Below, piece by piece: positions 1 to 64,000 of a stretch of DNA of 64,000 nucleotides; positions within the stretch are counted from its first letter, which is position 1; every line of letters begins with the position of its first letter. A program made the position numbers and the translations under genes. The DNA is taken from positions 60,551 to 124,550 of IMG/VR virus record IMGVR_UViG_3300013093_000023. One strand, 5' to 3'. The stretch is from a virus. The notes beneath the pieces are model-generated. The model had not been told where the DNA came from and made no database searches. It worked only from the letters and a program-made list of their open reading frames with translations.

Positions 1-478
1 CCTGTGCTAGTTTAAAGCTGGCATTTGGACTACACATAATACAGGATAAATCACATTCGTTGCCCAGGCTCAAATGATAACTTGCTGGCTTTGTAACTGT
101 AACACCATCATTGGCCAGACTGTATTCAAATGCGGCTCTGTGCGGGCTTTGTTCAAAACTCTTATAAAAATTCTTGTCGTAAAAAATAACACTCTTTAAG
201 TTTTCTTTGATACGTTTACTGTGATTACCTATTGAGTCTTGATGTTGGCAAACACTGCAGGCAGGATTGGGCACATCTGACATCTTGCTTAATCGTTCAT
301 CACGTAACCTACGACTTTGCCAATACTCTGCCACAGGATAATTACGTATGTTCCACTCCCGAGCATCTGCCGTGTCGGTAATAAGCTCACTCATACAGCC
401 ACAAAGATCATAGCTACCATCGTGATTGATGTGTAGCTCGTACCAGGGTATGTTACAAAATATATCTTTATTCGGCAT
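1..478 (-). CDS. Radical SAM protein with N-terminal Cys-rich domain, truncated by the window edge
   Basis: This is the N-terminal 159 residues of a gene reading leftward off the window. It starts MPNKDIFCNIPWYELHINHD. Visible are an N-terminal cysteine-rich region (Cys8; CGC near residue 26; CSVC near residue 77) and then a CxxxCxxC radical SAM cluster motif in NECDLSCIMC, about Cys142, Cys146 and Cys149. The same order (N-terminal C-x-PW segment, Cys pair, then CxxxCxxC) is seen in the radical SAM genes at 44262, 46536 and 48710, so it belongs to that paralogous group, which I associate with the 'twitch'-type radical SAM proteins of phages. The family makes a 5'-deoxyadenosyl radical from SAM; the substrate here is unknown. 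Its start overlaps the end of the upstream gene by 11 bases, suggesting translational coupling. The C-terminal half, including any GGEP motif, lies outside the window. Confidence 0.85.
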   Translation of the reverse strand, partial: MPNKDIFCNIPWYELHINHDGSYDLCGCMSELITDTADAREWNIRNYPVAEYWQSRRLRDERLSKMSDVPNPACSVCQHQDSIGNHSKRIKENLKSVIFYDKNFYKSFEQSPHRAAFEYSLANDGVTVTKPASYHLSLGNECDLSCIMCSPNASFKLAQ

Positions 479-1457
479 TTTTACACTTTAGTTTACAAAT
501 ATCTAGTGGTGCTATTTCAAAGCGTGTGTACATTTCGTCCCATAATGGATCATTGATAATTTCAGTAAGTGTACGATGTTTAATTGACAACTGTTCTCGA
601 TGTTTTTCAAAGAAATCATTTTCCAAGTAACCTGAATTAAACCAAGGACAAGGAAATACATAACCATCTACATTGATAAACATAGGTATGTCCCAATTGG
701 CACATCGAGCCCACGAGTGGCGTTGACGTGTTTCATAAAATATAACAGGGATACCGCTTTTTAATTTTTCCTGCATAACTTCATACTTGCCTGTAGCAAC
801 CCATCCACCCACAGGCTTCAATGGGTCTACACCGTTGACAAGATACTGATTGTCAAACTTTGTACTCAGTACAGCTTCAAATGTATCAAATTCTAATTCA
901 CGTGCTAGGTCTTGTATCCAGGGCATCTTATCTTCGTTAAACTTGAAATAGATAGCTGACCAATTCATTTGTGCCTTAGTTACTCGTCTTAAAGCACGAG
1001 CACCTGCTACAATTGAATCAAAGTCGCTGTTAACACGATACTGTTCATTACTGGCCTGATCCCACCCGTCAACACTAAATGTAACTTTGTCATTGGGCCT
1101 TAGGTACATACCTAGTTCTTGCCACCACGCTTCGGGCTTGTAACTACCATTAGTAACAATAATCAAGCTGACATTGAACCGTGATCGCTTAATGTACTCC
1201 ACAATAGGTAAAAAGTCGCGAGCATATATAGGATCACCTATGTCGCCACAGAAAGTTATTTCCTGTATCTCTTTTAGTAGGTCCGGGGTAAAGGCACGCT
1301 GAAACTCTAATAGAGTAATTTCTTTGTTTAGGCTATCTGGATGTAACTCCGTGCGAGGGCATCGAGGGCATTTAAGCGTACACTTACTACTTAATTCGAT
1401 GTGTATTCTACGATGACTCAGTAATCTCGACGTCGGTGTTGTAACTTGTATATCCAT
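468..1457 (-). CDS. Short radical SAM protein with C-terminal SPASM-like cysteines
   Basis: A 329-residue radical SAM enzyme. The [4Fe-4S]/SAM motif is SSKCTLKCPRCPRT, with Cys26, Cys30 and Cys33. The C-terminal third has the cysteine pattern of an auxiliary cluster (SPASM-like): C-A-N-W, then GYVFPCPW, and a final CKLKC just before the stop. It is a clear paralogue of the 333-residue protein at 45575-46576: both begin almost at the cluster motif, share VEYxxxS and TNGS segments, and end with a Cys-x3-Cys. It overlaps gp46 by 50 bases and the next radical SAM gene by 11 bases, so all appear to be one leftward operon with gp55-gp47-gp46. Known members of SPASM families modify peptides or proteins; the substrate here is not evident. 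The same short-then-long radical SAM gene order occurs again at 45575-47783. Confidence 0.88.
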   Translation of the reverse strand: MDIQVTTPTSRLLSHRRIHIELSSKCTLKCPRCPRTELHPDSLNKEITLLEFQRAFTPDLLKEIQEITFCGDIGDPIYARDFLPIVEYIKRSRFNVSLIIVTNGSYKPEAWWQELGMYLRPNDKVTFSVDGWDQASNEQYRVNSDFDSIVAGARALRRVTKAQMNWSAIYFKFNEDKMPWIQDLARELEFDTFEAVLSTKFDNQYLVNGVDPLKPVGGWVATGKYEVMQEKLKSGIPVIFYETRQRHSWARCANWDIPMFINVDGYVFPCPWFNSGYLENDFFEKHREQLSIKHRTLTEIINDPLWDEMYTRFEIAPLDICKLKCKNAE

Positions 1458-3186
1458 TTTCTTTAACTACGTGTAAGGTGTTGTTTACCCGACCCGACAA
1501 TTCATCCTTGTGCGACACTAACCAAACACTCTTGTTACTGTCCCTTGACATTTTCTTTAGTATAGATAGTGCGTTTTCTACACCCGAACTATCCATACCT
1601 GAGTCAACTAACTCATCAATGAATAACAGGTTAATAGGTTGATACAGGCTTTCCCAAACATCGCGGAATGCCCAGCTTAATGATAAAATTAAACGATTGC
1701 GTTCTCCGCGGCTTAGGTTATCAAAATCTAAATCACGCCCTAACTCGGTGATTTCTACACTAAGGTCATTTAGGAATTTAACAGTATGCGGTAAACCAAT
1801 ACGATCTAAGTACTGCCCAAGGCGAGCATTTAGATAACTTAAATTTTGATCAATAATACGTTTACGAATAAACGAATCTTTATTAGTCAACAGTTTAAGT
1901 AGGAACTCTTGATGATCACGCAGATTAGTTAATTCGTTCATGACATCATAGGTAATCTCTTCAATGCCCTGCTCGCTCATTTCGGCAATTTGTTCTGTGT
2001 AGGGATCTACTTCTGCTGACTTAGTTGCTAATTGTTGAATTAAATTATCAACTGTGGCCTGGTGATGAATAGCATCTGACTCTCGATCGTAGAATGTTTC
2101 TGGACGTGGGCCTAGTTTGCCCAACCCATCGTGAGCAGACTGTAATTCAGCCAGTGTGGCAGCATGGGTTCTCTGATTTTCTTGTGCTGTTGATAAGTCT
2201 CTCTGCTTCTGTCCCAATACTTGTTGGTGCTTTTCGTCATGGAACTCTTGACCGCAGGTATGGCACGTATGATTTTCCAGCGAAACGAGTTCTGTAGATA
2301 TCTTTGCAATAGTTTTCTCTTCCCGAACAAGATCCATTTTCGTCCGACTAATCGCCGACGATAATTCATTGATATCCTTTCGAGTTTGATCCCAGGTTTT
2401 AAACGCTTGGTGTGCCTGAATCTCGGCCTCGATGTCGATTTTCTGAAGCTCTTCAATTCCCGTCTGTAGTTTCTTAATCTCTTCTTCATGTTTCGTAGTC
2501 CACTGCGTTTGCCGACGTTTTAATGATTCTATTTGTTCTTCAATACGTTTGTTAGCATCGCCTACAGCTTTGATACGAAACTCTTCGGCTGTAATAGCTT
2601 CTTTAGTGGCTTTTGCTGTTTCTTTTAAACGATCAGCTTTTTCACTTAGTAGTGTAATACCCAACAGTTGTTCAATAATAGTACGTTGATCATTGGCTTT
2701 TAATGACAAGAACGGTTCTGTATAAGTGTTTAGAGCTACAATATGTTTGAACATATCGTGACTCATACCCAGCATACGTTCTATTTCTTGCTGTGTTTCT
2801 CTTGAATCACCTTGGGCATCGTCTGTAATTTCTTTTTCTTGATCGCCTACAAAGAACTTCATTACGTTAGGCTTACGCCCACGCTCAATTCTATATGTTT
2901 CGCCATCCTTTTCAAAATCAATAGTGACCATTAGGCCTTTGCTGTTGGTCTTATTAATTAAGTTATCTTTTTTAATGTTAGTCAAGGCATTGCCGTACAT
3001 GGCAAAACTAAGAGCATTGATAATGGTTGTTTTACCTGTACCATTACGTGCGCCCGAGTCGTCTCCTCCTAGGTCCAAGTTTTCGCCCAAGACCAATGTT
3101 AGGTCTCGACGATCAAAATCTACAGCCTGAGTAATATTACCCACGCTCATAAAGTTTTTAACTGTGAGTGTTTTTATTTTAAACAT
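1408..3186 (-). CDS. 46: gp46-like recombination endonuclease subunit (SbcC/Rad50 family ATPase)
   Basis: A 592-residue SMC/Rad50-like ATPase. The N-terminal Walker A is GARNGTGKTT at about residues 45-54, preceded by a GENLDLGG insertion of the kind I associate with marine T4-like phages. A long coiled-coil middle carries a zinc-hook CHTC at residues 308-311. The C-terminal half has the ABC signature LSRGERNRL near residue 491 and Walker B LLFIDELVDSGMD near residue 520. Length fits T4 gp46 (about 560). With gp47 it forms the Mre11/Rad50-like complex that resects DNA ends for recombination-dependent replication. It follows gp47 with a one-base stop/start overlap (TAATG-type), as expected for a coexpressed complex. 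Its 3' end is overlapped for 50 bases by a radical SAM gene, unusual for this otherwise standard replication gene. Confidence 0.96.
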   Translation of the reverse strand: MFKIKTLTVKNFMSVGNITQAVDFDRRDLTLVLGENLDLGGDDSGARNGTGKTTIINALSFAMYGNALTNIKKDNLINKTNSKGLMVTIDFEKDGETYRIERGRKPNVMKFFVGDQEKEITDDAQGDSRETQQEIERMLGMSHDMFKHIVALNTYTEPFLSLKANDQRTIIEQLLGITLLSEKADRLKETAKATKEAITAEEFRIKAVGDANKRIEEQIESLKRRQTQWTTKHEEEIKKLQTGIEELQKIDIEAEIQAHQAFKTWDQTRKDINELSSAISRTKMDLVREEKTIAKISTELVSLENHTCHTCGQEFHDEKHQQVLGQKQRDLSTAQENQRTHAATLAELQSAHDGLGKLGPRPETFYDRESDAIHHQATVDNLIQQLATKSAEVDPYTEQIAEMSEQGIEEITYDVMNELTNLRDHQEFLLKLLTNKDSFIRKRIIDQNLSYLNARLGQYLDRIGLPHTVKFLNDLSVEITELGRDLDFDNLSRGERNRLILSLSWAFRDVWESLYQPINLLFIDELVDSGMDSSGVENALSILKKMSRDSNKSVWLVSHKDELSGRVNNTLHVVKENGYTSYNTDVEITESS

Positions 3187-4202
3187 TAGAGATTTTTATA
3201 AATGTCCAGTAATAGGTTTTTATTAAACTGCTCCGATTCGATACTGCTTAGTTGTCCATAGACAATTTGATCTACACTTTCGAACTCTATATTGCCTTGT
3301 ATTTCGTAGTCGGTTAAGTCTGTGACTTTGGCAGGAATAAGTGTAAGCTCACGTAAATTATACTGCGGAACAAAAGTTTCTTTAATAAAAGTGGCTTCTT
3401 CGTAGCTGATATCTACGTCCAAATTAACACGAACGTGCATATTGGGTTTAAGCATAACTTCTGTGTGCGTTAGTAGATCTTTTAAACCAAATACACGATA
3501 CTTGGGTTGATCGGGCCAAGCAATATACACTGGATCTTGACCCCACTCTAATATAGTAAGTCCACGTTCATCATCACCAGCATCGGCATAGTTGTGCGGA
3601 AAACAATTACCAATATATGTAATGTTACGCTGTGTTTGACGTTTGTGGAAATGTCCAGTAAACACGTGCTCAAAGCCCTGCATATCATCACCGCGTAGTT
3701 CGCCGTGCTCGGGCATAGCAACCATGGCATTCATTAGGTATCCAGGCAACTCAAAGTGCCCAAACATATACTTGCCTTTTAATTTTCTTAATCGTTTGAA
3801 GTCGTCGCCAACAAGCCACGGAGCAATAGTGACGTCGCCGATAGTAGTCCAATCGTTACAAATATGGATGTTAGTAAGGTGTTTGGCCCACTCCACACTT
3901 TGTACATCACGCTTATCGCGATAGTACAAATCATGGTTACCTGGAATAAAGTATGTTTGATCAAAGTTCGCATTTAAGTGCTCCAGTGCTTGTAGACTGT
4001 ATTGTAAGGTAAGGATGTTGATGCTGGCACGATTGTTATGCCAATCACCCAAAAACAAACAGGTGTCGCATCCTTCCTCTTTGGCCTTGGCAGTTGCCCA
4101 CTTTACAAAATTTAAACAGTCTTCATTGTGTAGCGTACTATTAGACTTTAATCCAAAATGGATGTCAGTAAACATAGCCGCCTTCTTAAAAAGGTTCGTC
4201 AT
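3186..4202 (-). CDS. 47: gp47-like recombination endonuclease subunit (SbcD/Mre11 nuclease)
   Basis: A 338-residue calcineurin-like phosphoesterase, essentially the length of T4 gp47 (339). The metal-binding motifs of the Mre11 family are all present in order: MFTDIHFG (Asp13, His15), FLGDWHNNR, IPGNHDLYY, a GHFE segment and FTGHFHKR. It supplies the nuclease activity of the gp46/gp47 complex. It lies directly upstream of gp46 and downstream of gp55, with only about 45 bases separating it from the gp55 stop, so transcription from the promoter at 5160-5188 probably covers all three. Confidence 0.96.
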   Translation of the reverse strand: MTNLFKKAAMFTDIHFGLKSNSTLHNEDCLNFVKWATAKAKEEGCDTCLFLGDWHNNRASINILTLQYSLQALEHLNANFDQTYFIPGNHDLYYRDKRDVQSVEWAKHLTNIHICNDWTTIGDVTIAPWLVGDDFKRLRKLKGKYMFGHFELPGYLMNAMVAMPEHGELRGDDMQGFEHVFTGHFHKRQTQRNITYIGNCFPHNYADAGDDERGLTILEWGQDPVYIAWPDQPKYRVFGLKDLLTHTEVMLKPNMHVRVNLDVDISYEEATFIKETFVPQYNLRELTLIPAKVTDLTDYEIQGNIEFESVDQIVYGQLSSIESEQFNKNLLLDIYKNL

Positions 4203-4247
4203 AGTAGCTTACTATAGAGAATTAAATGAGTAAAGTCAAAGACTTAT

Positions 4248-5132
4248 TTACTCATCATAATGTGATTCGGATGATGTTGGTCCGGCGCCCATACCCTGGC
4301 GTGTATAACTAGGTGTTAGGTTATTCATTTCTAAAATATCATCTCGTAAATTCTGGTTACGCTTCTCAATATTAAGTACTCGAGTAAAACTATTAGTAAT
4401 AGCGGCAGTATAATAAGCAAAAGGGTTTTGTGATTTTGATTCATCGAATTGTAGTCCAATTTGACTGAGCTGTAGCAAGGCCTGTGAGCGCATTTCGTCA
4501 TTGTAGGTATATCCTCTCCAGTTACTGCGAGTGGCATACCGCTCACACAGCTTAATAAACATATGAGCCAGCTTAGGAGTCATTTTCCCGTGCTCACGAT
4601 TAAATTTACCAGTTTTTAATCCACCCTGCCAGTGGCTACGTCCTACACAAACTGGTGTGCCTGTTTCGTCAACTTTGTAGTGTTCAAATGGTGGGAAATT
4701 TACTTTAACATACTTAGTACTACCGGAAATATCAATCTCGGTATCGTCGTCGTATTCGGAATGTGGTACGCCATCTTCTTCCATTTGCTTGATAGCGGCC
4801 TTACGGCTTTTGGCATCATCGACTGGTATATGAGCCCAGGTCATTACACGGAATACTACATCGGTGTCCGGAACATCTTTGAGCTTAACTTCAAATTCAT
4901 CTAATTTGCGTTTAACTCCTGTTTCGGCTAAATCTGCTTCGTGTGCCAGTTTAGTTAAACGGTCTGCTCTGTTTTGTCTAGCTTCTTTAATGTTCTTTTT
5001 ATTAATTTTACTTACGTCTGGAAGAATCATATCATAATCACCGTATTCGGGTTTTTGATAGTAACAGTAAGTATTTTTGCTTTTGTGAATCTCTTTTAGA
5101 ATGTCTTTGTTGTTAAGATAATTATGGCGCAC
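4248..5132 (-). CDS. 55: gp55-like late-transcription sigma factor
   Basis: A 294-residue protein whose C-terminal part carries the T4 gp55 signature: an SNWRGYTYNDEMRSQALL region followed by FDESKSQNPFAYYTAAI and a basic helix ending in RNQNLRDD, equivalent to sigma region 2. T4 gp55 is about 185 residues; here there is an N-terminal extension of about 100 residues with charged, possibly coiled-coil content. gp55 directs host RNA polymerase to late promoters with a TATAAATA box, and several such boxes precede structural genes in this window. The start is GTG, with a purine-rich AAGGA about 6 bases upstream. The N-terminal YYQKPEYGDYDM segment looks intact rather than spurious. Confidence 0.93.
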   Translation of the reverse strand: MRHNYLNNKDILKEIHKSKNTYCYYQKPEYGDYDMILPDVSKINKKNIKEARQNRADRLTKLAHEADLAETGVKRKLDEFEVKLKDVPDTDVVFRVMTWAHIPVDDAKSRKAAIKQMEEDGVPHSEYDDDTEIDISGSTKYVKVNFPPFEHYKVDETGTPVCVGRSHWQGGLKTGKFNREHGKMTPKLAHMFIKLCERYATRSNWRGYTYNDEMRSQALLQLSQIGLQFDESKSQNPFAYYTAAITNSFTRVLNIEKRNQNLRDDILEMNNLTPSYTRQGMGAGPTSSESHYDE

Positions 5133-5159
5133 CTCTTAGTCCTTTATAAAAGTAAGCAC

Positions 5160-5188
5160 ATACTAACATATTTAATAGCCAAGGTCAA
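5160..5188 (-). promoter_or_regulatory. Sigma70-like promoter for the gp55-gp47-gp46-radical SAM operon
   Basis: On the minus strand, TTGACC (plus-strand 5183-5188) and TAGTAT (5160-5165) are separated by exactly 17 bases. The -35 matches consensus at 5 of 6 positions and the -10 at 4 of 6. A start near 5153 would leave a leader of about 20 bases before the gp55 GTG. It lies in the only sizeable gap (5133-5245), between divergent operons. Read by eye; no transcript evidence. Confidence 0.5.
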
Positions 5189-5232
5189 CCTTTTCTAAAT
5201 AAGTGTCTTTATCTGGGCCGTTTATTCTAGCC

Positions 5233-5240
5233 GATAAATA
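5233..5240 (+). promoter_or_regulatory. T4-type late promoter motif (GATAAATA)
   Basis: GATAAATAC matches the T4 late promoter box TATAAATA at 7 of 8 positions, and the same GATAAATAC appears at 11399 and 26379. It sits 5 bases before the ATG of the first structural gene. With T4 spacing (box at -13 to -6) transcription would start at the ATG itself, giving a leaderless mRNA. Confidence 0.55.
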
Positions 5241-5245
5241 CTCAT

Positions 5246-6241
5246 ATGCCAATACTATCTAATCCTTCAGCAAGTAATATGTCGGGCTCTATTGCTAACG
5301 CTCTTACACAACCTTTTGGGTTTAGTCAGGCGGCCACACGAGACAATCTGTCAACTTTATACGGAAAAGCTACAGGTTCAAAATCTCCGTCGGTTAAAAT
5401 TTCTTATCCAGATGCTGCCGAAGATTGGCGTGTTAGACTAACACTACCTAACTATGCTAACTATTTTTACAACGATCCAAACAACACTCTACTAACCCCA
5501 TTGAAACAGTCGGGCGAGATATTTGGCGCAGGCGGCGGTGCTGACAATGCTGGTACCGCAGTAGTAGGTAGTTTATTGCCCGGAGGCCTTGGCGGGCAAA
5601 CCACAGCACAACAACGAATTGGGGTAGTATTTCCTTATACTCCGACACTTAGCGTTACACATACTGCCAATTACGAATCACAAAAATTAACACATACAAA
5701 CTATGCTAGTTATTTTTATAATAACAGTGAAGTTAGTGCTATTACTATTGCTGGCGAATTTACTGTACAAAATTTAACTGAAGGCCAGTATTTACTAGCA
5801 ACAATTTATTTTTTAAGAGCGGCAACAAAAATGTTTTTTGGAGCAGATCAAAATCCAGCCGCCGGTAATCCTCCGCCAATACTGTATCTCAATGGGTATG
5901 GCCAGTACTACTTGCCCAACGTTCCTGTAGTAGTAACTAGTTTTAGTCATACTATGCCTAGCGACGTTGACTATATGGATGTATCAGAACCAGGGTTTAC
6001 CTATTACCCAGCTATACAGAATCCAAGAAAAACCAGCACACGCTTGCCAACATCAAGCACAGTAACAGTAACAGTACAGCCAGTATACAGTCGTGTATCA
6101 CAAAGCCAAAGCTTCAGTCTACAAGACTTTGCCAATGGCGCACTAATTAATCAGGTTGGTCTAGGCAGACCTGCTAGCGCATTTGGAGCTACGCGAGGTA
6201 CCCAGGTTGTTACAACCCCACCAGTTGGAGGTTTCTTATAA
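5246..6241 (+). CDS. gp48/gp54-like baseplate tail-tube-associated protein (candidate)
   Basis: A 331-residue structural protein and the first gene of the late rightward module. A central segment (GVVFPYTPTLSVTHTANYES, about residues 130-150, followed by a YASYFYNNSEV stretch and a TIAGEFT beta strand) and a C-terminal region rich in beta strands and Ser/Thr resemble the tube-cap proteins gp48/gp54 of T4-like phages, which are paralogues of each other. Position next to gp53 supports a baseplate role: in marine T4-like phages gp48 and gp53 genes are often adjacent. Its stop overlaps the ATG of gp53 (TAATG). No obvious ribosome-binding site precedes the ATG; the late promoter motif lies only 5 bases upstream. 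I cannot separate gp48 from gp54 by eye. Confidence 0.65.
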   Translation: MPILSNPSASNMSGSIANALTQPFGFSQAATRDNLSTLYGKATGSKSPSVKISYPDAAEDWRVRLTLPNYANYFYNDPNNTLLTPLKQSGEIFGAGGGADNAGTAVVGSLLPGGLGGQTTAQQRIGVVFPYTPTLSVTHTANYESQKLTHTNYASYFYNNSEVSAITIAGEFTVQNLTEGQYLLATIYFLRAATKMFFGADQNPAAGNPPPILYLNGYGQYYLPNVPVVVTSFSHTMPSDVDYMDVSEPGFTYYPAIQNPRKTSTRLPTSSTVTVTVQPVYSRVSQSQSFSLQDFANGALINQVGLGRPASAFGATRGTQVVTTPPVGGFL

Positions 6242-6543
6242 TGTCAGTAACATATAACTCTACTAGTCCCTACGCAGGAACACAACTATGGGGACAATTT
6301 TTAGATACCTGGTCTGGCAAATACATTCAACCTGACATAGCTGATAAAGTGTATCAAATTGATCCTCCCTACAATTATAGACCGGATCTATTAGCACACG
6401 ACCTTTATGCCGACTCGGCATTTTGGTGGGTATTTGCTGTACGCAATCCCGATGTTCTTAAAGATCCTACTTTTGATTTTGTAGCACCAAAAATTATAAT
6501 TCTACCTCCAAAATCCGCAATACTTACATCAATCGGACATTAA
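6241..6543 (+). CDS. 53: gp53-like baseplate wedge protein
   Basis: A 100-residue protein with the gp53 hallmark: a short aromatic-rich chain containing DLYADSAFWWVFAVRNPDVL, where the S/T-x-W-W-x-x-A-x-x-N-P-D/N core is typical of gp53 and of LysM-like wedge proteins, followed by a short FVAPKIIILP strand. T4 gp53 is about 196 residues, so this is a compact version. It starts at the overlapping TAATG of the preceding gene. In T4, gp53 binds the wedge complex (gp6, gp7, gp8, gp25) and links it to the hub. Confidence 0.85.
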   Translation: MSVTYNSTSPYAGTQLWGQFLDTWSGKYIQPDIADKVYQIDPPYNYRPDLLAHDLYADSAFWWVFAVRNPDVLKDPTFDFVAPKIIILPPKSAILTSIGH

Positions 6544-6546
6544 GCC

Positions 6547-8775
6547 GTGGCTGACCCAACAAAAACAACACCAATTGATAATCCGTTACATCAGTTTCCA
6601 ACCTGGACTTATTCTTTTAGTCTTTGGTGGCTTGACGTAGCAGATTACAATAACCTAGTAAATGCTCGTAGTCCTGGCGCTGGCGCAACAGCACTTTTGC
6701 CTAACAGTTATGTTTTAGCCGAGGACGGCGGAGTTTACGCCAATAAAAGACTGCCTAGTACCGCTGGGCTTAACTACTACATCACAGAAGTTGAAATGGA
6801 AAATACCATTGGTCTTAATGCCACTAGCAAAAGCGGAAATATAACACATGGTAAAATGATAATTGTTGAACCATATGGTATTAGCCTAGTTGACACTCTC
6901 CTTAGTGCTAGTTTTGATCCAGCAACAGGAACATTTAAAAACTATCAAGATCGACCATATATGCTACAGGTTGACTTTACTGGGTTTGATGAAAAAGGAA
7001 ATCCAATTCCGGTATCGACTAGTAAGTTATACAGAAAAAGATTTCCTATACGATTACTTCAAATGAAAATTGAATTAACCGATAAAGGAACGCAATATAC
7101 TATATCGTTTTCCGCATCGGGCCACGAAGCATACGACCAAGGTGCAATAGCAACTCCTAAAATTTTTACCGTGCAGGCGTCAACAGTTAAAGAATTTTTT
7201 GATGACCTAACTAAACAATGGAACGCGGCGTTAATTTATTTGGTTGAAGTAAAAAAAACGCAAACGTATGCTAGCCGATTAAAATTTGCCTTTCCTTTTT
7301 CAGATCCTAAAGATGATATAGCCAGCAGTAAATTAATAACTTCCAACAACACTCCGCTGTCAGAAATTAATTCTACTAAAACAACATTAGATGTTAATTC
7401 TAAGAAATTTACTATACCAGCTGGCACAAACCTCGTAGACATCTTATTTAAAGTATTAGCACAAAGCCAATGGATGCAGGATCAACTTGGCCTGCTTGGT
7501 AAAGATCCAAGCAAAACTGATCAGTCACAACTGCTTAATACATTTAAAATTCAAACGTTGTTAGAATACAAAGGATTTAAATCAACAGCAGAAATATTAA
7601 GCACTGATCCCAATGCTGGAACAGTTGATGCTTTTGATCCGGTGTTAGGTAACCGAGCTAAAGATATTACTTTTATTATTAAAAAATTTACAAGTTTTAA
7701 TACTAACCATCCAAGAACCACGCAACTCAAAGACAGCTACGACTATACTGTTAAAAATTATCAATATATCTATACTGGCCAAAATAAAGACATTGTTGAA
7801 CTTAAAATGAATTTTGACAGTACATTTTTTGTTCCTGTGCTGTCATTTACCAACCAGTTTGCTAGTCAACTGCCAACAGGGGTTACACTAAAAGATATAT
7901 TAGCAACTAATAGTCCTGACATATTATTAACACAAGGATTTGTTAGTCAACTTTTCCCACAGCTCGGTACAATCGGTAATGATACACCAATGAAATATTT
8001 GCCACAGGTTAATAGACCAACGCTAACACAAGGTTTTACTAACATTGCCAACCCGGCAGCGCAGGTAGGATTAGATGTGATGTCGAGTTTGTATACTCGT
8101 CTTAACGGGGATATGTTGTACGTTGAAATGCGAATTGTCGGCGACCCTACCTTGTTAAAACAAGACGATTGGTTATATGTTTCTCCAAATAGTGGCGCAG
8201 AAACAGATGCTAGTTTAAGCCAGGCCGATTTTTGTAACAAATATGGATTTATTAGAATGGACGATGGAGATGTAGTTTGTCGGTTAACTATCAACAGTCC
8301 TCTTGACAACGATATTGATATTAGTAACCAAGGTAACATTTATCCACCCCCGGGCACTAGACCCAGCACATTTGATGGTCAGTATAGAATACTAACAGTT
8401 AAAAGTAATTTTGCCAATGGTAAATTTGAACAAGTTATTAGAATGACTCGTTATAGTAATAGTAAGTTAATGGATGCTTTTAGAAAATATCAAAAATCTT
8501 TAGTTGATTCGGCAAGAGATCCAGTTAACACAAATAACAACAATACTATTAAAACTGGTGGTACTAATATTAGTTCTACTACTAATACTCCCACGGTAGT
8601 TCCAAATCAGCCGACAATAGCAATAGTAAATAACGCAACAAATGCCAGCACAAGTAATCTATTGGGTACGCAACAACTAACCCCTCAATTGTCGTTGGTG
8701 CCTACGTCACTACAATTAACTACTGGTCCGTCGGCTGCAGGCACTGACGGAGTAGGTGTCAACGCACGAACATAG
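6547..8775 (+). CDS. Baseplate/hub-associated structural protein of unknown type
   Basis: A 742-residue protein lying between gp53 and the gp5-like spike. The start is GTG at 6547, 4 bases after the gp53 stop. Visible features are an N-terminal aromatic segment (FPTWTYSFSLWWLDV), a middle region of mixed alpha/beta character with several LLGK and KDILAT helices, and a C-terminal 120 residues that are low-complexity (Asn, Thr, Ser), suggesting a flexible tail. The position immediately before the spike gene would suit a hub protein analogous to T4 gp27, but I see no decisive motif. No enzyme signature was found. Alternative: a large wedge or tail-completion component. Confidence 0.6.
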   Translation: MADPTKTTPIDNPLHQFPTWTYSFSLWWLDVADYNNLVNARSPGAGATALLPNSYVLAEDGGVYANKRLPSTAGLNYYITEVEMENTIGLNATSKSGNITHGKMIIVEPYGISLVDTLLSASFDPATGTFKNYQDRPYMLQVDFTGFDEKGNPIPVSTSKLYRKRFPIRLLQMKIELTDKGTQYTISFSASGHEAYDQGAIATPKIFTVQASTVKEFFDDLTKQWNAALIYLVEVKKTQTYASRLKFAFPFSDPKDDIASSKLITSNNTPLSEINSTKTTLDVNSKKFTIPAGTNLVDILFKVLAQSQWMQDQLGLLGKDPSKTDQSQLLNTFKIQTLLEYKGFKSTAEILSTDPNAGTVDAFDPVLGNRAKDITFIIKKFTSFNTNHPRTTQLKDSYDYTVKNYQYIYTGQNKDIVELKMNFDSTFFVPVLSFTNQFASQLPTGVTLKDILATNSPDILLTQGFVSQLFPQLGTIGNDTPMKYLPQVNRPTLTQGFTNIANPAAQVGLDVMSSLYTRLNGDMLYVEMRIVGDPTLLKQDDWLYVSPNSGAETDASLSQADFCNKYGFIRMDDGDVVCRLTINSPLDNDIDISNQGNIYPPPGTRPSTFDGQYRILTVKSNFANGKFEQVIRMTRYSNSKLMDAFRKYQKSLVDSARDPVNTNNNNTIKTGGTNISSTTNTPTVVPNQPTIAIVNNATNASTSNLLGTQQLTPQLSLVPTSLQLTTGPSAAGTDGVGVNART

Positions 8776-8788
8776 AGAATAATCAATT

Positions 8789-10321
8789 ATGACGGATAGA
8801 ACAAATAATCTCAAACCAACATTTGGTACTGGTCCTAATGCTATATCAAACGATAAAAAATCAGGATTTGTACGTGATGCTGGGCCGTATGTAGGCACAG
8901 TGGTTAGCCACATTAAAGGCAGCCGTATGGGCGGCCTAAAAGTCTATATTCCAGACTGGGGTGCTCAAGACGAAATGCCTGACGATGGTGTTCCAGTTAG
9001 TTACGCAAGTCCGTTTTATGGAACAACCTACGGAACAGATACACAATCAACTCCTGACAGTCCAGTAACAGCCGGACAAAGCTACGGTATGTGGTTTGTG
9101 CCGCCAGACATTGGGAATAAAGTATTGGTCACGTTTGCCGCTGGCGATATTAATCGTGGTTATTGGTTTGCCTGTGTCTATGACAGCGGTAGCCATCATA
9201 TGGTTCCGGGTATCGCACGTAACATTGGCGGACAAAATAATACTCTAGCACCAAGCGATCAACTGGGATCAATGTTGACAGGAGATACACTTACTCCGGT
9301 AATTGAGTATTCGTCAAAAGATACTAACGCACAAACTGCCGATGGCCTAGTTACAACAAAACGATTCCCACACGAATATCAAACAGGAAAACTAATAGCA
9401 CAAGGACTAGAAAGAGATCCTGTTCGCGGCGCAATTAGTTCTAGTAGCCTTCGCGAATCTCCAAGTAATGTATATGGTATTAGTACACCGGGAGCCAAAG
9501 GCACGCCTGGAGATCAAATCCCTAACAATCCTGACTTAGTAATATTCCGTAAAGGCGGTCATCAGTTTGTCATGGACGATGGCGACAAGGACGGCAACGA
9601 TCAGCTAATACGTTTGCGTACCAGTGCCGGGCATCAAATACTAATGAATGACAGCGTTGAGTTTAGCAATGATCAAGGCACATTTAAAACTGGCGTACTT
9701 TATATTGGTAGTGCCAGTGGTAATCAATGGTTAGAATTTAGTCCAGATGGATCAATCAATATCTATGGCGCCGCTGGCTTTAACTTACGTAGCAGTGGCC
9801 CAATTAATATGCACAGCGATAGTGCTGTAAACATACAAGGTGCCGCTGTAAACATCACAGCAAAAAGCAGTGGCGCACCTGGCACACAAGGTGGAGCATT
9901 GTCGGGACTATCCAATAATGTTACTATTCAAAGTGCTGGTAGTCTACAAATTAAAGCCGTTACAACAGCATCTATTAGAAGTACAGTTATGATGAATATT
10001 GGCTCTGGTGTAATGAACGTAGGTGCCAATGGTATTTTAAATTTAAGTTCATTAATAAGTACTAGAATTAACGGCGCTACTATACTATTAAATAGCCCGT
10101 ATTTGCCAATTCCGGTGCCGCCAGCACTTGACATAGTTACTAGTCCGCACCAAGACGTAGTCAACGATGGTAGTAAAGGATGGGCCATCAACGAAGGTGT
10201 ATTACAAAGTGTATGTACACTGGTGCCAACACACGAACCTTGGACCAAAGATGATTATAAAACTCGTCCAGACCCAAGTAAAGTGGCCATTGCAGCCGCA
10301 ATAGCAGGGGCAATATTATAA
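8789..10321 (+). CDS. 5: gp5-like baseplate central spike (OB fold plus beta-helix, no lysozyme domain)
   Basis: A 510-residue protein. Residues about 28-150 form the OB-fold region of gp5/VgrG spikes (PYVGTVVSHIKGSRMGGLKV, then YGMWFVPPDIGNKVLVTFAA and GYWFACVYD). The C-terminal half, from about residue 245, opens with RKGGHQFVMDDGD, which precedes the triple beta-helix needle in gp5 relatives, followed by repeats of the INMHSDSAVNIQGAAVNI kind. T4 gp5 carries a lysozyme domain between these parts; here the linker has no recognisable lysozyme, and a possible muralytic domain is encoded by the next gene instead. The C-terminus (EPWTKDDYKTRPD) is polar. The protein should form the trimeric puncturing needle. 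The stop overlaps the next ATG (TAATG). Confidence 0.88.
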   Translation: MTDRTNNLKPTFGTGPNAISNDKKSGFVRDAGPYVGTVVSHIKGSRMGGLKVYIPDWGAQDEMPDDGVPVSYASPFYGTTYGTDTQSTPDSPVTAGQSYGMWFVPPDIGNKVLVTFAAGDINRGYWFACVYDSGSHHMVPGIARNIGGQNNTLAPSDQLGSMLTGDTLTPVIEYSSKDTNAQTADGLVTTKRFPHEYQTGKLIAQGLERDPVRGAISSSSLRESPSNVYGISTPGAKGTPGDQIPNNPDLVIFRKGGHQFVMDDGDKDGNDQLIRLRTSAGHQILMNDSVEFSNDQGTFKTGVLYIGSASGNQWLEFSPDGSINIYGAAGFNLRSSGPINMHSDSAVNIQGAAVNITAKSSGAPGTQGGALSGLSNNVTIQSAGSLQIKAVTTASIRSTVMMNIGSGVMNVGANGILNLSSLISTRINGATILLNSPYLPIPVPPALDIVTSPHQDVVNDGSKGWAINEGVLQSVCTLVPTHEPWTKDDYKTRPDPSKVAIAAAIAGAIL

Positions 10322-10980
10322 TGACTGACATTGGTATTCAAGCGGCAGCCGGTGGTGTTGTACCTACCCCACTACCACAAACCTGGCTGGGCAAAAATAC
10401 AATGCCAATAGCACAACCGTTGGATACAGCTATAACTCAATTAACGCCCGGGCAGGCACGAGCATTAGTAGCACAAATTGGATATGATGCTAGTGCCTGG
10501 GATTATACAAAAATTGGCACAAATAATGAAGTTGGACGTTATCAAATAGCACCACAAGTATTAGAAGACTACGGACTACTAGCCAGTGGTAGCAACAAAC
10601 AATACGGCAATGCCTGTGTAAATTATCGCCATTGCTGGAGTCCTAAATATATTAACACTGGCACAGCAACAACATATTTTTACAATATCAACAGTCTTGG
10701 CGAGTTTTTAAATAACTCTACAGCACAAGATCATTTGATCTATCAAATTTTAAACACAACCTATTTAAATGCTAAAAAGATCAACGTGATAACTGACACA
10801 GACTCTGCCGATATCGTTGGTGGTATGCTATATGTAACACTGGGATTGGGAATAGGCACACAGAGCAATAGTCAGGCTGGTACCGGAACAGGAGCCTGGG
10901 CCTGGAGATATTTTAATGTAGGGGCAGGCGCCGACAGCTATAATACTGGCCGCTATGCTGTAACAGTTTTAACACAATAA
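10321..10980 (+). CDS. Putative tail-associated peptidoglycan hydrolase
   Basis: A 219-residue protein. The segment NNEVGRYQIAPQVLEDYGLL (about residues 67-86) resembles the catalytic-glutamate neighbourhood of lysozyme/transglycosylase folds, where an E-x-G-x-Y-Q/N-I pattern is common. The rest includes CVNYRHCWSPKYI and a Gly/Ala-rich C-terminal GTGTGAWAWRYFNVGAG. Its place directly after a gp5-like spike lacking a lysozyme domain fits an enzyme that opens the cell wall at infection. The start codon overlaps the spike stop. Without a structural comparison the enzyme class (lysozyme or lytic transglycosylase) is not certain, and a purely structural role remains possible. Confidence 0.6.
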   Translation: MTDIGIQAAAGGVVPTPLPQTWLGKNTMPIAQPLDTAITQLTPGQARALVAQIGYDASAWDYTKIGTNNEVGRYQIAPQVLEDYGLLASGSNKQYGNACVNYRHCWSPKYINTGTATTYFYNINSLGEFLNNSTAQDHLIYQILNTTYLNAKKINVITDTDSADIVGGMLYVTLGLGIGTQSNSQAGTGTGAWAWRYFNVGAGADSYNTGRYAVTVLTQ

Positions 10981-10983
10981 ATA
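10976..10983 (+). promoter_or_regulatory. T4-type late promoter motif (AATAAATA)
   Basis: AATAAATAC lies over the stop codon of the preceding gene and 4 bases before the gp25 ATG. Spacing and the following ATATGCC are almost the same as at 5233, so the predicted start again coincides with the start codon. Confidence 0.4.
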
Positions 10984-10987
10984 CAAT

Positions 10988-11377
10988 ATGCCTATTACAT
11001 ATCGCGGATTTAGTACACTCCAAAATCAAAAAAAGTACAGTTTAACTGACTTTGAGTTGGCACGACAAGACTTATTAAATTATTTCCAAACTCGCAAAGG
11101 CGAACGCCTAATGCAGCCAACATTTGGTACTATTATTTGGAATATGTTGTTTGAGCCACTTACCGACGATACTCAGGCTACTATAACCGAAGATATTACA
11201 CGTATTGTCAGCTATGATCCTAGACTACAGGTAGGCCAGGTTTCGGTTACACAACAAGACAAAGGCTATATGATACAACTTTCGTTGACTTTTGTGCCTA
11301 CTAGCCAAACAGCGGTATTAAATTTGACTTTTGACAAGTCAGCACAACAACTACTCAGTAATTTCTCCACACAATAA
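10988..11377 (+). CDS. 25: gp25-like baseplate wedge protein
   Basis: A 129-residue protein, nearly identical in length to T4 gp25 (132). The gp25/GPW family pattern is clear: LLNYFQTRKGERLMQPTFGT (helix then R-x-G-E-R-x-x-x-P-x-F-G) followed by IIWNMLFEPL and a DITRIVSYDPR segment. This family forms the sheath-initiating part of the wedge in contractile systems, including type VI secretion TssE. It lies between the spike/hydrolase pair and gp6, the order usual for T4-like phages. A late promoter motif precedes it by 4 bases and no clear Shine-Dalgarno sequence is visible. Confidence 0.94.
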   Translation: MPITYRGFSTLQNQKKYSLTDFELARQDLLNYFQTRKGERLMQPTFGTIIWNMLFEPLTDDTQATITEDITRIVSYDPRLQVGQVSVTQQDKGYMIQLSLTFVPTSQTAVLNLTFDKSAQQLLSNFSTQ

Positions 11378-11398
11378 ACATACCATATAATTTTACCT

Positions 11399-11406
11399 GA
11401 TAAATA
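11399..11406 (+). promoter_or_regulatory. T4-type late promoter motif (GATAAATA)
   Basis: GATAAATACTGAATA lies in the 49-base gap before gp6. With T4 spacing, transcription would begin near 11412, leaving about 15 bases that contain an AGGTAA ribosome-binding site before the ATG at 11427. The 12-base core GATAAATACTGA is repeated exactly at 26379. Confidence 0.65.
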
Positions 11407-11426
11407 CTGAATATAGGTAAAATATT

Positions 11427-14400
11427 ATGTCCCAAACTACACGTCAAACCAATCTACTAGTAGAACAAGATTGGACTAAGGTTTATCAAGCATTTACTAA
11501 TGCTGACTTTGTCAGCTACGACTTTGAAACTCTGCGTAATAGCATGATAAATTATATCAAGACCTATTACCCAGAAACATTTAACGACTTCTTAGAAAGC
11601 TCAGAGTTTCTAGCATTGATTGACGTACTTTGCTTTTTGGGACAAAGCCTAAGTTTCCGCACAGATTTAAATGCTCGCGAAAACTTTATTGATACAGCAC
11701 AGCGCCGTGACAGTATCCTTAAACTAGCACGTATGCTGGCCTATAATCCACAGCGCAGTACCAGTGCCAGTGGCTTATTAAAAATTGACAGTATTGCTAC
11801 TACTGAAACAGTCTACGACAGCAACGGCAATAACCTGGCAAACAACACCGTACATTGGAATGACCTAACCAACGACAATTGGTTAGAACAGTTCAACACA
11901 ATTCTAAATGCTACACTAAACACAAATCAGGCAATTGGTAAACCTGGCAACAGCCAACTTATCAATGGTATACAAACTGACGAATACTCAGTTAGTCTAA
12001 ACAGCGCCAATCTTCCTACTGCTAGTTTTTCTGCCGCGATCAACGGAACACCAATGGGATTTGAAGCAGTAAGCGCAACAACAGTAGGCGAAAGTTATAT
12101 CTACGAAGCAGACCCAACTACAATTGGTAAGTTTAACATACTGTATCGCAACGACAACAACGGTAATGGTAGTAACAATACTGGATTCTTTTTATATTTC
12201 AAACAAGGTAGCCTACAGGCCACTAACTTCAATGTACAAAACAGTATTCCAAATAACTATGTAACTGTTCCAACCAGTAACATCAACAATACAGACTTTT
12301 GGTTATACCAACTTGGGGTTAACGGAAATCCGCAGACAAAATGGTCAGCAGTCCCAACAATCACAGGTGTTAATGTAATTTACAATCAATTGACTAATAA
12401 AAATTTATATCAGGTCAACACATTAAACAATGACCAAGTTAATTTAATATTTGGTGATGGATCATTTGCTAGTATTCCACAAGGTGGTTTCCGTTTTTAC
12501 TATCGTACTAGTAACGCACTGAGCTATAGTATTACTCCTGATGATTTAAGTAGTGTAATTGTTGCTATTCCTTATGTGGGACGAAATAACAATGTTGAAA
12601 CATTGACATTTGTTGCTAGTTTAAAATACACAGTAACCAATGCCGCGTCCAGCCAAACATTGGCTAGTATTAAAACAAGTGCACCACAACAATACTACAC
12701 ACAAAATCGTATGATCACCGGTGAAGATTACAATATCTTCCCGCTGACTAACTATAACAGTATTCAAAAGATTAAAGCGGTTAATCGTACAAGCTCGGGT
12801 GTAAGTCTTTACCTTGATGCTATTGATCCAACTGGTAGCTATTCAACTACAAATATTTTTGGTGATGACGGACAATTAATTGTCGCTGGCGGCGGCGCCA
12901 GCGACTACAGTACCTACACATTTGATTTCTTGTCAGCAACAGATATCTACGCAACAATATACAATGATATTGTTCCGCTAATGACCAGCACAGAAATGCG
13001 TAACTACTATTATCAAAATTACTCACGATACGCCGCACCGGCTAACCTTGTGTTTGCTCAATCTACTACTAGTACTACATCAACTAGTTCTGGGTTCCTA
13101 CAGGTCAGCGGACTAACACAACAAATTGGCGCCGGCATTAACACAAATCTACAGTATGTCACAGTAGGAAGTTTGATTAAATTTACTGCCCCAGCTGGAC
13201 ATTATTTTAATGAGCAACACCAAATTGTCAGTGGTACTCCACAAACTCCTGAAGACAGTTATACATTCTGGGCCGCAGTTACCGCAACAGTGGGCAATAA
13301 CAATAGCGTTCTCCCAAGTCAGGTTACATTTGGTACAGTAGTGCCAACTGGTGCTGTAGTAACAACAATTATTCCAACTTATAAAAATGATCTAAGCAAC
13401 GCACTTATTTCTACGTTGGCCGCACAGTCTAAAGCTAAAGTTAATTTTGGTCTACGCTACAATCAAACCACACAGACCTGGGAAAACATAGCCACAGCCG
13501 ACATTGGTGCTAGTACAGATTGGATGTTGCGTTTCAGCTATCGCCAAGGCCTGTACTATGTTGACTACAGAAAACTAACTTATAGTTTCTTATCAGCTGG
13601 TGCTACAAAATTCTATTATGATCCAAACAGTACTGTTTACAGTAGTGCCACTGGAACAAATATTAACGACATTATTAAAATATTAAAAATTAACAATCAG
13701 CCTGGCAGTAGTTCTCCGTTGGGATCAGACTCTACCTGGGTAATCTATAATAATGTAACACAAGAAGATGGGTATGTTGATACAGCACAGGTTTTAGTAA
13801 AATGCCCCGAAAGCCAAATGGAACAGGTGCCAGACAATCCTGACCTATTTACTACAATATACGATTCGTCAGCACCAAACCGCAGTTTGTATTTCCAATA
13901 CAAACACAATACACCAAGTCGCAATCGTATTGACCCAACACCGGTTAACTTAATTGATTTATATATTTTAACTGCTGACTACACTACAAGTTACATCAAT
14001 TGGTTACGTGATTTAACTGGTAAAGTATCTAAACCCACAGCACCAACTAGTGCTAGCCTTGAATTAAGCTACAGTGGGCTAGACAATTATAAAACCGTTA
14101 GCGACAGCTTAATATACAATGCCGCACAATTTAAACCATTGTTTGGTGCCAAGGCCAATCCTGCGTTCCAGGCACGCTTCCAGGTAGTGGTAAATCCAAG
14201 CGTACAGATTACTGATAACGAAGTTAAGAGCCAGGTTATTGCCGCAATTAATCAATATTTTGATGTGGCTAATTGGGACTTTGGCGATACTTTTTATTTT
14301 AGCGAACTGGCTGGATACTTACACGCAACACTGGCCCCAAACATTGCCAGCGTATTAATTGTTCCTACAGATGCTACATTAGTATTTGGTAATTATTTCC

Positions 14401-14522
14401 AAATTGACGCAGAGCCTTGGGAGATCATTACCAGCGCCGCAACAGTAAATGACATTGAAGTAGTATCCGCAGTAACAGCGGCAACACTAAATCTTGGTAA
14501 TCCTCTAATAGGAATTCGTTAA
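11427..14522 (+). CDS. 6: gp6-like baseplate wedge protein
   Basis: A 1031-residue protein, longer than T4 gp6 (660). The N-terminal 110 residues hold the gp6/GpJ family signature: DFETLRNSMINYIKTYYPE, then EFLALIDVLCFLGQSLSFRTDLNARENFIDTAQRRDSIL and LARMLAYNPQRS. The C-terminal region (a RFQVVVNPSVQITDN stretch and AAINQYFDVANWDFG) corresponds to the conserved end domain. The middle, about residues 110-800, is expanded and beta-rich with many Asn/Thr/Ser. gp6 dimers form the iris of the baseplate. It is preceded by a late promoter and a recognisable Shine-Dalgarno sequence, and its stop overlaps the start of the giant downstream gene (TAATG). Confidence 0.93.
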   Translation: MSQTTRQTNLLVEQDWTKVYQAFTNADFVSYDFETLRNSMINYIKTYYPETFNDFLESSEFLALIDVLCFLGQSLSFRTDLNARENFIDTAQRRDSILKLARMLAYNPQRSTSASGLLKIDSIATTETVYDSNGNNLANNTVHWNDLTNDNWLEQFNTILNATLNTNQAIGKPGNSQLINGIQTDEYSVSLNSANLPTASFSAAINGTPMGFEAVSATTVGESYIYEADPTTIGKFNILYRNDNNGNGSNNTGFFLYFKQGSLQATNFNVQNSIPNNYVTVPTSNINNTDFWLYQLGVNGNPQTKWSAVPTITGVNVIYNQLTNKNLYQVNTLNNDQVNLIFGDGSFASIPQGGFRFYYRTSNALSYSITPDDLSSVIVAIPYVGRNNNVETLTFVASLKYTVTNAASSQTLASIKTSAPQQYYTQNRMITGEDYNIFPLTNYNSIQKIKAVNRTSSGVSLYLDAIDPTGSYSTTNIFGDDGQLIVAGGGASDYSTYTFDFLSATDIYATIYNDIVPLMTSTEMRNYYYQNYSRYAAPANLVFAQSTTSTTSTSSGFLQVSGLTQQIGAGINTNLQYVTVGSLIKFTAPAGHYFNEQHQIVSGTPQTPEDSYTFWAAVTATVGNNNSVLPSQVTFGTVVPTGAVVTTIIPTYKNDLSNALISTLAAQSKAKVNFGLRYNQTTQTWENIATADIGASTDWMLRFSYRQGLYYVDYRKLTYSFLSAGATKFYYDPNSTVYSSATGTNINDIIKILKINNQPGSSSPLGSDSTWVIYNNVTQEDGYVDTAQVLVKCPESQMEQVPDNPDLFTTIYDSSAPNRSLYFQYKHNTPSRNRIDPTPVNLIDLYILTADYTTSYINWLRDLTGKVSKPTAPTSASLELSYSGLDNYKTVSDSLIYNAAQFKPLFGAKANPAFQARFQVVVNPSVQITDNEVKSQVIAAINQYFDVANWDFGDTFYFSELAGYLHATLAPNIASVLIVPTDATLVFGNYFQIDAEPWEIITSAATVNDIEVVSAVTAATLNLGNPLIGIR

Positions 14523-17500
14523 TGGCACAAATTAGTTCACTTAATTTTTTACCTGAAGTATTCAGAAGTTCTGCCAACCAACGTTTCCTTGGCGCAACAG
14601 TTGATCAATTAATAGCAGACCCAGTAAAACGTCCTATCAGTGGCTACATTGGGCGCAAGTTTGCTCCTACATATAAACTAGGCGATAACTATGTTCCTGA
14701 ATTGTCAGGCGGACGACAAGATTACCAACTTGAGCCCAGTGTTGTCATCAAGGACTCTGATAAAAATATTGTTTTTAATGCTGGCTATATTGATTTACTA
14801 CGCTCAGTACAAACAAATAATGGATCAGTTACCGATCATCAAAAGTTGTTTGGATCAGAATATTACAACTACGACGGACATTTTGACTACGATAAGTTTA
14901 TTAATTACAGCGATTACTATTGGATGCCCAATGGTCCAGACTCTGTTAATGTAACAGCAGGCACAACACCATACGAAGCAACCTACATAGTAACACGCAA
15001 TACTGATGTTGGTGGATATACATTTAGTACACTTGGCGGTCATCCTAATACACAAATTACTCTGGCTCGCGGCGGCACTTATAAATTTATAGTTGACCAA
15101 CCAGGCAATCCATTTTGGATTCAAAGTGAGCCTGGCATTACAGGAACAGATCCTAATGTTCCAACATTGACTACTCGAGATGTTTTTGGAGTTAAAAACA
15201 ACGGCACAGACAAAGGAACAATTACATTTAGTGTTCCGCAGACTACAGCACAAGACTTTTACACTCTAATGCCAGTGGCCGGTCAGGTTGATACTGCTTT
15301 TGCCTACAGCTATACAAAAATACAAAACAGACTACTCAGTGACTTCTTAGTAGAGTTCCCAGACGGACTCGATGGAGTTAGCAATCTACTACAAAATAAA
15401 ACTTTTATTTTTGTTGGCAATCTAATTGATGACAATGATTGGACTACTCCCGATCTACCAGCAGAATTTACCAACAGCCAGATTACACTAACATCAGGTG
15501 GCGTTGTGCCACAAGCAACACGTACTGGTATTTGGCAATTAATATTAGTGCCAACCTTGGCCGGCGACTTTGTAATACAACTTGAACCATACGGTCCAGT
15601 GCTACCAAGACAAAAGGTCTTTGTCAAAGGCGGCAAAACTTATGCGAGTACTGCGTTTTGGTTAGAAAACACCTATCAGTACAAGGTTATTCCTCCTATC
15701 ACATCTGTAAAAGAGTATCTCTACTATCAAGATGCTAACACTGGTGATTTCACCGGCGAAATCAAAATAGTCGACAACTCTACAGTACCAATTGATGTTG
15801 ACAATGATATCGTTGGACAAATTGGCTATACCAGTCCTAACGGTGTTATTTTTACCAATGGCCTACTAATACAATTTGACAGTCTTGTAACTCCAAGCAC
15901 CTATGCTCTTAAACAATATTATGTAGAAGGTGTAGGACAAAGTATTACTCTAGTTCCTGTTGCCGGACTAACAGTTCCACCGGGCCTAAGTAGTTTAGTT
16001 TCTAGCACAGGCGATTATATTACTATCAATCGTGCTAGCCAAGATGGTAACAGTTGGTCAGCTACTAATCGTTGGTTCCACAAAGATGTTTTAGCCGCCG
16101 CCGCTGGTTACAATAATCAGGCAACTATCAACTATGGTCCAGTAATACAGGCCCGTAGACCTATCATTGAGTTTGAGCCCGACATTCAGTTATGGCAATT
16201 TGGCCGTCAGGCAAAAACCAAAGTTGATTTGTTTATTACAGCATCAACTGACGCCTTTGCTGAAATTGAAGGACAAATTACATATACTTTAGATGGAGTT
16301 ACATTAACTCCAGGACTACGTATTATTTTCTCCAATGACTACGACATTAACGTAACAAACAATATCTATACGGTTAGCATTGAAAGTATTAATAGTCGCA
16401 ACTTTATACGACTGGTACTAACTGCGGACGATCCTGTACTTGACGGGGAAACTATATTTGTTAACTCTGGTGCCAACGCAAATAAAATTTTTAGTTACGT
16501 TGGCGCGACAGCAAGTTGGTTAGAATGCCAGGCAAAAACAACCTTTAATCAGGCACCACTATTTGATTTAGTTGATGCTGACGGATATAGCTTTGGTGAC
16601 ACTACAATGTATCCTGCTAGCACGTTTGCTGGAACAAAATTCTTTGGCTACGCTACTGCCACAGGAACCAATGACAGCATATTAGGCTTTCCCTTAAAGT
16701 ATCAAAACTTTAACAACATTGGCGATATTGTATTCCAAAATTACTATGACACAGACTCATTTACCTATACCGGTGGCGCCAAAGACTGTAACAGCGGATA
16801 TATTAAAAAGAATTCTGGTTTATTGTCAAGCGAAAAATTCAATAACTGGATTGTTGGTGTTGAACCAACACATCAGTATCAGGTGTTTACACGTTTCTTT
16901 GACGGACACGTAGTAACCATCAACAATGTTGAATATGCGTTTTTACAACTTGATATATTACCCGCCGACCAAGCAACTATTCCTTATGTAAAAGTTTACC
17001 TAAATAACAAACTGTTGACAGCTACAACAGATTATCAAATAACCAAATATGGTGTGTATGATGTGTTGTTGTTTACTAGTATTCCTGCAGTCCACGATAA
17101 AATAGACATTAAAATCTATAGTAATAATGCCAGCACAATCGCATATTATGAAGTTCCCGATAACCTAAATTACAATCCATTAAACGAAAATTTTGATACA
17201 GTAACTCTAGGTCAAATTAGAAATCACTATACTAAATTAATAGAAAACACAGCGGCAACAGTAACAGGAAACCGACCACTGCATGATAGTTACATTAAAG
17301 CACAAGGTGGTACATTATTACAACAAAGCAGTCCAGTAGTATATGCTACTGCGTTCTTAAATGACCCTAGTGTTAATTTTATCAACGCAGTTGATTTGGC
17401 AAGAAAAGAATACACTAAATTTAAAAATAAATTTTTAAGTTTATGCGGTACATTAACTACCATTGATTATAAAGATCCAGTGTCTGGTGTAGACACAATT

Positions 17501-20500
17501 TTAGCCAATATCAATAGTATTAAAAATAACAGCTATCCTTGGTATTATAGTGATATGGTACCACAAGGCGAGAACTATACTACAATTACCTACACCGTAT
17601 TAAACTCTCGTCAGACCAAATATGAAATCAGTACAATTTTTAACAATACTGAATTAAGTAATCGTGCGATACTAGTTTATTTAACTAGAGCTGGAGTAAC
17701 CACTCAATTAACAGTTGGGGTAGACTATGAGTTTAGTTTAAATAGTCCAGCTATTACATTTTTAACTGCACTACAAAACAACGATACAATTACCTTACGT
17801 GACTACTCAACTACCGACGGTAACTATATTCCTGAAACACCAACTAAGTTGGGATTATTTCCAAAGTACGTACCGGAAATTTATACCGACATCACATATC
17901 AAACTGCACAGTCGGTTATTCGCGGCCACGATGGCTCGATTACCCCGGCGTTTGGTGACTTCAGGGACCAGTATCTACTAGAACTTGAACGTCGTATCTA
18001 TAATAATATCAAAGCCGACAACAATAATAATATCATTGACTTCTATGATATTATACCTGGTCGTTTTCGTAAAACTGAATATACTATAGAAAGTATAACA
18101 AAATTATTAAGCCAGAATTTCTTGAGTTGGGTCGGCAATAACAATTTAGATTATACAAGTAACAGTTGGTATCAACAAGACAATCCTTGGACCTGGAACT
18201 ACGCAATAGGATTCTCTGATGTAGTCGATGGATCGCCACTGCAGGGTAGCTGGAGAGCAATATACGAATATTGGTTTGATACAGATACTCCTGATTTGAC
18301 ACCTTGGGAAATGTTAGGGCTTTCTTCAAAACCAACCTGGTGGGAAGAACATTATGGTCCTGCGCCGTATACCAATGGCAATACCACATTGTGGGAAGAC
18401 CTGGCAGCCGGTTATGTATGGAACGGCGGCAACGGCAATGATTACACAGACCTACGTTTTGCTCGTCCGGGTCTAACAAAATTTATACCAGTGGACCGCA
18501 ATGGTAATTTATTGCCACCAACAGATATTCCATTGTCTACACAGTACAATACTCGAGACGCCGCCGGCGACTATGCGGTAGGACAACAAGGACCAGTTGA
18601 AACGGCCTGGCGCCGTAGCAGTGACTTCCCGTATGCTCTACAGGTAGCACTGGCTCTAAGCAAACCAGCTGAATACTTTGGCACACAACTTGATATTAGC
18701 CGGTTCTATGTAAATCCAGTGACTGGGCATATAAGCAACGTTAATAATCAAAAAATTAATCCTAGTTTACTAGCAGTTAATGGCGACACAACATCTGGCA
18801 CCGTATTGCGTACTAGCGGATATATCAATTGGATAGCCGACAGTATTAAGAACTTGGGTATTGATCCAGTAACTAAACTCAACGACTATTTTAGTAACTT
18901 ATCGGTTCAATTGGCCTATAGAACAGCTGGATTTACTGATCAAAAATTAATTAGTGTAACAGCAGAACAAACAAGTCCCGGTAGCACAAATGCGTCAGTA
19001 TTGATACCAGATGAAAACTATCAGGTCTACTTAAACAAATCTAATACTACAACCACTGTAAATTATAGTGCGGTGTTGGTTGAAAAAACCAGTACTGGAT
19101 ACATGGTAAAAGGATATGATACCACTACACCGTTTTTTACTATTACACCAAGTATTGCTAATAATAATAAAACTACAATTTCTGTAAATGACAGCACTCT
19201 TAATTTTTACAAAGATGCTCAGGCAACATCAATTAATATTCCTTACGGAACTGTATTTTCAACTAGCCAACAGGTAGTAGATTTTTTAATCAGCTACGAA
19301 AGATATTTACGTAGTGCTGGATTTGTATTTGACCAATACGATCAAGATTTACAATTACAAAGAGATTTTAAACTAAGCGCACAAGAATTTGCCTATTGGA
19401 TACAGCAAGGTTTCCCAACTGGATCAATTATTGTATTGAATCCAGTTGTTGATACTATCACTTTAAATTCTACGTATTCTGTAGTAGATGAAATTACAAA
19501 TCTACCAGGCGGTAGCCGTTTACTTGATCAAAATTTTGTACCTATTAAGAGCAACAGATTTAACATTGTTAGAGCTTCTAAAACTCCAACATTAAATCAA
19601 ACAGTGGTTTCGACTGTTGATGGAAGTAATATTGCCTATGGTAAATTTAATCTAGTACAACTCGAACACGTATTAATATTTGACAACGTAGATGACTTTG
19701 GTGATATTATATATGTTCCTAAGTTAGGTAACCGTCAATATCGTTTGGGTATTAAAGGATCCATTACTGGTAACTGGAACGGCGGACTAACTGCGCCGGG
19801 TTATGTTTATAGTAATCCAGTGATATCAAATTGGAGTGAAGGTGTTGACTATAAACTAGGAGACATTGTTAAATTTAACAATAATTATTTCCTGGCCGCG
19901 GTAGATATTCCAGCCAGTCAGTTATTCGGCGCAGGCAATTGGACACAAATTAAATCAAGCAATATTCAGACTGGACTGTTGCCAAGTTTTGGTACTAATG
20001 CCAAAGTGTTTGAACAGATTTATGATATTGATAATCCGCCACAAGATGAGATGTTACAAAAGTTCAGTGCTGGATTACTAGGATTCCGCGAGCGTTCATA
20101 TTTGACAGACCTGGGTGTAAACATCTCTAATCAAACCAAGTTCTATCAAGGCTACATCCGACAAAAAGGTACTAAGAATAGTATTGACGCCTTGACTCGT
20201 GCTAGTTTTAACAACGTAACCGGTAACATCAGTATCTATGAAGAATGGGCATTCCGTTCTGGTACTTATGGCGACATTGACAATAATAAATTTACCGAAG
20301 TAGTTTTAGATCAAAGTGTATTCACTACTAACCCAGTTAGCTTATTATTAACCGACAACTATGATCCTACTAATATAGTTGTTAATTTAGCAGTTACAGG
20401 AAATACTGTAACATCAAATGTCTATAACTCAAGTAACATTCAAAGTACAAGTACCAGCATATACTCTAACAGAGAACTTAATTCTGTTTATATAAACGAT

Positions 20501-23500
20501 ATGCCTTACGCAGGATACGTAAACGTCAACGACATTGACGGCACTATCTTTGATGTAATTAATTATGGTCAGGTGTTTAATCTAGTAGCAGGCAATAAAA
20601 TTTGGGTAGCCAAGGATGTTAATAAAGCCTGGAACGTATATCGTGTCAGCGAAACAAACTTATTAGCAACACAGTTGACATATTCTCTAGACAACTATGC
20701 AAGACTTACTTTCAACAATCCGCACTCATTTAGTGTTGGTGAGTTTGTTATAGTTAAAAACTTTAATCCGCACTGGGATGGTATATACCAGGTTACTGCT
20801 ATACCAAATCAGTTAAGCATTACTATACAGATACAAGATAAAACCAAGTTGGGATATCTAATTAGCGTAAGCCCTGCCTATGGTTCTGGACAGGTCTACA
20901 CACTAACATCTTACGTAATTGACAGTATTAAAGATGTTGAAAGTGTACGTCCAATCAATGACTTTATAGCCAACGAGCACGTATGGGTTAATAATGCTAC
21001 CGACATTGGATGGGGTGTTTATACATTTAACCGTCCTTGGGCGGCAAACAGCGTACAAAGATTAACAGCTAACTCTGCGTCAAGTAATGCCTTACTTGGA
21101 TCAACAGTTGCGGCTAGTCCAGACCTAAACAAAATTTATGTTGGCGCTCCTGGATCAAACTCTGTACAAATATTTGCTAACTCTGCTGGCAGTTATACTG
21201 CTGTTGGAACAATAGCCAACACTGATTCAAAATTTGGTACCAGTATTGCCACAGCCGGTAATTTGATAGCAGTTGGTGCCCCTGGTGCTAGCACAGTACA
21301 TATCTACTCAACCAGCAACGGAATCAGTAGCGTACAAACACTACACTCACCAAACGCAAATGTTGCCTTTGGTAGCCAGGTCGCCTTTAATAGCCTAGGT
21401 AATGTATTATATGTGTCAGATCCTACTACACGATCAGTACACGCATTTGCAGGCAACCTACAGACTAACCATTGGTCTTGGCGAGCAAAAGTAACAGCCA
21501 ATGTGGCTAGTATCGCAACAACTGCCTGTGGCGATCGATTATTTGTTGGCGCACCTACTGACAATAATGGATACGTACAAAATGGTAATGTCTATATCTA
21601 CTCATTCAATGGAACAGCATTTGGAGTCGCACAAACAATTACTAGCCAATACAAAAATTCTAATGCTGGATTTGGTACTAGCCTTGCTGTAGATGCTACC
21701 GGCGGTAATTTATTTGTTGGTGTACCTTACAGTACTATCAGCAAAAGTGCCGACGGCTTAGTCGAACGTTGGGTATACACTGGTGGACAATACGTGTTTA
21801 ATTCAAACATTGTTCATCCTAATGAAGCCATTGGCTCGCTTGGCACTAGTATGAGTGTCAGCAGTGATGGGCAGGTATTAGCAGTTGGTAGTTCAGGTAG
21901 TACTGGCGAAGAAGATACTACGTTTGACAACAACACTACAGTCATTGACGCACAGAGCACTAAGTTTATTGATTTCATACTCAACAGCGGCACCGTTTAT
22001 ACATTTGAGCCAGTATTTGATTATGGTACTCCAAACGATTTAGGCAAGTACACTTATATACAAGAACTAAGCAGTCAACTACACGCCGGAGACCAATTTG
22101 GCACAGGTGTGTTTGCTTCCCGTACTTTGGTAGTTGCTGGCGCACCCGGTACAACAGTATCTTCTTTGGCCAATGCTGGAGAAGTACACGTGTACGCAAA
22201 TCCAGATTCCAGCATTGGCTGGACACTAACACGTTGTCAAGAACTTAAAGTTGATATTAATAGTATTAATCGTACGTTTATCTACAATAAAAAAGACAAT
22301 AATATTTTAACTACTATTGACTATGTTGATCCGTTAAAAGGCAAAGTACTAAATGCTGTAGCCGCTGACATCGACTATCAACGTGTAGAAGATCCGGCTA
22401 TCTACAATGCCGGACAAGGAACTAGCACAGATTACCACTGGGGACCGGATCAGGTTGGAAAAATTTGGTGGAACCTTGATGCTGTACGATACATAGACTA
22501 CGAGCAAGATACTCTAGACTACAGACTAAATCATTGGGGTGAACGTTTTCCAGGCAGTGAAATTTTAGTCTACGAGTGGGTAGAAAGTTCAATGTTGCCA
22601 AGTCAATATGCTATGTCCAGTACCGACGGCACACCTTTGTATCCAGACGATAGCTATTACTCTACATATGGTTATGTTGATCAGGCCGGTAATGTTAAAA
22701 TAAAATATTACTTCTGGGTATTAAACAAATCAACAATTAACACAGCCGCTGGAAAACAAAATAGCGTTTACAGTATTGCGGCCGCTATTGAAAATCCATT
22801 TAGCCAAGGTGTTGCGTATTCTACTGTACTACGCAACGACGCAGTAGCATTGTACAATGTTACCAATCGATTGGTTGGAACAAACAGCGTACTGCATCTA
22901 TCAAGCCGTGCCGTTGACGCAGGATTGATACACAGCGAATACGCACTAGTACAAGAAGGCAATCCAAGTAGCGTATTACCTCGCACAATCCAGAACAAAA
23001 TTACAGATAGTCTAGCTGGTATTGATTCAGCTGGCAACGTAGTTCCTGATCCAAACTTAACTGCGGCACAGGCATATGGTATTAATATACGCCCACGCCA
23101 AAGTGTATTTGTTAACAGAACTACAGCACTGGCAAATTATATTGATATTGTCAACACCAAATTGGCAGTATATCAGGTTACACGTCGTAAAGTTCTAACC
23201 ACATTAAACAGTAGCGAGGCCGCACCTAATTCTAGTTCGGGGCAATATGTTGTTAGTGTAGCTGACAATACAGAATTAACTTATGTTGATACCACACAAT
23301 TATCAACAGGCGACAGTGCATTAGTTGTAAGCGATACTACACAAAATAGTAAATGGGCAATCTATACCTGGACTGGCACAACCTGGGTTCTAGGCCGCAC
23401 ACAGAAATATAAAACAAATGCAGTAGACAGTAACGGCCTAGGAATTTACTGGCACTACATAAACTGGTATGCTACTGGCTACGATTCGACTGTGGCTCCA

Positions 23501-26380
23501 AATATAACAGTTGCTACCACGCTTGATCTAGGTAAAATTACACTGACACCAAACACCTATGTCAAGGTAAATGATGCTGGCGATGGACTATTTGAAATCT
23601 ACTACGTTGACAGCAGTTTGAATAAAACTCTTGTTGGTATAGAAAACGGAACTATTCAGATTAGTACAGGTTCTATTCCTGGTCCTGAATTGCGTCAAAT
23701 TCTAATTGCGTTAAAAGACGAAATATTCATCGATGATTTATCAGCAGACGGAAATCAAATTTTCTTCTCAATGATCAAATATGCGTTGACAGAACAAAAA
23801 AATCTTGATTGGGTATTTAAAACCAGTTTCTTAAGTGCTACACAGTACTTACGTAAACTTGAACAATTCCCTAGCTATATTGCGGACAATCAAACTTATT
23901 ATCAGCAATACATCAACGAAGTTAAGCCTTACCGAACAATTTTACGTGAGTTTGTTGTTGACTATCTAGGCAACGATCAATACTCAGGCGATGTCACAGA
24001 CTTTGACTTGCCAGCATATTGGGACGCCTCGCTTGGTGTGTATCGCAGTCCAAGTGGTGAACAATCATATGACGATGGATTACTCAGCAACAATGGCCAA
24101 TACCAATCTTGGGCCAACAATCACAGCTATAGCCTAGTTGGAATTACAGTTGATAACCCAGGACAAAATTATATTTTCCCACCACAGATTGTTCTAAGAT
24201 ATTCCGATGATCCAAAATCTCCAGTAATCCCAAATGCCAATGCCTATGCTGTATTAAATGGTGTAGGTGGTGTCGGAGAAATTATTGTAACAACTCCTGG
24301 TACTGGTTTAACTACTACTCCAAATATCACAATCAATGGGTCAGGAACTGGCGCAGTTGCTAGCCCAATCTTACGCAACGTCTATACTGGATTTACAGCT
24401 AATTCATATAACCTAGTTCGTAGCATTGGAACAACTATAAAGTTTGATCGTACCACGTATACAAATGCCAACACTTTTGTATTCTGGGATCAGGTCAGTG
24501 CTAACAATGTTATTTTGGCTAATACTATTGTTGTAAACGGTGAAGATTTATACAAATTAACTGTAACCGATTGGCAGGCCAATACAGCGGCCAACGTTGG
24601 TACATTAATTTACTATAATGGCAACACCTATACTGTAACTGGTAATGTCGAGGGTCCTGTATTTTCAAGTATCCAGGCCAATGCTAATTTGTCAGTGGCA
24701 GGACAACGTGCTTATAGTGTAACCAGCAGTCTTGCTTTACCAATTGTAAACTTAATACCACTTAAGGCTGGAGATTTTAACAACGCCAATGACCGTATTA
24801 TTGCGTTCAATGGAAATATTGATCTAACTACAACAACAGATGGTATGAGCTATCCAGGGGTTATAGTCGATGGCAATACCTATGTTGGCACAGAGTACGA
24901 TGCTGTTGTACAAAGTGCGTTTACAGATAGTGTAGGAGTAAATCCTGGCGATATTAACATTGACGGCGGTGCTTACATTAGTACATTCAGCACACACGCA
25001 CCTCAAGAATTAGTTCCAGGTCGTATGTATGATAGTTTAAATCTAACAGTATACGACAAAGATGCATTATCATATCGTATTTTTAACAATATGAATCAAT
25101 CAGTTAACTATTACAGAATTGCTTCAAACAATTCTGTGACATTAACTAGATCTTTGGCACTAACAGATACAGCTATACAGGTCAATGATGCTACCAAATT
25201 GCCTTTGCCTGACAGACAATTAAATATTCCAGGCGTGATATTTGTTAACGGAGAAAAAATTGTTTACTGGAGAAACTACGCATTAGAAACTCCATTTACC
25301 TGGCAGGCTAATTTAAATATTTCAGTGGGTGAATTGGTTAGCCACAACAGCAACACTTACGTGACTACTGGTAATATCTACGACATTTATGGAAACTGGG
25401 CTAACATTCAAGCAAATACTAGCCGTGTTACTAATTTTAATACTATTACACAATTACGTCGTGCAGTAGACGGCACAAGTCCACAGACTGTTCATGCTGC
25501 CGGTAGTCTTGCTATTGATGCCAGTGTTGATCAGGCAATCCCGGGTATATTTGAAATACAAACAAAACTAACATCAAATACCAGCTACAAAGTAACAGAT
25601 TCAAGTGCTATTACGTTTGCTTTAAAATTAACAGCGCCAATTAGTGCCAACGTTGGAGATATTTTAACACAAAAAGTTACTATTGATCCTTGGACTGACG
25701 CAGACTACGAATCAAATAGATATGTTTACTATAACGGCAGTACTTATTTGACTACTGGTAACATTCTGATCCCAACAGTACCTTGGACGCCAAATACTGT
25801 ATTTGCCAACGCAACATTTATCAGTAATGGTAATGTTACCTATCTAACAACTGGTAATGTCTATGCCAGCAACTTTGCCAACATTATTGCTAACGTAGCA
25901 ACAGGGCACAGTAAGTTTGAAAAGATTTTAACATCAGGTAATGTATCATTTGCTTTTGCTGGAAACACAATTACCAGTGTAACTATGCGAGCAATGGATA
26001 CAATCAGTAATTCAACCATAATACCAATTGTAATTACAAATGGTAGTATCACTAACTTACCAGAAATTTTTGATGGTACTGGATTTGACGTTGAAGCTTT
26101 TGATAACACACCCGGTGCGTTGTACATTCAGGGCCCAAATCAACCAATACCTATAAATGCCTACAGTTTTGTACGTAGTGCTTCAATATTGGGAGAAGTT
26201 GACATCACTGGTTATGCCGCAGTTAAAGCAAATTCGACAATTACCAGCACACGTACCTGGTACACCCCAGGCCCAGTTACAGCAACAAATGGAAGAGGTT
26301 TAATTAATAGCGCAACACCACAGGCCAACTTCTTAAAAGCCAGCAGAGGATTTACTCCAGTACCAGGAACAACCCCATGA
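14522..26380 (+). CDS. Giant virion structural protein (3952 residues) with FG-GAP-like propeller and repeated W-x-N carbohydrate-binding-like motifs
   Basis: One uninterrupted reading frame of 3952 codons. The N-terminus (SSLNFLPEVFRSSANQRFLG) looks like a conserved docking segment. About residues 2190-2560 hold six FG-GAP-type beta-propeller repeats (for example IYVGAPGSNSVQIF, IAVGAPGASTVHIY, LFVGAPTDNNG, VVAGAPGTTVS), the fold of integrin alpha chains. Repeats of the form W-x-N-x(7)-V-x-Y-N-G-N-T-Y-x-x-T-G-N occur at about residues 1771, 3351, 3594, 3724 and 3755 and recall small carbohydrate-binding modules. Position straight after gp6, where T4 has gp7 and gp8, suggests a baseplate-peripheral or long adhesive protein. 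No gp7 or gp8 is recognisable elsewhere in the window. The stop overlaps the next gene by ATGA, with a late promoter across the junction. Function beyond virion structure is inferred. Confidence 0.85.
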   Translation: MAQISSLNFLPEVFRSSANQRFLGATVDQLIADPVKRPISGYIGRKFAPTYKLGDNYVPELSGGRQDYQLEPSVVIKDSDKNIVFNAGYIDLLRSVQTNNGSVTDHQKLFGSEYYNYDGHFDYDKFINYSDYYWMPNGPDSVNVTAGTTPYEATYIVTRNTDVGGYTFSTLGGHPNTQITLARGGTYKFIVDQPGNPFWIQSEPGITGTDPNVPTLTTRDVFGVKNNGTDKGTITFSVPQTTAQDFYTLMPVAGQVDTAFAYSYTKIQNRLLSDFLVEFPDGLDGVSNLLQNKTFIFVGNLIDDNDWTTPDLPAEFTNSQITLTSGGVVPQATRTGIWQLILVPTLAGDFVIQLEPYGPVLPRQKVFVKGGKTYASTAFWLENTYQYKVIPPITSVKEYLYYQDANTGDFTGEIKIVDNSTVPIDVDNDIVGQIGYTSPNGVIFTNGLLIQFDSLVTPSTYALKQYYVEGVGQSITLVPVAGLTVPPGLSSLVSSTGDYITINRASQDGNSWSATNRWFHKDVLAAAAGYNNQATINYGPVIQARRPIIEFEPDIQLWQFGRQAKTKVDLFITASTDAFAEIEGQITYTLDGVTLTPGLRIIFSNDYDINVTNNIYTVSIESINSRNFIRLVLTADDPVLDGETIFVNSGANANKIFSYVGATASWLECQAKTTFNQAPLFDLVDADGYSFGDTTMYPASTFAGTKFFGYATATGTNDSILGFPLKYQNFNNIGDIVFQNYYDTDSFTYTGGAKDCNSGYIKKNSGLLSSEKFNNWIVGVEPTHQYQVFTRFFDGHVVTINNVEYAFLQLDILPADQATIPYVKVYLNNKLLTATTDYQITKYGVYDVLLFTSIPAVHDKIDIKIYSNNASTIAYYEVPDNLNYNPLNENFDTVTLGQIRNHYTKLIENTAATVTGNRPLHDSYIKAQGGTLLQQSSPVVYATAFLNDPSVNFINAVDLARKEYTKFKNKFLSLCGTLTTIDYKDPVSGVDTILANINSIKNNSYPWYYSDMVPQGENYTTITYTVLNSRQTKYEISTIFNNTELSNRAILVYLTRAGVTTQLTVGVDYEFSLNSPAITFLTALQNNDTITLRDYSTTDGNYIPETPTKLGLFPKYVPEIYTDITYQTAQSVIRGHDGSITPAFGDFRDQYLLELERRIYNNIKADNNNNIIDFYDIIPGRFRKTEYTIESITKLLSQNFLSWVGNNNLDYTSNSWYQQDNPWTWNYAIGFSDVVDGSPLQGSWRAIYEYWFDTDTPDLTPWEMLGLSSKPTWWEEHYGPAPYTNGNTTLWEDLAAGYVWNGGNGNDYTDLRFARPGLTKFIPVDRNGNLLPPTDIPLSTQYNTRDAAGDYAVGQQGPVETAWRRSSDFPYALQVALALSKPAEYFGTQLDISRFYVNPVTGHISNVNNQKINPSLLAVNGDTTSGTVLRTSGYINWIADSIKNLGIDPVTKLNDYFSNLSVQLAYRTAGFTDQKLISVTAEQTSPGSTNASVLIPDENYQVYLNKSNTTTTVNYSAVLVEKTSTGYMVKGYDTTTPFFTITPSIANNNKTTISVNDSTLNFYKDAQATSINIPYGTVFSTSQQVVDFLISYERYLRSAGFVFDQYDQDLQLQRDFKLSAQEFAYWIQQGFPTGSIIVLNPVVDTITLNSTYSVVDEITNLPGGSRLLDQNFVPIKSNRFNIVRASKTPTLNQTVVSTVDGSNIAYGKFNLVQLEHVLIFDNVDDFGDIIYVPKLGNRQYRLGIKGSITGNWNGGLTAPGYVYSNPVISNWSEGVDYKLGDIVKFNNNYFLAAVDIPASQLFGAGNWTQIKSSNIQTGLLPSFGTNAKVFEQIYDIDNPPQDEMLQKFSAGLLGFRERSYLTDLGVNISNQTKFYQGYIRQKGTKNSIDALTRASFNNVTGNISIYEEWAFRSGTYGDIDNNKFTEVVLDQSVFTTNPVSLLLTDNYDPTNIVVNLAVTGNTVTSNVYNSSNIQSTSTSIYSNRELNSVYINDMPYAGYVNVNDIDGTIFDVINYGQVFNLVAGNKIWVAKDVNKAWNVYRVSETNLLATQLTYSLDNYARLTFNNPHSFSVGEFVIVKNFNPHWDGIYQVTAIPNQLSITIQIQDKTKLGYLISVSPAYGSGQVYTLTSYVIDSIKDVESVRPINDFIANEHVWVNNATDIGWGVYTFNRPWAANSVQRLTANSASSNALLGSTVAASPDLNKIYVGAPGSNSVQIFANSAGSYTAVGTIANTDSKFGTSIATAGNLIAVGAPGASTVHIYSTSNGISSVQTLHSPNANVAFGSQVAFNSLGNVLYVSDPTTRSVHAFAGNLQTNHWSWRAKVTANVASIATTACGDRLFVGAPTDNNGYVQNGNVYIYSFNGTAFGVAQTITSQYKNSNAGFGTSLAVDATGGNLFVGVPYSTISKSADGLVERWVYTGGQYVFNSNIVHPNEAIGSLGTSMSVSSDGQVLAVGSSGSTGEEDTTFDNNTTVIDAQSTKFIDFILNSGTVYTFEPVFDYGTPNDLGKYTYIQELSSQLHAGDQFGTGVFASRTLVVAGAPGTTVSSLANAGEVHVYANPDSSIGWTLTRCQELKVDINSINRTFIYNKKDNNILTTIDYVDPLKGKVLNAVAADIDYQRVEDPAIYNAGQGTSTDYHWGPDQVGKIWWNLDAVRYIDYEQDTLDYRLNHWGERFPGSEILVYEWVESSMLPSQYAMSSTDGTPLYPDDSYYSTYGYVDQAGNVKIKYYFWVLNKSTINTAAGKQNSVYSIAAAIENPFSQGVAYSTVLRNDAVALYNVTNRLVGTNSVLHLSSRAVDAGLIHSEYALVQEGNPSSVLPRTIQNKITDSLAGIDSAGNVVPDPNLTAAQAYGINIRPRQSVFVNRTTALANYIDIVNTKLAVYQVTRRKVLTTLNSSEAAPNSSSGQYVVSVADNTELTYVDTTQLSTGDSALVVSDTTQNSKWAIYTWTGTTWVLGRTQKYKTNAVDSNGLGIYWHYINWYATGYDSTVAPNITVATTLDLGKITLTPNTYVKVNDAGDGLFEIYYVDSSLNKTLVGIENGTIQISTGSIPGPELRQILIALKDEIFIDDLSADGNQIFFSMIKYALTEQKNLDWVFKTSFLSATQYLRKLEQFPSYIADNQTYYQQYINEVKPYRTILREFVVDYLGNDQYSGDVTDFDLPAYWDASLGVYRSPSGEQSYDDGLLSNNGQYQSWANNHSYSLVGITVDNPGQNYIFPPQIVLRYSDDPKSPVIPNANAYAVLNGVGGVGEIIVTTPGTGLTTTPNITINGSGTGAVASPILRNVYTGFTANSYNLVRSIGTTIKFDRTTYTNANTFVFWDQVSANNVILANTIVVNGEDLYKLTVTDWQANTAANVGTLIYYNGNTYTVTGNVEGPVFSSIQANANLSVAGQRAYSVTSSLALPIVNLIPLKAGDFNNANDRIIAFNGNIDLTTTTDGMSYPGVIVDGNTYVGTEYDAVVQSAFTDSVGVNPGDINIDGGAYISTFSTHAPQELVPGRMYDSLNLTVYDKDALSYRIFNNMNQSVNYYRIASNNSVTLTRSLALTDTAIQVNDATKLPLPDRQLNIPGVIFVNGEKIVYWRNYALETPFTWQANLNISVGELVSHNSNTYVTTGNIYDIYGNWANIQANTSRVTNFNTITQLRRAVDGTSPQTVHAAGSLAIDASVDQAIPGIFEIQTKLTSNTSYKVTDSSAITFALKLTAPISANVGDILTQKVTIDPWTDADYESNRYVYYNGSTYLTTGNILIPTVPWTPNTVFANATFISNGNVTYLTTGNVYASNFANIIANVATGHSKFEKILTSGNVSFAFAGNTITSVTMRAMDTISNSTIIPIVITNGSITNLPEIFDGTGFDVEAFDNTPGALYIQGPNQPIPINAYSFVRSASILGEVDITGYAAVKANSTITSTRTWYTPGPVTATNGRGLINSATPQANFLKASRGFTPVPGTTP

Positions 26381-26386
26381 TAAATA
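26379..26386 (+). promoter_or_regulatory. T4-type late promoter motif (GATAAATA)
   Basis: GATAAATACTGAATA overlaps the stop of the giant gene and repeats the promoter before gp6 over 15 bases. Predicted transcription start is near 26392, downstream of the ATG at 26377 but upstream of the GTG at 26431, which helps decide the start of the following gene. Confidence 0.65.
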
Positions 26387-26430
26387 CTGAATACAATAAT
26401 AATCAACATCAAGATTTAAAGGAAGAAACA

Positions 26431-27075
26431 GTGGAAAATACACAAAAGAAGCCAGATGAGCAGTCAGGAATATATGCTCGTGGGCACATTAAGATTTTTG
26501 ATCCAGAAACCAATGAAGTTTTTGTAGATAAATCAAACGCTATTCACTATGAAAATCTTAGTGTTGCGTTGGCCAGCAGTATTGCCAATAAAGGGCAGAA
26601 TTTTATCTATGAAATGAACTTTGGTAACGGCGGCACTAGTGTAGATACCACTGGTATTATTACCTATTTGCCCACCAATACCATTGGACAAAATAGTAAC
26701 TTATACAATCCAACCTATAGTAAGATTGTTGATGATACTGCGGTTAATAATCTTAACCCTTTAAACAATAAAATGACTGTAACACATATTCCCGGTACAG
26801 TTTACACAGATATTTTAGTTAGTTGCTTGTTGGACTACGGTGAGCCAAGTGGCCAAAGTTTGTTTGATAACAGCCAAAGTCTAAACAGCGAGTATGTATT
26901 TGATGAACTAGGCCTACGCGGTCGTAGTACTGATGATACAAGCGGACTAACATCAACTGGTTTGCTATTAACACACGTAATTTTTCACCCTGTACAAAAA
27001 GCACTAAACCGCTTAATTCAAATCGATTACACCGTGCGTATTCAAACCTTAACAAATTTAAGTTCAAACGGATAA
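26431..27075 (+). CDS. Conserved-looking virion protein of unknown function
   Basis: A protein of 214 residues if started at GTG 26431, which has a good ribosome-binding site (AAAGGAAG, 7 bases upstream) and lies downstream of the late promoter at 26379. An in-frame ATG at 26377 would add 18 residues but lies upstream of the predicted transcript start. The N-terminal part is polar, followed by GIYARGHIKIFDPETNEVFV and KSNAIHYENLSVALA, then a beta-rich body with LGLRGRSTDDTS-like loops and a C-terminal LIQIDYTVRIQT strand. Between the giant baseplate-region protein and the first fibre, it may be a connector or fibre-attachment protein; I recognise no named family. Confidence 0.7.
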   Translation: MENTQKKPDEQSGIYARGHIKIFDPETNEVFVDKSNAIHYENLSVALASSIANKGQNFIYEMNFGNGGTSVDTTGIITYLPTNTIGQNSNLYNPTYSKIVDDTAVNNLNPLNNKMTVTHIPGTVYTDILVSCLLDYGEPSGQSLFDNSQSLNSEYVFDELGLRGRSTDDTSGLTSTGLLLTHVIFHPVQKALNRLIQIDYTVRIQTLTNLSSNG

Positions 27076-27081
27076 TAGAAT

Positions 27082-29154
27082 ATGGCCTATAACTTAACCA
27101 GAACAGACGGAACCGTATTAATTAACCTAGGCGATGGATACATTGATTCCAGTACCGGCGTTAATCTTATTGGCCGCAATACCCCATCTTACGGCGACGC
27201 ACAAAATCAAAACTTTGTTCGTCTATTAGAAAACTTTGCCGACACGCTACCGCCTAGTCAGACAGTAGCGGCATTAAACACACAAACAGGTACAGTTTGG
27301 TATGATACTACCAATCAGGTACTGCGTGTATATGATGGCTCCAATTGGAATTATTCAACAGGACGCATTATTGCTAGTTCTGCTCCACTAGCATCCGGCA
27401 ACATCACACTACACGCCGGTGATCAATGGTACGACAACGTCAACAACCAACTTAATACCTGGGACGGTACTCAGTGGCAGTTGATTGGCCCGCAGGCTAG
27501 CTCTACCTATGGCAAGAGCGGTAGTTTTGTAGAAACAATATTAGATCCAGCTGGTATATACCATGTCGTAGTAAATGCCTACAGTAGTGGCAATTTAATT
27601 AGTGTTACAAATTACGATTCTACTTTTACTCCATTAACTCCTATTGCTGGTTTTACAACTATCAAGCCAGGAATTAATCTTAACACAAACAATAATAGTT
27701 TATATAATGGTACTGCTACCAACAGTACTTTATTGGCCAACATCACTCCTGCACAATTTGCTCGCAGAGATCAATATAATGCGTTTGCGTCAGACATTAG
27801 TGTTGCAGGAAACATTACATTTGGTTACGCTAACATACGCTTTACTAGTAACAATAATATTGCTGTACACAACAACGCTTACCAAGGCAATGTTAATTTT
27901 TATGTAAATTCAGGCCTGGGCAATATCAATACTTTACACATTGATGGTGTAACTGGTTTAGCAACTGTTTATGGTGATCCTGTAACATCAAAAGGTATTG
28001 CTACTAAAAATTATGTTGACAGTATTCAATCTGGTATCAATGCCAATGTTACAACATTAACTGGACAGGTTAATAATACATTATCAGATTTTTCAACTAG
28101 CATTGGCTCAGAGCTACAGGTTATTATTGCTCAAGCAACAGCTAACCTTACAACCGCACAGGCATTGATTAATTCAAATGTTTCTACATTAAGTTCTTCA
28201 ACTGATTCTAGATTTAATTTTGCCAATATTGAATTTGGCATTGTACAGACTGAAATCAATTCTATAGATAATTATTTGTCATATTTGGCAACTACTGATA
28301 GCCCTGCGTTTACTGGCATACCAACAGCACCAAACGTACAGACTATGAACAATTATATTTCTAGTCTACAAGGCAGTGAATACGTAATTACTCTAGAAAG
28401 TCCATCGGGTGTATTCAACGAAGGCGATTACCTAACACAGATATTAGTTGCCCAAACCTGGCAACCAAATACAAACTATTCACTAAACAGTTTGATTGAA
28501 AATACAGCTACAGGTAATAGTTATATTGTCTACGGTAATGTCTACGCTAATTCATTTAGTTACATTGACCCCAACAATATTCAATATTTGTACACAGGCC
28601 GAACACATACCACAGCTAATTTTGCTGTTCAAGATGCGGTAAATGGTGCTACCCAAGTTAATGTATCTGTAGTAAGTGGATCATTAAACGTAGCACAGCC
28701 AAGTATAATGGCTGTTAACGGCATTAATTTAAACAACGCGATTACTGGCATACAATTATACAGTACAGGTTTACAATATCCTGGACTTGGTGATAATAGT
28801 GCTAACATCGCTACTACGGCTTATGTTGATGCTACAGCAAATTTAGTCTATGGCGATTATGTTAATCGTGTAACTACATTAACAAACTATTTGAATACAC
28901 AAATAGCACAGTTAAATGCTCTCAAAGCAAACATTGACAGTCCAACACTAACAGGCAACGCGGCAGCTCCTACGCTGTCAAGTTTAACCTGGCAGTCAAA
29001 TGTTGGAACACCACTAAGTGGAGATAGTACAACACGCATAGCAACTACAGCCTATGTTGCTCAAAGTATCCAGGGTCAGAAATTCAACTATACAGTAAGT
29101 AGCCAGCCACCAAGCGGTGGTAATGATGGCGACTTCTGGTTCCAAGTAAGCTAA
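27082..29154 (+). CDS. Tail fibre-like protein, paralogue 1 of 3
   Basis: A 690-residue fibre protein. Its first 190 residues (MAYNLTRTDGTVLINLGDGY, RLLENFAD, GTVWYDTTNQVLRVYDGSNW, GDQWYDNVNNQLNTWDGTQW, TTIKPGINL) are shared in the same order with the proteins at 32921 and 35452, so this is a common attachment or assembly domain. The middle contains a helical region (about residues 315-390). A W-x-P-N...GNSYIVYGNVY module near residue 460 matches those of the giant protein. DNSANIATTAYVDAT and a second STTRIATTAYVAQ are short fibre-repeat elements also found at the end of the 32921 fibre. The C-terminus, GDFWFQVS, is a short strand. Probably part of the long fibre network; receptor unknown. 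Confidence 0.75.
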   Translation: MAYNLTRTDGTVLINLGDGYIDSSTGVNLIGRNTPSYGDAQNQNFVRLLENFADTLPPSQTVAALNTQTGTVWYDTTNQVLRVYDGSNWNYSTGRIIASSAPLASGNITLHAGDQWYDNVNNQLNTWDGTQWQLIGPQASSTYGKSGSFVETILDPAGIYHVVVNAYSSGNLISVTNYDSTFTPLTPIAGFTTIKPGINLNTNNNSLYNGTATNSTLLANITPAQFARRDQYNAFASDISVAGNITFGYANIRFTSNNNIAVHNNAYQGNVNFYVNSGLGNINTLHIDGVTGLATVYGDPVTSKGIATKNYVDSIQSGINANVTTLTGQVNNTLSDFSTSIGSELQVIIAQATANLTTAQALINSNVSTLSSSTDSRFNFANIEFGIVQTEINSIDNYLSYLATTDSPAFTGIPTAPNVQTMNNYISSLQGSEYVITLESPSGVFNEGDYLTQILVAQTWQPNTNYSLNSLIENTATGNSYIVYGNVYANSFSYIDPNNIQYLYTGRTHTTANFAVQDAVNGATQVNVSVVSGSLNVAQPSIMAVNGINLNNAITGIQLYSTGLQYPGLGDNSANIATTAYVDATANLVYGDYVNRVTTLTNYLNTQIAQLNALKANIDSPTLTGNAAAPTLSSLTWQSNVGTPLSGDSTTRIATTAYVAQSIQGQKFNYTVSSQPPSGGNDGDFWFQVS

Positions 29155-29157
29155 GTC

Positions 29158-30183
29158 ATGTACGGACGTGGAATATTTGTTAAAAAGAACGGACTTTGGG
29201 TCGAAACTACTCCGAGGGTAGCCGACCACAATAATCCACTGGCCAGTAATACTGGTAATACTGTTGTTGTTAGCGTTACAATTATTGGCGGCAGTGGTGG
29301 ATCTGGTGGCGGCAATGGATACCCTGGTTATAACGGGCGTCAGGTCACTGGCAATCTTACACTAGGCTATAGCGATCAAATTACTGTAGCTATTGGCGCA
29401 GGTGGCGGAGCAGGTTCAGGAGGCGCCGGAGCTGGAGGTGGCAGTGGTGGCGCAAACAATCTAGGATTCAATGGAGCCAATGGTGGATCGGCTGGATCCG
29501 GTGGTGGTAACTCTGGAGGCGGTGGTGGTGGAGCAACCGTACTATTGCTAAACAAACAATTAAAAATCGTTGCCGGAGGCGGCGGAGGTGGAGGTGGCGG
29601 CGGAGCCAGCTCTGATGGTCGAGCAAATCAAGGCTATACTAGCGACGGACACCAATATGGATTACCCGGACAAGACAAAACATCTGGTGGTAATCAATAT
29701 GTTGGGGGTGGCGGTGGTGGCAAGATCATCTGTACCAAACTATATCAGTTGGGATTATTGCCTGAAGACATTTATGCGGCAGACCAAGCATTTGGTGCTC
29801 GCTTAGTTGAACGTTACCCAGATGTATATAATGGCTATAGAGCTTGGGCAGAAATAGTAGTCGATTGGATGTCGGGTGATGGCCCACAAATGATGTTCTG
29901 GATACGTGACACAGAGCAACGTCGGCAGGCACAAATTAACTGGTCCACTCGGTGGGCACAGGCAATAGCAACTCCTTGGGCCAATTGGATGGCTAATCGC
30001 AACAGCCGTACTGGATTTGCCTTAATGGTAGTTGGTACTCCAATTAGTTACGGGGTAGGTGTATGGCGTCGAGTATTTGGTGCCAGCAAAAAGCCAGCTG
30101 GATTTGTTAAAGGGCTAGCCTTAATTGGTGTATTTACGCTACTACGAACTGTAGTAACCATTGGAAAATTGTTAGGAAAATAA
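29158..30183 (+). CDS. Glycine-rich tail fibre segment ending in a KIICTKLY domain
   Basis: A 341-residue protein in two parts. Residues 1-188 contain a short N-terminal strand region and then a glycine-rich domain (many GGxGG and GSGGG runs) typical of phage fibre tips. At a poly-Gly stretch the sequence switches abruptly to a 153-residue unrelated domain beginning KIICTKLYQLGLLP, with ADQAFGARL, YNGYRAWAEIVVDWM, WSTRWAQAIATPWANWM and a hydrophobic C-terminus (GLALIGVFTLLRTVV) that could be membrane-active or a buried helix. The same domain ends the protein at 30807-32573 at an equivalent poly-Gly junction. Glycine-rich tips of T4-like phages bind receptors. The appended domain may be an assembly chaperone, a capping domain or an acquired element; its function is unknown to me. 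Confidence 0.75.
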   Translation: MYGRGIFVKKNGLWVETTPRVADHNNPLASNTGNTVVVSVTIIGGSGGSGGGNGYPGYNGRQVTGNLTLGYSDQITVAIGAGGGAGSGGAGAGGGSGGANNLGFNGANGGSAGSGGGNSGGGGGGATVLLLNKQLKIVAGGGGGGGGGGASSDGRANQGYTSDGHQYGLPGQDKTSGGNQYVGGGGGGKIICTKLYQLGLLPEDIYAADQAFGARLVERYPDVYNGYRAWAEIVVDWMSGDGPQMMFWIRDTEQRRQAQINWSTRWAQAIATPWANWMANRNSRTGFALMVVGTPISYGVGVWRRVFGASKKPAGFVKGLALIGVFTLLRTVVTIGKLLGK

Positions 30184-30184
30184 A

Positions 30185-30403
30185 ATGTATACAATAGATA
30201 GTTTAAGTGAACAGGTTATCAATAGTTTAAGTGATGCTGAACGCGATCAACTGTACAACATACTGGTAAACAATACTGGATTAATGTTAAAGTTAATGCC
30301 AAATTTACCTTTGTTACTACATATCAGCGGTCAAGATAGAAATATTGCTCATCCAGTTATTGCTAATTTTGAAGCATGGAAAACAAACCAATCACAGGCC
30401 TAA
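30185..30403 (+). CDS. Small protein between two glycine-rich fibre genes
   Basis: A 72-residue protein, MYTIDSLSEQVINSLSDAER at the start, with a mostly helical first half and a hydrophobic LMPNLPLLLHI middle. It starts 2 bases after the preceding stop and overlaps the following gene by 28 bases, so it is probably real and cotranslated. I recognise no family. Together with the next gene it separates the two glycine-rich fibre parts. Confidence 0.55.
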   Translation: MYTIDSLSEQVINSLSDAERDQLYNILVNNTGLMLKLMPNLPLLLHISGQDRNIAHPVIANFEAWKTNQSQA

Positions 30404-30810
30404 CAGTACGCCGAGTCATTGGGCCAGAGCTAACAGCGTTATGGCCTAAAGTAGAGGAATACATTGGTCGAGCTCAACCTTGGGGGTATGGTGATCATAC
30501 TATTGAGCAGATTAAATTAGAATTGATAGTAACAGATAGATGGATACTGCTAATAGCAGAAGATGAAAATAAGGAAATACACGGAGCCGCAACATTTACT
30601 TTTATTGAATATCCCAACGATAAGGTAGCATTTATGACTTATATAGGTGGGCACTTAGTTAGCAACCCTGCTACAAATGCTCAATTAGAACGTATATTAA
30701 AATCATATGGTGCTACTAAAATACAAGGGTTTGTTAGAAAAAGTATGGCGCGATATGCCAGAATGTTTGGATACCGTGAACGAGGAATTGTTGTAGAAAC
30801 TAAATTATGA
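30376..30810 (+). CDS. GNAT-fold acetyltransferase-like protein
   Basis: A 144-residue protein with a GNAT-like order: an N-terminal VRRVIGPELTALWPKVEEYI helix, central strands WILLIAEDENKEIHGAATF and VAFMTYIGGHLV, then a helix (TNAQLERILKSYGATKI) and the late motif SMARYARMFGYRERG, the usual GNAT strand-6 arrangement. The acetyl-CoA pyrophosphate loop (Q/R-x-x-G-x-G/A) is not obvious, so it may be a degenerate or non-catalytic member of the kind found near phage virion genes. It overlaps the genes on both sides by 28 and 4 bases. Its position inside the fibre cluster suggests a role in fibre modification or assembly, but this is inference. Confidence 0.6.
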   Translation: MENKPITGLTVRRVIGPELTALWPKVEEYIGRAQPWGYGDHTIEQIKLELIVTDRWILLIAEDENKEIHGAATFTFIEYPNDKVAFMTYIGGHLVSNPATNAQLERILKSYGATKIQGFVRKSMARYARMFGYRERGIVVETKL

Positions 30811-32573
30811 GCCAATACTATAGCCGACGCCAATTATATTCTCTAGGTGAACCCCTAGGAGATAGTGCTACCCAGACTAAAGTGGGAGGCGGCCGTATCT
30901 ACGGAGGTGGTGGTGGCGGGGGAGGTGGTGGACACAACACAGGACCCCAGGGCGGGGGAGGTGGTGGTGGAGGTGGAGGCTACGGCGGTGGTGTTGGCGG
31001 AAACCAATACGGCGAAAACGATGGTGCTTATAGCGGAAGTAATGGCGGAAGTCTAGTACCGTCTGGATGTGTTGAAACAGATTCAGGCTTGGGTGCCAGT
31101 GCTGATGGTAAAGTAATAATAAGTTATGTTAGCCCATCACGTTTATTCAGTGGCGGGGATATATCTTTTGATGGATATACCTGGACACATACTTATACTA
31201 CAGATACACCAGCATCAGAATCTATATTTACAACCAAAGGCGCCCCAAGCGGGTTTGGTCCTTTTGTTGAAGTAGCACAAGGGTGGACAAAGATCAACGG
31301 AGAATGGAAACAATTCTTTCCGAGCACTGGTAAAATTACATTTAACCCAGATGGTACACTAGATTTAACAACATCTCAAGGAGTCCTGTCTGGGGTTTTA
31401 CCTGCCGATGCGGCAAAGTTAGCACAAGGTGTAAACAACACCAACGCCGGACAGCTAGATTACGCAAGTAGTGTTCGTGCGTCCAACCAATTATTTTATC
31501 TAAGCCAGGTTACACCTTATCCTATTACTGCCAACAATGTTATAGCACCAAACGCATTCAGCTCCGGCGCAGTAGTAGTAATTGATAAAAATGGAAATCC
31601 AGTAGACATAGCTGATTCTAGCGATCCAATTGGTACATTCTTAAATTACGTGTTTGACCCAACACTAGACGGCGGCAATGAAGCACAACAAAATAGTTTT
31701 ATAAGTTGTATACAGGCTGCCGAGTATGTACAGGCTGTTAATAACAGTTTGTCTGGCACTACTAATACCTATACATTTACAGTTCCACCTGGAATTTTCC
31801 AGGTTACCATAGATGCCGTTGCTGGCGGAGGTGGCGGCGGAGGTGGAGAAGAAGTAGGTGTAGGTGATGCTGGAGGCGGTGGTGGTGGAGCTGGCTACGT
31901 ACAAGGACAAACTATGACAGTAAGTCCTGGCGAGCAACTGACTATTACTATTGGTCAAGGCGGCGGTGGAGCACCAGTAGTCGGAAGAACAACCGGAGCA
32001 CCTGGCGGAGCACCTGGCTCAAGCACAGCAATTACAGGTTTAGACGGACATATTGTGGTTACAGGTGGACGTGGAGGCGGCGGTGGAGCCAGCGCAGATA
32101 CCGGTGGGGGTGGTGGCGGCAAGATCATCTGTACTAAGCTCTATGAACTTGGACTACTACCCAAAGATATTTACGAAGCCGACCAAGCGTTTGGCGCTCG
32201 TTTAGTTGAAAGTTACCCAGACATTTATAACGGATATCGTGCCTGGGCTGAAATTGTAGTTGATTGGATGAACGGGCAAGGTCCTAAGATGATGCCTTGG
32301 ATGTCAGATGATGAATTTAGCACAGCGGCACAACAGTGGTCCACTCGATGGGCACAGGCAATAGCAACACCGTGGGCCAATTGGATGGCACACAAAAACG
32401 ATCGTACAGGATTAGCACTGATGATTGTAGGTACACCAATCAGTTATGCTGTAGGAGTATGGCGTCGGATATTTGGGCCAGCACGTAAACCAGCAGGATT
32501 TGTTAAAGGGCTAGCTCTTATTGCGGTATTTGTATTATTAAGAGCTATTGTACTAATAGGAAAGGGCAAATAA
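30807..32573 (+). CDS. Two-part glycine-rich tail fibre protein ending in a KIICTKLY domain
   Basis: A 588-residue protein with four parts. Residues about 25-100 are a glycine-rich tract closing with SADGKVIISYVSPSRLF, the strand that usually ends such domains. Residues 105-310 are a separate structural region (DGYTWTHTYTT, WTKINGEWKQFFPSTGKITF). Residues 315-437 are a second glycine-rich domain opened by TNTYTFTVPPGIFQVTIDAV. From residue 439 the KIICTKLYELGLLP domain follows, ending in a hydrophobic LIAVFVLLRAIVLIGKGK. That C-terminal domain is closely similar to the end of the 29158 protein. The second glycine-rich domain lacks its closing strand, which instead appears in the next gene. 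Start overlaps the previous stop by 4 bases (ATGA). Confidence 0.75.
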   Translation: MSQYYSRRQLYSLGEPLGDSATQTKVGGGRIYGGGGGGGGGGHNTGPQGGGGGGGGGGYGGGVGGNQYGENDGAYSGSNGGSLVPSGCVETDSGLGASADGKVIISYVSPSRLFSGGDISFDGYTWTHTYTTDTPASESIFTTKGAPSGFGPFVEVAQGWTKINGEWKQFFPSTGKITFNPDGTLDLTTSQGVLSGVLPADAAKLAQGVNNTNAGQLDYASSVRASNQLFYLSQVTPYPITANNVIAPNAFSSGAVVVIDKNGNPVDIADSSDPIGTFLNYVFDPTLDGGNEAQQNSFISCIQAAEYVQAVNNSLSGTTNTYTFTVPPGIFQVTIDAVAGGGGGGGGEEVGVGDAGGGGGGAGYVQGQTMTVSPGEQLTITIGQGGGGAPVVGRTTGAPGGAPGSSTAITGLDGHIVVTGGRGGGGGASADTGGGGGGKIICTKLYELGLLPKDIYEADQAFGARLVESYPDIYNGYRAWAEIVVDWMNGQGPKMMPWMSDDEFSTAAQQWSTRWAQAIATPWANWMAHKNDRTGLALMIVGTPISYAVGVWRRIFGPARKPAGFVKGLALIAVFVLLRAIVLIGKGK

Positions 32574-32574
32574 T

Positions 32575-32886
32575 ATGGCAGGCGGTGGAGCAGGTGGAAC
32601 CCCAAACGGCAGCCCAGGTGCTGACGGGCAAGGCGGTAGCGGAGATAGCAGTTCAGGATCCGGCGGTGCAGGTGGCAGTACACCTTTTGGCACAGGTGGC
32701 GCTGGCGGCGTCCCTGGGGATAGCACCGGCAAAGACGGCCAAGGCTATGGAGCCGGCGGCGGTGGAGCAGGATTTACAGATAGAACCGGTCCACTTAACT
32801 GGGGCGGAGGCGCAGGTGCGCCGGGGCTAGTAAGAATTTATTGGGGGCCACAACAAGACCCAAATTACACTACAGTACCAAAGTAA
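32575..32886 (+). CDS. Glycine-rich fibre tip fragment encoded as a separate gene
   Basis: A 103-residue protein made almost wholly of Gly, Ala, Ser and Asp (MAGGGAGGTPNGSPGADGQG at the start), closing with GGGAGAPGLVRIYWGPQQ, the terminal strand typical of glycine-rich fibre domains. It starts 2 bases after the stop of the KIICTKLY-domain gene (TAATATG arrangement). It reads like the missing second half of the glycine-rich domain interrupted in the preceding gene. Whether it assembles with that protein or is a remnant cannot be told from sequence. No ribosome-binding site is obvious, so translation may depend on coupling. Confidence 0.65.
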   Translation: MAGGGAGGTPNGSPGADGQGGSGDSSSGSGGAGGSTPFGTGGAGGVPGDSTGKDGQGYGAGGGGAGFTDRTGPLNWGGGAGAPGLVRIYWGPQQDPNYTTVPK

Positions 32887-32893
32887 TAATTTT

Positions 32894-32901
32894 GATAAGT
32901 A
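32894..32901 (+). promoter_or_regulatory. Weak late promoter-like motif (GATAAGTA)
   Basis: GATAAGTACAG lies in the 34-base gap before the fibre gene at 32921 and differs from GATAAATAC at one position. A CGGAA element about 8 bases before the ATG could act as its ribosome-binding site. Confidence 0.35.
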
Positions 32902-32920
32902 CAGTATAACGGAATAAAAT

Positions 32921-34879
32921 ATGCCATACACAATTAATCATTATAACGGCAACGTATTAATACAAACAATTAACGACGGGTTTGCAGACAATTCAACCTC
33001 GCTGACTTTCCCTGGCCCAAATTATGTAGGCTATGGGCAGTATCTTAACCAAAACTTAGTATATCTACTAGAGAATTTTGCGGGAAACACAGCACCCGGC
33101 GGTCAAAATGTACCTGGACAACTTTGGTTTAACACACAACAACAAACATTAAACGTATTTACAAGTGCTGGATATGTTCCAGTATCTGGTGTTATTGTAA
33201 GTAATCTACAACCAGCTGGTACTAAACCCGGCGATACTTGGTTTAATACTGGTACAAGTCAGTTTTATTTGTTTGATGGAACTGATTGGAATTTAATTGG
33301 GCCAGCATACACTAGAGCACAAGGTATCAGCGGTGCAGTACCTGTTCCGGTAGTTGATACGCTAGGTACTGTACATAATATTCTTCAACTACAGTATGGT
33401 AATGTAGTTATTGCTACAGTCAGCGGAGATCCAACGTTTGCTCCTGCTTCAGGATTATCTGGTTTTACCTTAGTAAAACCTGGTATTACATTTAACAGTT
33501 CAATGACTGCTTCGATTAATACCAACATTGTTGGTACCCTAACCGGTAACGTAGTTGCTCAGTCTATATCTGGCACATTAACTGGACCAGTGTTTGGTAA
33601 CTTAACTGGTGACGTAGTTGGTAACTTAACTGGTAACGTTGTAGCAACTACACTAGTTGGGTCATTGACTGGTAACGTACAAAGTAGTCGTGGGCAAATA
33701 ACAAACTTTAGTACAGCTAACGCTGTGATTGCTGGCGGATATATTACAGTATCAAATGTAACAACCCTAACATTAACAGCTACAAATCTCAGTACAGCCA
33801 ATGCTGTAATCACAGGAGGCACAGCAACAGGCCTTGCTAACATTTCAGCTACAACTGGTTCTTTTTCTACCATTAACGTAACAACAGAAATTGTTGCTAA
33901 TTTACGTACAGGCAACGCACAAATTACTGGTGGTAACTCATCTGTAACAAATGCAACATCGGTAAATGAAACCGCTACAAACTTTAGTACTGGTAATGCT
34001 CTTATCACCGGCGGTAACGTTAATGGCCTTACTAATTTAAGTGCGGCAACCGCATCCTTCCAAAATTTAACTACAACTTCTATTAGTATCAGCAGTGGTA
34101 GTATCGCTGGTTTAACTAACTTAGGTTCTGGTAATGCTACTATTACAAACTTTAGCACTGGCAACGCACAGGTCACCGGCGGTACGCTAGCAAATGTATC
34201 AATAACTACTCCTGTTGTTACTCGAGCAAACTTAGTAAATGCTATTGCAAATACTCCAGCAACTAATGATCGTACTGCCAACGTAGCTACTACCGCTTTT
34301 GTTCATAATGTTATGCCAACTGGTATGATTATTATGTGGGGCGGTTTAGTTTCTAATATTCCAAGTGGCTGGCATTTATGTGATGGCACTGGTGGTACAC
34401 CAGATTTACAAGATAGATTTATTGTAGGCGCTGGAAACAATTATAATGTTGGCGACTCAGCTGGTCAAAACACCACTACACTAACTACTGCTATGTTACC
34501 AAGCCATAACCACTTTGTAACATTAACTGGCAATACAAATACTGCTGGTAGTCACTCACACGGAGTGGCAATAACTGACAATGGACACGCACACGTTATG
34601 CCGGGTGACGATCAGCTAGCATTTGCTGCCGGCCGTGCTAACTGGAGTGGATCATCAGTTGACAGTTTTGGATACGATGCTACCAGTGTAGCCAGTGGCG
34701 GTGGAAGATTATGGAATACAACAACTGCTAGCACTGGTATTGGCGTCAGCATTAATACTGCCAATGACCACTTACATTCGTTAACTATTTCTGGAAATAC
34801 TGCGTCAACTGGTGCTGGTACAGCATTTGATAATCGCCCACCTTACTACGCACTTTGCTTTTTACAGAAAGTCTATTAA
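32921..34879 (+). CDS. Short tail fibre-like protein with phage tail collar domain, paralogue 2 of 3
   Basis: A 652-residue fibre. Residues 1-190 are the N-terminal domain shared with the 27082 and 35452 proteins (YLNQNLVYLLENFAG, GQLWFNTQQQTLNVF, GDTWFNTGTSQFYLFDGTDW). Residues about 190-440 are beta-helical repeats: a block of LTG-x-V-x-G-x-LTG units and then NFSTGNAQITGG-type units. From about residue 465 the tail collar domain begins: PTGMIIMWGGLVSNIPSGWH, LCDGTGGTPDLQDRFIVGAG, then MLPSHNHFVTL with the HSH/HAH histidines that bind metal in T4 gp12-type fibres, and ends DNRPPYYALCFLQKVY. T4 gp12 binds the LPS core. The stop overlaps the start of an oxygenase gene by one base. Confidence 0.9.
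   Translation: MPYTINHYNGNVLIQTINDGFADNSTSLTFPGPNYVGYGQYLNQNLVYLLENFAGNTAPGGQNVPGQLWFNTQQQTLNVFTSAGYVPVSGVIVSNLQPAGTKPGDTWFNTGTSQFYLFDGTDWNLIGPAYTRAQGISGAVPVPVVDTLGTVHNILQLQYGNVVIATVSGDPTFAPASGLSGFTLVKPGITFNSSMTASINTNIVGTLTGNVVAQSISGTLTGPVFGNLTGDVVGNLTGNVVATTLVGSLTGNVQSSRGQITNFSTANAVIAGGYITVSNVTTLTLTATNLSTANAVITGGTATGLANISATTGSFSTINVTTEIVANLRTGNAQITGGNSSVTNATSVNETATNFSTGNALITGGNVNGLTNLSAATASFQNLTTTSISISSGSIAGLTNLGSGNATITNFSTGNAQVTGGTLANVSITTPVVTRANLVNAIANTPATNDRTANVATTAFVHNVMPTGMIIMWGGLVSNIPSGWHLCDGTGGTPDLQDRFIVGAGNNYNVGDSAGQNTTTLTTAMLPSHNHFVTLTGNTNTAGSHSHGVAITDNGHAHVMPGDDQLAFAAGRANWSGSSVDSFGYDATSVASGGGRLWNTTTASTGIGVSINTANDHLHSLTISGNTASTGAGTAFDNRPPYYALCFLQKVY
33535..33675 (+). repeat. Direct repeats encoding LTGxVxGxLTG units in the collar-domain fibre
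   Basis: Four to five copies of a roughly 24-base unit centred on AACTTAACTGGTAACGT encode LTGNV, LTGPVFGN, LTGDVVGN, LTGNV and LTGNV. They lie inside the fibre gene and match a similar LTGNV unit in the 35452 gene. Such tracts can support recombination between fibre genes. Confidence 0.6.
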
Positions 34880-35451
34880 TGATTATAGAGTTGGACAATT
34901 TTGTTAGTCCAGATATTGTAAATTATTTAAGCGGCAAATTACGTGAATCTAAAAGCATTTACGGTGAAGCAAACGAGTATCATAGACAGGGTGTTACTGT
35001 AACAATTAGTAAAATCCCAGAGTTAGCTGAAGTTAACAACCAACTCAGCAAAATTTTTGGTAAAATTAAGCAAACTGTACGCGAGTATTACAGACCCAGT
35101 TACAGCGGTAACAGCGACACAGGATACGAATATCACTTGTACGAACCCGGCGATGTATGCGAACTACACAGTGATAGCGAAATAGTAGCAGGTGTGAATG
35201 AATTACGCTATGCCAGCGTGGTTCTTCATTTAAGCACAATTAACAATGGTGGGGAATTGGTTTTTCCAGCACAAAACCAAACGGTAACAACACGTGCTGG
35301 AAAAGTAGTAATTTTCCCTCCATATGGTATGTTCAGCCATTATACAACCCCTAGCACAGAAGCCAGGGAAGTAATAGTATCGTGGCTAACATACGATGGT
35401 GTAGGCATTGTTAAAAAAGGCATAAATATAACAAGCAATCAAGGACTATAA
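34879..35451 (+). CDS. 2-oxoglutarate/Fe(II)-dependent oxygenase
   Basis: A 190-residue protein from the ATG at 34879, which overlaps the fibre stop by one base; an in-frame TTG at 34855 would add 8 residues but lies inside the fibre gene. The iron-binding facial triad is visible: His97 and Asp99 in ELHSDSE, and His154 in FSHYTTP. Arg163 in EAREVIVSW is the expected 2-oxoglutarate anchor. The fold closes with GGELVFPAQ and KVVIFPP strands, as in prolyl-hydroxylase-like members. Phages often carry such enzymes next to fibre genes, where hydroxylation of fibre residues or of host targets is suspected. The substrate is unknown. Confidence 0.88.
   Translation: MIIELDNFVSPDIVNYLSGKLRESKSIYGEANEYHRQGVTVTISKIPELAEVNNQLSKIFGKIKQTVREYYRPSYSGNSDTGYEYHLYEPGDVCELHSDSEIVAGVNELRYASVVLHLSTINNGGELVFPAQNQTVTTRAGKVVIFPPYGMFSHYTTPSTEAREVIVSWLTYDGVGIVKKGINITSNQGL
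35421..35428 (+). promoter_or_regulatory. Late promoter-like motif (CATAAATA)
   Basis: CATAAATATAAC lies inside the end of the oxygenase gene, 24 bases before the ATG at 35452, with an AAGGA ribosome-binding site between them at 35441-35445. The 7-base ATAAATA core is intact, but the AT-rich setting makes chance occurrence possible. Confidence 0.4.
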
Positions 35452-37299
35452 ATGTCATACACAATTAACCTAACCTCTGGTACATCATTAATCCCAGGCG
35501 GTCTTAGCGATGGTACAGTAGATACCACCCATTCCAGCCTAGTTTTAATTGGTAAAAATTACGCTGGTTATGGCCAGTTTTTAAACGATAACTTTGTAAA
35601 ATTATTAGAGAACTTTGCGTTTAGCCAAAGTCCAAGTAATCCTTTAGCAGGACAATTATGGTGGGACACTACAAATAATGTATTAAAAGTATACACTGGC
35701 TCAAGTTGGAAAATTTCAACAGGTGCTACAAGTGCTCCTGCTAGTGCACCCCCATCTGATTTAACTAAAGGCGGCGGCGACTTATGGTTTGATAACACAA
35801 ACGGACAGTTAAAAGTATATGACGGTAGCAAGTTTGTTACAATCGGACCAGCCGCAACTACAGCAACAGGCGACTCTGGTGTAGTTCCTAGTTTATTAAC
35901 TGACACAGCAGGTCAGGTTCACACAATTATTCAATTTAGAATTAAAGGTTTAGTTTACGCTATTTTTGCGTATGAAAACTTTAGTACAGTTACTCCTGGA
36001 TTTACCACTATTGTTGCCGGTATGAACTGGAACAGTACAAACGTTCCGGCTATGGGTCTAAGCAATCAAAGTGTTGCTCCTCTTGCTGGTAACCTAGTAT
36101 TACGTGACAACAACGGTGGTATACAAGCAGGCGCTATTGCTGGTAGTTCAGCAACTATTACTGGTCCTATTTCAGCAACTGGTGGTATCACTGGTTCGTT
36201 AACTGGTAACGTTAGTGCTACGTTGGCCACAGTTGGCACACTAAATGCCACAACAATTACAGCCGCAGGTGGTATTACAACCAGCACTGGATTTAACGGA
36301 ACACTATTAACTTCCGCACAACAAAATATTACACAACTTGGTAACATTTACAATTTAAGCACAAACGGTACAACCAATTTGTATGGAAGAGCCTACTACA
36401 ATGGCGCAGAAATTGCAACCACTGGTGCTAACGCAAGTATCACGTTTGGTTACCTAGACAGCACAGTAATTGGTTTTAACACACCAAGTTCAGCAACATT
36501 TACAACAGTAACAGTTGGAGCAACTGGTGTCAGTCCTGGTATTATTCCGGCATCAAACGCAGTTATTAACCTAGGTTCTAGTACAGCGTTCTGGAACGGT
36601 ATGTATGCCAATGCCGCTATCGTTAACCAGGTAATTACATCTGGTAATATTACCGCTGGCGCTAATTTAAGTGTAGTATCAAACGTTGCGGCCGGCAATC
36701 TAGTATCAAGATCGATTACTACATCTCCTACTGTTAATGCCGCAAACGTAAACGTTACATCAAATCTATTCTTAAACAACACAGCTACACTAACAGTATT
36801 CAATACTGTGGTAACTGGTAACGTTACACCAAGTGCTAACTTAGCAAGTAACCTAGGTAGTGTGTCAAATTGGTTCAACAACATTTACGGTACTGCTATT
36901 CACGCACAATACGCCGACTTGGCAGAACGCTTCCATGCAGACGCAGAGTATGCTCCAGGTACCGTTGTAGAAATGGGCGGACTATACGAAATTACTCAAG
37001 TGGTTGAGGAATTAAGTGATAAAGTTTTTGGTGTCATAAGTACTAATGCAGCCTATTTGATGAATTCTGGGGCTGGCGACAATTTAACTCACCCACCTGT
37101 AGCAATGAGCGGACGTGTTCCAGTTAGAGTAATTGGGTTTGTTGCCAAAGGCGATCGTTTGGTCAGTGCCGGGCAAGGTCGTGCAAGAGCAGGAAAAACA
37201 TCAGAAATTACAGCATTCAATGTCATTGGACGCAGTTTGGTTGACAAGCATAGCGAAGAAGAATGTACAATTGAAGCTATTGTAAAGATAAATTCATAG
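35452..37299 (+). CDS. Tail fibre-like protein with C-terminal ADLAERF domain, paralogue 3 of 3
   Basis: A 615-residue fibre. Residues 1-190 are the shared N-terminal domain (NYAGYGQFLNDNFVKLLENF, AGQLWWDTTNNVLKVYTGSS, GGDLWFDNTNGQLKVYDGSK). The middle is beta-rich with LTGNVSATLATVGTLNATTI-like repeats. The C-terminal 150 residues start with the anchor LGSVSNWFNNIYGTAIHAQY, followed by ADLAERFHADAEYAPGTVVE, a DKVFGVISTNAAYLMN strand and RVPVRVIGFVAKGDRL. This C-terminal block recurs on fibre proteins of many phages in my recollection and may be an assembly domain, possibly self-releasing, but no catalytic dyad is assigned here. An AAGGA site precedes the ATG. Confidence 0.8.
   Translation: MSYTINLTSGTSLIPGGLSDGTVDTTHSSLVLIGKNYAGYGQFLNDNFVKLLENFAFSQSPSNPLAGQLWWDTTNNVLKVYTGSSWKISTGATSAPASAPPSDLTKGGGDLWFDNTNGQLKVYDGSKFVTIGPAATTATGDSGVVPSLLTDTAGQVHTIIQFRIKGLVYAIFAYENFSTVTPGFTTIVAGMNWNSTNVPAMGLSNQSVAPLAGNLVLRDNNGGIQAGAIAGSSATITGPISATGGITGSLTGNVSATLATVGTLNATTITAAGGITTSTGFNGTLLTSAQQNITQLGNIYNLSTNGTTNLYGRAYYNGAEIATTGANASITFGYLDSTVIGFNTPSSATFTTVTVGATGVSPGIIPASNAVINLGSSTAFWNGMYANAAIVNQVITSGNITAGANLSVVSNVAAGNLVSRSITTSPTVNAANVNVTSNLFLNNTATLTVFNTVVTGNVTPSANLASNLGSVSNWFNNIYGTAIHAQYADLAERFHADAEYAPGTVVEMGGLYEITQVVEELSDKVFGVISTNAAYLMNSGAGDNLTHPPVAMSGRVPVRVIGFVAKGDRLVSAGQGRARAGKTSEITAFNVIGRSLVDKHSEEECTIEAIVKINS
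37287..37294 (+). promoter_or_regulatory. Late promoter-like motif (GATAAATT)
   Basis: GATAAATT overlaps the end of the preceding fibre gene. Transcription would begin near 37300, and an AGGAA ribosome-binding site lies at 37298-37302 before the ATG at 37312. One mismatch from the GATAAATA form. Confidence 0.35.
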
Positions 37300-37311
37300 G
37301 AAATAAGAAAT

Positions 37312-38331
37312 ATGGCGTACCAACAATTAGGCCTAATTCAGGCAAGCGACTATAACACACTAGTCGACGTTCAGAATAGCACGGCAGCAAATACTCTTAA
37401 TGCTATCTGGGCTGGCGGACAGTATGATAACGGTTACGGTCAAACTTTAATTCCTACAGTTAGTCAAACCGGTACTGTTACTGCTACACAATGGGCACAA
37501 TTGATTAATACATTAAATTCAGTTTACACACACCAAGGCGGTAGTGGATCTGGTATTAGTGCTGTTACATCTGGTCAGACTATTAACTATCTAAGCACAT
37601 TACAAAGCAGTTTGACTACTGCCTGGAACAATCGTTTGTTGTTTAATAGTACCCAAGGTACAACAACTACAGGTAGCACCTACAGCCCAAACTATGTACA
37701 CGGCAATGCTCCAACTCAATATTCAGACTCATTTACTCGTACTATAACATTTGCTTCTGCTGATCAGGCTCGTTATTTCTTTAATGCCGGCGGCCAGATT
37801 AACTTTGTTATCACCTCAGTATCAAACGGTGACGGTACAAGCCGTTCAGGCGACTTAGTAACTCTAATTGGTACAAACTTTGGTAGCTTTACAACATTTC
37901 GAGCACATACCAATGCAGGACGTCAAGGTAGCGGTGGCACAGTTAATACCAATACTACCAACGTTGGCTATTACGAAATGACTACTAGTCCACAAACACT
38001 ATCACAAATTACTAGTACCAACAGCACATACTCTGGAGACTATTGTACTCTACAGGTATCCAGCAATGGTACACAGGGTCTAAACCAAGACCGCGGAAGC
38101 GTACTGTACTTTACCTTTACCTATGTATCTGCTACACGTGCCGACGGTGACTACACAACCAGTAACCCACAAGGTTCACAAGGTTCACAAAAAGAAACCG
38201 GTGGTGTAAACTACAGCAACTATTGGTACTTTAACGATAGTACTAACATCACTATCAATCATCGCGTTGATATTGTTTATCCAGAAACTACAAACCTAAG
38301 TAATACTTGGGGTACTGTAACAATCTCTTAA
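37312..38331 (+). CDS. Probable virion structural protein, last gene of the late module
   Basis: A 339-residue protein. The N-terminal 110 residues are helical (MAYQQLGLIQASDYNTLVDV, TQWAQLINTLNSVYTH, TLQSSLTTAWNNRLLFN). The C-terminal two thirds are beta-rich and Ser/Thr/Asn-rich (ADQARYFFNAGGQINFVITS, SVLYFTFTYVSATRADG, ITINHRVDIVYPETTNL). This composition matches its neighbours and suggests a fibre-associated or decoration protein. No catalytic motif is seen. It ends just before a sigma70-like promoter, marking the end of the late module. I do not recognise the family with certainty. Confidence 0.7.
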   Translation: MAYQQLGLIQASDYNTLVDVQNSTAANTLNAIWAGGQYDNGYGQTLIPTVSQTGTVTATQWAQLINTLNSVYTHQGGSGSGISAVTSGQTINYLSTLQSSLTTAWNNRLLFNSTQGTTTTGSTYSPNYVHGNAPTQYSDSFTRTITFASADQARYFFNAGGQINFVITSVSNGDGTSRSGDLVTLIGTNFGSFTTFRAHTNAGRQGSGGTVNTNTTNVGYYEMTTSPQTLSQITSTNSTYSGDYCTLQVSSNGTQGLNQDRGSVLYFTFTYVSATRADGDYTTSNPQGSQGSQKETGGVNYSNYWYFNDSTNITINHRVDIVYPETTNLSNTWGTVTIS

Positions 38332-38341
38332 TCCAAAGTAG

Positions 38342-38370
38342 TTGACATTCCAGGTGTAGACTAGTATACT
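38342..38370 (+). promoter_or_regulatory. Strong sigma70-like promoter at the head of the radical SAM/glycosyltransferase operon
   Basis: A perfect -35 TTGACA (38342-38347) and a -10 TATACT (38365-38370, 5 of 6) are separated by the ideal 17 bases, in the 63-base gap before the ATG at 38395. It has no late box, so the downstream operon is probably early or middle expressed by host polymerase. A perfect inverted repeat covers the spacer and initiation region. Confidence 0.75.
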
Positions 38371-38384
38371 AGCTGTCTACACCT
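38352..38384. promoter_or_regulatory. Perfect 10-base inverted repeat overlapping the promoter (operator or terminator candidate)
   Basis: AGGTGTAGAC (38352-38361) and GTCTACACCT (38375-38384) are exact reverse complements separated by 13 bases that contain the palindrome TAGTATACTA. The arms bracket the -10 box. This looks like a repressor operator. As RNA it could instead fold as a 10-pair hairpin ending the upstream late transcript, but no U-tract follows. Confidence 0.6.
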
Positions 38385-38394
38385 ATATTCTATT

Positions 38395-38715
38395 ATGAGC
38401 GAAATCGAACAACTCACTGCCGAAATACGTCGGGCAACTGATTACCAAATTAACAAACGCATCTTGCGTGAAAAAATCCAAACAGATTTGCATTTTGCTT
38501 ATAATGGTGGCCTGTTTAAAGTTACTCCAGAGTTATTAATGTTCAGTTCAAGTTGGCCAAAACACGAGCCACTTTATCTAGAAGACACATACCAAAACCC
38601 TATACATATTATAGATCCAGAATTCTTTGCAACACAATGTAAAGAACATTATCAACAAGTAATGAATCGTTGGCATCAAGAACATGGCGAACTCAAACGT
38701 CTCCGCAAAATCTAA
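38395..38715 (+). CDS. Small hypothetical protein, first gene of the modification operon
   Basis: A 106-residue protein starting MSEIEQLTAEIRRATDYQIN, with a charged helical N-terminus, a central HFAYNGGLFKVTPELLMF strand region and a basic helical C-terminus (QQVMNRWHQEHGELKRLRKI). No family is recognised. It lies 25 bases downstream of the -10 box, and its end overlaps the next gene by 32 bases. The middle segment suggests a soluble accessory protein rather than a membrane protein. Confidence 0.65.
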   Translation: MSEIEQLTAEIRRATDYQINKRILREKIQTDLHFAYNGGLFKVTPELLMFSSSWPKHEPLYLEDTYQNPIHIIDPEFFATQCKEHYQQVMNRWHQEHGELKRLRKI

Positions 38716-39502
38716 AGGCATCATTATATTTGCCTTCAATACGCAGGTAGACTACGTGTCTATAGCTGACCTAACAAGTCGTTTGGCTGCACACAATCTC
38801 CAATTACCAATTACCTTAGTAACAGATGATACTACTACGCCCACGTTTGCCTATGATCAAATAATTCGTATCAATCCTGAACGTGCGACTTTTAGAATCA
38901 ACGATGGTAAAGAAATAGCCTGGCGCAATCGGGGAAGATACAATGCCTATGAACTAAGTCCATACGACACAACTATATTGCTTGATGTTGACTATCTAAT
39001 GTTAGACAATAGTCTATTAAAAATAGCAGACACAGTTCAAGACTATAGATTAATGCATCACAACACCACAGACATTGGGCCGGCCTATGAAGAAATGGGC
39101 GAAACTAGTTTACCATTTGTATGGGCTACAGTAGTTGTATTTAAAAAAACTGAACGCAGTCAAATGTTGTTTAATCTAGTAGGAAAGATACAACGTAATT
39201 ATCACTACTATAGAGAATTATATAATATACGTGAAGGCAATTATCGCAATGACTACGCATTTGCTATTGCTAACAATATTCTCAGTGGATACAACTTAAA
39301 TGAATCACAGAGTATTCCGTGGCCTATGTACACAGCAGATCAAAAGATAGAACGTATTGTAACGACTGCTACTCAGGTTAGAATCTATTACGATAAATCA
39401 GCTACAGTAGTACCACGTATGAATATACACGTAATCGACAAAGAGTATTTACAAAGTGATAACTTTCGACAGGTAGTGGAGGCAATAGTTGAGCCAACAT
39501 AA
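38684..39502 (+). CDS. Glycosyltransferase-like protein (GT-A type, DxD)
   Basis: A 272-residue protein with a nucleotide-sugar transferase layout: an N-terminal GIIIFAFNTQVDYVSIADLT strand-helix, LPITLVTDD, and a metal-binding-type DxD in TTILLDVDYLMLDNSLL at about residue 105. The remainder includes PFVWATVVVFKKTERSQMLF, typical of acceptor-side strands in small phage glycosyltransferases. Paralogous in outline to the next gene, which also begins with a strand followed by QVDY/TVDYLELA. The acceptor (glycan, DNA base or protein) is unknown. It overlaps both neighbours (32 and 14 bases). Confidence 0.6.
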   Translation: MANSNVSAKSKGIIIFAFNTQVDYVSIADLTSRLAAHNLQLPITLVTDDTTTPTFAYDQIIRINPERATFRINDGKEIAWRNRGRYNAYELSPYDTTILLDVDYLMLDNSLLKIADTVQDYRLMHHNTTDIGPAYEEMGETSLPFVWATVVVFKKTERSQMLFNLVGKIQRNYHYYRELYNIREGNYRNDYAFAIANNILSGYNLNESQSIPWPMYTADQKIERIVTTATQVRIYYDKSATVVPRMNIHVIDKEYLQSDNFRQVVEAIVEPT

Positions 39503-40340
39503 AGAACAACAGGGTTTTGTTACTTTCGCACAAAACACAGACACAGTAGATTATTTGGAGCTGGCATATCTGCAGGCTCTTAATGTTAAAGCAACACAAA
39601 AGAATAACCAATACGCAGTAATTGTTGACACAGCAACTGAGGAGAAAATTAATGATAGCCATCGTCGTGTTTTTGATTATATTATTCGTGTTCCCTATGA
39701 CAATAATAATGCTTCCTCTAATTGGAAGCTGGGCAATGAATATCAGGTTTTTAATCTCACACCGTTTAAAGAAACTATTAAATTAGAAAGTGACTTACTG
39801 TTTACTCGCAGTATTGACCATTGGTGGACAGCCTTTAGATTAAAAGATTTATGTTTAAGCACACACGCTAGAAACTATAGAGATTTAATATCCGGTGTAA
39901 GAAAATATCGGCGTGTGTTTGACGACAATGAATTGCCAGACGTATATAACGGACTGATGTATTTTAGATACAGTCGTGATGGCGCTAACTTTTTTAAAGT
40001 AGCCGAAGTATTACACCGTAACTGGCATCATATAAAAAATGAAATCTTAGTAAACTGTAGAGAAGATAATCCCAGCACTGATGTACTGTATGCGCTGGCC
40101 GCAATGATAGTGGGAGTTGAAACCTGTACAATGCCCGGGATGGATTTTATTAATTTTGTACATATGAAATCAGAATTCAATGGGTGGTTAGATGCTCGTA
40201 GTTGGGTGGATACAGTTTTATATGAACAAGAAGGTGATGTTATTCGCATAAACAATTTAAATCAGTTAAGCCCAGTACACTACTATGATAAAAATTTTGC
40301 TACTAAAGAATTAATCGAGTACTATGAATCAAGAATTTGA
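39489..40340 (+). CDS. Glycosyltransferase-like protein, relative of the preceding gene
   Basis: A 283-residue protein beginning at TTG 39489, overlapping the previous stop by 14 bases. It mirrors its neighbour: GFVTFAQNTDTVDYLELAYL, YAVIVDTATEEKI, then FNLTPFKETIKLESDLLFTRS, where LESDLL takes the place of the LLDVDYL motif (E-S-D instead of D-V-D). C-terminal VYNGLMYFRYSRDGANFF and MDFINFVHMKSEFNGW follow. The altered metal motif may mean a different donor or reduced activity. The pair probably arose by duplication. The assignment rests on the fold-like order of motifs, not on a search. Confidence 0.55.
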   Translation: MSQHKEQQGFVTFAQNTDTVDYLELAYLQALNVKATQKNNQYAVIVDTATEEKINDSHRRVFDYIIRVPYDNNNASSNWKLGNEYQVFNLTPFKETIKLESDLLFTRSIDHWWTAFRLKDLCLSTHARNYRDLISGVRKYRRVFDDNELPDVYNGLMYFRYSRDGANFFKVAEVLHRNWHHIKNEILVNCREDNPSTDVLYALAAMIVGVETCTMPGMDFINFVHMKSEFNGWLDARSWVDTVLYEQEGDVIRINNLNQLSPVHYYDKNFATKELIEYYESRI

Positions 40341-40674
40341 ACTTGAAATCGAACGGTTATTGGAACCAATTCGGCCACCTGCGATTGAATATAGGCTTTA
40401 CTATAATGAGGATGGCAACATTACGGCCTGTACAATGATAGAAGATCCTGCTATAATTGGATCTTATATTGTGGTTGATAAAGAAACGTACGATAATTAT
40501 TTTCGATATACTGTAGTAGATGGAAAATTAAAAAAGTTTGAATCTGACGCACAGTACCGAGTAAAATTACGCAAGTCTACACAAGGACTAGCAGTTGTAA
40601 AAAATCATGCCGGCATTATACTAGAGTCTGGCGATGAATACCAAGATATAGAATATTATGAACGAATTAATTGA
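40324..40674 (+). CDS. Small conserved-looking protein of unknown function
   Basis: A 116-residue protein, MNQEFELEIERLLEPIRPPA at the start. The body is beta-rich (EYRLYYNEDGNITACTMIED, GSYIVVDKETYDNYFRYTVV, GKLKKFESDAQYRVKLRKS), with an alternating strand pattern that suggests a small barrel or sheet domain. It overlaps the genes on either side by 17 bases each. I recall similar small proteins next to glycosyltransferase-like genes in marine phages but cannot name a family or function. Confidence 0.6.
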   Translation: MNQEFELEIERLLEPIRPPAIEYRLYYNEDGNITACTMIEDPAIIGSYIVVDKETYDNYFRYTVVDGKLKKFESDAQYRVKLRKSTQGLAVVKNHAGIILESGDEYQDIEYYERIN

Positions 40675-41551
40675 CGTAGCAGATTTAGATTGTATATACT
40701 TAACATACGATGAACCTAAAAAAGAAGAACACTGGATACAGATCCAAAACATGGTGCCCTGGGCCAAACGAGTCGATGGAGTTAAAGGTAGTGATGCCGC
40801 TCACAAAGCGGCTGCCGATGCTAGTGATACAGACCGGTTTGTGCTTATTGATGGCGATAACATTCCAGATAGTAATTTTTTCAACCTGCAATTGGTTCTT
40901 GACAATACCAATCGCGATTGCGTATTTCGCTGGCGGGCTCGCAACGCTATTAACGGACTGATGTATGGCAACGGCGGACTTAGCTGTTGGACTAGAGATT
41001 TTATCTACAGTATGCGTACACACGAAAACTCAGATGGTACGGCAGAAAATGATGTAGAGTTTTGTTTTTATCCTAACTACTGGGCAATGGCTGATTGCTA
41101 TAGTGTAACATATCCTAATGCTACTCCATTTCAGGCCTGGCGTGCCGGGTTCCGTGAAGGTGTTAAGATGTGTTTAGATCGCGGCAGTCTTCCTAATATG
41201 ACAGAATTTGAATCGCGTGTAAACAATCGTAACTATGATAATCTTTGTATATGGCAAAGTGTAGGCGCAGATGCCGACAACGGCTTTTGGGCAATATATG
41301 GAGCACGTCTTGGTACGTTTATGACTATGATAGAAGGTTGGAACTATCGAGACGTACAAGATTTTGATGTGCTGGCTAGACTATGGGAAAGTTTTAGTAA
41401 AGATGGCGCAGATGAATGCCGTAGCGTTGGTGATATACTACGTAAGCGTTTAAGTTTATCTATAGTAGATATGGATCCAGAAGAAAGCAGATTCTTCAAA
41501 CATCATTATAAATCAACATTTAAAAATCAAGGGCCGATGGTTCGTGAGTAA
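40658..41551 (+). CDS. Glycosyltransferase-like protein related to the C-terminal third of the 55849 gene
   Basis: A 297-residue protein. The N-terminal DCIYLTYDEPKKEEHWIQIQ and WAKRVDGVKGSDAAHKAAAD lead to FVLIDGDNIPD (about residues 61-71), a GT-A-like DGD metal motif. The segment FQAWRAGFREGVKM and then LCIWQSVGADADNGFWAIYGARLG match in order FREVVKL and RLATWCEVAEGEYAEYCLAGAR in the protein at 55849-57507, so the two share a domain. The start also matches IVYISNGEPDEERWYEHLCY there. Substrate unknown. It overlaps the following radical SAM gene by 8 bases. Confidence 0.6.
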   Translation: MNELIDVADLDCIYLTYDEPKKEEHWIQIQNMVPWAKRVDGVKGSDAAHKAAADASDTDRFVLIDGDNIPDSNFFNLQLVLDNTNRDCVFRWRARNAINGLMYGNGGLSCWTRDFIYSMRTHENSDGTAENDVEFCFYPNYWAMADCYSVTYPNATPFQAWRAGFREGVKMCLDRGSLPNMTEFESRVNNRNYDNLCIWQSVGADADNGFWAIYGARLGTFMTMIEGWNYRDVQDFDVLARLWESFSKDGADECRSVGDILRKRLSLSIVDMDPEESRFFKHHYKSTFKNQGPMVRE

Positions 41552-42929
41552 ATCAGACTTTATGTCTGCCGCAGAGCAGATGCAAGAAAAACTAGGAACT
41601 GCTTTATGTTTGGCTAAGTGGAAACAGGTTAGCCTACATTTAGCCACAGGGTTAAATAATAGCTGTTACCATCCACCATTGCATCCAATTGACGCCAGTG
41701 TATTAAAAGACAATCCTGGCGCACTACACAACACCGAGCATAAGAAACAGCAACGTGTTATTATGCTTAAGAATGAACGTCCCGGCGAATGTAGTTATTG
41801 CTGGACACAAGAGGATTTAGGAAACCTAAGTGACAGACACTACAGATCGGGAGAGCCATGGGCGGCCGAAGACTATGATAAAATTAGAACAAGTACCGGA
41901 AATGAAACGGATGTTATTCCGTCGTACGTCGAGGTTAACTTCAACCATGCGTGTAATCTGCGATGTAGTTATTGTAGCCCTCAGTTTAGTAGTAAGTGGA
42001 TGGAGGAAGTGGATCGATGGGGCGGATACCCAACCAGTACGATACATAATGATCCCCGCCATTTTGTTGGCAATCGGCGCCCTATACCTGCTTCCCAAGA
42101 TAATCCTTATGTCGATGCATTTTGGGAATGGTGGCCAACCCTTTATCCACAACTAAAACATTTCCGTATGACTGGTGGTGAGCCACTAATGGACAAGAAT
42201 ACCTATAGAGTATTTGACTATGTACTAGCACTACCTAATCCAGAATTACATTTGAATGTTACCAGTAACTTTAGTGTAGAAGATAACTTAATGAACAAGT
42301 ATCTTGACTATGTAAAACAATTATGTTCTACACAAATTGAACATTTTATGCAGTATGTTAGTGTAGACTCTGGCGACATACGACACGCTGAGTATATACG
42401 GCACGGACTCAATATGAATCGACTACACGAGAATGTCAATAGATTCTTAACAGAAATTCCGCACCGTAATAGTCTTACATTTATTATTACTATGAATAAT
42501 CTAAGTGTACTCGGACTACAACGACAATTAAATTGGATTCTTGAATTACGTAAAAAGTACAGCACTACATATCAACGTGTTTGGTTTGATACTCCGCTAC
42601 TACGCACACCGACCTGGCAAAGTCTACAAATATTGCCACCTGTGTATGCGGGTGTATTAGAACGTGTAGCTGACTGGATGGAACTTAATTTAGAAACACC
42701 AGACGATCCATTCCACGGATTCAAAGACTACGAAGTACAACGTATGCGTCGTGATATAGATTGGATGCGAGAAGGTTGTAATTTAGATCCAAAATATGTT
42801 AAACTACAACGAGCTGACTTTTATCGTTTCTTTAATGCTCACGATACTCGTCGACAAACTGATTTTTTAGCAACCTTTCCTGAAATGAAAGAATTTTGGG
42901 ATGAATGTAGATACCATGCCCAGAACTAA
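41544..42929 (+). CDS. Radical SAM protein with N-terminal auxiliary Cys domain
   Basis: A 461-residue radical SAM enzyme starting at GTG 41544. The cluster motif is ACNLRCSYCSPQFSSKW, with Cys137, Cys141 and Cys144. The SAM-binding GGE motif appears as FRMTGGEPLM. The N-terminal 120 residues contain NNSCYHPPLHP and ERPGECSYCW, cysteine/histidine groups that could bind an extra iron-sulphur cluster; in this subtype the usual CxLPW opening is replaced by LCLAKW. The protein is a close paralogue of the next gene (same SC-[HY]-HPxxH and ERPGxCxYCW blocks). Consecutive paralogues in one operon suggest successive steps on related substrates or a heteromeric enzyme. Substrate unknown. Confidence 0.9.
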   Translation: MSKSDFMSAAEQMQEKLGTALCLAKWKQVSLHLATGLNNSCYHPPLHPIDASVLKDNPGALHNTEHKKQQRVIMLKNERPGECSYCWTQEDLGNLSDRHYRSGEPWAAEDYDKIRTSTGNETDVIPSYVEVNFNHACNLRCSYCSPQFSSKWMEEVDRWGGYPTSTIHNDPRHFVGNRRPIPASQDNPYVDAFWEWWPTLYPQLKHFRMTGGEPLMDKNTYRVFDYVLALPNPELHLNVTSNFSVEDNLMNKYLDYVKQLCSTQIEHFMQYVSVDSGDIRHAEYIRHGLNMNRLHENVNRFLTEIPHRNSLTFIITMNNLSVLGLQRQLNWILELRKKYSTTYQRVWFDTPLLRTPTWQSLQILPPVYAGVLERVADWMELNLETPDDPFHGFKDYEVQRMRRDIDWMREGCNLDPKYVKLQRADFYRFFNAHDTRRQTDFLATFPEMKEFWDECRYHAQN

Positions 42930-44265
42930 TAACGAGACAGATTTAGAATACAAACGCCGTGTAATTGACATTAAGTCAGAGTCGTTCTGCGGCGCAAAAT
43001 GGTATAACGCTACTATATGGTTAGGATCGGGACAAACTACTAGTTGTCATCACCCACTACCACATCAGGTCAGTGTTGAGGACGTAATAAATAATCCTAA
43101 AGCACTACATAATACGCCAAAGAAAAAAGCCGAACGCAAACAAATGCAACAAGGCGAACGCCCAGGCGGTTGCGAGTACTGCTGGAAAATAGAGGACATA
43201 GGCCGTGATAACATCAGCGACAGAGTATATAAAACAGTTATCTATTCAGACGAAGACCTGGATAGCGCATACCAATTGGATTCAAATGCAGACGTTGATT
43301 TACAAACTTTGGAAATCGCATTCGATCGTACCTGTAATTTTGCTTGTTCCTACTGTAACCCTGCTTTCAGCTCAACTTGGGTTAATGATTTGGATCGCAA
43401 CGGCCCTTATGTGGAATTGGTTAGTGATGGCAGAAATCATTTTACTCACAATCATTCTAGCAGTCAGCTTTACAAGTTTAATCAACAGAATCCTTATGTT
43501 GATGCCTTCTTTAAATGGTGGGAATCAGACCTCCACAGAACACTAAAAGAACTCAGACTAACCGGCGGTGAGCCTCTTATGAGTGGTGATACCTGGCGAT
43601 TACTAGACTGGTTTAAAAACAACAATACAGACATAAAGTTTGCTATGAACAGCAATCTTGGCGCCAAGGACGATCTAATTGATCGACTAATAGATGCTAC
43701 ACACAGCATCAAGCATTTTCATTTGTATACCAGTAATGAATCAATAAGCCAACAAAGCGAATACATACGTGATGGGTTAGTCTGGGACGATTGGGCTAAC
43801 AACGTAGAAAAAGTACTAACCAATGGCAAGTTAGAAGGCTTCCATATGATGTGTACTATTAATGCCTTGTGTCTAGATACGCTAGACAGCTTCTTAGACT
43901 GCTGTTTAAATTGGAAACGTGAATACGGACGAGACTTCCCAACCTTTAGTTTGAATATCCTGCGCTTCCCTAGTTTTCAGAGCCCATTGGTTCTACCTGA
44001 TAATTTGCGTACACACTATAAAATTAGACTACAAGATTGGTTAGATGCTAATCGCGATGATCCGATGTTACATCAATTTGAAATCAATCAACTACAAAGA
44101 TTAATTGACTATCTTGATGTAGTTAAAACTCCGCATATGGGCGCCGCAGAACAATCAGTACTACAACAAGACTTTAAAAAGTTTTATACACAATACGACC
44201 AACGCAGAGGTAAAAACTTTACAGAAGCATTTCCGGCATTGGCCAATTGGTACACAACACTATGA
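42901..44265 (+). CDS. Radical SAM protein, close paralogue of the preceding enzyme
   Basis: A 454-residue protein from ATG 42901; an ATG at 42916 (449 residues) aligns its N-terminus better with the paralogue and leaves a 14-base overlap like those of neighbouring genes. The cluster motif TCNFACSYCNPAFSSTW has Cys145, Cys149 and Cys152 counted from 42901. The SAM-binding motif is LRLTGGEPLMSG. The N-terminal auxiliary cysteines (TSCHHPLPHQ and ERPGGCEYCWK) match the 41544 protein block by block. The C-terminal part (YKIRLQDWLDANRDDPMLHQ) is helical, ending at FPALANWYTTL. Substrate unknown. Confidence 0.9.
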   Translation: MNVDTMPRTNNETDLEYKRRVIDIKSESFCGAKWYNATIWLGSGQTTSCHHPLPHQVSVEDVINNPKALHNTPKKKAERKQMQQGERPGGCEYCWKIEDIGRDNISDRVYKTVIYSDEDLDSAYQLDSNADVDLQTLEIAFDRTCNFACSYCNPAFSSTWVNDLDRNGPYVELVSDGRNHFTHNHSSSQLYKFNQQNPYVDAFFKWWESDLHRTLKELRLTGGEPLMSGDTWRLLDWFKNNNTDIKFAMNSNLGAKDDLIDRLIDATHSIKHFHLYTSNESISQQSEYIRDGLVWDDWANNVEKVLTNGKLEGFHMMCTINALCLDTLDSFLDCCLNWKREYGRDFPTFSLNILRFPSFQSPLVLPDNLRTHYKIRLQDWLDANRDDPMLHQFEINQLQRLIDYLDVVKTPHMGAAEQSVLQQDFKKFYTQYDQRRGKNFTEAFPALANWYTTL

Positions 44266-45578
44266 GCAAAGACTTTTATAACAAAGGTTATGACTATATG
44301 GCTCGTAAGCCATATTTCATTGAACGTGAAGATTTAACTCCACGCCAATGGCAGTTGTTGACCGAAAGCGATCGTTTTTGTATGTTGCCGTGGGTACATT
44401 TACACGCCTTTCCGGATGGTCGTGCTTATCCTTGTTGTTTAAGTGACTATTGGCATCCAGTAGGAGACCTACGTAAAAATACCATGGAAGAAGTATGGAA
44501 TCAAGATCCATACAAAACAATGCGTAAGAATATGCTTACTGAACGTGAGTGTAAAGAGTGTACAAAATGCTATGAGCAGGAAGCCAATGGTTTCTTTAGT
44601 ATGCGTAACGACGCCAATCGTAATTACGGACATCACATAGCCGAAGCAGAAAGAACAGAAGAAGATGGAACAAACCCCGAATTTAAAATACGTTATTGGG
44701 ACGTCAGGTTTAGCAACTTATGTAATTTTAGTTGCCGTAGCTGTGGTCCTATTTTTAGTTCAAATTGGTATAACGATCACGTAAAGTTATATAATCGTAA
44801 ACCCGATGTATTGGGCCGCGATATGCTACGTGTAGAGTATGCCGCAGGTGATGAAGATGATATGATACGTCAAATGATGCCACACGTTCCGCATCTGGAG
44901 CAGGTATACTTTGCCGGTGGCGAGCCACTAATCATGAAAGAGCATTACTTCCTGCTAGAAAAGTTAGAAGAACTTGATAAAACAGACGTGCGTATTCAAT
45001 ACAATACTAACTTCAGTGAACTACGCTATAAAGACAAACACGTATTTGACTACTGGCGCAAATTTAAAAATGTCAGTGTGGGTGCTAGTTTAGATGCCAG
45101 TGGAGCTAGAGCGGAGCTGATGCGTAAAGGAACTGACTGGGCACAGGCTGTAGATAATCGTCAACGCATGATTCAAGAAGTCCCGCACGTAGACTTTTAC
45201 ATTAGCGCCACGGTTAGCGCAATGAATATCTTACACGTATTAGACTTCCATAGAGAGTGGACAGAATTAGGATTAATTAGAGCACAGGACTTTAATGTAA
45301 ACATTTGCCAAAGTCCTGAATGGTATCGCGTTGATATATTTCCAGAAGAGTTTAAGAAAAATGTTATTGTTCCAGCATATGAACAACATATTGCTTGGTT
45401 AGAGCCACAAGACAAACTACGTCGTGCTACAAATGGATTTAAGTCAGCGTTAAACTTTATACAGGCCAACGACCAACATCAACATTGGCCACGTTTTGTA
45501 GAAGAGTGTGCTAAATTAGATCGTATACGTGGAGAAGACTTTTGGGCAACGTTCCCGGAGTTTGACAGCCTAAAATGA
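44262..45578 (+). CDS. Radical SAM protein of the CxLPW 'twitch'-type subgroup
   Basis: A 438-residue protein starting at ATG 44262, which overlaps the previous stop in ATGA; an upstream in-frame TTG is unlikely. The N-terminal domain has FCMLPWVHLHAFPDGRAYPC and then CKECTKCYEQE, the auxiliary cysteine set. The radical SAM motif is NLCNFSCRSCGPIFSSNW (Cys154, Cys158, Cys161), preceded by WDVRFS, and the SAM-binding motif is VYFAGGEPLIM. Very close in layout to the 48710 protein (WDYRFSNLCNFKC...VYWVGGEPLMYEQH). The order PCC-x(n)-CxxCxxC recalls SPASM auxiliary sites but placed before the radical SAM core. The ATGA coupling continues to the next gene (4-base overlap). Confidence 0.92.
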   Translation: MSKDFYNKGYDYMARKPYFIEREDLTPRQWQLLTESDRFCMLPWVHLHAFPDGRAYPCCLSDYWHPVGDLRKNTMEEVWNQDPYKTMRKNMLTERECKECTKCYEQEANGFFSMRNDANRNYGHHIAEAERTEEDGTNPEFKIRYWDVRFSNLCNFSCRSCGPIFSSNWYNDHVKLYNRKPDVLGRDMLRVEYAAGDEDDMIRQMMPHVPHLEQVYFAGGEPLIMKEHYFLLEKLEELDKTDVRIQYNTNFSELRYKDKHVFDYWRKFKNVSVGASLDASGARAELMRKGTDWAQAVDNRQRMIQEVPHVDFYISATVSAMNILHVLDFHREWTELGLIRAQDFNVNICQSPEWYRVDIFPEEFKKNVIVPAYEQHIAWLEPQDKLRRATNGFKSALNFIQANDQHQHWPRFVEECAKLDRIRGEDFWATFPEFDSLK

Positions 45579-46576
45579 TAGACTACCAAGATATACGTTC
45601 GGTACATTTTGAGATTAGTACTAGATGTAATAGTACCTGTCCTGATTGTCCGCGTAACTTTCGCGGTGCCAATGTAATAGACACTTACCCCGTAGTAGAT
45701 ATGAGTCTTAAAGATGCGAAGCGAGTATTTTCTCCTGCGTTCTTAGAACAGTTAGATCATATTACTATAAATGGTAACTACGGAGATTTTGTTACCGCAC
45801 GTGATGGGCTTGCTATTGTTGAATACTTTAGATCTAGTAATCCCGGGCTACGCATAGAAATCAGCACCAATGGTAGTGCTCAGCCTAACTTATGGGAACC
45901 ACTGGCACGTACCGGTGCTCGTGTGTATTTTAGATTAGATGGACTAAAGGATACACATCATTTATATCGCCAAGGTACTGACTTTGATTTTATATTAAAA
46001 AATGCCGGTAAGTTTATTGCCGCTGGTGGCGAAGCAGTTTGGTCAATGATTGTGTTTGATCATAATCGTCATCAGGTTGCCGAAGCACGACAAATGAGTA
46101 AAGATCTGGGATTTTGTGAATTTGATGAAGTATATGCTGGGCGTGACATTATGCCGGTGTTTACCAATGATGGTCGATTGAGTCACGTGATTGGAGACTA
46201 TCGTGGTAGCACAGATTTTAAACAATTATTTGAAACTTACAATTATTATAAAATAGATCCTAATGTTGCTGTACGAGCCGAAACTACTAGTCGCCCAATT
46301 GATTGTTATTCAAAACGCAGTCAAGAAGTCTATGTATGCGCCAATGGAGAAGTATATCCTTGTTGTTGGTTAGGTAACTATCCGACACACAGTTGTAGTC
46401 GTCCTAGCAACGCACAACTACAACCTTTAATTAAAAACAATAATGCCATCGAATACGGATTAGTACAGGCTATTGAATGGTTTAACGAAATAGAAAAAAC
46501 CTGGGCAATCGATACTGTACCAAACGGAAAAATATATGAGTGTAATCAAACCTGTGGAATTAAAACAGCTACCTAA
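45575..46576 (+). CDS. Short radical SAM protein with C-terminal SPASM-like cysteines
   Basis: A 333-residue enzyme, paralogue of the gene at 468-1457. The cluster motif STRCNSTCPDCPRN gives Cys18, Cys22 and Cys25, right at the N-terminus. No classic GGEP is seen; the equivalent position carries ITINGNYGD (GDIGD in the other copy). A C-terminal auxiliary site is suggested by IDCYSKRSQEVYVCANGEVY followed by PCCWLG, and a final YECNQTC close to the stop. It overlaps the next radical SAM gene by 41 bases, the same short-then-long order as at the left end of the window. Substrate unknown; SPASM relatives mature peptides and proteins. Confidence 0.9.
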   Translation: MIDYQDIRSVHFEISTRCNSTCPDCPRNFRGANVIDTYPVVDMSLKDAKRVFSPAFLEQLDHITINGNYGDFVTARDGLAIVEYFRSSNPGLRIEISTNGSAQPNLWEPLARTGARVYFRLDGLKDTHHLYRQGTDFDFILKNAGKFIAAGGEAVWSMIVFDHNRHQVAEARQMSKDLGFCEFDEVYAGRDIMPVFTNDGRLSHVIGDYRGSTDFKQLFETYNYYKIDPNVAVRAETTSRPIDCYSKRSQEVYVCANGEVYPCCWLGNYPTHSCSRPSNAQLQPLIKNNNAIEYGLVQAIEWFNEIEKTWAIDTVPNGKIYECNQTCGIKTAT

Positions 46577-47783
46577 AACAATTTGTATGCTACCTTGGAT
46601 GAGTATTGAAACTAGTCCAATGGGCACAGTACGTCCGTGCTGTATGGCGCACGACGAAATAACCGATGCCAATGGCAAGAAATATGATCTAAATGAAACC
46701 ACGATTGAAGAAGCGTACCACAGTGAATATATGCAAGATTTGCGTCGTCAATTTAGGGCCGGGGTTAAGCCAAGCACCTGTAGCCGTTGTTGGGAAGAAG
46801 AAGCAGCCGGTCGCGATAGTAAGCGAATTCACAGTCAGGTTCGACTTAAAGAATTGTATAAACAGGTAGACTGGGCAAATGATGACCCTGATCAACTATG
46901 GTTTGTTGATCTGAAGTTGGGTAACATTTGTAATCTTAAATGTCGTATATGTGGATCGTGGTCTAGTAGTAAGTGGGCTGAAGAAGAAATGAATTACTTA
47001 GAGCCAGGGCGTAATAAAAAAGAACATATTGCCTACACCTGGTTAAAGCAAGGTGCCTGGCCGCGCAAGACAACAACCTTTTGGGATAATATGCGTGATA
47101 TAATTCCCAACATACGCTACTTTGAATTCACTGGTGGCGAGCCTTGGATGATTGAAGAACATAAAGACTTATTAAAGTTTGCTTGCCAAACGGGCCATGC
47201 AAAACACATAGACATTCATTACAATACCAATGCTACTCAATGGGACACAAACTTGTTTGATCTATGGGCAGAGTTTGGTCGTGTTGATGTTGCTTTTAGT
47301 ATTGACAACGTAGGCGATCGCTTTGAGTATGAACGTTATGGTGCTAAGTGGGATCGTGCTAACGAAATCGTTGATGTAGTTAATAATATGACCAATCACC
47401 CTAGCCACGGTAACATTACTACACAGCTATGTTTTACGATTAATATACAAAATGTCTATTACTTAGATGAATTACTAGCCTGGGCTGATACAAAAAACTT
47501 TGGTAGCATTTACTTTAATATGCTACATAGTCCAGATCATATGAGCATACAGCGTATGACTCCTCGAGCACAGGAACTTGTACTTGATAAATTAAAAACA
47601 ACATTTTGGTCTAGCCACGTTTACCAAGAAGAAATTGATAGTGTTATTAATTTTATCACTGCCGGTCCGGGTAGTGATGGGTCTGAGTTTTTACGTAAAA
47701 TGAAACAAACAGATCAATACCGCCAACAAGATTTTCGTGACACACATCGTGAAATAGCTATTGCTATGGGCTATGAAGATTAA
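46536..47783 (+). CDS. Radical SAM protein of the CxLPW 'twitch'-type subgroup
   Basis: A 415-residue protein. N-terminal auxiliary cysteines: TICMLPWMSIETSPMGTVRP followed by CCMAHDE, then CSRCWEEEAAG. The radical SAM motif is NICNLKCRICGSWSSSKW (Cys132, Cys136, Cys139), preceded by VDLKLG, and the SAM-binding motif is FEFTGGEPWMIEEH. The C-terminal region contains LAWADTKNFGSIYFNMLHSP, consistent with the late strands of the partial TIM barrel. Overlaps the short radical SAM gene upstream by 41 bases and the glycosyltransferase-like gene downstream by 11 bases, so it is embedded in the coupled operon. Confidence 0.92.
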   Translation: MSVIKPVELKQLPKTICMLPWMSIETSPMGTVRPCCMAHDEITDANGKKYDLNETTIEEAYHSEYMQDLRRQFRAGVKPSTCSRCWEEEAAGRDSKRIHSQVRLKELYKQVDWANDDPDQLWFVDLKLGNICNLKCRICGSWSSSKWAEEEMNYLEPGRNKKEHIAYTWLKQGAWPRKTTTFWDNMRDIIPNIRYFEFTGGEPWMIEEHKDLLKFACQTGHAKHIDIHYNTNATQWDTNLFDLWAEFGRVDVAFSIDNVGDRFEYERYGAKWDRANEIVDVVNNMTNHPSHGNITTQLCFTINIQNVYYLDELLAWADTKNFGSIYFNMLHSPDHMSIQRMTPRAQELVLDKLKTTFWSSHVYQEEIDSVINFITAGPGSDGSEFLRKMKQTDQYRQQDFRDTHREIAIAMGYED

Positions 47784-48723
47784 ACTCATACACCTAGACA
47801 ACGACTTTGGTCGCGTCATCTATCCAGCGTTTCGCGAATGCTTTGATCCCCATTTTGAACTAGAACAGTATTCTGCTGAGCGTGACTATGATAAAGCCAG
47901 CACGGTGTTTGTATTAAATACTGCCCAGGATATGTATCTTAATAGTTTAGTAAGTGCCGGGTATAAAGTTTTAGTAGAAAATTTACAAGAGAACAGTATA
48001 CCTTACGTAAATAGTTCTCCGTTGGTACGATATATGATCTGTGTTAATGATCGTAGATTGCCCGAATCCTATATTACAGTTCCGTGGTTCTTTTGGTATA
48101 GAGAAAGTCGTTTATTTAATTACCAACATCTTGTACGAGAATCAAAATTTGATCGTAAATTTTTGTTGATGATGAATTACCAAAGATCCTTTAGAGATTA
48201 CATACACGAAGCGTTCCAGGGCATTGCAGATCAAGGCCTGTATAGTTATGTCGACAGAGGAATCAGACTAGAAGGCGACATTGAACGCAGTACAAAACAT
48301 TGGGATAGGTACATTAATCCCGATTGGTATAATCGCACACAGTTTAGCATAGTAGTAGAAACAGCCGTTAGCCGCGGTCGTTTAGAAGTTTTTGTAACAG
48401 AAAAAACAATGAAGCCATTGGCACTACGGCACCCGTTTATAACTATTGCTTGCCCAACTACACTACATTTTATACGCGAAGGTGGATTTGAAACTTTTGG
48501 TAATTTATTTGATGAGCACTACGATCTGGTGTCTGATGATGAACGCAGAATAGAACTAGTTTGGCGACAGGTTGTTGCTTACGATCATCAAGACTACTCT
48601 CATTTAACCAAAGAAAAGGTTGAATATAACTATCAAAGATTTTATAATAGAGCATTAGTCGATAAACGATTTACACAGGATATAGTATACCCAATATTAG
48701 AATTTGCCAATGAAAAAGCCTGA
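47773..48723 (+). CDS. Glycosyltransferase-like protein of the TEKxxKPxxLR family
   Basis: A 316-residue protein from ATG 47773; an in-frame TTG at 47761 is less likely. The diagnostic C-terminal block is VTEKTMKPLALRHPFITIAC, then FIREGGFETFGNLFDEHYDL, an arrangement known from fucosyltransferase/exostosin-like (GT-B) enzymes and many phage glycosyltransferases, in which the E-K-x-x-K-P motif binds the nucleotide. The gene at 54696-55850 on the other strand carries the same block (LTEKIFKPIVLRMPF...GFKTFGDYWDESYD). Donor sugar and acceptor are unknown. Being sandwiched between two radical SAM genes argues that glycosyl transfer and radical chemistry belong to one pathway. Confidence 0.72.
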   Translation: MKIKLIHLDNDFGRVIYPAFRECFDPHFELEQYSAERDYDKASTVFVLNTAQDMYLNSLVSAGYKVLVENLQENSIPYVNSSPLVRYMICVNDRRLPESYITVPWFFWYRESRLFNYQHLVRESKFDRKFLLMMNYQRSFRDYIHEAFQGIADQGLYSYVDRGIRLEGDIERSTKHWDRYINPDWYNRTQFSIVVETAVSRGRLEVFVTEKTMKPLALRHPFITIACPTTLHFIREGGFETFGNLFDEHYDLVSDDERRIELVWRQVVAYDHQDYSHLTKEKVEYNYQRFYNRALVDKRFTQDIVYPILEFANEKA

Positions 48724-50002
48724 AACACTTTGCCTTGCGCCTTGGGTACACACGTATCTAAGTCCTCAAACTGAAAGACGTATGTGTTGTGCGTCACGTG
48801 AACCTGCGCAGAATTTTCAACAGTACATAGATACATCTTCTGGTACTGGTCGTTACATACCTATCGCCTTGGATGAACATTGGAACTCAGATCATATGAA
48901 ATCTGTACGTCGCCGTATGATGTCCGGAGAGACATTACCCGAGTGCGAAGTATGTAACGACCGGCTACTAAACACAGACGTTTACCGTAGTTATTTTGAT
49001 AGACTATTTGGACATAAGTACTTAGACGCAATGGCGAGTACAGACAGTACAGGCTATACCACAATGAAGCCTGTAAGTTGGGATTATAGATTTAGTAATC
49101 TCTGCAACTTCAAATGTAGGATGTGTGGAGATATGTTGTCCAGTGCTTGGGAAACTGAGCAACGGCAAAACAATATGATCGACTGGAAGGATCCAAATAC
49201 ACATTGGATGAAACCTGAAGTCAAAGAGCAAATTACGAAGTTTCAAGACACCCAGGTGGAGCAAGAGTTTGCTACTGCTGTTGAGGAGCACCGCGTTGAA
49301 GAGGTGTATTGGGTGGGGGGTGAGCCGCTGATGTACGAACAGCATTGGAAGTATATGCGGCGCATCATAGAACTTGGAGATGGAAAAAATGTTTACGCTA
49401 GGTATAACACAAATCTTAGTCGTGTCAATTATCGCGGTATCAATCTGTATAGGGATATTTTATCTGGGCTACGAGACTGGCAAATCTGCGCAAGCATCGA
49501 TGGCACGGGCAGAATTGGAGAGTATATTCGATCAGGTCTTGATTTTAATCACTGGCTTGAGAACTTCCGTGAAGGAATTACGTACAGCCGTAACCGGCGC
49601 CAAGTCCGTATGGACTTCACTCTTACTACACCAGGACTCTTTGAAGTACAAGCGATACAATCGCTCGCCAAAGAACTCGGCGTAGACATATTAGCCAAAG
49701 TAATTTTTAGTTTTAGCCCGGACATAGTAATGTCCCCCTTGGCACTACCCAAAGACGTATTACATCCTTGGATAGACGAATTATTAACTACATCAAGTGG
49801 GTCCATGAAGGACATACTTATCCAGCTAAAAACTAGACCCACATTTGCTGAACAATGGCCTGATACATATCGGCAAATGGCTCTAAAGGGCAAACTAAGA
49901 ACTTTAGAGATTGAAAAAATTCGAAATGACAAGTATACTATGCGTGACATCTTGGCAGAACGTCCAGACGCACTAGCTTGGTGGGATTCAATTGGCAATT
50001 AA
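48710..50002 (+). CDS. Radical SAM protein of the CxLPW 'twitch'-type subgroup
   Basis: A 430-residue protein beginning at ATG 48710 (MKKPETLCLAPWVHTYLSPQ). Auxiliary cysteines: LCLAPW, RRMCCASRE and LPECEVCNDRLL. The radical SAM motif NLCNFKCRMCGDMLSSAW has Cys132, Cys136 and Cys139, preceded by WDYRFS; the SAM-binding motif is VYWVGGEPLMYEQH. A CASIDGTGRIGEYIRSGLDF segment follows the barrel middle. Closest relative in the window is the 44262 protein. It is the last of six radical SAM genes in the rightward operon and overlaps the unknown gene that follows by 11 bases. Confidence 0.92.
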   Translation: MKKPETLCLAPWVHTYLSPQTERRMCCASREPAQNFQQYIDTSSGTGRYIPIALDEHWNSDHMKSVRRRMMSGETLPECEVCNDRLLNTDVYRSYFDRLFGHKYLDAMASTDSTGYTTMKPVSWDYRFSNLCNFKCRMCGDMLSSAWETEQRQNNMIDWKDPNTHWMKPEVKEQITKFQDTQVEQEFATAVEEHRVEEVYWVGGEPLMYEQHWKYMRRIIELGDGKNVYARYNTNLSRVNYRGINLYRDILSGLRDWQICASIDGTGRIGEYIRSGLDFNHWLENFREGITYSRNRRQVRMDFTLTTPGLFEVQAIQSLAKELGVDILAKVIFSFSPDIVMSPLALPKDVLHPWIDELLTTSSGSMKDILIQLKTRPTFAEQWPDTYRQMALKGKLRTLEIEKIRNDKYTMRDILAERPDALAWWDSIGN

Positions 50003-51071
50003 AGTAATATTACGTAACCCTTTACTTAGAAATGATTTTGTTGATTACACAATCATTTCTAACGACACTCTGCTGGCACAAGATTGGCAACAGGCCTTAA
50101 AAGGCATATTACAGTCGGGTAACCTATTAGAGAAAAACTTTTGTTTTATGGGTTTTCCCAAGACAGCACGTACTATAGAATATCTATGTGCCCAATTAAA
50201 TCAAAATATCAGTGTCATTAATCGATTTTTTGACAACGAATATTTTATATGGGAAATATTTACTCCCGACAATGTAGTGGGCTTTGACTACGCTGAAAAT
50301 GGCATTAACCACGACATGATGAATCGGCTACATAATCACTTTGAGAGACTACAAGGTACTGTCGGTGGACTAAGTGTTTATTATCGAAACGCCGATTATG
50401 AAACAAAGTATGCTATACGTCAACTAAACAATTTATGTCATGAGCTAGAAACACTTATCTTAAGTAGACGTAAACTAGCAACAGATCCTTATTGGGTACG
50501 TCCTAGCCAGATTACTACATTCCTACAAGCACAACGCTACGACTTAAAGCCCGAGCATAGACAAGGCTTTGTTGCCAATGGATATGATCGTGTGTTTGGC
50601 GGAGTATATATGCACTGGACACAGATAGGCAAGACACTATTTGAAGTTTATCGTGATGAGAATGCACCTGAGCTTACAGCAACAGTATGCGAAGCAATTA
50701 CAGAATTACAATACTACTCGGGCGAGTTTGACATAGAATGGGGTAACAATGTTACCTTAGGTGGTGGACATTTCTGGCACGACAAAGAGCAAGCGGCGTT
50801 TAAGGAATGGTTAATAGACAACAACCGAGACCCTGCTGACCCTAATTTAAGTTTAGGGTATTTGCCATTAGGACAAGTAGATCTACTAGCCAGCTTTGGT
50901 ACTACAAATTACAAACAAATTTGGGACGTACTAGCCAGTCACTTAGACGTACACAGTATTGAAATAGACGGAGTACGCAGGACATATGACTATTGTTGGA
51001 CTGATCCTGATTACAAACAAATGCAGATAGATATGATGAAGCCAGGATATGATTACAGTAGCCGGGGGTGA
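49992..51071 (+). CDS. Hypothetical protein of the radical SAM operon
   Basis: A 359-residue protein that appears to begin at TTG 49992, overlapping the previous stop by 11 bases; the next in-frame Met is about 50 residues on. I do not recognise the family. Visible features: a helical middle with YYRNADYETKYAIRQLNNLC and ETLILSRRKLATDPYWVRPS, then GYDRVFGGVYMHWTQIGKTL, a GNNVTLGGGHFWHDKEQAAF region with His and Asp residues that could bind a metal, and a C-terminal DYCWTDPDYKQMQIDMMKPG. It may act with the radical SAM enzymes, since coupling places it directly after them. It overlaps the next gene by 23 bases. Confidence 0.65.
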   Translation: MAIKVILRNPLLRNDFVDYTIISNDTLLAQDWQQALKGILQSGNLLEKNFCFMGFPKTARTIEYLCAQLNQNISVINRFFDNEYFIWEIFTPDNVVGFDYAENGINHDMMNRLHNHFERLQGTVGGLSVYYRNADYETKYAIRQLNNLCHELETLILSRRKLATDPYWVRPSQITTFLQAQRYDLKPEHRQGFVANGYDRVFGGVYMHWTQIGKTLFEVYRDENAPELTATVCEAITELQYYSGEFDIEWGNNVTLGGGHFWHDKEQAAFKEWLIDNNRDPADPNLSLGYLPLGQVDLLASFGTTNYKQIWDVLASHLDVHSIEIDGVRRTYDYCWTDPDYKQMQIDMMKPGYDYSSRG

Positions 51072-51603
51072 TAGTTTTGTATTTGGTAGCGAACTAGCAG
51101 ACTGCCCAGATGGCCGTCCCGGTAGTCATAGCCGAAATACTTTTACAGCATTACTAGGTGGTAATAAGTATTTTTGTGCCGCTTACCCAGGATACTCAAA
51201 TCATGATATTGTTGTTAGACTAAAAACTACACTAGAAAAAGTTCCAGGGCAACCATTTATTATTGTGTGTTGGACCTGGCCTAGTAGAGATACCGTTTAT
51301 ACCAGCCCTAGAGTTATTAGAGAATTTCAACACTATTGTGAATATCATAATTTTCCTTATATGTTTACCTGTGCTGATAATTGTCTAATTCCATTATTGG
51401 ATAGCATTAATGATAATTGGTTTTTATTTCCGGCTGGTACACTAGCACACGAAACAACAAGTCCGAGAGGATTTTACCAGTGGGCTGTTGAGAATAAGTA
51501 TACAGTAGGTCCAGACAATCACCCCTTAGAACAAGCACACATAGACGCCGCAAATTTAATGCAGGAGAAATTCAATGAATTGGTTAAAAAACATATACAA
51601 TAG
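51049..51603 (+). CDS. SGNH/GDSL hydrolase-like protein
   Basis: A 184-residue protein with an N-terminal block I catalytic serine motif AGGDSFVFGSEL (Ser9 after GD), a block II-like Gly in YPGYSNHDI, and a C-terminal GPDNHPLEQAHIDAA, where Asp and His of the D-x-x-H type would complete the triad (here D-N-H-P-L). Family members hydrolyse or transfer acyl groups on lipids and carbohydrates. With glycosyltransferase-like and carbamoyltransferase genes nearby, de-acylation or acylation of a glycan is likely, but not shown. A second SGNH-like gene follows at 51673. Confidence 0.7.
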   Translation: MITVAGGDSFVFGSELADCPDGRPGSHSRNTFTALLGGNKYFCAAYPGYSNHDIVVRLKTTLEKVPGQPFIIVCWTWPSRDTVYTSPRVIREFQHYCEYHNFPYMFTCADNCLIPLLDSINDNWFLFPAGTLAHETTSPRGFYQWAVENKYTVGPDNHPLEQAHIDAANLMQEKFNELVKKHIQ

Positions 51604-51676
51604 AATTAAGCTAGAAATCAAATATCGTAAAAAATTAAAAGAGCTACGTAAACGCGACCCATTTATCTATAAATGA
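51575..51676 (+). CDS. Small basic peptide (33 residues)
   Basis: MNWLKNIYNRIKLEIKYRKK begins this 33-residue reading frame, which ends KRDPFIYK. It has one of the best ribosome-binding sites in the operon (CAGGAGAAA, 8 bases before the ATG), overlaps the end of the SGNH-like gene, and its stop overlaps the next ATG in ATGA. It is amphipathic and rich in Lys/Arg. I recall peptides ending in a KRDPFIY-type sequence from marine T4-like phages, which supports it being real; its function is unknown. Too short for ordinary gene calling. Confidence 0.7.
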   Translation: MNWLKNIYNRIKLEIKYRKKLKELRKRDPFIYK

Positions 51677-52317
51677 AAGTACTAACAGTAGGTTGTAGCT
51701 TTACCGCCGGAGAGGAATTACCAGATCCTGCTACACAGGCCTGGCCTGCTTTGTTGGCTGTCACTAACAATTGGTCCGTTACTAATTTGGGCAAAGGCGG
51801 AGGTAGTAACGACCGTAATATTCGAATTGTTTTTGAAGAGGTTAATCGGTACGATTTAATTGTAGTAGCCTGGACACAACCTGACAGGTTTGAAGTTCCT
51901 TACGATAATGACCTATTAGACATTAATGTTAATACAGCACGTAAAAGAAATATTAAATGGGTAGACGAGTATTACAGTTTACACTACGATAGACTTTATA
52001 GTTATAAAAAATGGTTTAGACAAATCATTATGCTACAAAGTTACCTTAAACAATTAGAAAAACCTTACATATTTTGTAGTACGTTTGGTATGTGGAGTGA
52101 CCTAAGACAAGAGCTGTATGATGAATACTCAGCTAAACTAGTTGACTTAATTATGCAGGTAGATCCACGATATTATGTAGAGTGGCCTAGGTGGGGAATG
52201 ATAGACTGGCAAGGTGATTGCCCTAAAGGTCCCGGAGGACATCCATTGGAATTAGGACACAAAAGAATAGCAGAAAAGATCAATGAACATATTAGGAATC
52301 TCGGCTGGCTTTCATGA
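51673..52317 (+). CDS. SGNH hydrolase-like protein
   Basis: A 214-residue protein with block I VGCSFTAGEEL (Ser9), a block III-like GKGGGSNDRNIRI with Asn, and a C-terminal GPGGHPLELGHKRIA holding the His-Pro-Leu triad region. The shared GHPLE/NHPLE ending shows it is related to the SGNH-like protein at 51049. The middle is aromatic and helical (YYSLHYDRLYSYKKWFRQII). Start overlaps the 33-residue peptide stop by ATGA; the end overlaps the carbamoyltransferase by 35 bases. Substrate unknown; deacylation or acyl transfer on a sugar is the family expectation. Confidence 0.72.
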   Translation: MKVLTVGCSFTAGEELPDPATQAWPALLAVTNNWSVTNLGKGGGSNDRNIRIVFEEVNRYDLIVVAWTQPDRFEVPYDNDLLDINVNTARKRNIKWVDEYYSLHYDRLYSYKKWFRQIIMLQSYLKQLEKPYIFCSTFGMWSDLRQELYDEYSAKLVDLIMQVDPRYYVEWPRWGMIDWQGDCPKGPGGHPLELGHKRIAEKINEHIRNLGWLS

Positions 52318-53758
52318 TGCCGCCGCCGCAGTAATCAACAACGGTGAGATAGTATATGCTGGACACGCAGAGCGTTACAGCAAGATTAAGAATGACCCCA
52401 ATTTACACGAAGATATGCTTTGGGAGTTTAGTCGCGGTAGACATATTGATCATATTGCTTATTATGAAACTCCTTGGAAGAAACAGTTACGTCAACTGTA
52501 TAGTGGGCAAGGCATTGAGTGGAATAAACTAACAACTCGTCAGGTACTCAAGCAACAGCTGGGCGGCTTTTTTGATAATGTTCCTGTTACAACACACAAT
52601 CATCATCTAAGTCACGCGGCAGCTGGATTTCAAACTAGCCCATTTGATCGGGCCACAGTAGTAGTTATTGATGCTATTGGGGAGTGGGACACGATTAGTA
52701 TATGGGGTGCTCACTATGTCAATGGGCAGGCCAAGTATCACAGACTATGGCGTCAACGATATCCACATAGCATAGGTTTGTTCTATACAGCAATGACACA
52801 AGAAATTGGTCTAAAGCCAATGGAAGATGAGTATATTACTATGGGTATGGCTGCCTACGGAAGTAAACACGCCAGTGTACTAATGAAAATGCAGTTGATT
52901 GATGACGAGTGGAACTGTACATTTAAAGAAAACCTACACGCTGGCCTTAACTGGGATTATGCCCAACATTACGATATTATGGATATTGCCAGTTCTGCTC
53001 AGGCTTTTTGTGAAAATTTGATATATAATGTTATGCGCCGCGCAAAAGACTTTGGGTGGAGCCGTAATTTGGTTTACATGGGAGGGGTAGCCCTAAACTG
53101 CCTCGCTAATAGAAATCTCGGTGATTACTTTGAAAAAATATGGATTATGCCTAACCCCGGTGATGCTGGTAGTAGCCTTGGCGCGGCCGCTTTGGTATAC
53201 GGAGGCCGAATACAGTTTGACAATGCATATCTCGGATACTGTATTCCCGGTCCATATCCAGTTAACGCCGCGCTCGATGGACTCATACGAGACAAGATCG
53301 TGGGGGTGGCCTCCGGAAGAGCAGAATTTGGACCAAGAGCCCTCGGAAACAGAAGTTTACTCGCCGACCCGCGTGGACCGGATATAAAAGATCGCGTAAA
53401 TGCAATCAAACGTCGTCAAGAATTTAGACCGTTTGCGCCAGTTATTTTGGAAGAGCACGTTAACGATTATTTCAATTTGCCTCGTGGGTTTATCGACAGC
53501 AGTTATATGCAAGTGGTGGGGCATTGTCGTTATCCTGATTTATTTCCTGCTATTGTTCACCATGATGGTACTAGCCGTATACAAACAGTACCAGCTAATA
53601 GTTCAGGAATTAGAGAACTCTTAGAAAAATGGTACGTAGTAACAGGCTGTCCTATGTTACTAAACACAAGTCTCAACATTAAAGGCGAACCCATGGTCAA
53701 TGACCGTGAGGATGCAGATCGCTTTGAAAAACTCTATAACGTAAAGGTATATTCATGA
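52283..53758 (+). CDS. Carbamoyltransferase (NodU/TobZ/CmcH family)
   Basis: A 491-residue enzyme. The N-terminal Kae1-like part starts MNILGISAGFHDAAAAVINN and contains the metal/phosphate-binding HHLSHAAAGF (His107-His111), VVVIDAIGEWDTISIW and MGMAAYGSK. Around residue 260 is VYMGGVALNCLANR. The C-terminal YrdC-like part has ASGRAEFGPRALGNRSLLAD (about residues 343-362), RRQEFRPFAPVIL and TSLNIKGEP, all hallmarks of the O-carbamoyltransferases. They form carbamoyl-adenylate from carbamoyl phosphate and ATP and transfer it to a sugar or antibiotic hydroxyl. Acceptor unknown. The final Met overlaps the APS-kinase-like gene in ATGA. Confidence 0.95.
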   Translation: MNILGISAGFHDAAAAVINNGEIVYAGHAERYSKIKNDPNLHEDMLWEFSRGRHIDHIAYYETPWKKQLRQLYSGQGIEWNKLTTRQVLKQQLGGFFDNVPVTTHNHHLSHAAAGFQTSPFDRATVVVIDAIGEWDTISIWGAHYVNGQAKYHRLWRQRYPHSIGLFYTAMTQEIGLKPMEDEYITMGMAAYGSKHASVLMKMQLIDDEWNCTFKENLHAGLNWDYAQHYDIMDIASSAQAFCENLIYNVMRRAKDFGWSRNLVYMGGVALNCLANRNLGDYFEKIWIMPNPGDAGSSLGAAALVYGGRIQFDNAYLGYCIPGPYPVNAALDGLIRDKIVGVASGRAEFGPRALGNRSLLADPRGPDIKDRVNAIKRRQEFRPFAPVILEEHVNDYFNLPRGFIDSSYMQVVGHCRYPDLFPAIVHHDGTSRIQTVPANSSGIRELLEKWYVVTGCPMLLNTSLNIKGEPMVNDREDADRFEKLYNVKVYS

Positions 53759-54546
53759 CACAACGTATTTTAATTATGGGCCTTCCTGGCTCTGGCAAAA
53801 CAACACTAGCAACAGAACTAAAAAAGCTATTAGAAGAATGTGGCAAAACCGTAACATGGTTTAATGCTGATGAAGTACGCAAACAATTTGATGATTGGGA
53901 TTTTAGCGAAGCAGGTCGTATTCGTCAAAGTAAGCGTATGTACGATTTGTCTGCTACTTGTAATACCGACTATGCATTATGCGACTTTGTTGCACCTTTA
54001 GTTGAAATGCGTAATAATTTCAAAGCAGACTGGACAGTCTGGATGGACACTATCCGGGAAGGTCGATATGCTGACACAAACCGAATGTTTGTTGAGCCAG
54101 AAATTTATGATTTCCGTATTAATGAACAGAATGCCACTAAGTGGGCAGACTTTGTTGCCGACCATATTGTTGATAATCGTAGACGTCCTGTGTTTGATTG
54201 GCGTAAAGAAACTGTACAGATGTTAGGTCGTTGGCAACCTTGGCACGATGGACATCGTTGGTTGTTTGAACGCCTGTTGGCACGTACAGGACAAGTTATT
54301 ATACAGATACGCGATGTACAGGGTTGGCAAGGTAGCAATCCTTTTGAAGTCGAAAAGGTCAAGAGCTTTATCAAGCGTGACCTAGATCCACTATATCAAG
54401 GACAATACGAAATACAGGTAGTACCTAACATTGTACATATTGGATGGGGTCGCGGTGTAGGATATACACACGCAGAAGAAGTACCAGATGAGGAAACAGG
54501 TTCTATTAGTGCCACTAACATTCGCAAGGAACTTGGCTTAAAATGA
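53755..54546 (+). CDS. APS kinase-like domain fused to a nucleotidyltransferase domain
   Basis: A 263-residue bifunctional protein. The N-terminal half is a P-loop kinase of the CysC type: GLPGSGKTT (residues 9-17), WFNADEVRKQFDDWDFSEAG and RIRQSKRM as in adenylylsulphate kinases. The C-terminal half has the HxGH nucleotidyltransferase motif QPWHDGHRWLFE (His164, His167), GWQGSNPFE, and the closing SISATNIRKEL (a variant of I-S-S-T-x-I-R) near residue 252, as in cytidylyl/ADP-heptose-synthase-type transferases. It could phosphorylate and then nucleotidyl-activate a small group. Kinase substrate (APS or another alcohol) is not determined. Joined by ATGA to genes on both sides. Confidence 0.88.
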   Translation: MTQRILIMGLPGSGKTTLATELKKLLEECGKTVTWFNADEVRKQFDDWDFSEAGRIRQSKRMYDLSATCNTDYALCDFVAPLVEMRNNFKADWTVWMDTIREGRYADTNRMFVEPEIYDFRINEQNATKWADFVADHIVDNRRRPVFDWRKETVQMLGRWQPWHDGHRWLFERLLARTGQVIIQIRDVQGWQGSNPFEVEKVKSFIKRDLDPLYQGQYEIQVVPNIVHIGWGRGVGYTHAEEVPDEETGSISATNIRKELGLK

Positions 54547-54719
54547 GAACGTTGTGGAAAACGTTGACCTGGCGCTTAGTTGGGTCAACTAGCACGTTCT
54601 TAATTAGTTACTTAATCACAGGTGCTATCGTAGTATCTGGTAGTATAGCCATATTACAAATGATCGTAAATACTATATTGTACTACATACACGAACTAGC
54701 ATGGAATCGCCTGCCCTAG
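54543..54719 (+). CDS. Small membrane protein of the DUF2061 type
   Basis: A 58-residue protein missed by ordinary length limits. MRTLWKTLTWRLVGSTSTFL opens it, with two hydrophobic segments (residues about 19-40 and 41-52), and it ends YYIHELAWNRLP. The K-T-x-T-W-R and Y-x-H-E-x-x-W-x-R pattern is that of DUF2061, small membrane proteins I know mostly beside cysC/cysteine-sulphate genes, so its location right after an APS-kinase-like gene (ATGA overlap) is telling. Function unknown. Its 3' end overlaps the convergent gene at 54696 by 24 bases. Confidence 0.82.
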   Translation: MRTLWKTLTWRLVGSTSTFLISYLITGAIVVSGSIAILQMIVNTILYYIHELAWNRLP

Positions 54720-55850
54720 TCGTACATTAGGACGATAGGGAGGTTTAAATTGATACAAATTCGACATTTCTTTAAGACGCTCAGTGAGCACCCGCCATTC
54801 ATCTCTTACAAGGCTGCCGTCTGCGAAGCGTTGATAATTATGTTCCAAGATTGGCCTCATACTCATTAACATCTCTTTTTGTTGAACAGCCGTTAAGTTA
54901 GAAATATCTTTTAGTATTTTAGTAACAGCCTGTAGACGTAGTATAGGATCTTCTATAGCGTCGTAACTTTCATCCCAGTAATCGCCAAAGGTTTTGAATC
55001 CATAACTGCGTAAGTATTCTAAGTTATGAGCACAACCTAACAACAAGAATGGCATACGTAGTACAATAGGTTTAAATATCTTTTCAGTTAGGTGTGTTTT
55101 AGTTTCAAAGTAACAGGTTTCTGTTACAAGAAATACAAAACTTTCCATTAGCTCTGGCATTGGACTTAATAACATACTTTGATTTGGTATGTGTTGATCA
55201 GCAAAGTCTATACGTAATTCTGGTAAGGTGTTTATATTAGCAATAGCTTCGTTGACTAAAGCTGTATCTAAATTACTAGACAACAGGTTATCAGCAAAGT
55301 TTCCACCATCTGGGCAGTCTTTACTGTAGCTAACGTAGCCACATTCTAATAAATTGTTTTTGTATAACTCGTTTATCAATAAACTACGATATACTCGTTT
55401 GTTGCTGGTCAAACGATTAAATGTAATGTAAGATTTTTTAAGTTGACGTTGCTCTGGTAGCACTAGTCCTGGCAAGTATTCGTGCCCGCGAAACCAATCG
55501 GCTGCCGCAAAGATATGAAAGAAATAATCAACAGATGCCATTGGATATTTTTCTAATAGTTGATCTTTATCTGTACCGGACTGTTCAGTTGATACTAGTA
55601 CATAAGGTGCACAACTACGATTGAGTATTTCGTTGAATACCGGTTGGTTGTATCCAAAGTCTAAGGGCTCTTGATCGTAAAATATAAACAATGGACCTCT
55701 GCGTTCAGGATAGTTGTCAGTGGCTAAAATGAATTCTAGATTTTCTGGTTGAGTTGACCCAAAAGGGTGTAGGTAAACTACCCTAGGATCTGTTATAATA
55801 GTCCGTAAGTACTGATATATATTTTCGTAATGATTGGCAATATTATACAT
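54696..55850 (-). CDS. Glycosyltransferase-like protein, divergent from its neighbours
   Basis: A 384-residue protein on the minus strand. Its C-terminal block LTEKIFKPIVLRMPFLLLGC, then YGFKTFGDYWDESYDAIED, is the same family pattern as in the 47773 protein, so these are paralogues. The N-terminal half holds FIFYDQEPLDFGYNQP and TFNRLTSNKRVYRSLLINEL, matching other phage glycosyltransferases in outline. A GT-B fold with nucleotide-binding E-K-x-x-K-P is inferred. It faces a rightward gene, with ATG codons that overlap in CATG at 55848-55851, and it converges with the DUF2061-like gene. Donor and acceptor unknown. Confidence 0.68.
   Translation of the reverse strand: MYNIANHYENIYQYLRTIITDPRVVYLHPFGSTQPENLEFILATDNYPERRGPLFIFYDQEPLDFGYNQPVFNEILNRSCAPYVLVSTEQSGTDKDQLLEKYPMASVDYFFHIFAAADWFRGHEYLPGLVLPEQRQLKKSYITFNRLTSNKRVYRSLLINELYKNNLLECGYVSYSKDCPDGGNFADNLLSSNLDTALVNEAIANINTLPELRIDFADQHIPNQSMLLSPMPELMESFVFLVTETCYFETKTHLTEKIFKPIVLRMPFLLLGCAHNLEYLRSYGFKTFGDYWDESYDAIEDPILRLQAVTKILKDISNLTAVQQKEMLMSMRPILEHNYQRFADGSLVRDEWRVLTERLKEMSNLYQFKPPYRPNVRLGQAIPC
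55791..55799 (+). promoter_or_regulatory. Extended -10 promoter for the gene at 55849
   Basis: TGTTATAAT is a perfect extended -10 element (TGn followed by TATAAT). No good -35 is present 17 bases upstream, as is common for extended -10 promoters. Transcription would start near 55806, giving a leader of about 43 bases. It lies within the coding sequence of the divergent gene. Confidence 0.5.
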
Positions 55851-57507
55851 GGTTGATGTTTTTTACTTTGGCCCAAAACCAAATTTATTTGAATTTGAAC
55901 TTCCTGCTGAAAGTCTAGCGGATGCCGCACGTCAATCACGTACTAGTCGCTACTGGTATATTTATGGGGGCAATGACTACACAGACTTCGACTTTGACTA
56001 TGTACCACCACCTTGGGAAAGTCAATACACACACGTATGGGCCAGTCAACATCAGCGCAATGGTGAAGTATATCTAGCACCTAAGAACAATCCTGCGGCA
56101 GACTTTCATTATCTTGATGAATTTGTTATACGTAAGAACACAGCCGACATACACTTTATCGATCACGGTAATGGTAGCATAGCACGTCACCAATTTGATT
56201 GGATTCGAGCACACTGGGACGGAGCAACCAAAACACGCTTTGTGGACAACTACTTGGATACCTTTAAACGTATTATAAATGTAGCCAAGACTGAATACGT
56301 ATGGATCATTAACTCTGTTTGTAATTACACACAGTTTGATTTTACCTGGCATCCAGATGAATTTCAACGTGAAATGATTCATTGCTTTCCAAGTGGCACA
56401 CAAGAACGCGGTGACACATTCTATATACACGTAGAATCATTCCGCAAACAAATGATTGAACTAGAATTGTTAGATTGGTTTAACGTGATCCATTATTGCG
56501 ATGACCAGATGGTAGAACGTTTTGATAATCCTAGACACTTTTACGAGTCTGATAATTTAGTAGAAGAAATACGCAACTATAAATTTGAAACTCCATACGT
56601 ATTCTTTACCAACCAAAAAGACATTAACCTTGCTCCTACTCCGTGCCTGTGGACTGAAAAAGACCGTGTTATAGAACGTTGTAGTCGCAGTGGAGCTACG
56701 GCATTGATACCACGCGATATAAAGAGGCACCTTACGACACAGATCTACGACTATCCTTACATTGAAACGTCTAGTTATCAGGTAAATGAATACCACAAGG
56801 AGAAGATGTTTCCTGGACTAGATATAGTTTATATCAGTAACGGTGAACCTGACGAAGAACGTTGGTATGAGCATTTATGTTATCAAAGTAATACCAAAGC
56901 AAAATGGGTACGTGGCATAAATGGGCGCACAGCCGCTTATCAAGAAGCCGCACGTCAGAGTTATACTCACTGGTTCTTTGCTGTATTTGCCAAACTAGAA
57001 GTACTGGGTAACCAATTCCCTTGGTTTGACTGGCAACCAGATTATTTTCAAGAACCCAAACACTATATCTTTAATAGCCGTAATCCTGTAAATGGATTGG
57101 AGTATGGACATCAAGGTATTATTGCTTATAATAAAAAACTAGTGTTAGAAAACAATACGCCTGGTATTGATTTTACTCTGACACAGCCACACGAGTCAGT
57201 GCCTATACTAAGTGGCATAGCACACTTCAATCAAACGCCTTGGATGACCTGGCGTACTGCTTTCCGCGAAGTAGTTAAGCTAAAACACTTTATGGATGTT
57301 AATCCTACACTAGAAACCAGTCATAGATTAGCAACTTGGTGCGAAGTTGCTGAAGGTGAGTACGCAGAATATTGTTTGGCCGGAGCCCGTGATGCTGTAC
57401 TGTACTACAATCAGGTTGGGGGAGATTACGATAAACTCAAACTGAGCTTTGAGTGGGCGTGGCTTAAACAGCAATTTGATGATAAATATTACAATGAAAT
57501 CCAGTGA
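55849..57507 (+). CDS. Large protein with repeated W-x-x-FDFxW modules, relative of the 40658 protein
   Basis: A 552-residue protein from the ATG at 55849; an in-frame TTG at 55834 would add 5 residues. Three related modules can be seen: SRYWYIYGGNDYTDFDFDYV with PPPWES; TEYVWIINSVCNYTQFDFTW with HPDEFQ; and YTHWFFAVFAKLEVLGNQFP with WFDWQPDYFQ. Each is an aromatic strand followed by D/F-x-W-x-P and then a G-rich turn with F/Y-x-S-x-x-Q. The C-terminal third resembles the 40658 protein (FREVVKL and RLATWCEVAEGEYAEYCLAG). A sugar-nucleotide or glycan-binding role is plausible but not shown. The stop overlaps the next small gene by 14 bases. Confidence 0.65.
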   Translation: MVDVFYFGPKPNLFEFELPAESLADAARQSRTSRYWYIYGGNDYTDFDFDYVPPPWESQYTHVWASQHQRNGEVYLAPKNNPAADFHYLDEFVIRKNTADIHFIDHGNGSIARHQFDWIRAHWDGATKTRFVDNYLDTFKRIINVAKTEYVWIINSVCNYTQFDFTWHPDEFQREMIHCFPSGTQERGDTFYIHVESFRKQMIELELLDWFNVIHYCDDQMVERFDNPRHFYESDNLVEEIRNYKFETPYVFFTNQKDINLAPTPCLWTEKDRVIERCSRSGATALIPRDIKRHLTTQIYDYPYIETSSYQVNEYHKEKMFPGLDIVYISNGEPDEERWYEHLCYQSNTKAKWVRGINGRTAAYQEAARQSYTHWFFAVFAKLEVLGNQFPWFDWQPDYFQEPKHYIFNSRNPVNGLEYGHQGIIAYNKKLVLENNTPGIDFTLTQPHESVPILSGIAHFNQTPWMTWRTAFREVVKLKHFMDVNPTLETSHRLATWCEVAEGEYAEYCLAGARDAVLYYNQVGGDYDKLKLSFEWAWLKQQFDDKYYNEIQ

Positions 57508-57688
57508 ATTTATTAGATCTAATCGTGTAGCAGATTTAACTCCTGCTCACTGGGCCGCGGATGCGGTAGGCGATATTGGTAAAGCTGGTGCTCGCGGAAT
57601 AGCGGCAGGCGCTCGCGGTGTAGCTGGTGTAGCCGGAGATGTTGTAAAAGGATTAAGAAATCTACCTGCCGGCGGCAATTTTTATTAA
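57494..57688 (+). CDS. Small Gly/Ala-rich protein at the operon end
   Basis: A 64-residue protein, MKSSEFIRSNRVADLTPAHW at the start, then an Ala/Gly/Arg-rich stretch with GARGIAAGARGVAGVAGDVV and a closing LPAGGNFY. The ATG at 57494 is chosen over an upstream GTG because it lies 14 bases inside the previous gene, as elsewhere in the operon. A GATAAATATT box lies immediately before it and could be a late promoter. No membrane helix is obvious. The split into a polar N-terminus and a simple-composition C-terminus would also suit a substrate peptide of a modifying enzyme; this is speculation. It converges with the aminotransferase gene, overlapping by 4 bases. Confidence 0.6.
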   Translation: MKSSEFIRSNRVADLTPAHWAADAVGDIGKAGARGIAAGARGVAGVAGDVVKGLRNLPAGGNFY

Positions 57689-58815
57689 CGCAGGTAATCA
57701 ATAATAGCTTCTGCTACCTGCTCTACTTCGCTGTCTAACAATTCTGGATATATAGGCAAACTCAAACACTCTCTGCTAAATGCTGTTGATTCTCTAAACA
57801 GTTCTTTAGCATAGTCAATATAGTCGTAGCCCACTGGTAATTCAAATAAAGGTTTATCGTAGTGAAACTTTGTTTCAATGCCAGCCATTGCTAAACGTGC
57901 TTTAAGTCCGTGCCGCTCACCTAAACGAATAACAAACTTTGACCAAGCACTATCAACTAACGGTCCGGGACCAACAATATCTACATACCCATCTAGTTGT
58001 TCTATATAGTAGTCAGCAATAGCAGTTCTACGCCGTTGCCACTCATCAAAATAATTTAATTTAACCATCATTGCGGCACAGTCAGCTTCTGACATTTTAC
58101 TATTAGTACCAAATCCTTGGTGTCCTAACAGTTTACCATTGTCACGTAGATCCATTAGATCTTCGTAGATGCTATAACTGTCAGTTAAGATCATACCACC
58201 TGAACCGTAGTTGTTTAGATTTTTAGTAGGATCAAAACTTAATACACTAACATCGCCTAGGCTACCCGAAGGGTGTCCGTTAAATTTAGCACCAAAACTT
58301 TGTGCGGCATCTTCGATAACAAATATATTATCATTGAAAAAATCTGTTTGTACACGCATACGATCGTAGTCAACGCAATGGCCAAATAGATTAGCATACA
58401 TAATACAACCAACCCCGGCTCCAGCTAGAGCCATATCCATACTTTCTAAATCAATCAAGGCATTGTGATCTGTGTCGCAGAATACCGGAATATGTTCGGC
58501 ATATAGTACCGAATTGATTGTGGCGGCAAAACTCAATGTGGGAATTAAGATTTTTGATGTTGCTGGTACACAGGCCTGCTGAGCAAATATTAGACCTTGA
58601 GTACAGCTATTAACAGCTACGGCAAATTTTCTATTACAACGATCGGCTATTGCCTGTTCAAAGGCCCGGGTATGGGTTCCGTCTAAGACCTGACCTGTAA
58701 GGTATACTTCGTCTATGGCATCCATGATTTCATCACGGAGCTCTTTGTATTGACGATCTACACCGAAGAAGGGGATTTTAGTTTCTTTTGCCAATATGGA
58801 CTCTCTTGGAACCAA
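57685..58815 (-). CDS. DegT/DnrJ/EryC1/StrS-family sugar aminotransferase
   Basis: A 376-residue PLP enzyme. Typical family elements: IPFFGVDRQYKELRDEIMDA and VYLTGQVLDGTHTRAFEQAI at the N-terminus, AVNSCTQGLIFA, IPTLSFAATINSVLYA, the cofactor-binding VIEDAAQSFGAKFNG and SFDPTKNLNNYGSGGM with the Schiff-base lysine in PTKN. It aminates a keto-sugar nucleotide, often after an epimerase/dehydratase. It directly follows the NAD-dependent epimerase gene with a 58-base overlap (a TTG at 58794 would shorten the N-terminus and reduce the overlap). Product sugar unknown. Confidence 0.95.
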   Translation of the reverse strand: MVPRESILAKETKIPFFGVDRQYKELRDEIMDAIDEVYLTGQVLDGTHTRAFEQAIADRCNRKFAVAVNSCTQGLIFAQQACVPATSKILIPTLSFAATINSVLYAEHIPVFCDTDHNALIDLESMDMALAGAGVGCIMYANLFGHCVDYDRMRVQTDFFNDNIFVIEDAAQSFGAKFNGHPSGSLGDVSVLSFDPTKNLNNYGSGGMILTDSYSIYEDLMDLRDNGKLLGHQGFGTNSKMSEADCAAMMVKLNYFDEWQRRRTAIADYYIEQLDGYVDIVGPGPLVDSAWSKFVIRLGERHGLKARLAMAGIETKFHYDKPLFELPVGYDYIDYAKELFRESTAFSRECLSLPIYPELLDSEVEQVAEAIIDYLR

Positions 58816-59744
58816 CGATAATAACGCTCAAAGCCTTCAGCTACATCAACCTCGGGATCAAAGTCAAACGCTTTACGTGCGCGATCAATTGACAATGCTC
58901 CACGTGAAGGGAAATCTGCGTCTTTGTTTCTAACTTCTACTGTACCTTGTCCGGCAATTTTAATAGCAAGACTGGCAGCCTGTAGTAAACTCATACTATG
59001 GCTCTTGGTAATGTTATATGTACCATTAACAGCCCGATCACTTAAGGTAGCCTGTACAATACCACGTGCGGCATCTTCTACATAGGTAAAGTCTAGTGTT
59101 TCATTGGCGCCATTTACCTTGAGAGTTTCTCCGCGCATAGCTGAGAGCATAAACTTAGAGACGACTCGGTCTTCAACGTCGTATTCACCATATACAGCAC
59201 TGGGACGGATAATAACGTGATCAAAACAACCACGGCGAGTATAGTCTTTAACAAGGTTTTCTCCCATCAATTTCATAATACCGTATTGCCCCTGTGGGAC
59301 ACATATAGCATCTTCGCTAACATCGTTTTCAAAATCACCGTAGACCATTGAACTTGAAATATAAACAAACTTAGGAATATGATGACGTTTGGTTAGTTCT
59401 AATAAGTGTACTAGTCCAGTACCCATAACTTCAGCACCCCATACAGGATTGGCACTTACTACTTTTTGTCTCGGGAAACTTGCTAGATGTATAACAGCAT
59501 CTACGCCAAAAGCAAAGTTAGTAAAAAAATTTTTTACTCGATCGTGCTCTCTTAGATCAATGTGGTGTGTGCTTGCTCGAATACGATCTCTACGAGCACG
59601 TGATAGATACAGTAACTCGTCTGCTGGAACAAATCCGTAATCGGTTACGCTGTCTAATATAAAACATTCGTGTCCTAGTTCTTCTAACTGACGTACTACG
59701 TTGTGACCAATAAAGCCGGCCCCGCCTGTGACTAGAAACTTCAT
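58758..59744 (-). CDS. NAD-dependent epimerase/dehydratase (extended SDR)
   Basis: A 328-residue sugar-nucleotide enzyme. The N-terminal Rossmann motif is MKFLVTGGAGFIGHNVVRQL. The catalytic region has YISSSMVYGDFE and QYGIMKLMGENL, with the Tyr-x-x-x-Lys pair in Y-G-I-M-K. IIRPSAVYGEYD follows, as in GalE/RfbB-like enzymes. It lies between ThyA and the aminotransferase; starting at ATGA with ThyA and overlapping the aminotransferase, it appears to be part of one leftward transcript. The likely role is to make a keto- or epimerised sugar nucleotide for amination. Confidence 0.95.
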   Translation of the reverse strand: MKFLVTGGAGFIGHNVVRQLEELGHECFILDSVTDYGFVPADELLYLSRARRDRIRASTHHIDLREHDRVKNFFTNFAFGVDAVIHLASFPRQKVVSANPVWGAEVMGTGLVHLLELTKRHHIPKFVYISSSMVYGDFENDVSEDAICVPQGQYGIMKLMGENLVKDYTRRGCFDHVIIRPSAVYGEYDVEDRVVSKFMLSAMRGETLKVNGANETLDFTYVEDAARGIVQATLSDRAVNGTYNITKSHSMSLLQAASLAIKIAGQGTVEVRNKDADFPSRGALSIDRARKAFDFDPEVDVAEGFERYYRWFQESPYWQKKLKSPSSV

Positions 59745-60652
59745 ACTGCCATTTCTGCTTGAATTGCTCCGTGGCTTGTGTAACCCTCTAAACTAATATC
59801 CGCCATGGTAAACTTAGTAATGTCTCGAACATCAGGATTTAAACGTAATTGTGGACCAGGTAATGGTTCACGTTGTAGTTGTTCTTTTACTTGTTCTACG
59901 TGATTTAGGTATATGTGTGCGTCACCAAGAACATGAACAAACTCCCCAACCGCCAAATCGCACACTTGAGCTATAAGATGTGTTAACAAACTATAACTAG
60001 CGATATTAAAGGGTACACCTAAAAACATATCACAACTGCGTTGATACATTTGACAACTTAGTCGGCCGTCTTTACTAACATAAAATTGAGCAAGAATGTG
60101 GCACGGTGGCAGGGCCATGGCAGATAACTCACCAGGATTCCACGCGGATAGTATGTGTCGTCGTCCGTACGGATCATTCTTAATACCGTTGATCAGACCG
60201 TGTATTTGATCAACAGCACCTTCCTCAACACTAGTAGTTGATGTAAACCAACTGCCAGTATCACTCTTAAAACTTTCACCAGAGTGTTTAATATAAGTTT
60301 TCCACTTACGCCATTGTACACCATATACGCGGCCTAGGTCTCCCTCAAATTTAGCCTTAGGCTTCCAATATGGAGCCTGGGCATTTGGTGTCCAAATAGT
60401 TACGGTACCATCACTGGTACCGTGTGTGATTTCAGCCAAACGACGTTCATCACCTGAGCCTTCCAGCATCCATAGTAGTTCACCTACACAGGCACGCCAG
60501 GCTAATTTTTTTGTAGTTACAGCTGGAAATGCGTCGGCTAGATTGTAGCGTTGTTGCATACCAAATAGGCCAATAGTGCCTACACCGGTACGGTCATCGC
60601 GTACTTCGCCTTGCTCAAGTACTTGCTTTAATGCGTTTAAATATTGAATCAT
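59741..60652 (-). CDS. thyA: Thymidylate synthase
   Basis: A 303-residue ThyA-type enzyme (T4 Td is 286 residues). Landmarks in order: RDDRTGVGTIGLFGMQQRYN, FPAVTTKKLAWRACVGELLW, GDLGRVYGVQWRKW, the catalytic LPPCHILAQFYV, then QRSCDMFLGVPFNIASYSLL and VHVLGDAHIYLNHVEQ. It converts dUMP to dTMP with methylene-tetrahydrofolate. It follows DHFR, overlapping it by 38 bases, so the two supply thymidylate and recycle the folate together, as in T4. Confidence 0.98.
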   Translation of the reverse strand: MIQYLNALKQVLEQGEVRDDRTGVGTIGLFGMQQRYNLADAFPAVTTKKLAWRACVGELLWMLEGSGDERRLAEITHGTSDGTVTIWTPNAQAPYWKPKAKFEGDLGRVYGVQWRKWKTYIKHSGESFKSDTGSWFTSTTSVEEGAVDQIHGLINGIKNDPYGRRHILSAWNPGELSAMALPPCHILAQFYVSKDGRLSCQMYQRSCDMFLGVPFNIASYSLLTHLIAQVCDLAVGEFVHVLGDAHIYLNHVEQVKEQLQREPLPGPQLRLNPDVRDITKFTMADISLEGYTSHGAIQAEMAV

Positions 60653-61121
60653 AGACCGTAAATGTTGATTGATGATCTAGACTTACTGATGCTCTCACAG
60701 GAGTAAATCCAGTTAAAAATTCTTTTAAATATACTCTAGTATCTACTTTATACGAACCTTTGATGTGTGTCAAATAAATCCTATCCAATAATGGACGAGC
60801 CGCTTCTAATAGTTTAACACCACCGATTACAAATATGGTTTTATCTGGATGGTCCGCTTCGACCTTTAATAGTCCTTGTTCTAAGTCACCGCTAATAGGC
60901 ATAGCATAAGTTACTGGTCTATGAGTAGTAACGTATACTGTACGGTTGGGTAATGGCTTAGGCATTTTAGGATCATCCCAGGTCCGGCGTCCACATACTA
61001 CAACGTGGCCGGTAGTGATCTTTTGGAAGTTAGCTAAATCTTCAGCATTGTGGGGCCAAGGCAATGAGCCATTAAGCCCCATACCGCCGTTGAAGTCAAC
61101 GGCAAATATGGCATTAATCAT
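60615..61121 (-). CDS. frd: Dihydrofolate reductase
   Basis: A 168-residue DHFR. MINAIFAVDFNGGMGLNGSL with LPWPHNAEDLANFQKITTGH corresponds to the substrate loop and first helix (G-x-x-x-x-L-P-W, acidic Asp in AEDL), followed by VVCGRRTWDDP and IFVIGGVKLLEAA with the cofactor-binding GG. It reduces dihydrofolate produced by thymidylate synthase. Its gene precedes thyA on the leftward transcript and overlaps it by 38 bases; it starts at an ATGA overlap with the small gene upstream. Confidence 0.96.
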   Translation of the reverse strand: MINAIFAVDFNGGMGLNGSLPWPHNAEDLANFQKITTGHVVVCGRRTWDDPKMPKPLPNRTVYVTTHRPVTYAMPISGDLEQGLLKVEADHPDKTIFVIGGVKLLEAARPLLDRIYLTHIKGSYKVDTRVYLKEFLTGFTPVRASVSLDHQSTFTVYDSIFKRIKAST

Positions 61122-61465
61122 AAGTCTTTAAGTAGATTGTCTGTGAATGGTTGTACAACTTTAGCTACGCTGTCTACACTAATATGAAAATCAACATCAG
61201 TTATTACATCATCTAATGCTTTGAGTTTTTCATTAATTAGTTTTTCTACATATCCAGGATCGGCACCTTCGTCGATCATTTCTTTGATATTGACATCGAC
61301 ACTGGTTCCGTCTTTGAGATTAACAGTAATATAAAGTAGTACGCCAATAGGAACTTGCTCTTTGTGTACTTCCTTGAGCAACTTTTCCCATTGGTCTTTA
61401 CGGTTTAAATTAAGCCGCTTGCTTTTTACGAGTCGCGGTTTTTTTGGCGGGTTTTGTTGTGGCAT
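61118..61465 (-). CDS. Small conserved-looking phage protein
   Basis: A 115-residue protein with the ATG at 61465 (a TTG at 61477 would add 4 residues). The N-terminus is strongly basic and Pro/Lys-rich (KKPRLVKSKRLNLNRKDQW). The body is alternating helix and strand with VPIGVLLYITVNLKDGTSVD and DDVITDVDFHISVDSVAKVV, ending TDNLLKDL. The first 55 or so bases overlap the end of the upstream gene. I recall similar small proteins near DHFR/ThyA in marine T4-like phages but know no function. Confidence 0.65.
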   Translation of the reverse strand: MPQQNPPKKPRLVKSKRLNLNRKDQWEKLLKEVHKEQVPIGVLLYITVNLKDGTSVDVNIKEMIDEGADPGYVEKLINEKLKALDDVITDVDFHISVDSVAKVVQPFTDNLLKDL

Positions 61466-62111
61466 CTTTATTGGCAAATTGGTTAGCTTCTTGTTCTAAT
61501 CTTTTAGCTTCAGCTAAAAGTTGTTCGGCCTGTTTCTTCATTTGTGTAGCCTGGCTTAATCTTTGCTCAGCTATATCGCTGTCACTCAACACACCTTTTA
61601 AGTATGCGGCTGCAGAATCGGTAGCATCAACATCAATATTTGTGCGACTAACACTTGTATTGTTTGGTGGCATACCAACTTCACGACCTTCAGGAATACG
61701 TTTCTTCTTGCCTGTAAAACCAACGTCTCTGTCAATGTCGGCTAGACGTTTAATAGCGGCTTCGCCTTGTTCCATTTCGTCTAGGATACTGTTTAATTCA
61801 TCTAAACGCACACTTGATTTCATAGTCGGTGTAACTAAGACCTGGCTAGTAGGAACCTTCTTAATCATACCTTCTTTGTGTAATACTTCTAACGCATTAC
61901 GACCATCAGCCATAACAGTACGGAATAATACATCACTGAACTCCGTAGCATTTTGGCCAATTGGGCTTTCCAAGGCCTTCATAACTTCGTCATGAATCAT
62001 GCGTGGAAGTGTGTCGCTATAGACTACCAAAGCCATATGATCTTCATTTGGAACTTTGCGCCATAGTACGACGATTTTTTTGTTGTTGTGTTTACCGACG
62101 TGTTTAATCAT
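61410..62111 (-). CDS. Conserved-looking phage protein with C-terminal coiled coil
   Basis: A 233-residue protein. The N-terminal 110 residues look like a folded domain (MIKHVGKHNNKKIVVLWRKV, EDHMALVVYSDTLPRMIHDE, FSDVLFRTVMADGRNALEVL), and residues about 180-220 form a helical Gln/Glu/Ala-rich segment (QATQMKKQAEQLLAEAKRLE) suggestive of a coiled coil, followed by a Lys-rich tail. A highly similar N-terminal sequence is, in my recollection, common in marine T4-like phages without assigned function. It is preceded by an AAGGA site at about 62120. Confidence 0.72.
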   Translation of the reverse strand: MIKHVGKHNNKKIVVLWRKVPNEDHMALVVYSDTLPRMIHDEVMKALESPIGQNATEFSDVLFRTVMADGRNALEVLHKEGMIKKVPTSQVLVTPTMKSSVRLDELNSILDEMEQGEAAIKRLADIDRDVGFTGKKKRIPEGREVGMPPNNTSVSRTNIDVDATDSAAAYLKGVLSDSDIAEQRLSQATQMKKQAEQLLAEAKRLEQEANQFANKDATTKPAKKTATRKKQAA

Positions 62112-62125
62112 TTTGATTTTCCTTA

Positions 62126-62395
62126 TTATGCCGCTGGCAATTCCATACCGCTATCTGCGGCAGGTTGTTCAGCTGGCTGTTCACCGGCAGGTTGTTCAGC
62201 TGGTGGGGTTAAGGCACCACTGGCCTGTAGGAAAGCAACTAAGCGTTCGTACAGTCCACCTACTTGTGTGAATTCTTCTGGTTTGAAAGCACCGCGTGTA
62301 CTACAAATTTGTATTAGCTGTGCTGTTAATAGCAGGTCTGCTATTTTAAGTTGAACCGGCTCTTGTGCTGGTTGTTGTTCTACTGTATCTGACAT
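62126..62395 (-). CDS. Small phage protein with proline/glutamine-rich tail
   Basis: An 89-residue protein. The central helical domain VQLKIADLLLTAQLIQICST, then RGAFKPEEFTQVGGLYERLV and AFLQASGAL, is followed by repeats of PAEQPAG/EQPAEQPA. Such a helical core with an acidic disordered tail is common among small proteins encoded in this position. A GGAG ribosome-binding site lies 5 bases before the ATG, but it is part of a 7-base stem with sequence upstream, see the hairpin feature. Confidence 0.65.
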   Translation of the reverse strand: MSDTVEQQPAQEPVQLKIADLLLTAQLIQICSTRGAFKPEEFTQVGGLYERLVAFLQASGALTPPAEQPAGEQPAEQPAADSGMELPAA

Positions 62396-62400
62396 AGTAT

Positions 62401-62439
62401 CTCCGTAATAAACTATGCATATATTTAAGGTCTACGGAG
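62401..62439 (-). promoter_or_regulatory. Possible hairpin covering the ribosome-binding site of the gene at 62395
   Basis: CTCCGTA (62401-62407) and TACGGAG (62433-62439) are exact reverse complements 25 bases apart. In the leftward mRNA the promoter-proximal arm would pair with the ACGGAG ribosome-binding site and could occlude it. The stem is only 7 pairs, so the effect is uncertain. Confidence 0.3.
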
Positions 62440-62455
62440 GTACCGGAAAAATTTT

Positions 62456-62746
62456 TTAGAAGTCGAAATGGTTCTTATTAATTTGGTCCAAAATTAAAGC
62501 AAACATACTAGCTTCGCCGGGTATTTCAAAGGCCGCACACTTGATCAATTGTACGTTATTTTCATCGTCTTTATAGTAGCGATCGCCATACCAAAATCGT
62601 CCTTCTAGGTTGGCCCAGATCCAATCTGAGATTGTCTTTTCATTGGCTTTAATATCAAAGTCCACCTGTGTAAAATGAGGTGGACAATGTTCAAGATAAC
62701 GTAATCCAAAAACAGCCAATGGATTAGCTTCGCCGTATTTAAGCAC
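62456..62746 (-). CDS. Small phage protein of unknown function
   Basis: A 96-residue protein starting at GTG 62746 (MLKYGEANPLAVFGLRYLEH). Aromatic and acidic residues are frequent (CPPHFTQVDFDIKANEKTIS, WIWANLEGRFWYGDRYYKDD), with a C-terminal helix IPGEASMFALILDQI. No recognisable motif. It overlaps the upstream gene by 8 bases and is separated from the next gene by 60 bases. Confidence 0.62.
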   Translation of the reverse strand: MLKYGEANPLAVFGLRYLEHCPPHFTQVDFDIKANEKTISDWIWANLEGRFWYGDRYYKDDENNVQLIKCAAFEIPGEASMFALILDQINKNHFDF

Positions 62747-63050
62747 TGGCTTTGGCCTTACGTTTAGCTACAATAGACTTAGCAGTTTCTTCTGTAATAC
62801 TGCCTTCAACAATAGTGTATTTGGTGTCTTTCTGATTGATTTCAGGCAATACCAGGCGGTCTTTTAACAGTTCTTCAGCGTCGCTGACAAAGACCTTAGT
62901 TACATCATATTGCTTGGTATACTGTGCGATTTCTACACTACGACTAAGATCATCCAAACAATTTTCTAGTTTAAGAATACGTAGTTGTAGCTCTAGTGCG
63001 AGCTCACGTGCGACTTTGGGTTTTAGTTTGGTTGGGTCTTGAAATTTCAT
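62739..63050 (-). CDS. Small helical phage protein
   Basis: A 103-residue protein, MKFQDPTKLKPKVARELALE at the start, followed by a helix QLRILKLENCLDDLSRSVEI and a mixed C-terminal part with DVTKVFVSDAEELLKDRLVL and a basic end. It looks like a small helical adaptor. Its start overlaps the upstream stop by one base (TAATG). Confidence 0.62.
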   Translation of the reverse strand: MKFQDPTKLKPKVARELALELQLRILKLENCLDDLSRSVEIAQYTKQYDVTKVFVSDAEELLKDRLVLPEINQKDTKYTIVEGSITEETAKSIVAKRKAKASA

Positions 63051-63265
63051 TATTTGATTCCTAAAGTTGAGGGATTGTGATCTAATCTGTTACCATGCTC
63101 ATCTGAGTAAAAGGTAGCATCCTTATCTGTTATTGTAACACATAAGTCATTATGAAGCAAGTCATAATCGGTGAACTCAAAGGTGTCTGTATATACCCTG
63201 AATCGATATTGACCATCGGCACACCAAATTAGTATACCCTCAACTCCATCTGCTGATAGTTTCAT
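63050..63265 (-). CDS. Small phage protein of unknown function
   Basis: A 71-residue protein taken from ATG 63265, which makes an ATGA overlap with the upstream stop; a GTG at 63283 would add 6 residues. The sequence is beta-rich and aromatic (VEGILIWCADGQYRFRVYTD, FEFTDYDLLHNDLCVTI, FYSDEHGNRLDHNPS). No family recognised. Confidence 0.6.
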   Translation of the reverse strand: MKLSADGVEGILIWCADGQYRFRVYTDTFEFTDYDLLHNDLCVTITDKDATFYSDEHGNRLDHNPSTLGIK

Positions 63266-63495
63266 TTTTTCAAAGTCTCCCACACAAGAGTTGGATCGTT
63301 TTTAGGTACAGCGGCCACACATTCAATATAACCTTTTTCTAATGCCTGTTGAATAGCAGTGGCTAAATTTCTTGGACAACCGGGCGTAATCAAAATGCCC
63401 GCACGGTTAGCTATAGTGAAGTCACCTTGTAGTTGAAAACTTGGATCACCTTTACGCAAAGTGACCCAAGGCGTTTCGCTTACAGAGAATATCAT
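63262..63495 (-). CDS. Small phage protein of unknown function
   Basis: A 77-residue protein, MIFSVSETPWVTLRKGDPSF at the start, then DFTIANRAGILITPGCPRNL and helix ATAIQQALEKGYIECVA. Contains one Cys pair but no clear metal site. Coupled by ATGA to the genes on both sides. Confidence 0.58.
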   Translation of the reverse strand: MIFSVSETPWVTLRKGDPSFQLQGDFTIANRAGILITPGCPRNLATAIQQALEKGYIECVAAVPKNDPTLVWETLKK

Positions 63496-63641
63496 TCTTC
63501 AACTCCAAAATGTTGTTTAAACAGGTCGAGCCGGATACTGTTATCTTTATACACACGAGATACTTCGACACCGTTCTCTACTACAGTGGTCATATTATCC
63601 CAGATGATGGTAGCACGATAGTTTAACTCTGGCTCGTTCAT
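63492..63641 (-). CDS. Small protein (49 residues) in a coupled run
   Basis: A 49-residue reading frame, MNEPELNYRATIIWDNMTTV at the start and SIRLDLFKQHFGVEE at the end. Four-base ATGA overlaps with both neighbours support it as a real gene although it is too short for usual length cut-offs. No family recognised. Confidence 0.55.
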   Translation of the reverse strand: MNEPELNYRATIIWDNMTTVVENGVEVSRVYKDNSIRLDLFKQHFGVEE

Positions 63642-63895
63642 TCCTCAACTCCGAAAACTGAAATTTTCTTAACCATATCACCTAACCGTAGTTCCACAGA
63701 TAAACGACGCTCGTTTCCGTTAAACATTCCGTCGCTAACTACAGCCGTATTAGCAATTTCATTAAACAATAACTCGGCGAACTTCTCTAATTGTTCTTCT
63801 GGAGTATAGTTGTCTATCATTTCTCTGCCACTATCATCCCAAAGTGTAAATCCTATATCAGCATCAAGGGCAAGTTGTCGAATCCGCTTGTTCAT
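63638..63895 (-). CDS. Small acidic phage protein
   Basis: An 85-residue protein, MNKRIRQLALDADIGFTLWD at the start, with a helix EEQLEKFAELLFNEIANTAV and a C-terminal strand pair RLSVELRLGDMVKKISVFGV. The end FGVEE is identical in the 49-residue neighbour, hinting at duplication of short segments. ATGA overlap with the downstream gene. Confidence 0.58.
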   Translation of the reverse strand: MNKRIRQLALDADIGFTLWDDSGREMIDNYTPEEQLEKFAELLFNEIANTAVVSDGMFNGNERRLSVELRLGDMVKKISVFGVEE

Positions 63896-63896
63896 A

Positions 63897-64000
63897 TCAA
63901 TATCCTTCGTATTGTTCCAGTGTTCTTATTAGATCAGGTAATGCTCGCTTGTCTATGGTCAGGTAATATGGACCAATATCATCGTAGGCGTGTAATTGGA
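63897..64000 (-). CDS. Partial gene at the right window edge
   Basis: The last 33 residues of a leftward gene are visible (YYLTIDKRALPDLIRTLEQY then EGY and stop). Its stop lies 2 bases before the next ATG, continuing the coupled run. The rest is outside the window; no function can be assigned. Confidence 0.5.
   Translation of the reverse strand, partial: QLHAYDDIGPYYLTIDKRALPDLIRTLEQYEGY

Follow-up and report, generated by a model that had tools for sequence, protein, structure and literature searches.

The 64,000-nucleotide stretch of DNA analysed here (the window) is part of a 124.5-kb record of a contractile-tailed phage, which encodes baseplate wedge and hub proteins at 8789-14522. Two Gly-rich fibre genes of the window, at 29158-30183 (341 aa) and 30807-32573 (588 aa), run from a poly-Gly stretch directly into a KIICTKLY-type domain, at junctions that read YVGGGGGG/KIICTKLY and DTGGGGGG/KIICTKLY, respectively (Table 1). 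We named this stretch the IICT domain. A preliminary description of this DNA had noted the switch from poly-Gly to related domains of 153 and 150 residues that end in a stop codon, and it was right in this: the two copies share 79% of their residues. It was equally right about what follows them, i.e., a 72-aa ORF and then a 144-aa ORF behind copy 1, and the resuming gene straight behind copy 2, which starts with MAGGGAGG one base past the stop and ends with APGLVRIYWG. Both of the closing strands that it placed in the resuming genes are present, one of them, KVIISYV, three bases away from where it was first located (31110-31130 rather than 31107-31127). The GNAT-like label given to the 144-aa ORF found no support, as Pfam, PHROGs, NCBIfam and PDB sequence searches returned no match to it, nor was a relative found among the other loci fetched.

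Table 1. Features of the split fibre locus, in window coordinates
Feature	Position	Strand	Description
Fibre 1, first part	29158..29721	+	Gly-rich chain with a Gly6 run at its end; order-consistent mapping to the unsplit-fibre HMM
IICT domain copy 1 (153 aa)	29722..30180	+	C-terminal in the product of the 29158 gene; 79% identity with copy 2
Partner gene, family A (72 aa)	30185..30403	+	Five short helices predicted; AF2 pLDDT 81.5
144-aa ORF	30376..30810	+	No family support
Fibre 1, second part	30807..31136	+	Gly-rich sequence resumed; closing strand KVIISYV; homologous restart gene in L012
Fibre 2, first part	31761..32120	+	First part of a Gly_rich_2 domain; Gly6 run at its end; PF21722 3-111; phrog_863 up to 518
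IICT domain copy 2 (150 aa)	32121..32570	+	C-terminal in the product of the 30807 gene; not followed by a partner gene
Fibre 2, second part	32575..32886	+	103-aa gene of its own, preceded by a Shine-Dalgarno; carries the closing strand LVRIYWG; phrog_863 518-603

We compared the two copies at the codon level and obtained a dS of 2.1 (saturated), a dN of 0.17 and a dN/dS of ~0.08. With synonymous change at saturation and little non-synonymous change, these substitution rates indicate that the copies are an old duplication under purifying selection and not a chance resemblance. They are also sisters in a tree of 69 domains, a quick build with several long branches. Two scans of IMG/VR were run for the domain, the first giving 46 loci and the second 185 matches, of which 80 were kept; four genome contigs, among them a Sneathiella prophage-like region, also hold a match, and more distant members include Puniceispirillum phage HMO-2011. 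Most records contain a single IICT domain, with two found in the window phage and in three others. In all 75 distinct examples the domain sits at the C-terminus of its protein, 1-89 residues (median 8) ahead of the stop.

AlphaFold2 modelled the IICT domain as an all-helical structure of six helices (pLDDT 95.1, pTM 0.87), for which Foldseek found no match in the PDB; its hits in BFVD were limited to four phage proteins, all of them uncharacterised. Likewise, at the sequence level, the domain matched no model in Pfam, PHROG or NCBIfam and had no relative in the PDB, and no published description of it was found in open-access text. We thus arrived at a domain family with neither a curated profile nor a solved relative that ends several classes of phage particle proteins, and that offers a way into unknown virion proteins of aquatic phages that are abundant and range from T4-like ones to HMO-2011. 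Its invariant residues are I, C, L, D, G, Y, W, A, P and M, with neither Glu nor His among them. Taking a hydrophobic helix of ~19 residues with a mean hydropathy of at least 1.6 as the mark of a membrane helix, we found that the last helix attains this hydropathy in 87% of the 69 domains (median 1.96); in the members from Sneathiella and Moraniibacteriota, most of this helix is missing. Membrane activity of the domain is a guess read from this hydropathy, and the AlphaFold2 model would also fit a soluble bundle. A T7 gp14-like role and a lysozyme role were also considered and dropped, the evidence for them being wanting. At the KIICT boundary, synonymous codons vary normally, as measured by codon entropy; it is therefore the protein that is conserved there and not the DNA, which rules out a DNA-level recombination site.

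Judged by the proteins that carry it, the IICT domain is not specific to Gly-rich modules. Its carriers comprise Gly-rich fibres, DUF4815 proteins, gp5-like OB-domain proteins, Asn-Cys proteins, podophage virion-region proteins and two proteins with a Hint domain directly upstream of IICT (L044 and L109). The linkers are usually of low complexity, consisting of poly-Gly (directly before the domain in about half of the examples), Asn-Cys repeats, or runs of Pro and Arg. Carrier and domain share one reading frame in every example read; in L046, the poly-Gly before it looks as if read in another frame. Like the T4 gp5 hub/tail lysozyme, the carriers of L101 and L102-L108 possess the gp5 OB domain, but the linker and IICT occupy the place of the lysozyme and needle; for three of these gp5-like carriers, no other protein in the record matches phrog_694, and the match covers the OB part of the profile but not the lysozyme part. 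Unsplit Gly-rich fibres were found as well, some with IICT at their natural C-terminus and some without it.

Behind the IICT domain, a small partner ORF is present in 56 of the 75 distinct examples (family A in 49, family B in 7), starting within a few bases of the IICT stop, with an overlap of mostly 1 or 4 bases. HMO-2011 shows a weak family A match (8.2 bits) in this place, unannotated there, and elsewhere the partner is annotated as hypothetical, if at all. It is absent behind copy 2 of the window and behind the first copy of L012, and both of these phages encode one elsewhere. The 72-aa partner of the window matched nothing in Pfam, PHROG or NCBIfam (no Tfa profile) or in BFVD, and had no relative by PDB sequence search. 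Where it directly follows a fibre gene, the small partner gene recalls the tail-fibre assembly chaperones Tfa and Pam3 gp25; however, the partner tracks IICT on any carrier, non-fibre proteins included, and belongs to no Tfa family. L035 and L037 hold a close pair of domains on different carriers, and on the domain tree the carrier changes at least 12 times compared to 4 times for the partner, in line with domain and partner moving jointly between carriers.

This behaviour resembles that of the Ig-like domains of phage structural proteins, which are promiscuous and for which non-homologous recombination has been proposed (Fraser et al. 2006, as cited in PMC5009743). Like them, IICT is a promiscuous C-terminal accessory on unrelated virion proteins. 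However, its model consists entirely of helices instead of a beta-sandwich, a partner gene comes along with it, and it is added by a stop and a gene restart, sometimes splitting its carrier, rather than by the programmed frameshifting that appends some of the Ig-like domains. Going by the model, IICT works like an Ig-like domain but is not one, given that both the fold and the mode of addition differ.

We then asked whether the Gly-rich sequences on either side of IICT are parts of one fibre domain. For fibre 2, the first gene matched the tail-fibre profile phrog_863 over 292-518 (51.4 bits) and the second over 518-603 (36.1 bits), and when the two were joined in silico they gave a single match over 292-603 (95.5 bits). 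The joined fibre also matched PF21722 (Gly_rich_2) over 3-225 of 226 positions at 38.6 bits (curated cut-off 24.3), whereas apart, the first part scored 26.9 bits over 3-111 and the second did not match. Two more PHROG tail-fibre profiles reach their end, or nearly so, only with fibre 2 joined, and the joined fibre of L133 matched PF21722 over 1-225 of 226. Fibre 1 matched no Pfam or PHROG profile when joined, its first part alone giving 9.9 bits against PF21722 (below the cut-off); here, the split would follow from homology to L012 and from order-consistent mapping to unsplit fibres. The IMG/VR scans returned split forms or nothing for either window fibre, i.e., no uninterrupted close orthologue, and the unsplit Gly-rich fibres that were found are more distant, such that the comparison draws on these and on family profiles. 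Searches of phages by tblastn gave no match to the fibre parts, probably owing to low-complexity filtering, which masks Gly-rich sequence, and only short N-terminal matches (E 0.01 and above) to the joined L133 fibre.

To place the junctions, we built an HMM from the unsplit fibres of L006, L011, L013, L019 and L124, and used the order of mapping rather than the scores, reversed controls scoring high as well. First and second parts mapped to adjacent stretches of this HMM at three different places: ~96/204 (L004, L007, L010 and L015), ~250 (window fibre 2 and L133) and ~296 (window fibre 1 and L012). At the second position, the window and L009 have a domain of subfamily A, and L133 and L012 have one of subfamily B together with partner B; the occupants differ, and therefore cassettes were exchanged there or received more than once. 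The first position coincides with an extra in-line stretch of L006, L011 and L019, which in L019 bears a sub-threshold similarity to PA14 (13.7 bits, E 0.054). By this mapping, the cassette is inserted at three poly-Gly positions in the Gly-rich fibres of different phages. Together with the completeness of the joined fibre 2 and with the unsplit Gly-rich fibres, this supports the earlier proposal of a domain cassette inserted twice into the window's fibre genes, leaving split fibres.

The split arrangement is conserved in L009, L012, L133, L134, L004-type loci and Synechococcus phage SynMITS9220M01, whose genome encodes, in this order, a fibre with the domain, a small gene and a Gly-rich restart, with a linker of poly-Pro and Arg replacing the poly-Gly. 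The closing gene at 32575 has a dN/dS of ~0.11 against its L134 counterpart, and its Gly and PLNW positions are invariant in five phages. A Shine-Dalgarno precedes its ATG, as it does most restart ORFs in the relatives; none is clear ahead of the 30807 gene. The split fibres look functional, as far as sequence can tell, because both parts are under purifying selection and the restart ORFs generally have a ribosome site. The preliminary description had reasoned that its proposal would fail if related phages invariably had separate genes and the downstream proteins had independent full-length homologues. The former is indeed the case for every relative of the 32575 gene found in IMG/VR, each a separate ORF behind the cassette; as for the latter, no independent full-length protein turned up among them.

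Thus, we consider it probable, if by no means certain, that IICT and its partner form a promiscuous passenger cassette on fibres that fold from two chains. The cassette would consist of a linker, IICT, a stop and usually the small partner gene, and could be placed by recombination between GGN-repeat stretches, the rest of the fibre domain being kept as a separate, selected gene beyond the break. Known Gly-rich tips are lattices of extended Gly-rich segments that backbone hydrogen bonds hold together and loops connect (S16 gp38, PMC6851490; Pam3 gp24, PMC9608196). As in the polyglycine sandwich of S16 gp38 and in Pam3 gp24, the carrier fibres alternate Gly runs with short variable loops, but those proteins are single chains without a passenger, whereas the fibres described here have their chain interrupted at a poly-Gly run. 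Because backbone hydrogen bonds between neighbouring Gly-rich segments could tolerate such a break, the two chains, produced side by side from one operon, may fold into a single lattice, from the break in which IICT would hang on its Gly linker. The position of the domain suggests that it needs a free C-terminus, which would explain a stop and restart instead of an in-line insertion. If two-chain fibres are real, a receptor-binding Gly-rich fibre still works when cut inside its lattice, with bearing on how such fibres evolve and where extra domains can attach.

The least certain steps of the passenger cassette model concern what IICT does. Our preferred guess, which we hold tentatively and which is drawn from the sequence of the last helix, is that on contact this hydrophobic helix would interact with the host envelope, and that the partner would keep it shielded up to the end of particle assembly. 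The fuller picture, in which IICT is a mobile membrane-active cargo on any part that meets the host, be it a fibre, a hub or an internal protein, and is silenced by its partner during assembly, while the two-chain Gly-rich fibres reform their lattice around the break, is about as tentative. A related but rather unlikely alternative is an effector-immunity or holin-antiholin-like pair, in which IICT would be a putative membrane-damaging cargo of tail parts and the partner would protect the producing cell. The layout of such systems, a C-terminal effector with an adjacent small gene, is that of IICT and its partner: the cargo position is strictly C-terminal, the partner gene overlaps (mostly by -1 or -4), the last helix is hydrophobic, and on the gp5-like central spike IICT replaces the lysozyme part. 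However, the domain bears no catalytic signature, lacking any invariant Glu or His, it is a single conserved domain and not a polymorphic set, and some copies, including copy 2 of the window, have no partner.

The other option in the preliminary description was that Gly-rich modules are terminated by a domain with a capping or chaperone role. On this account IICT would be a folding cap or intramolecular chaperone and each Gly-rich gene would encode an independent protein, in keeping with the frequent poly-Gly directly before the domain, with the unsplit fibres that have IICT at their natural C-terminus, and with the existence of chaperones for Gly-rich fibre tips (PMC9608196). As a general account it fails, since IICT also ends DUF4815, gp5-like hub, Asn-Cys and podophage proteins; moreover, on two curated profiles neither part of fibre 2 is complete and each supplies what the other lacks, and we regard this explanation as improbable.

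That the splits are accidents, with degenerated fibres and leftover downstream fragments, is more improbable by far: a cassette landing in repetitive GGN DNA might disrupt a gene accidentally, and the seemingly shifted frame in L046 would fit, but five phages retain the closing genes, which show a dN/dS of ~0.1 and ribosome sites, and such splits recur, both at three different positions and in the genome of an isolated cyanophage. Rejoining of the fibre parts into one chain by an intron, an intein, ribosome bypassing or frameshifting, which the single base between stop and restart at copy 2 might invite, is the least credible of all, as Rfam detected no intron or other RNA element, no intein or Hint-type domain was found at the junctions in the window proteins, the parts are separated by anything from no gene to two entire genes, depending on the locus, and the restart ORFs have starts of their own, generally with a ribosome site.

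In one set of comparison loci from other phages (L101 and L102-L108), the KIICTKLY (IICT) domain is carried by gp5-like baseplate hub proteins, in which an OB domain is followed by a linker and then the IICT domain; in T4 gp5, by contrast, the place held here by linker and IICT domain is occupied by the lysozyme and needle. In L044 and L109, a Hint (intein-like) domain ending in VVHNK directly precedes the IICT domain, and judging from this adjacency these carriers may be self-processing. A LVALIAVAAS stretch ahead of the IICT domain in L046 looks like poly-Gly in a different reading frame, hinting at GGN-repeat indels or sequencing error. In L038, the domain-bearing protein is followed by two more small proteins, with the C-terminal end NCNCNCNCNC; Asn-Cys repeat ends on short proteins seem common in these phages.

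Where the cassette (linker, IICT domain, stop and usually a small partner gene) splits L004-type Gly-rich fibres, those of L006, L011 and L019 have an additional in-line stretch, with below-threshold PA14 similarity in L019. In L124, L125 and L126 alike, the small partner gene of the cassette carries a fused second domain of IICT-like but divergent sequence (RVICTWL...), trailed by another partner weakly matching family A. Puniceispirillum phage HMO-2011 has a 65-aa ORF, without GenBank annotation, that overlaps the end of gp49 and weakly matches the same family.

Coordinates of the features described
Locus	Position	Feature
Window	14522-26380	large ORF
Window	34855-35451	oxygenase-like
L038	5752-6363	domain-bearing protein, small proteins
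L044	2266-3351	Hint-IICT
L046	4866-5003	LVALIAVAAS
L101, L102-L108	upstream of 6001	hub
L109	before 6001	Hint-IICT
L124	6456-7298	partner fusion
HMO-2011 (L136)	just after 9354	65-aa ORF

Within the window, a single ORF encodes 3952 aa, which makes it a very large structural gene by phage standards. Another protein, flanked by two fibre genes, resembles 2OG-Fe(II) oxygenases by eye, and L012 has a similar gene at the same place; other oxygenase-like genes lie after the cassette in phages whose IICT-domain carriers have Asn-Cys repeats.
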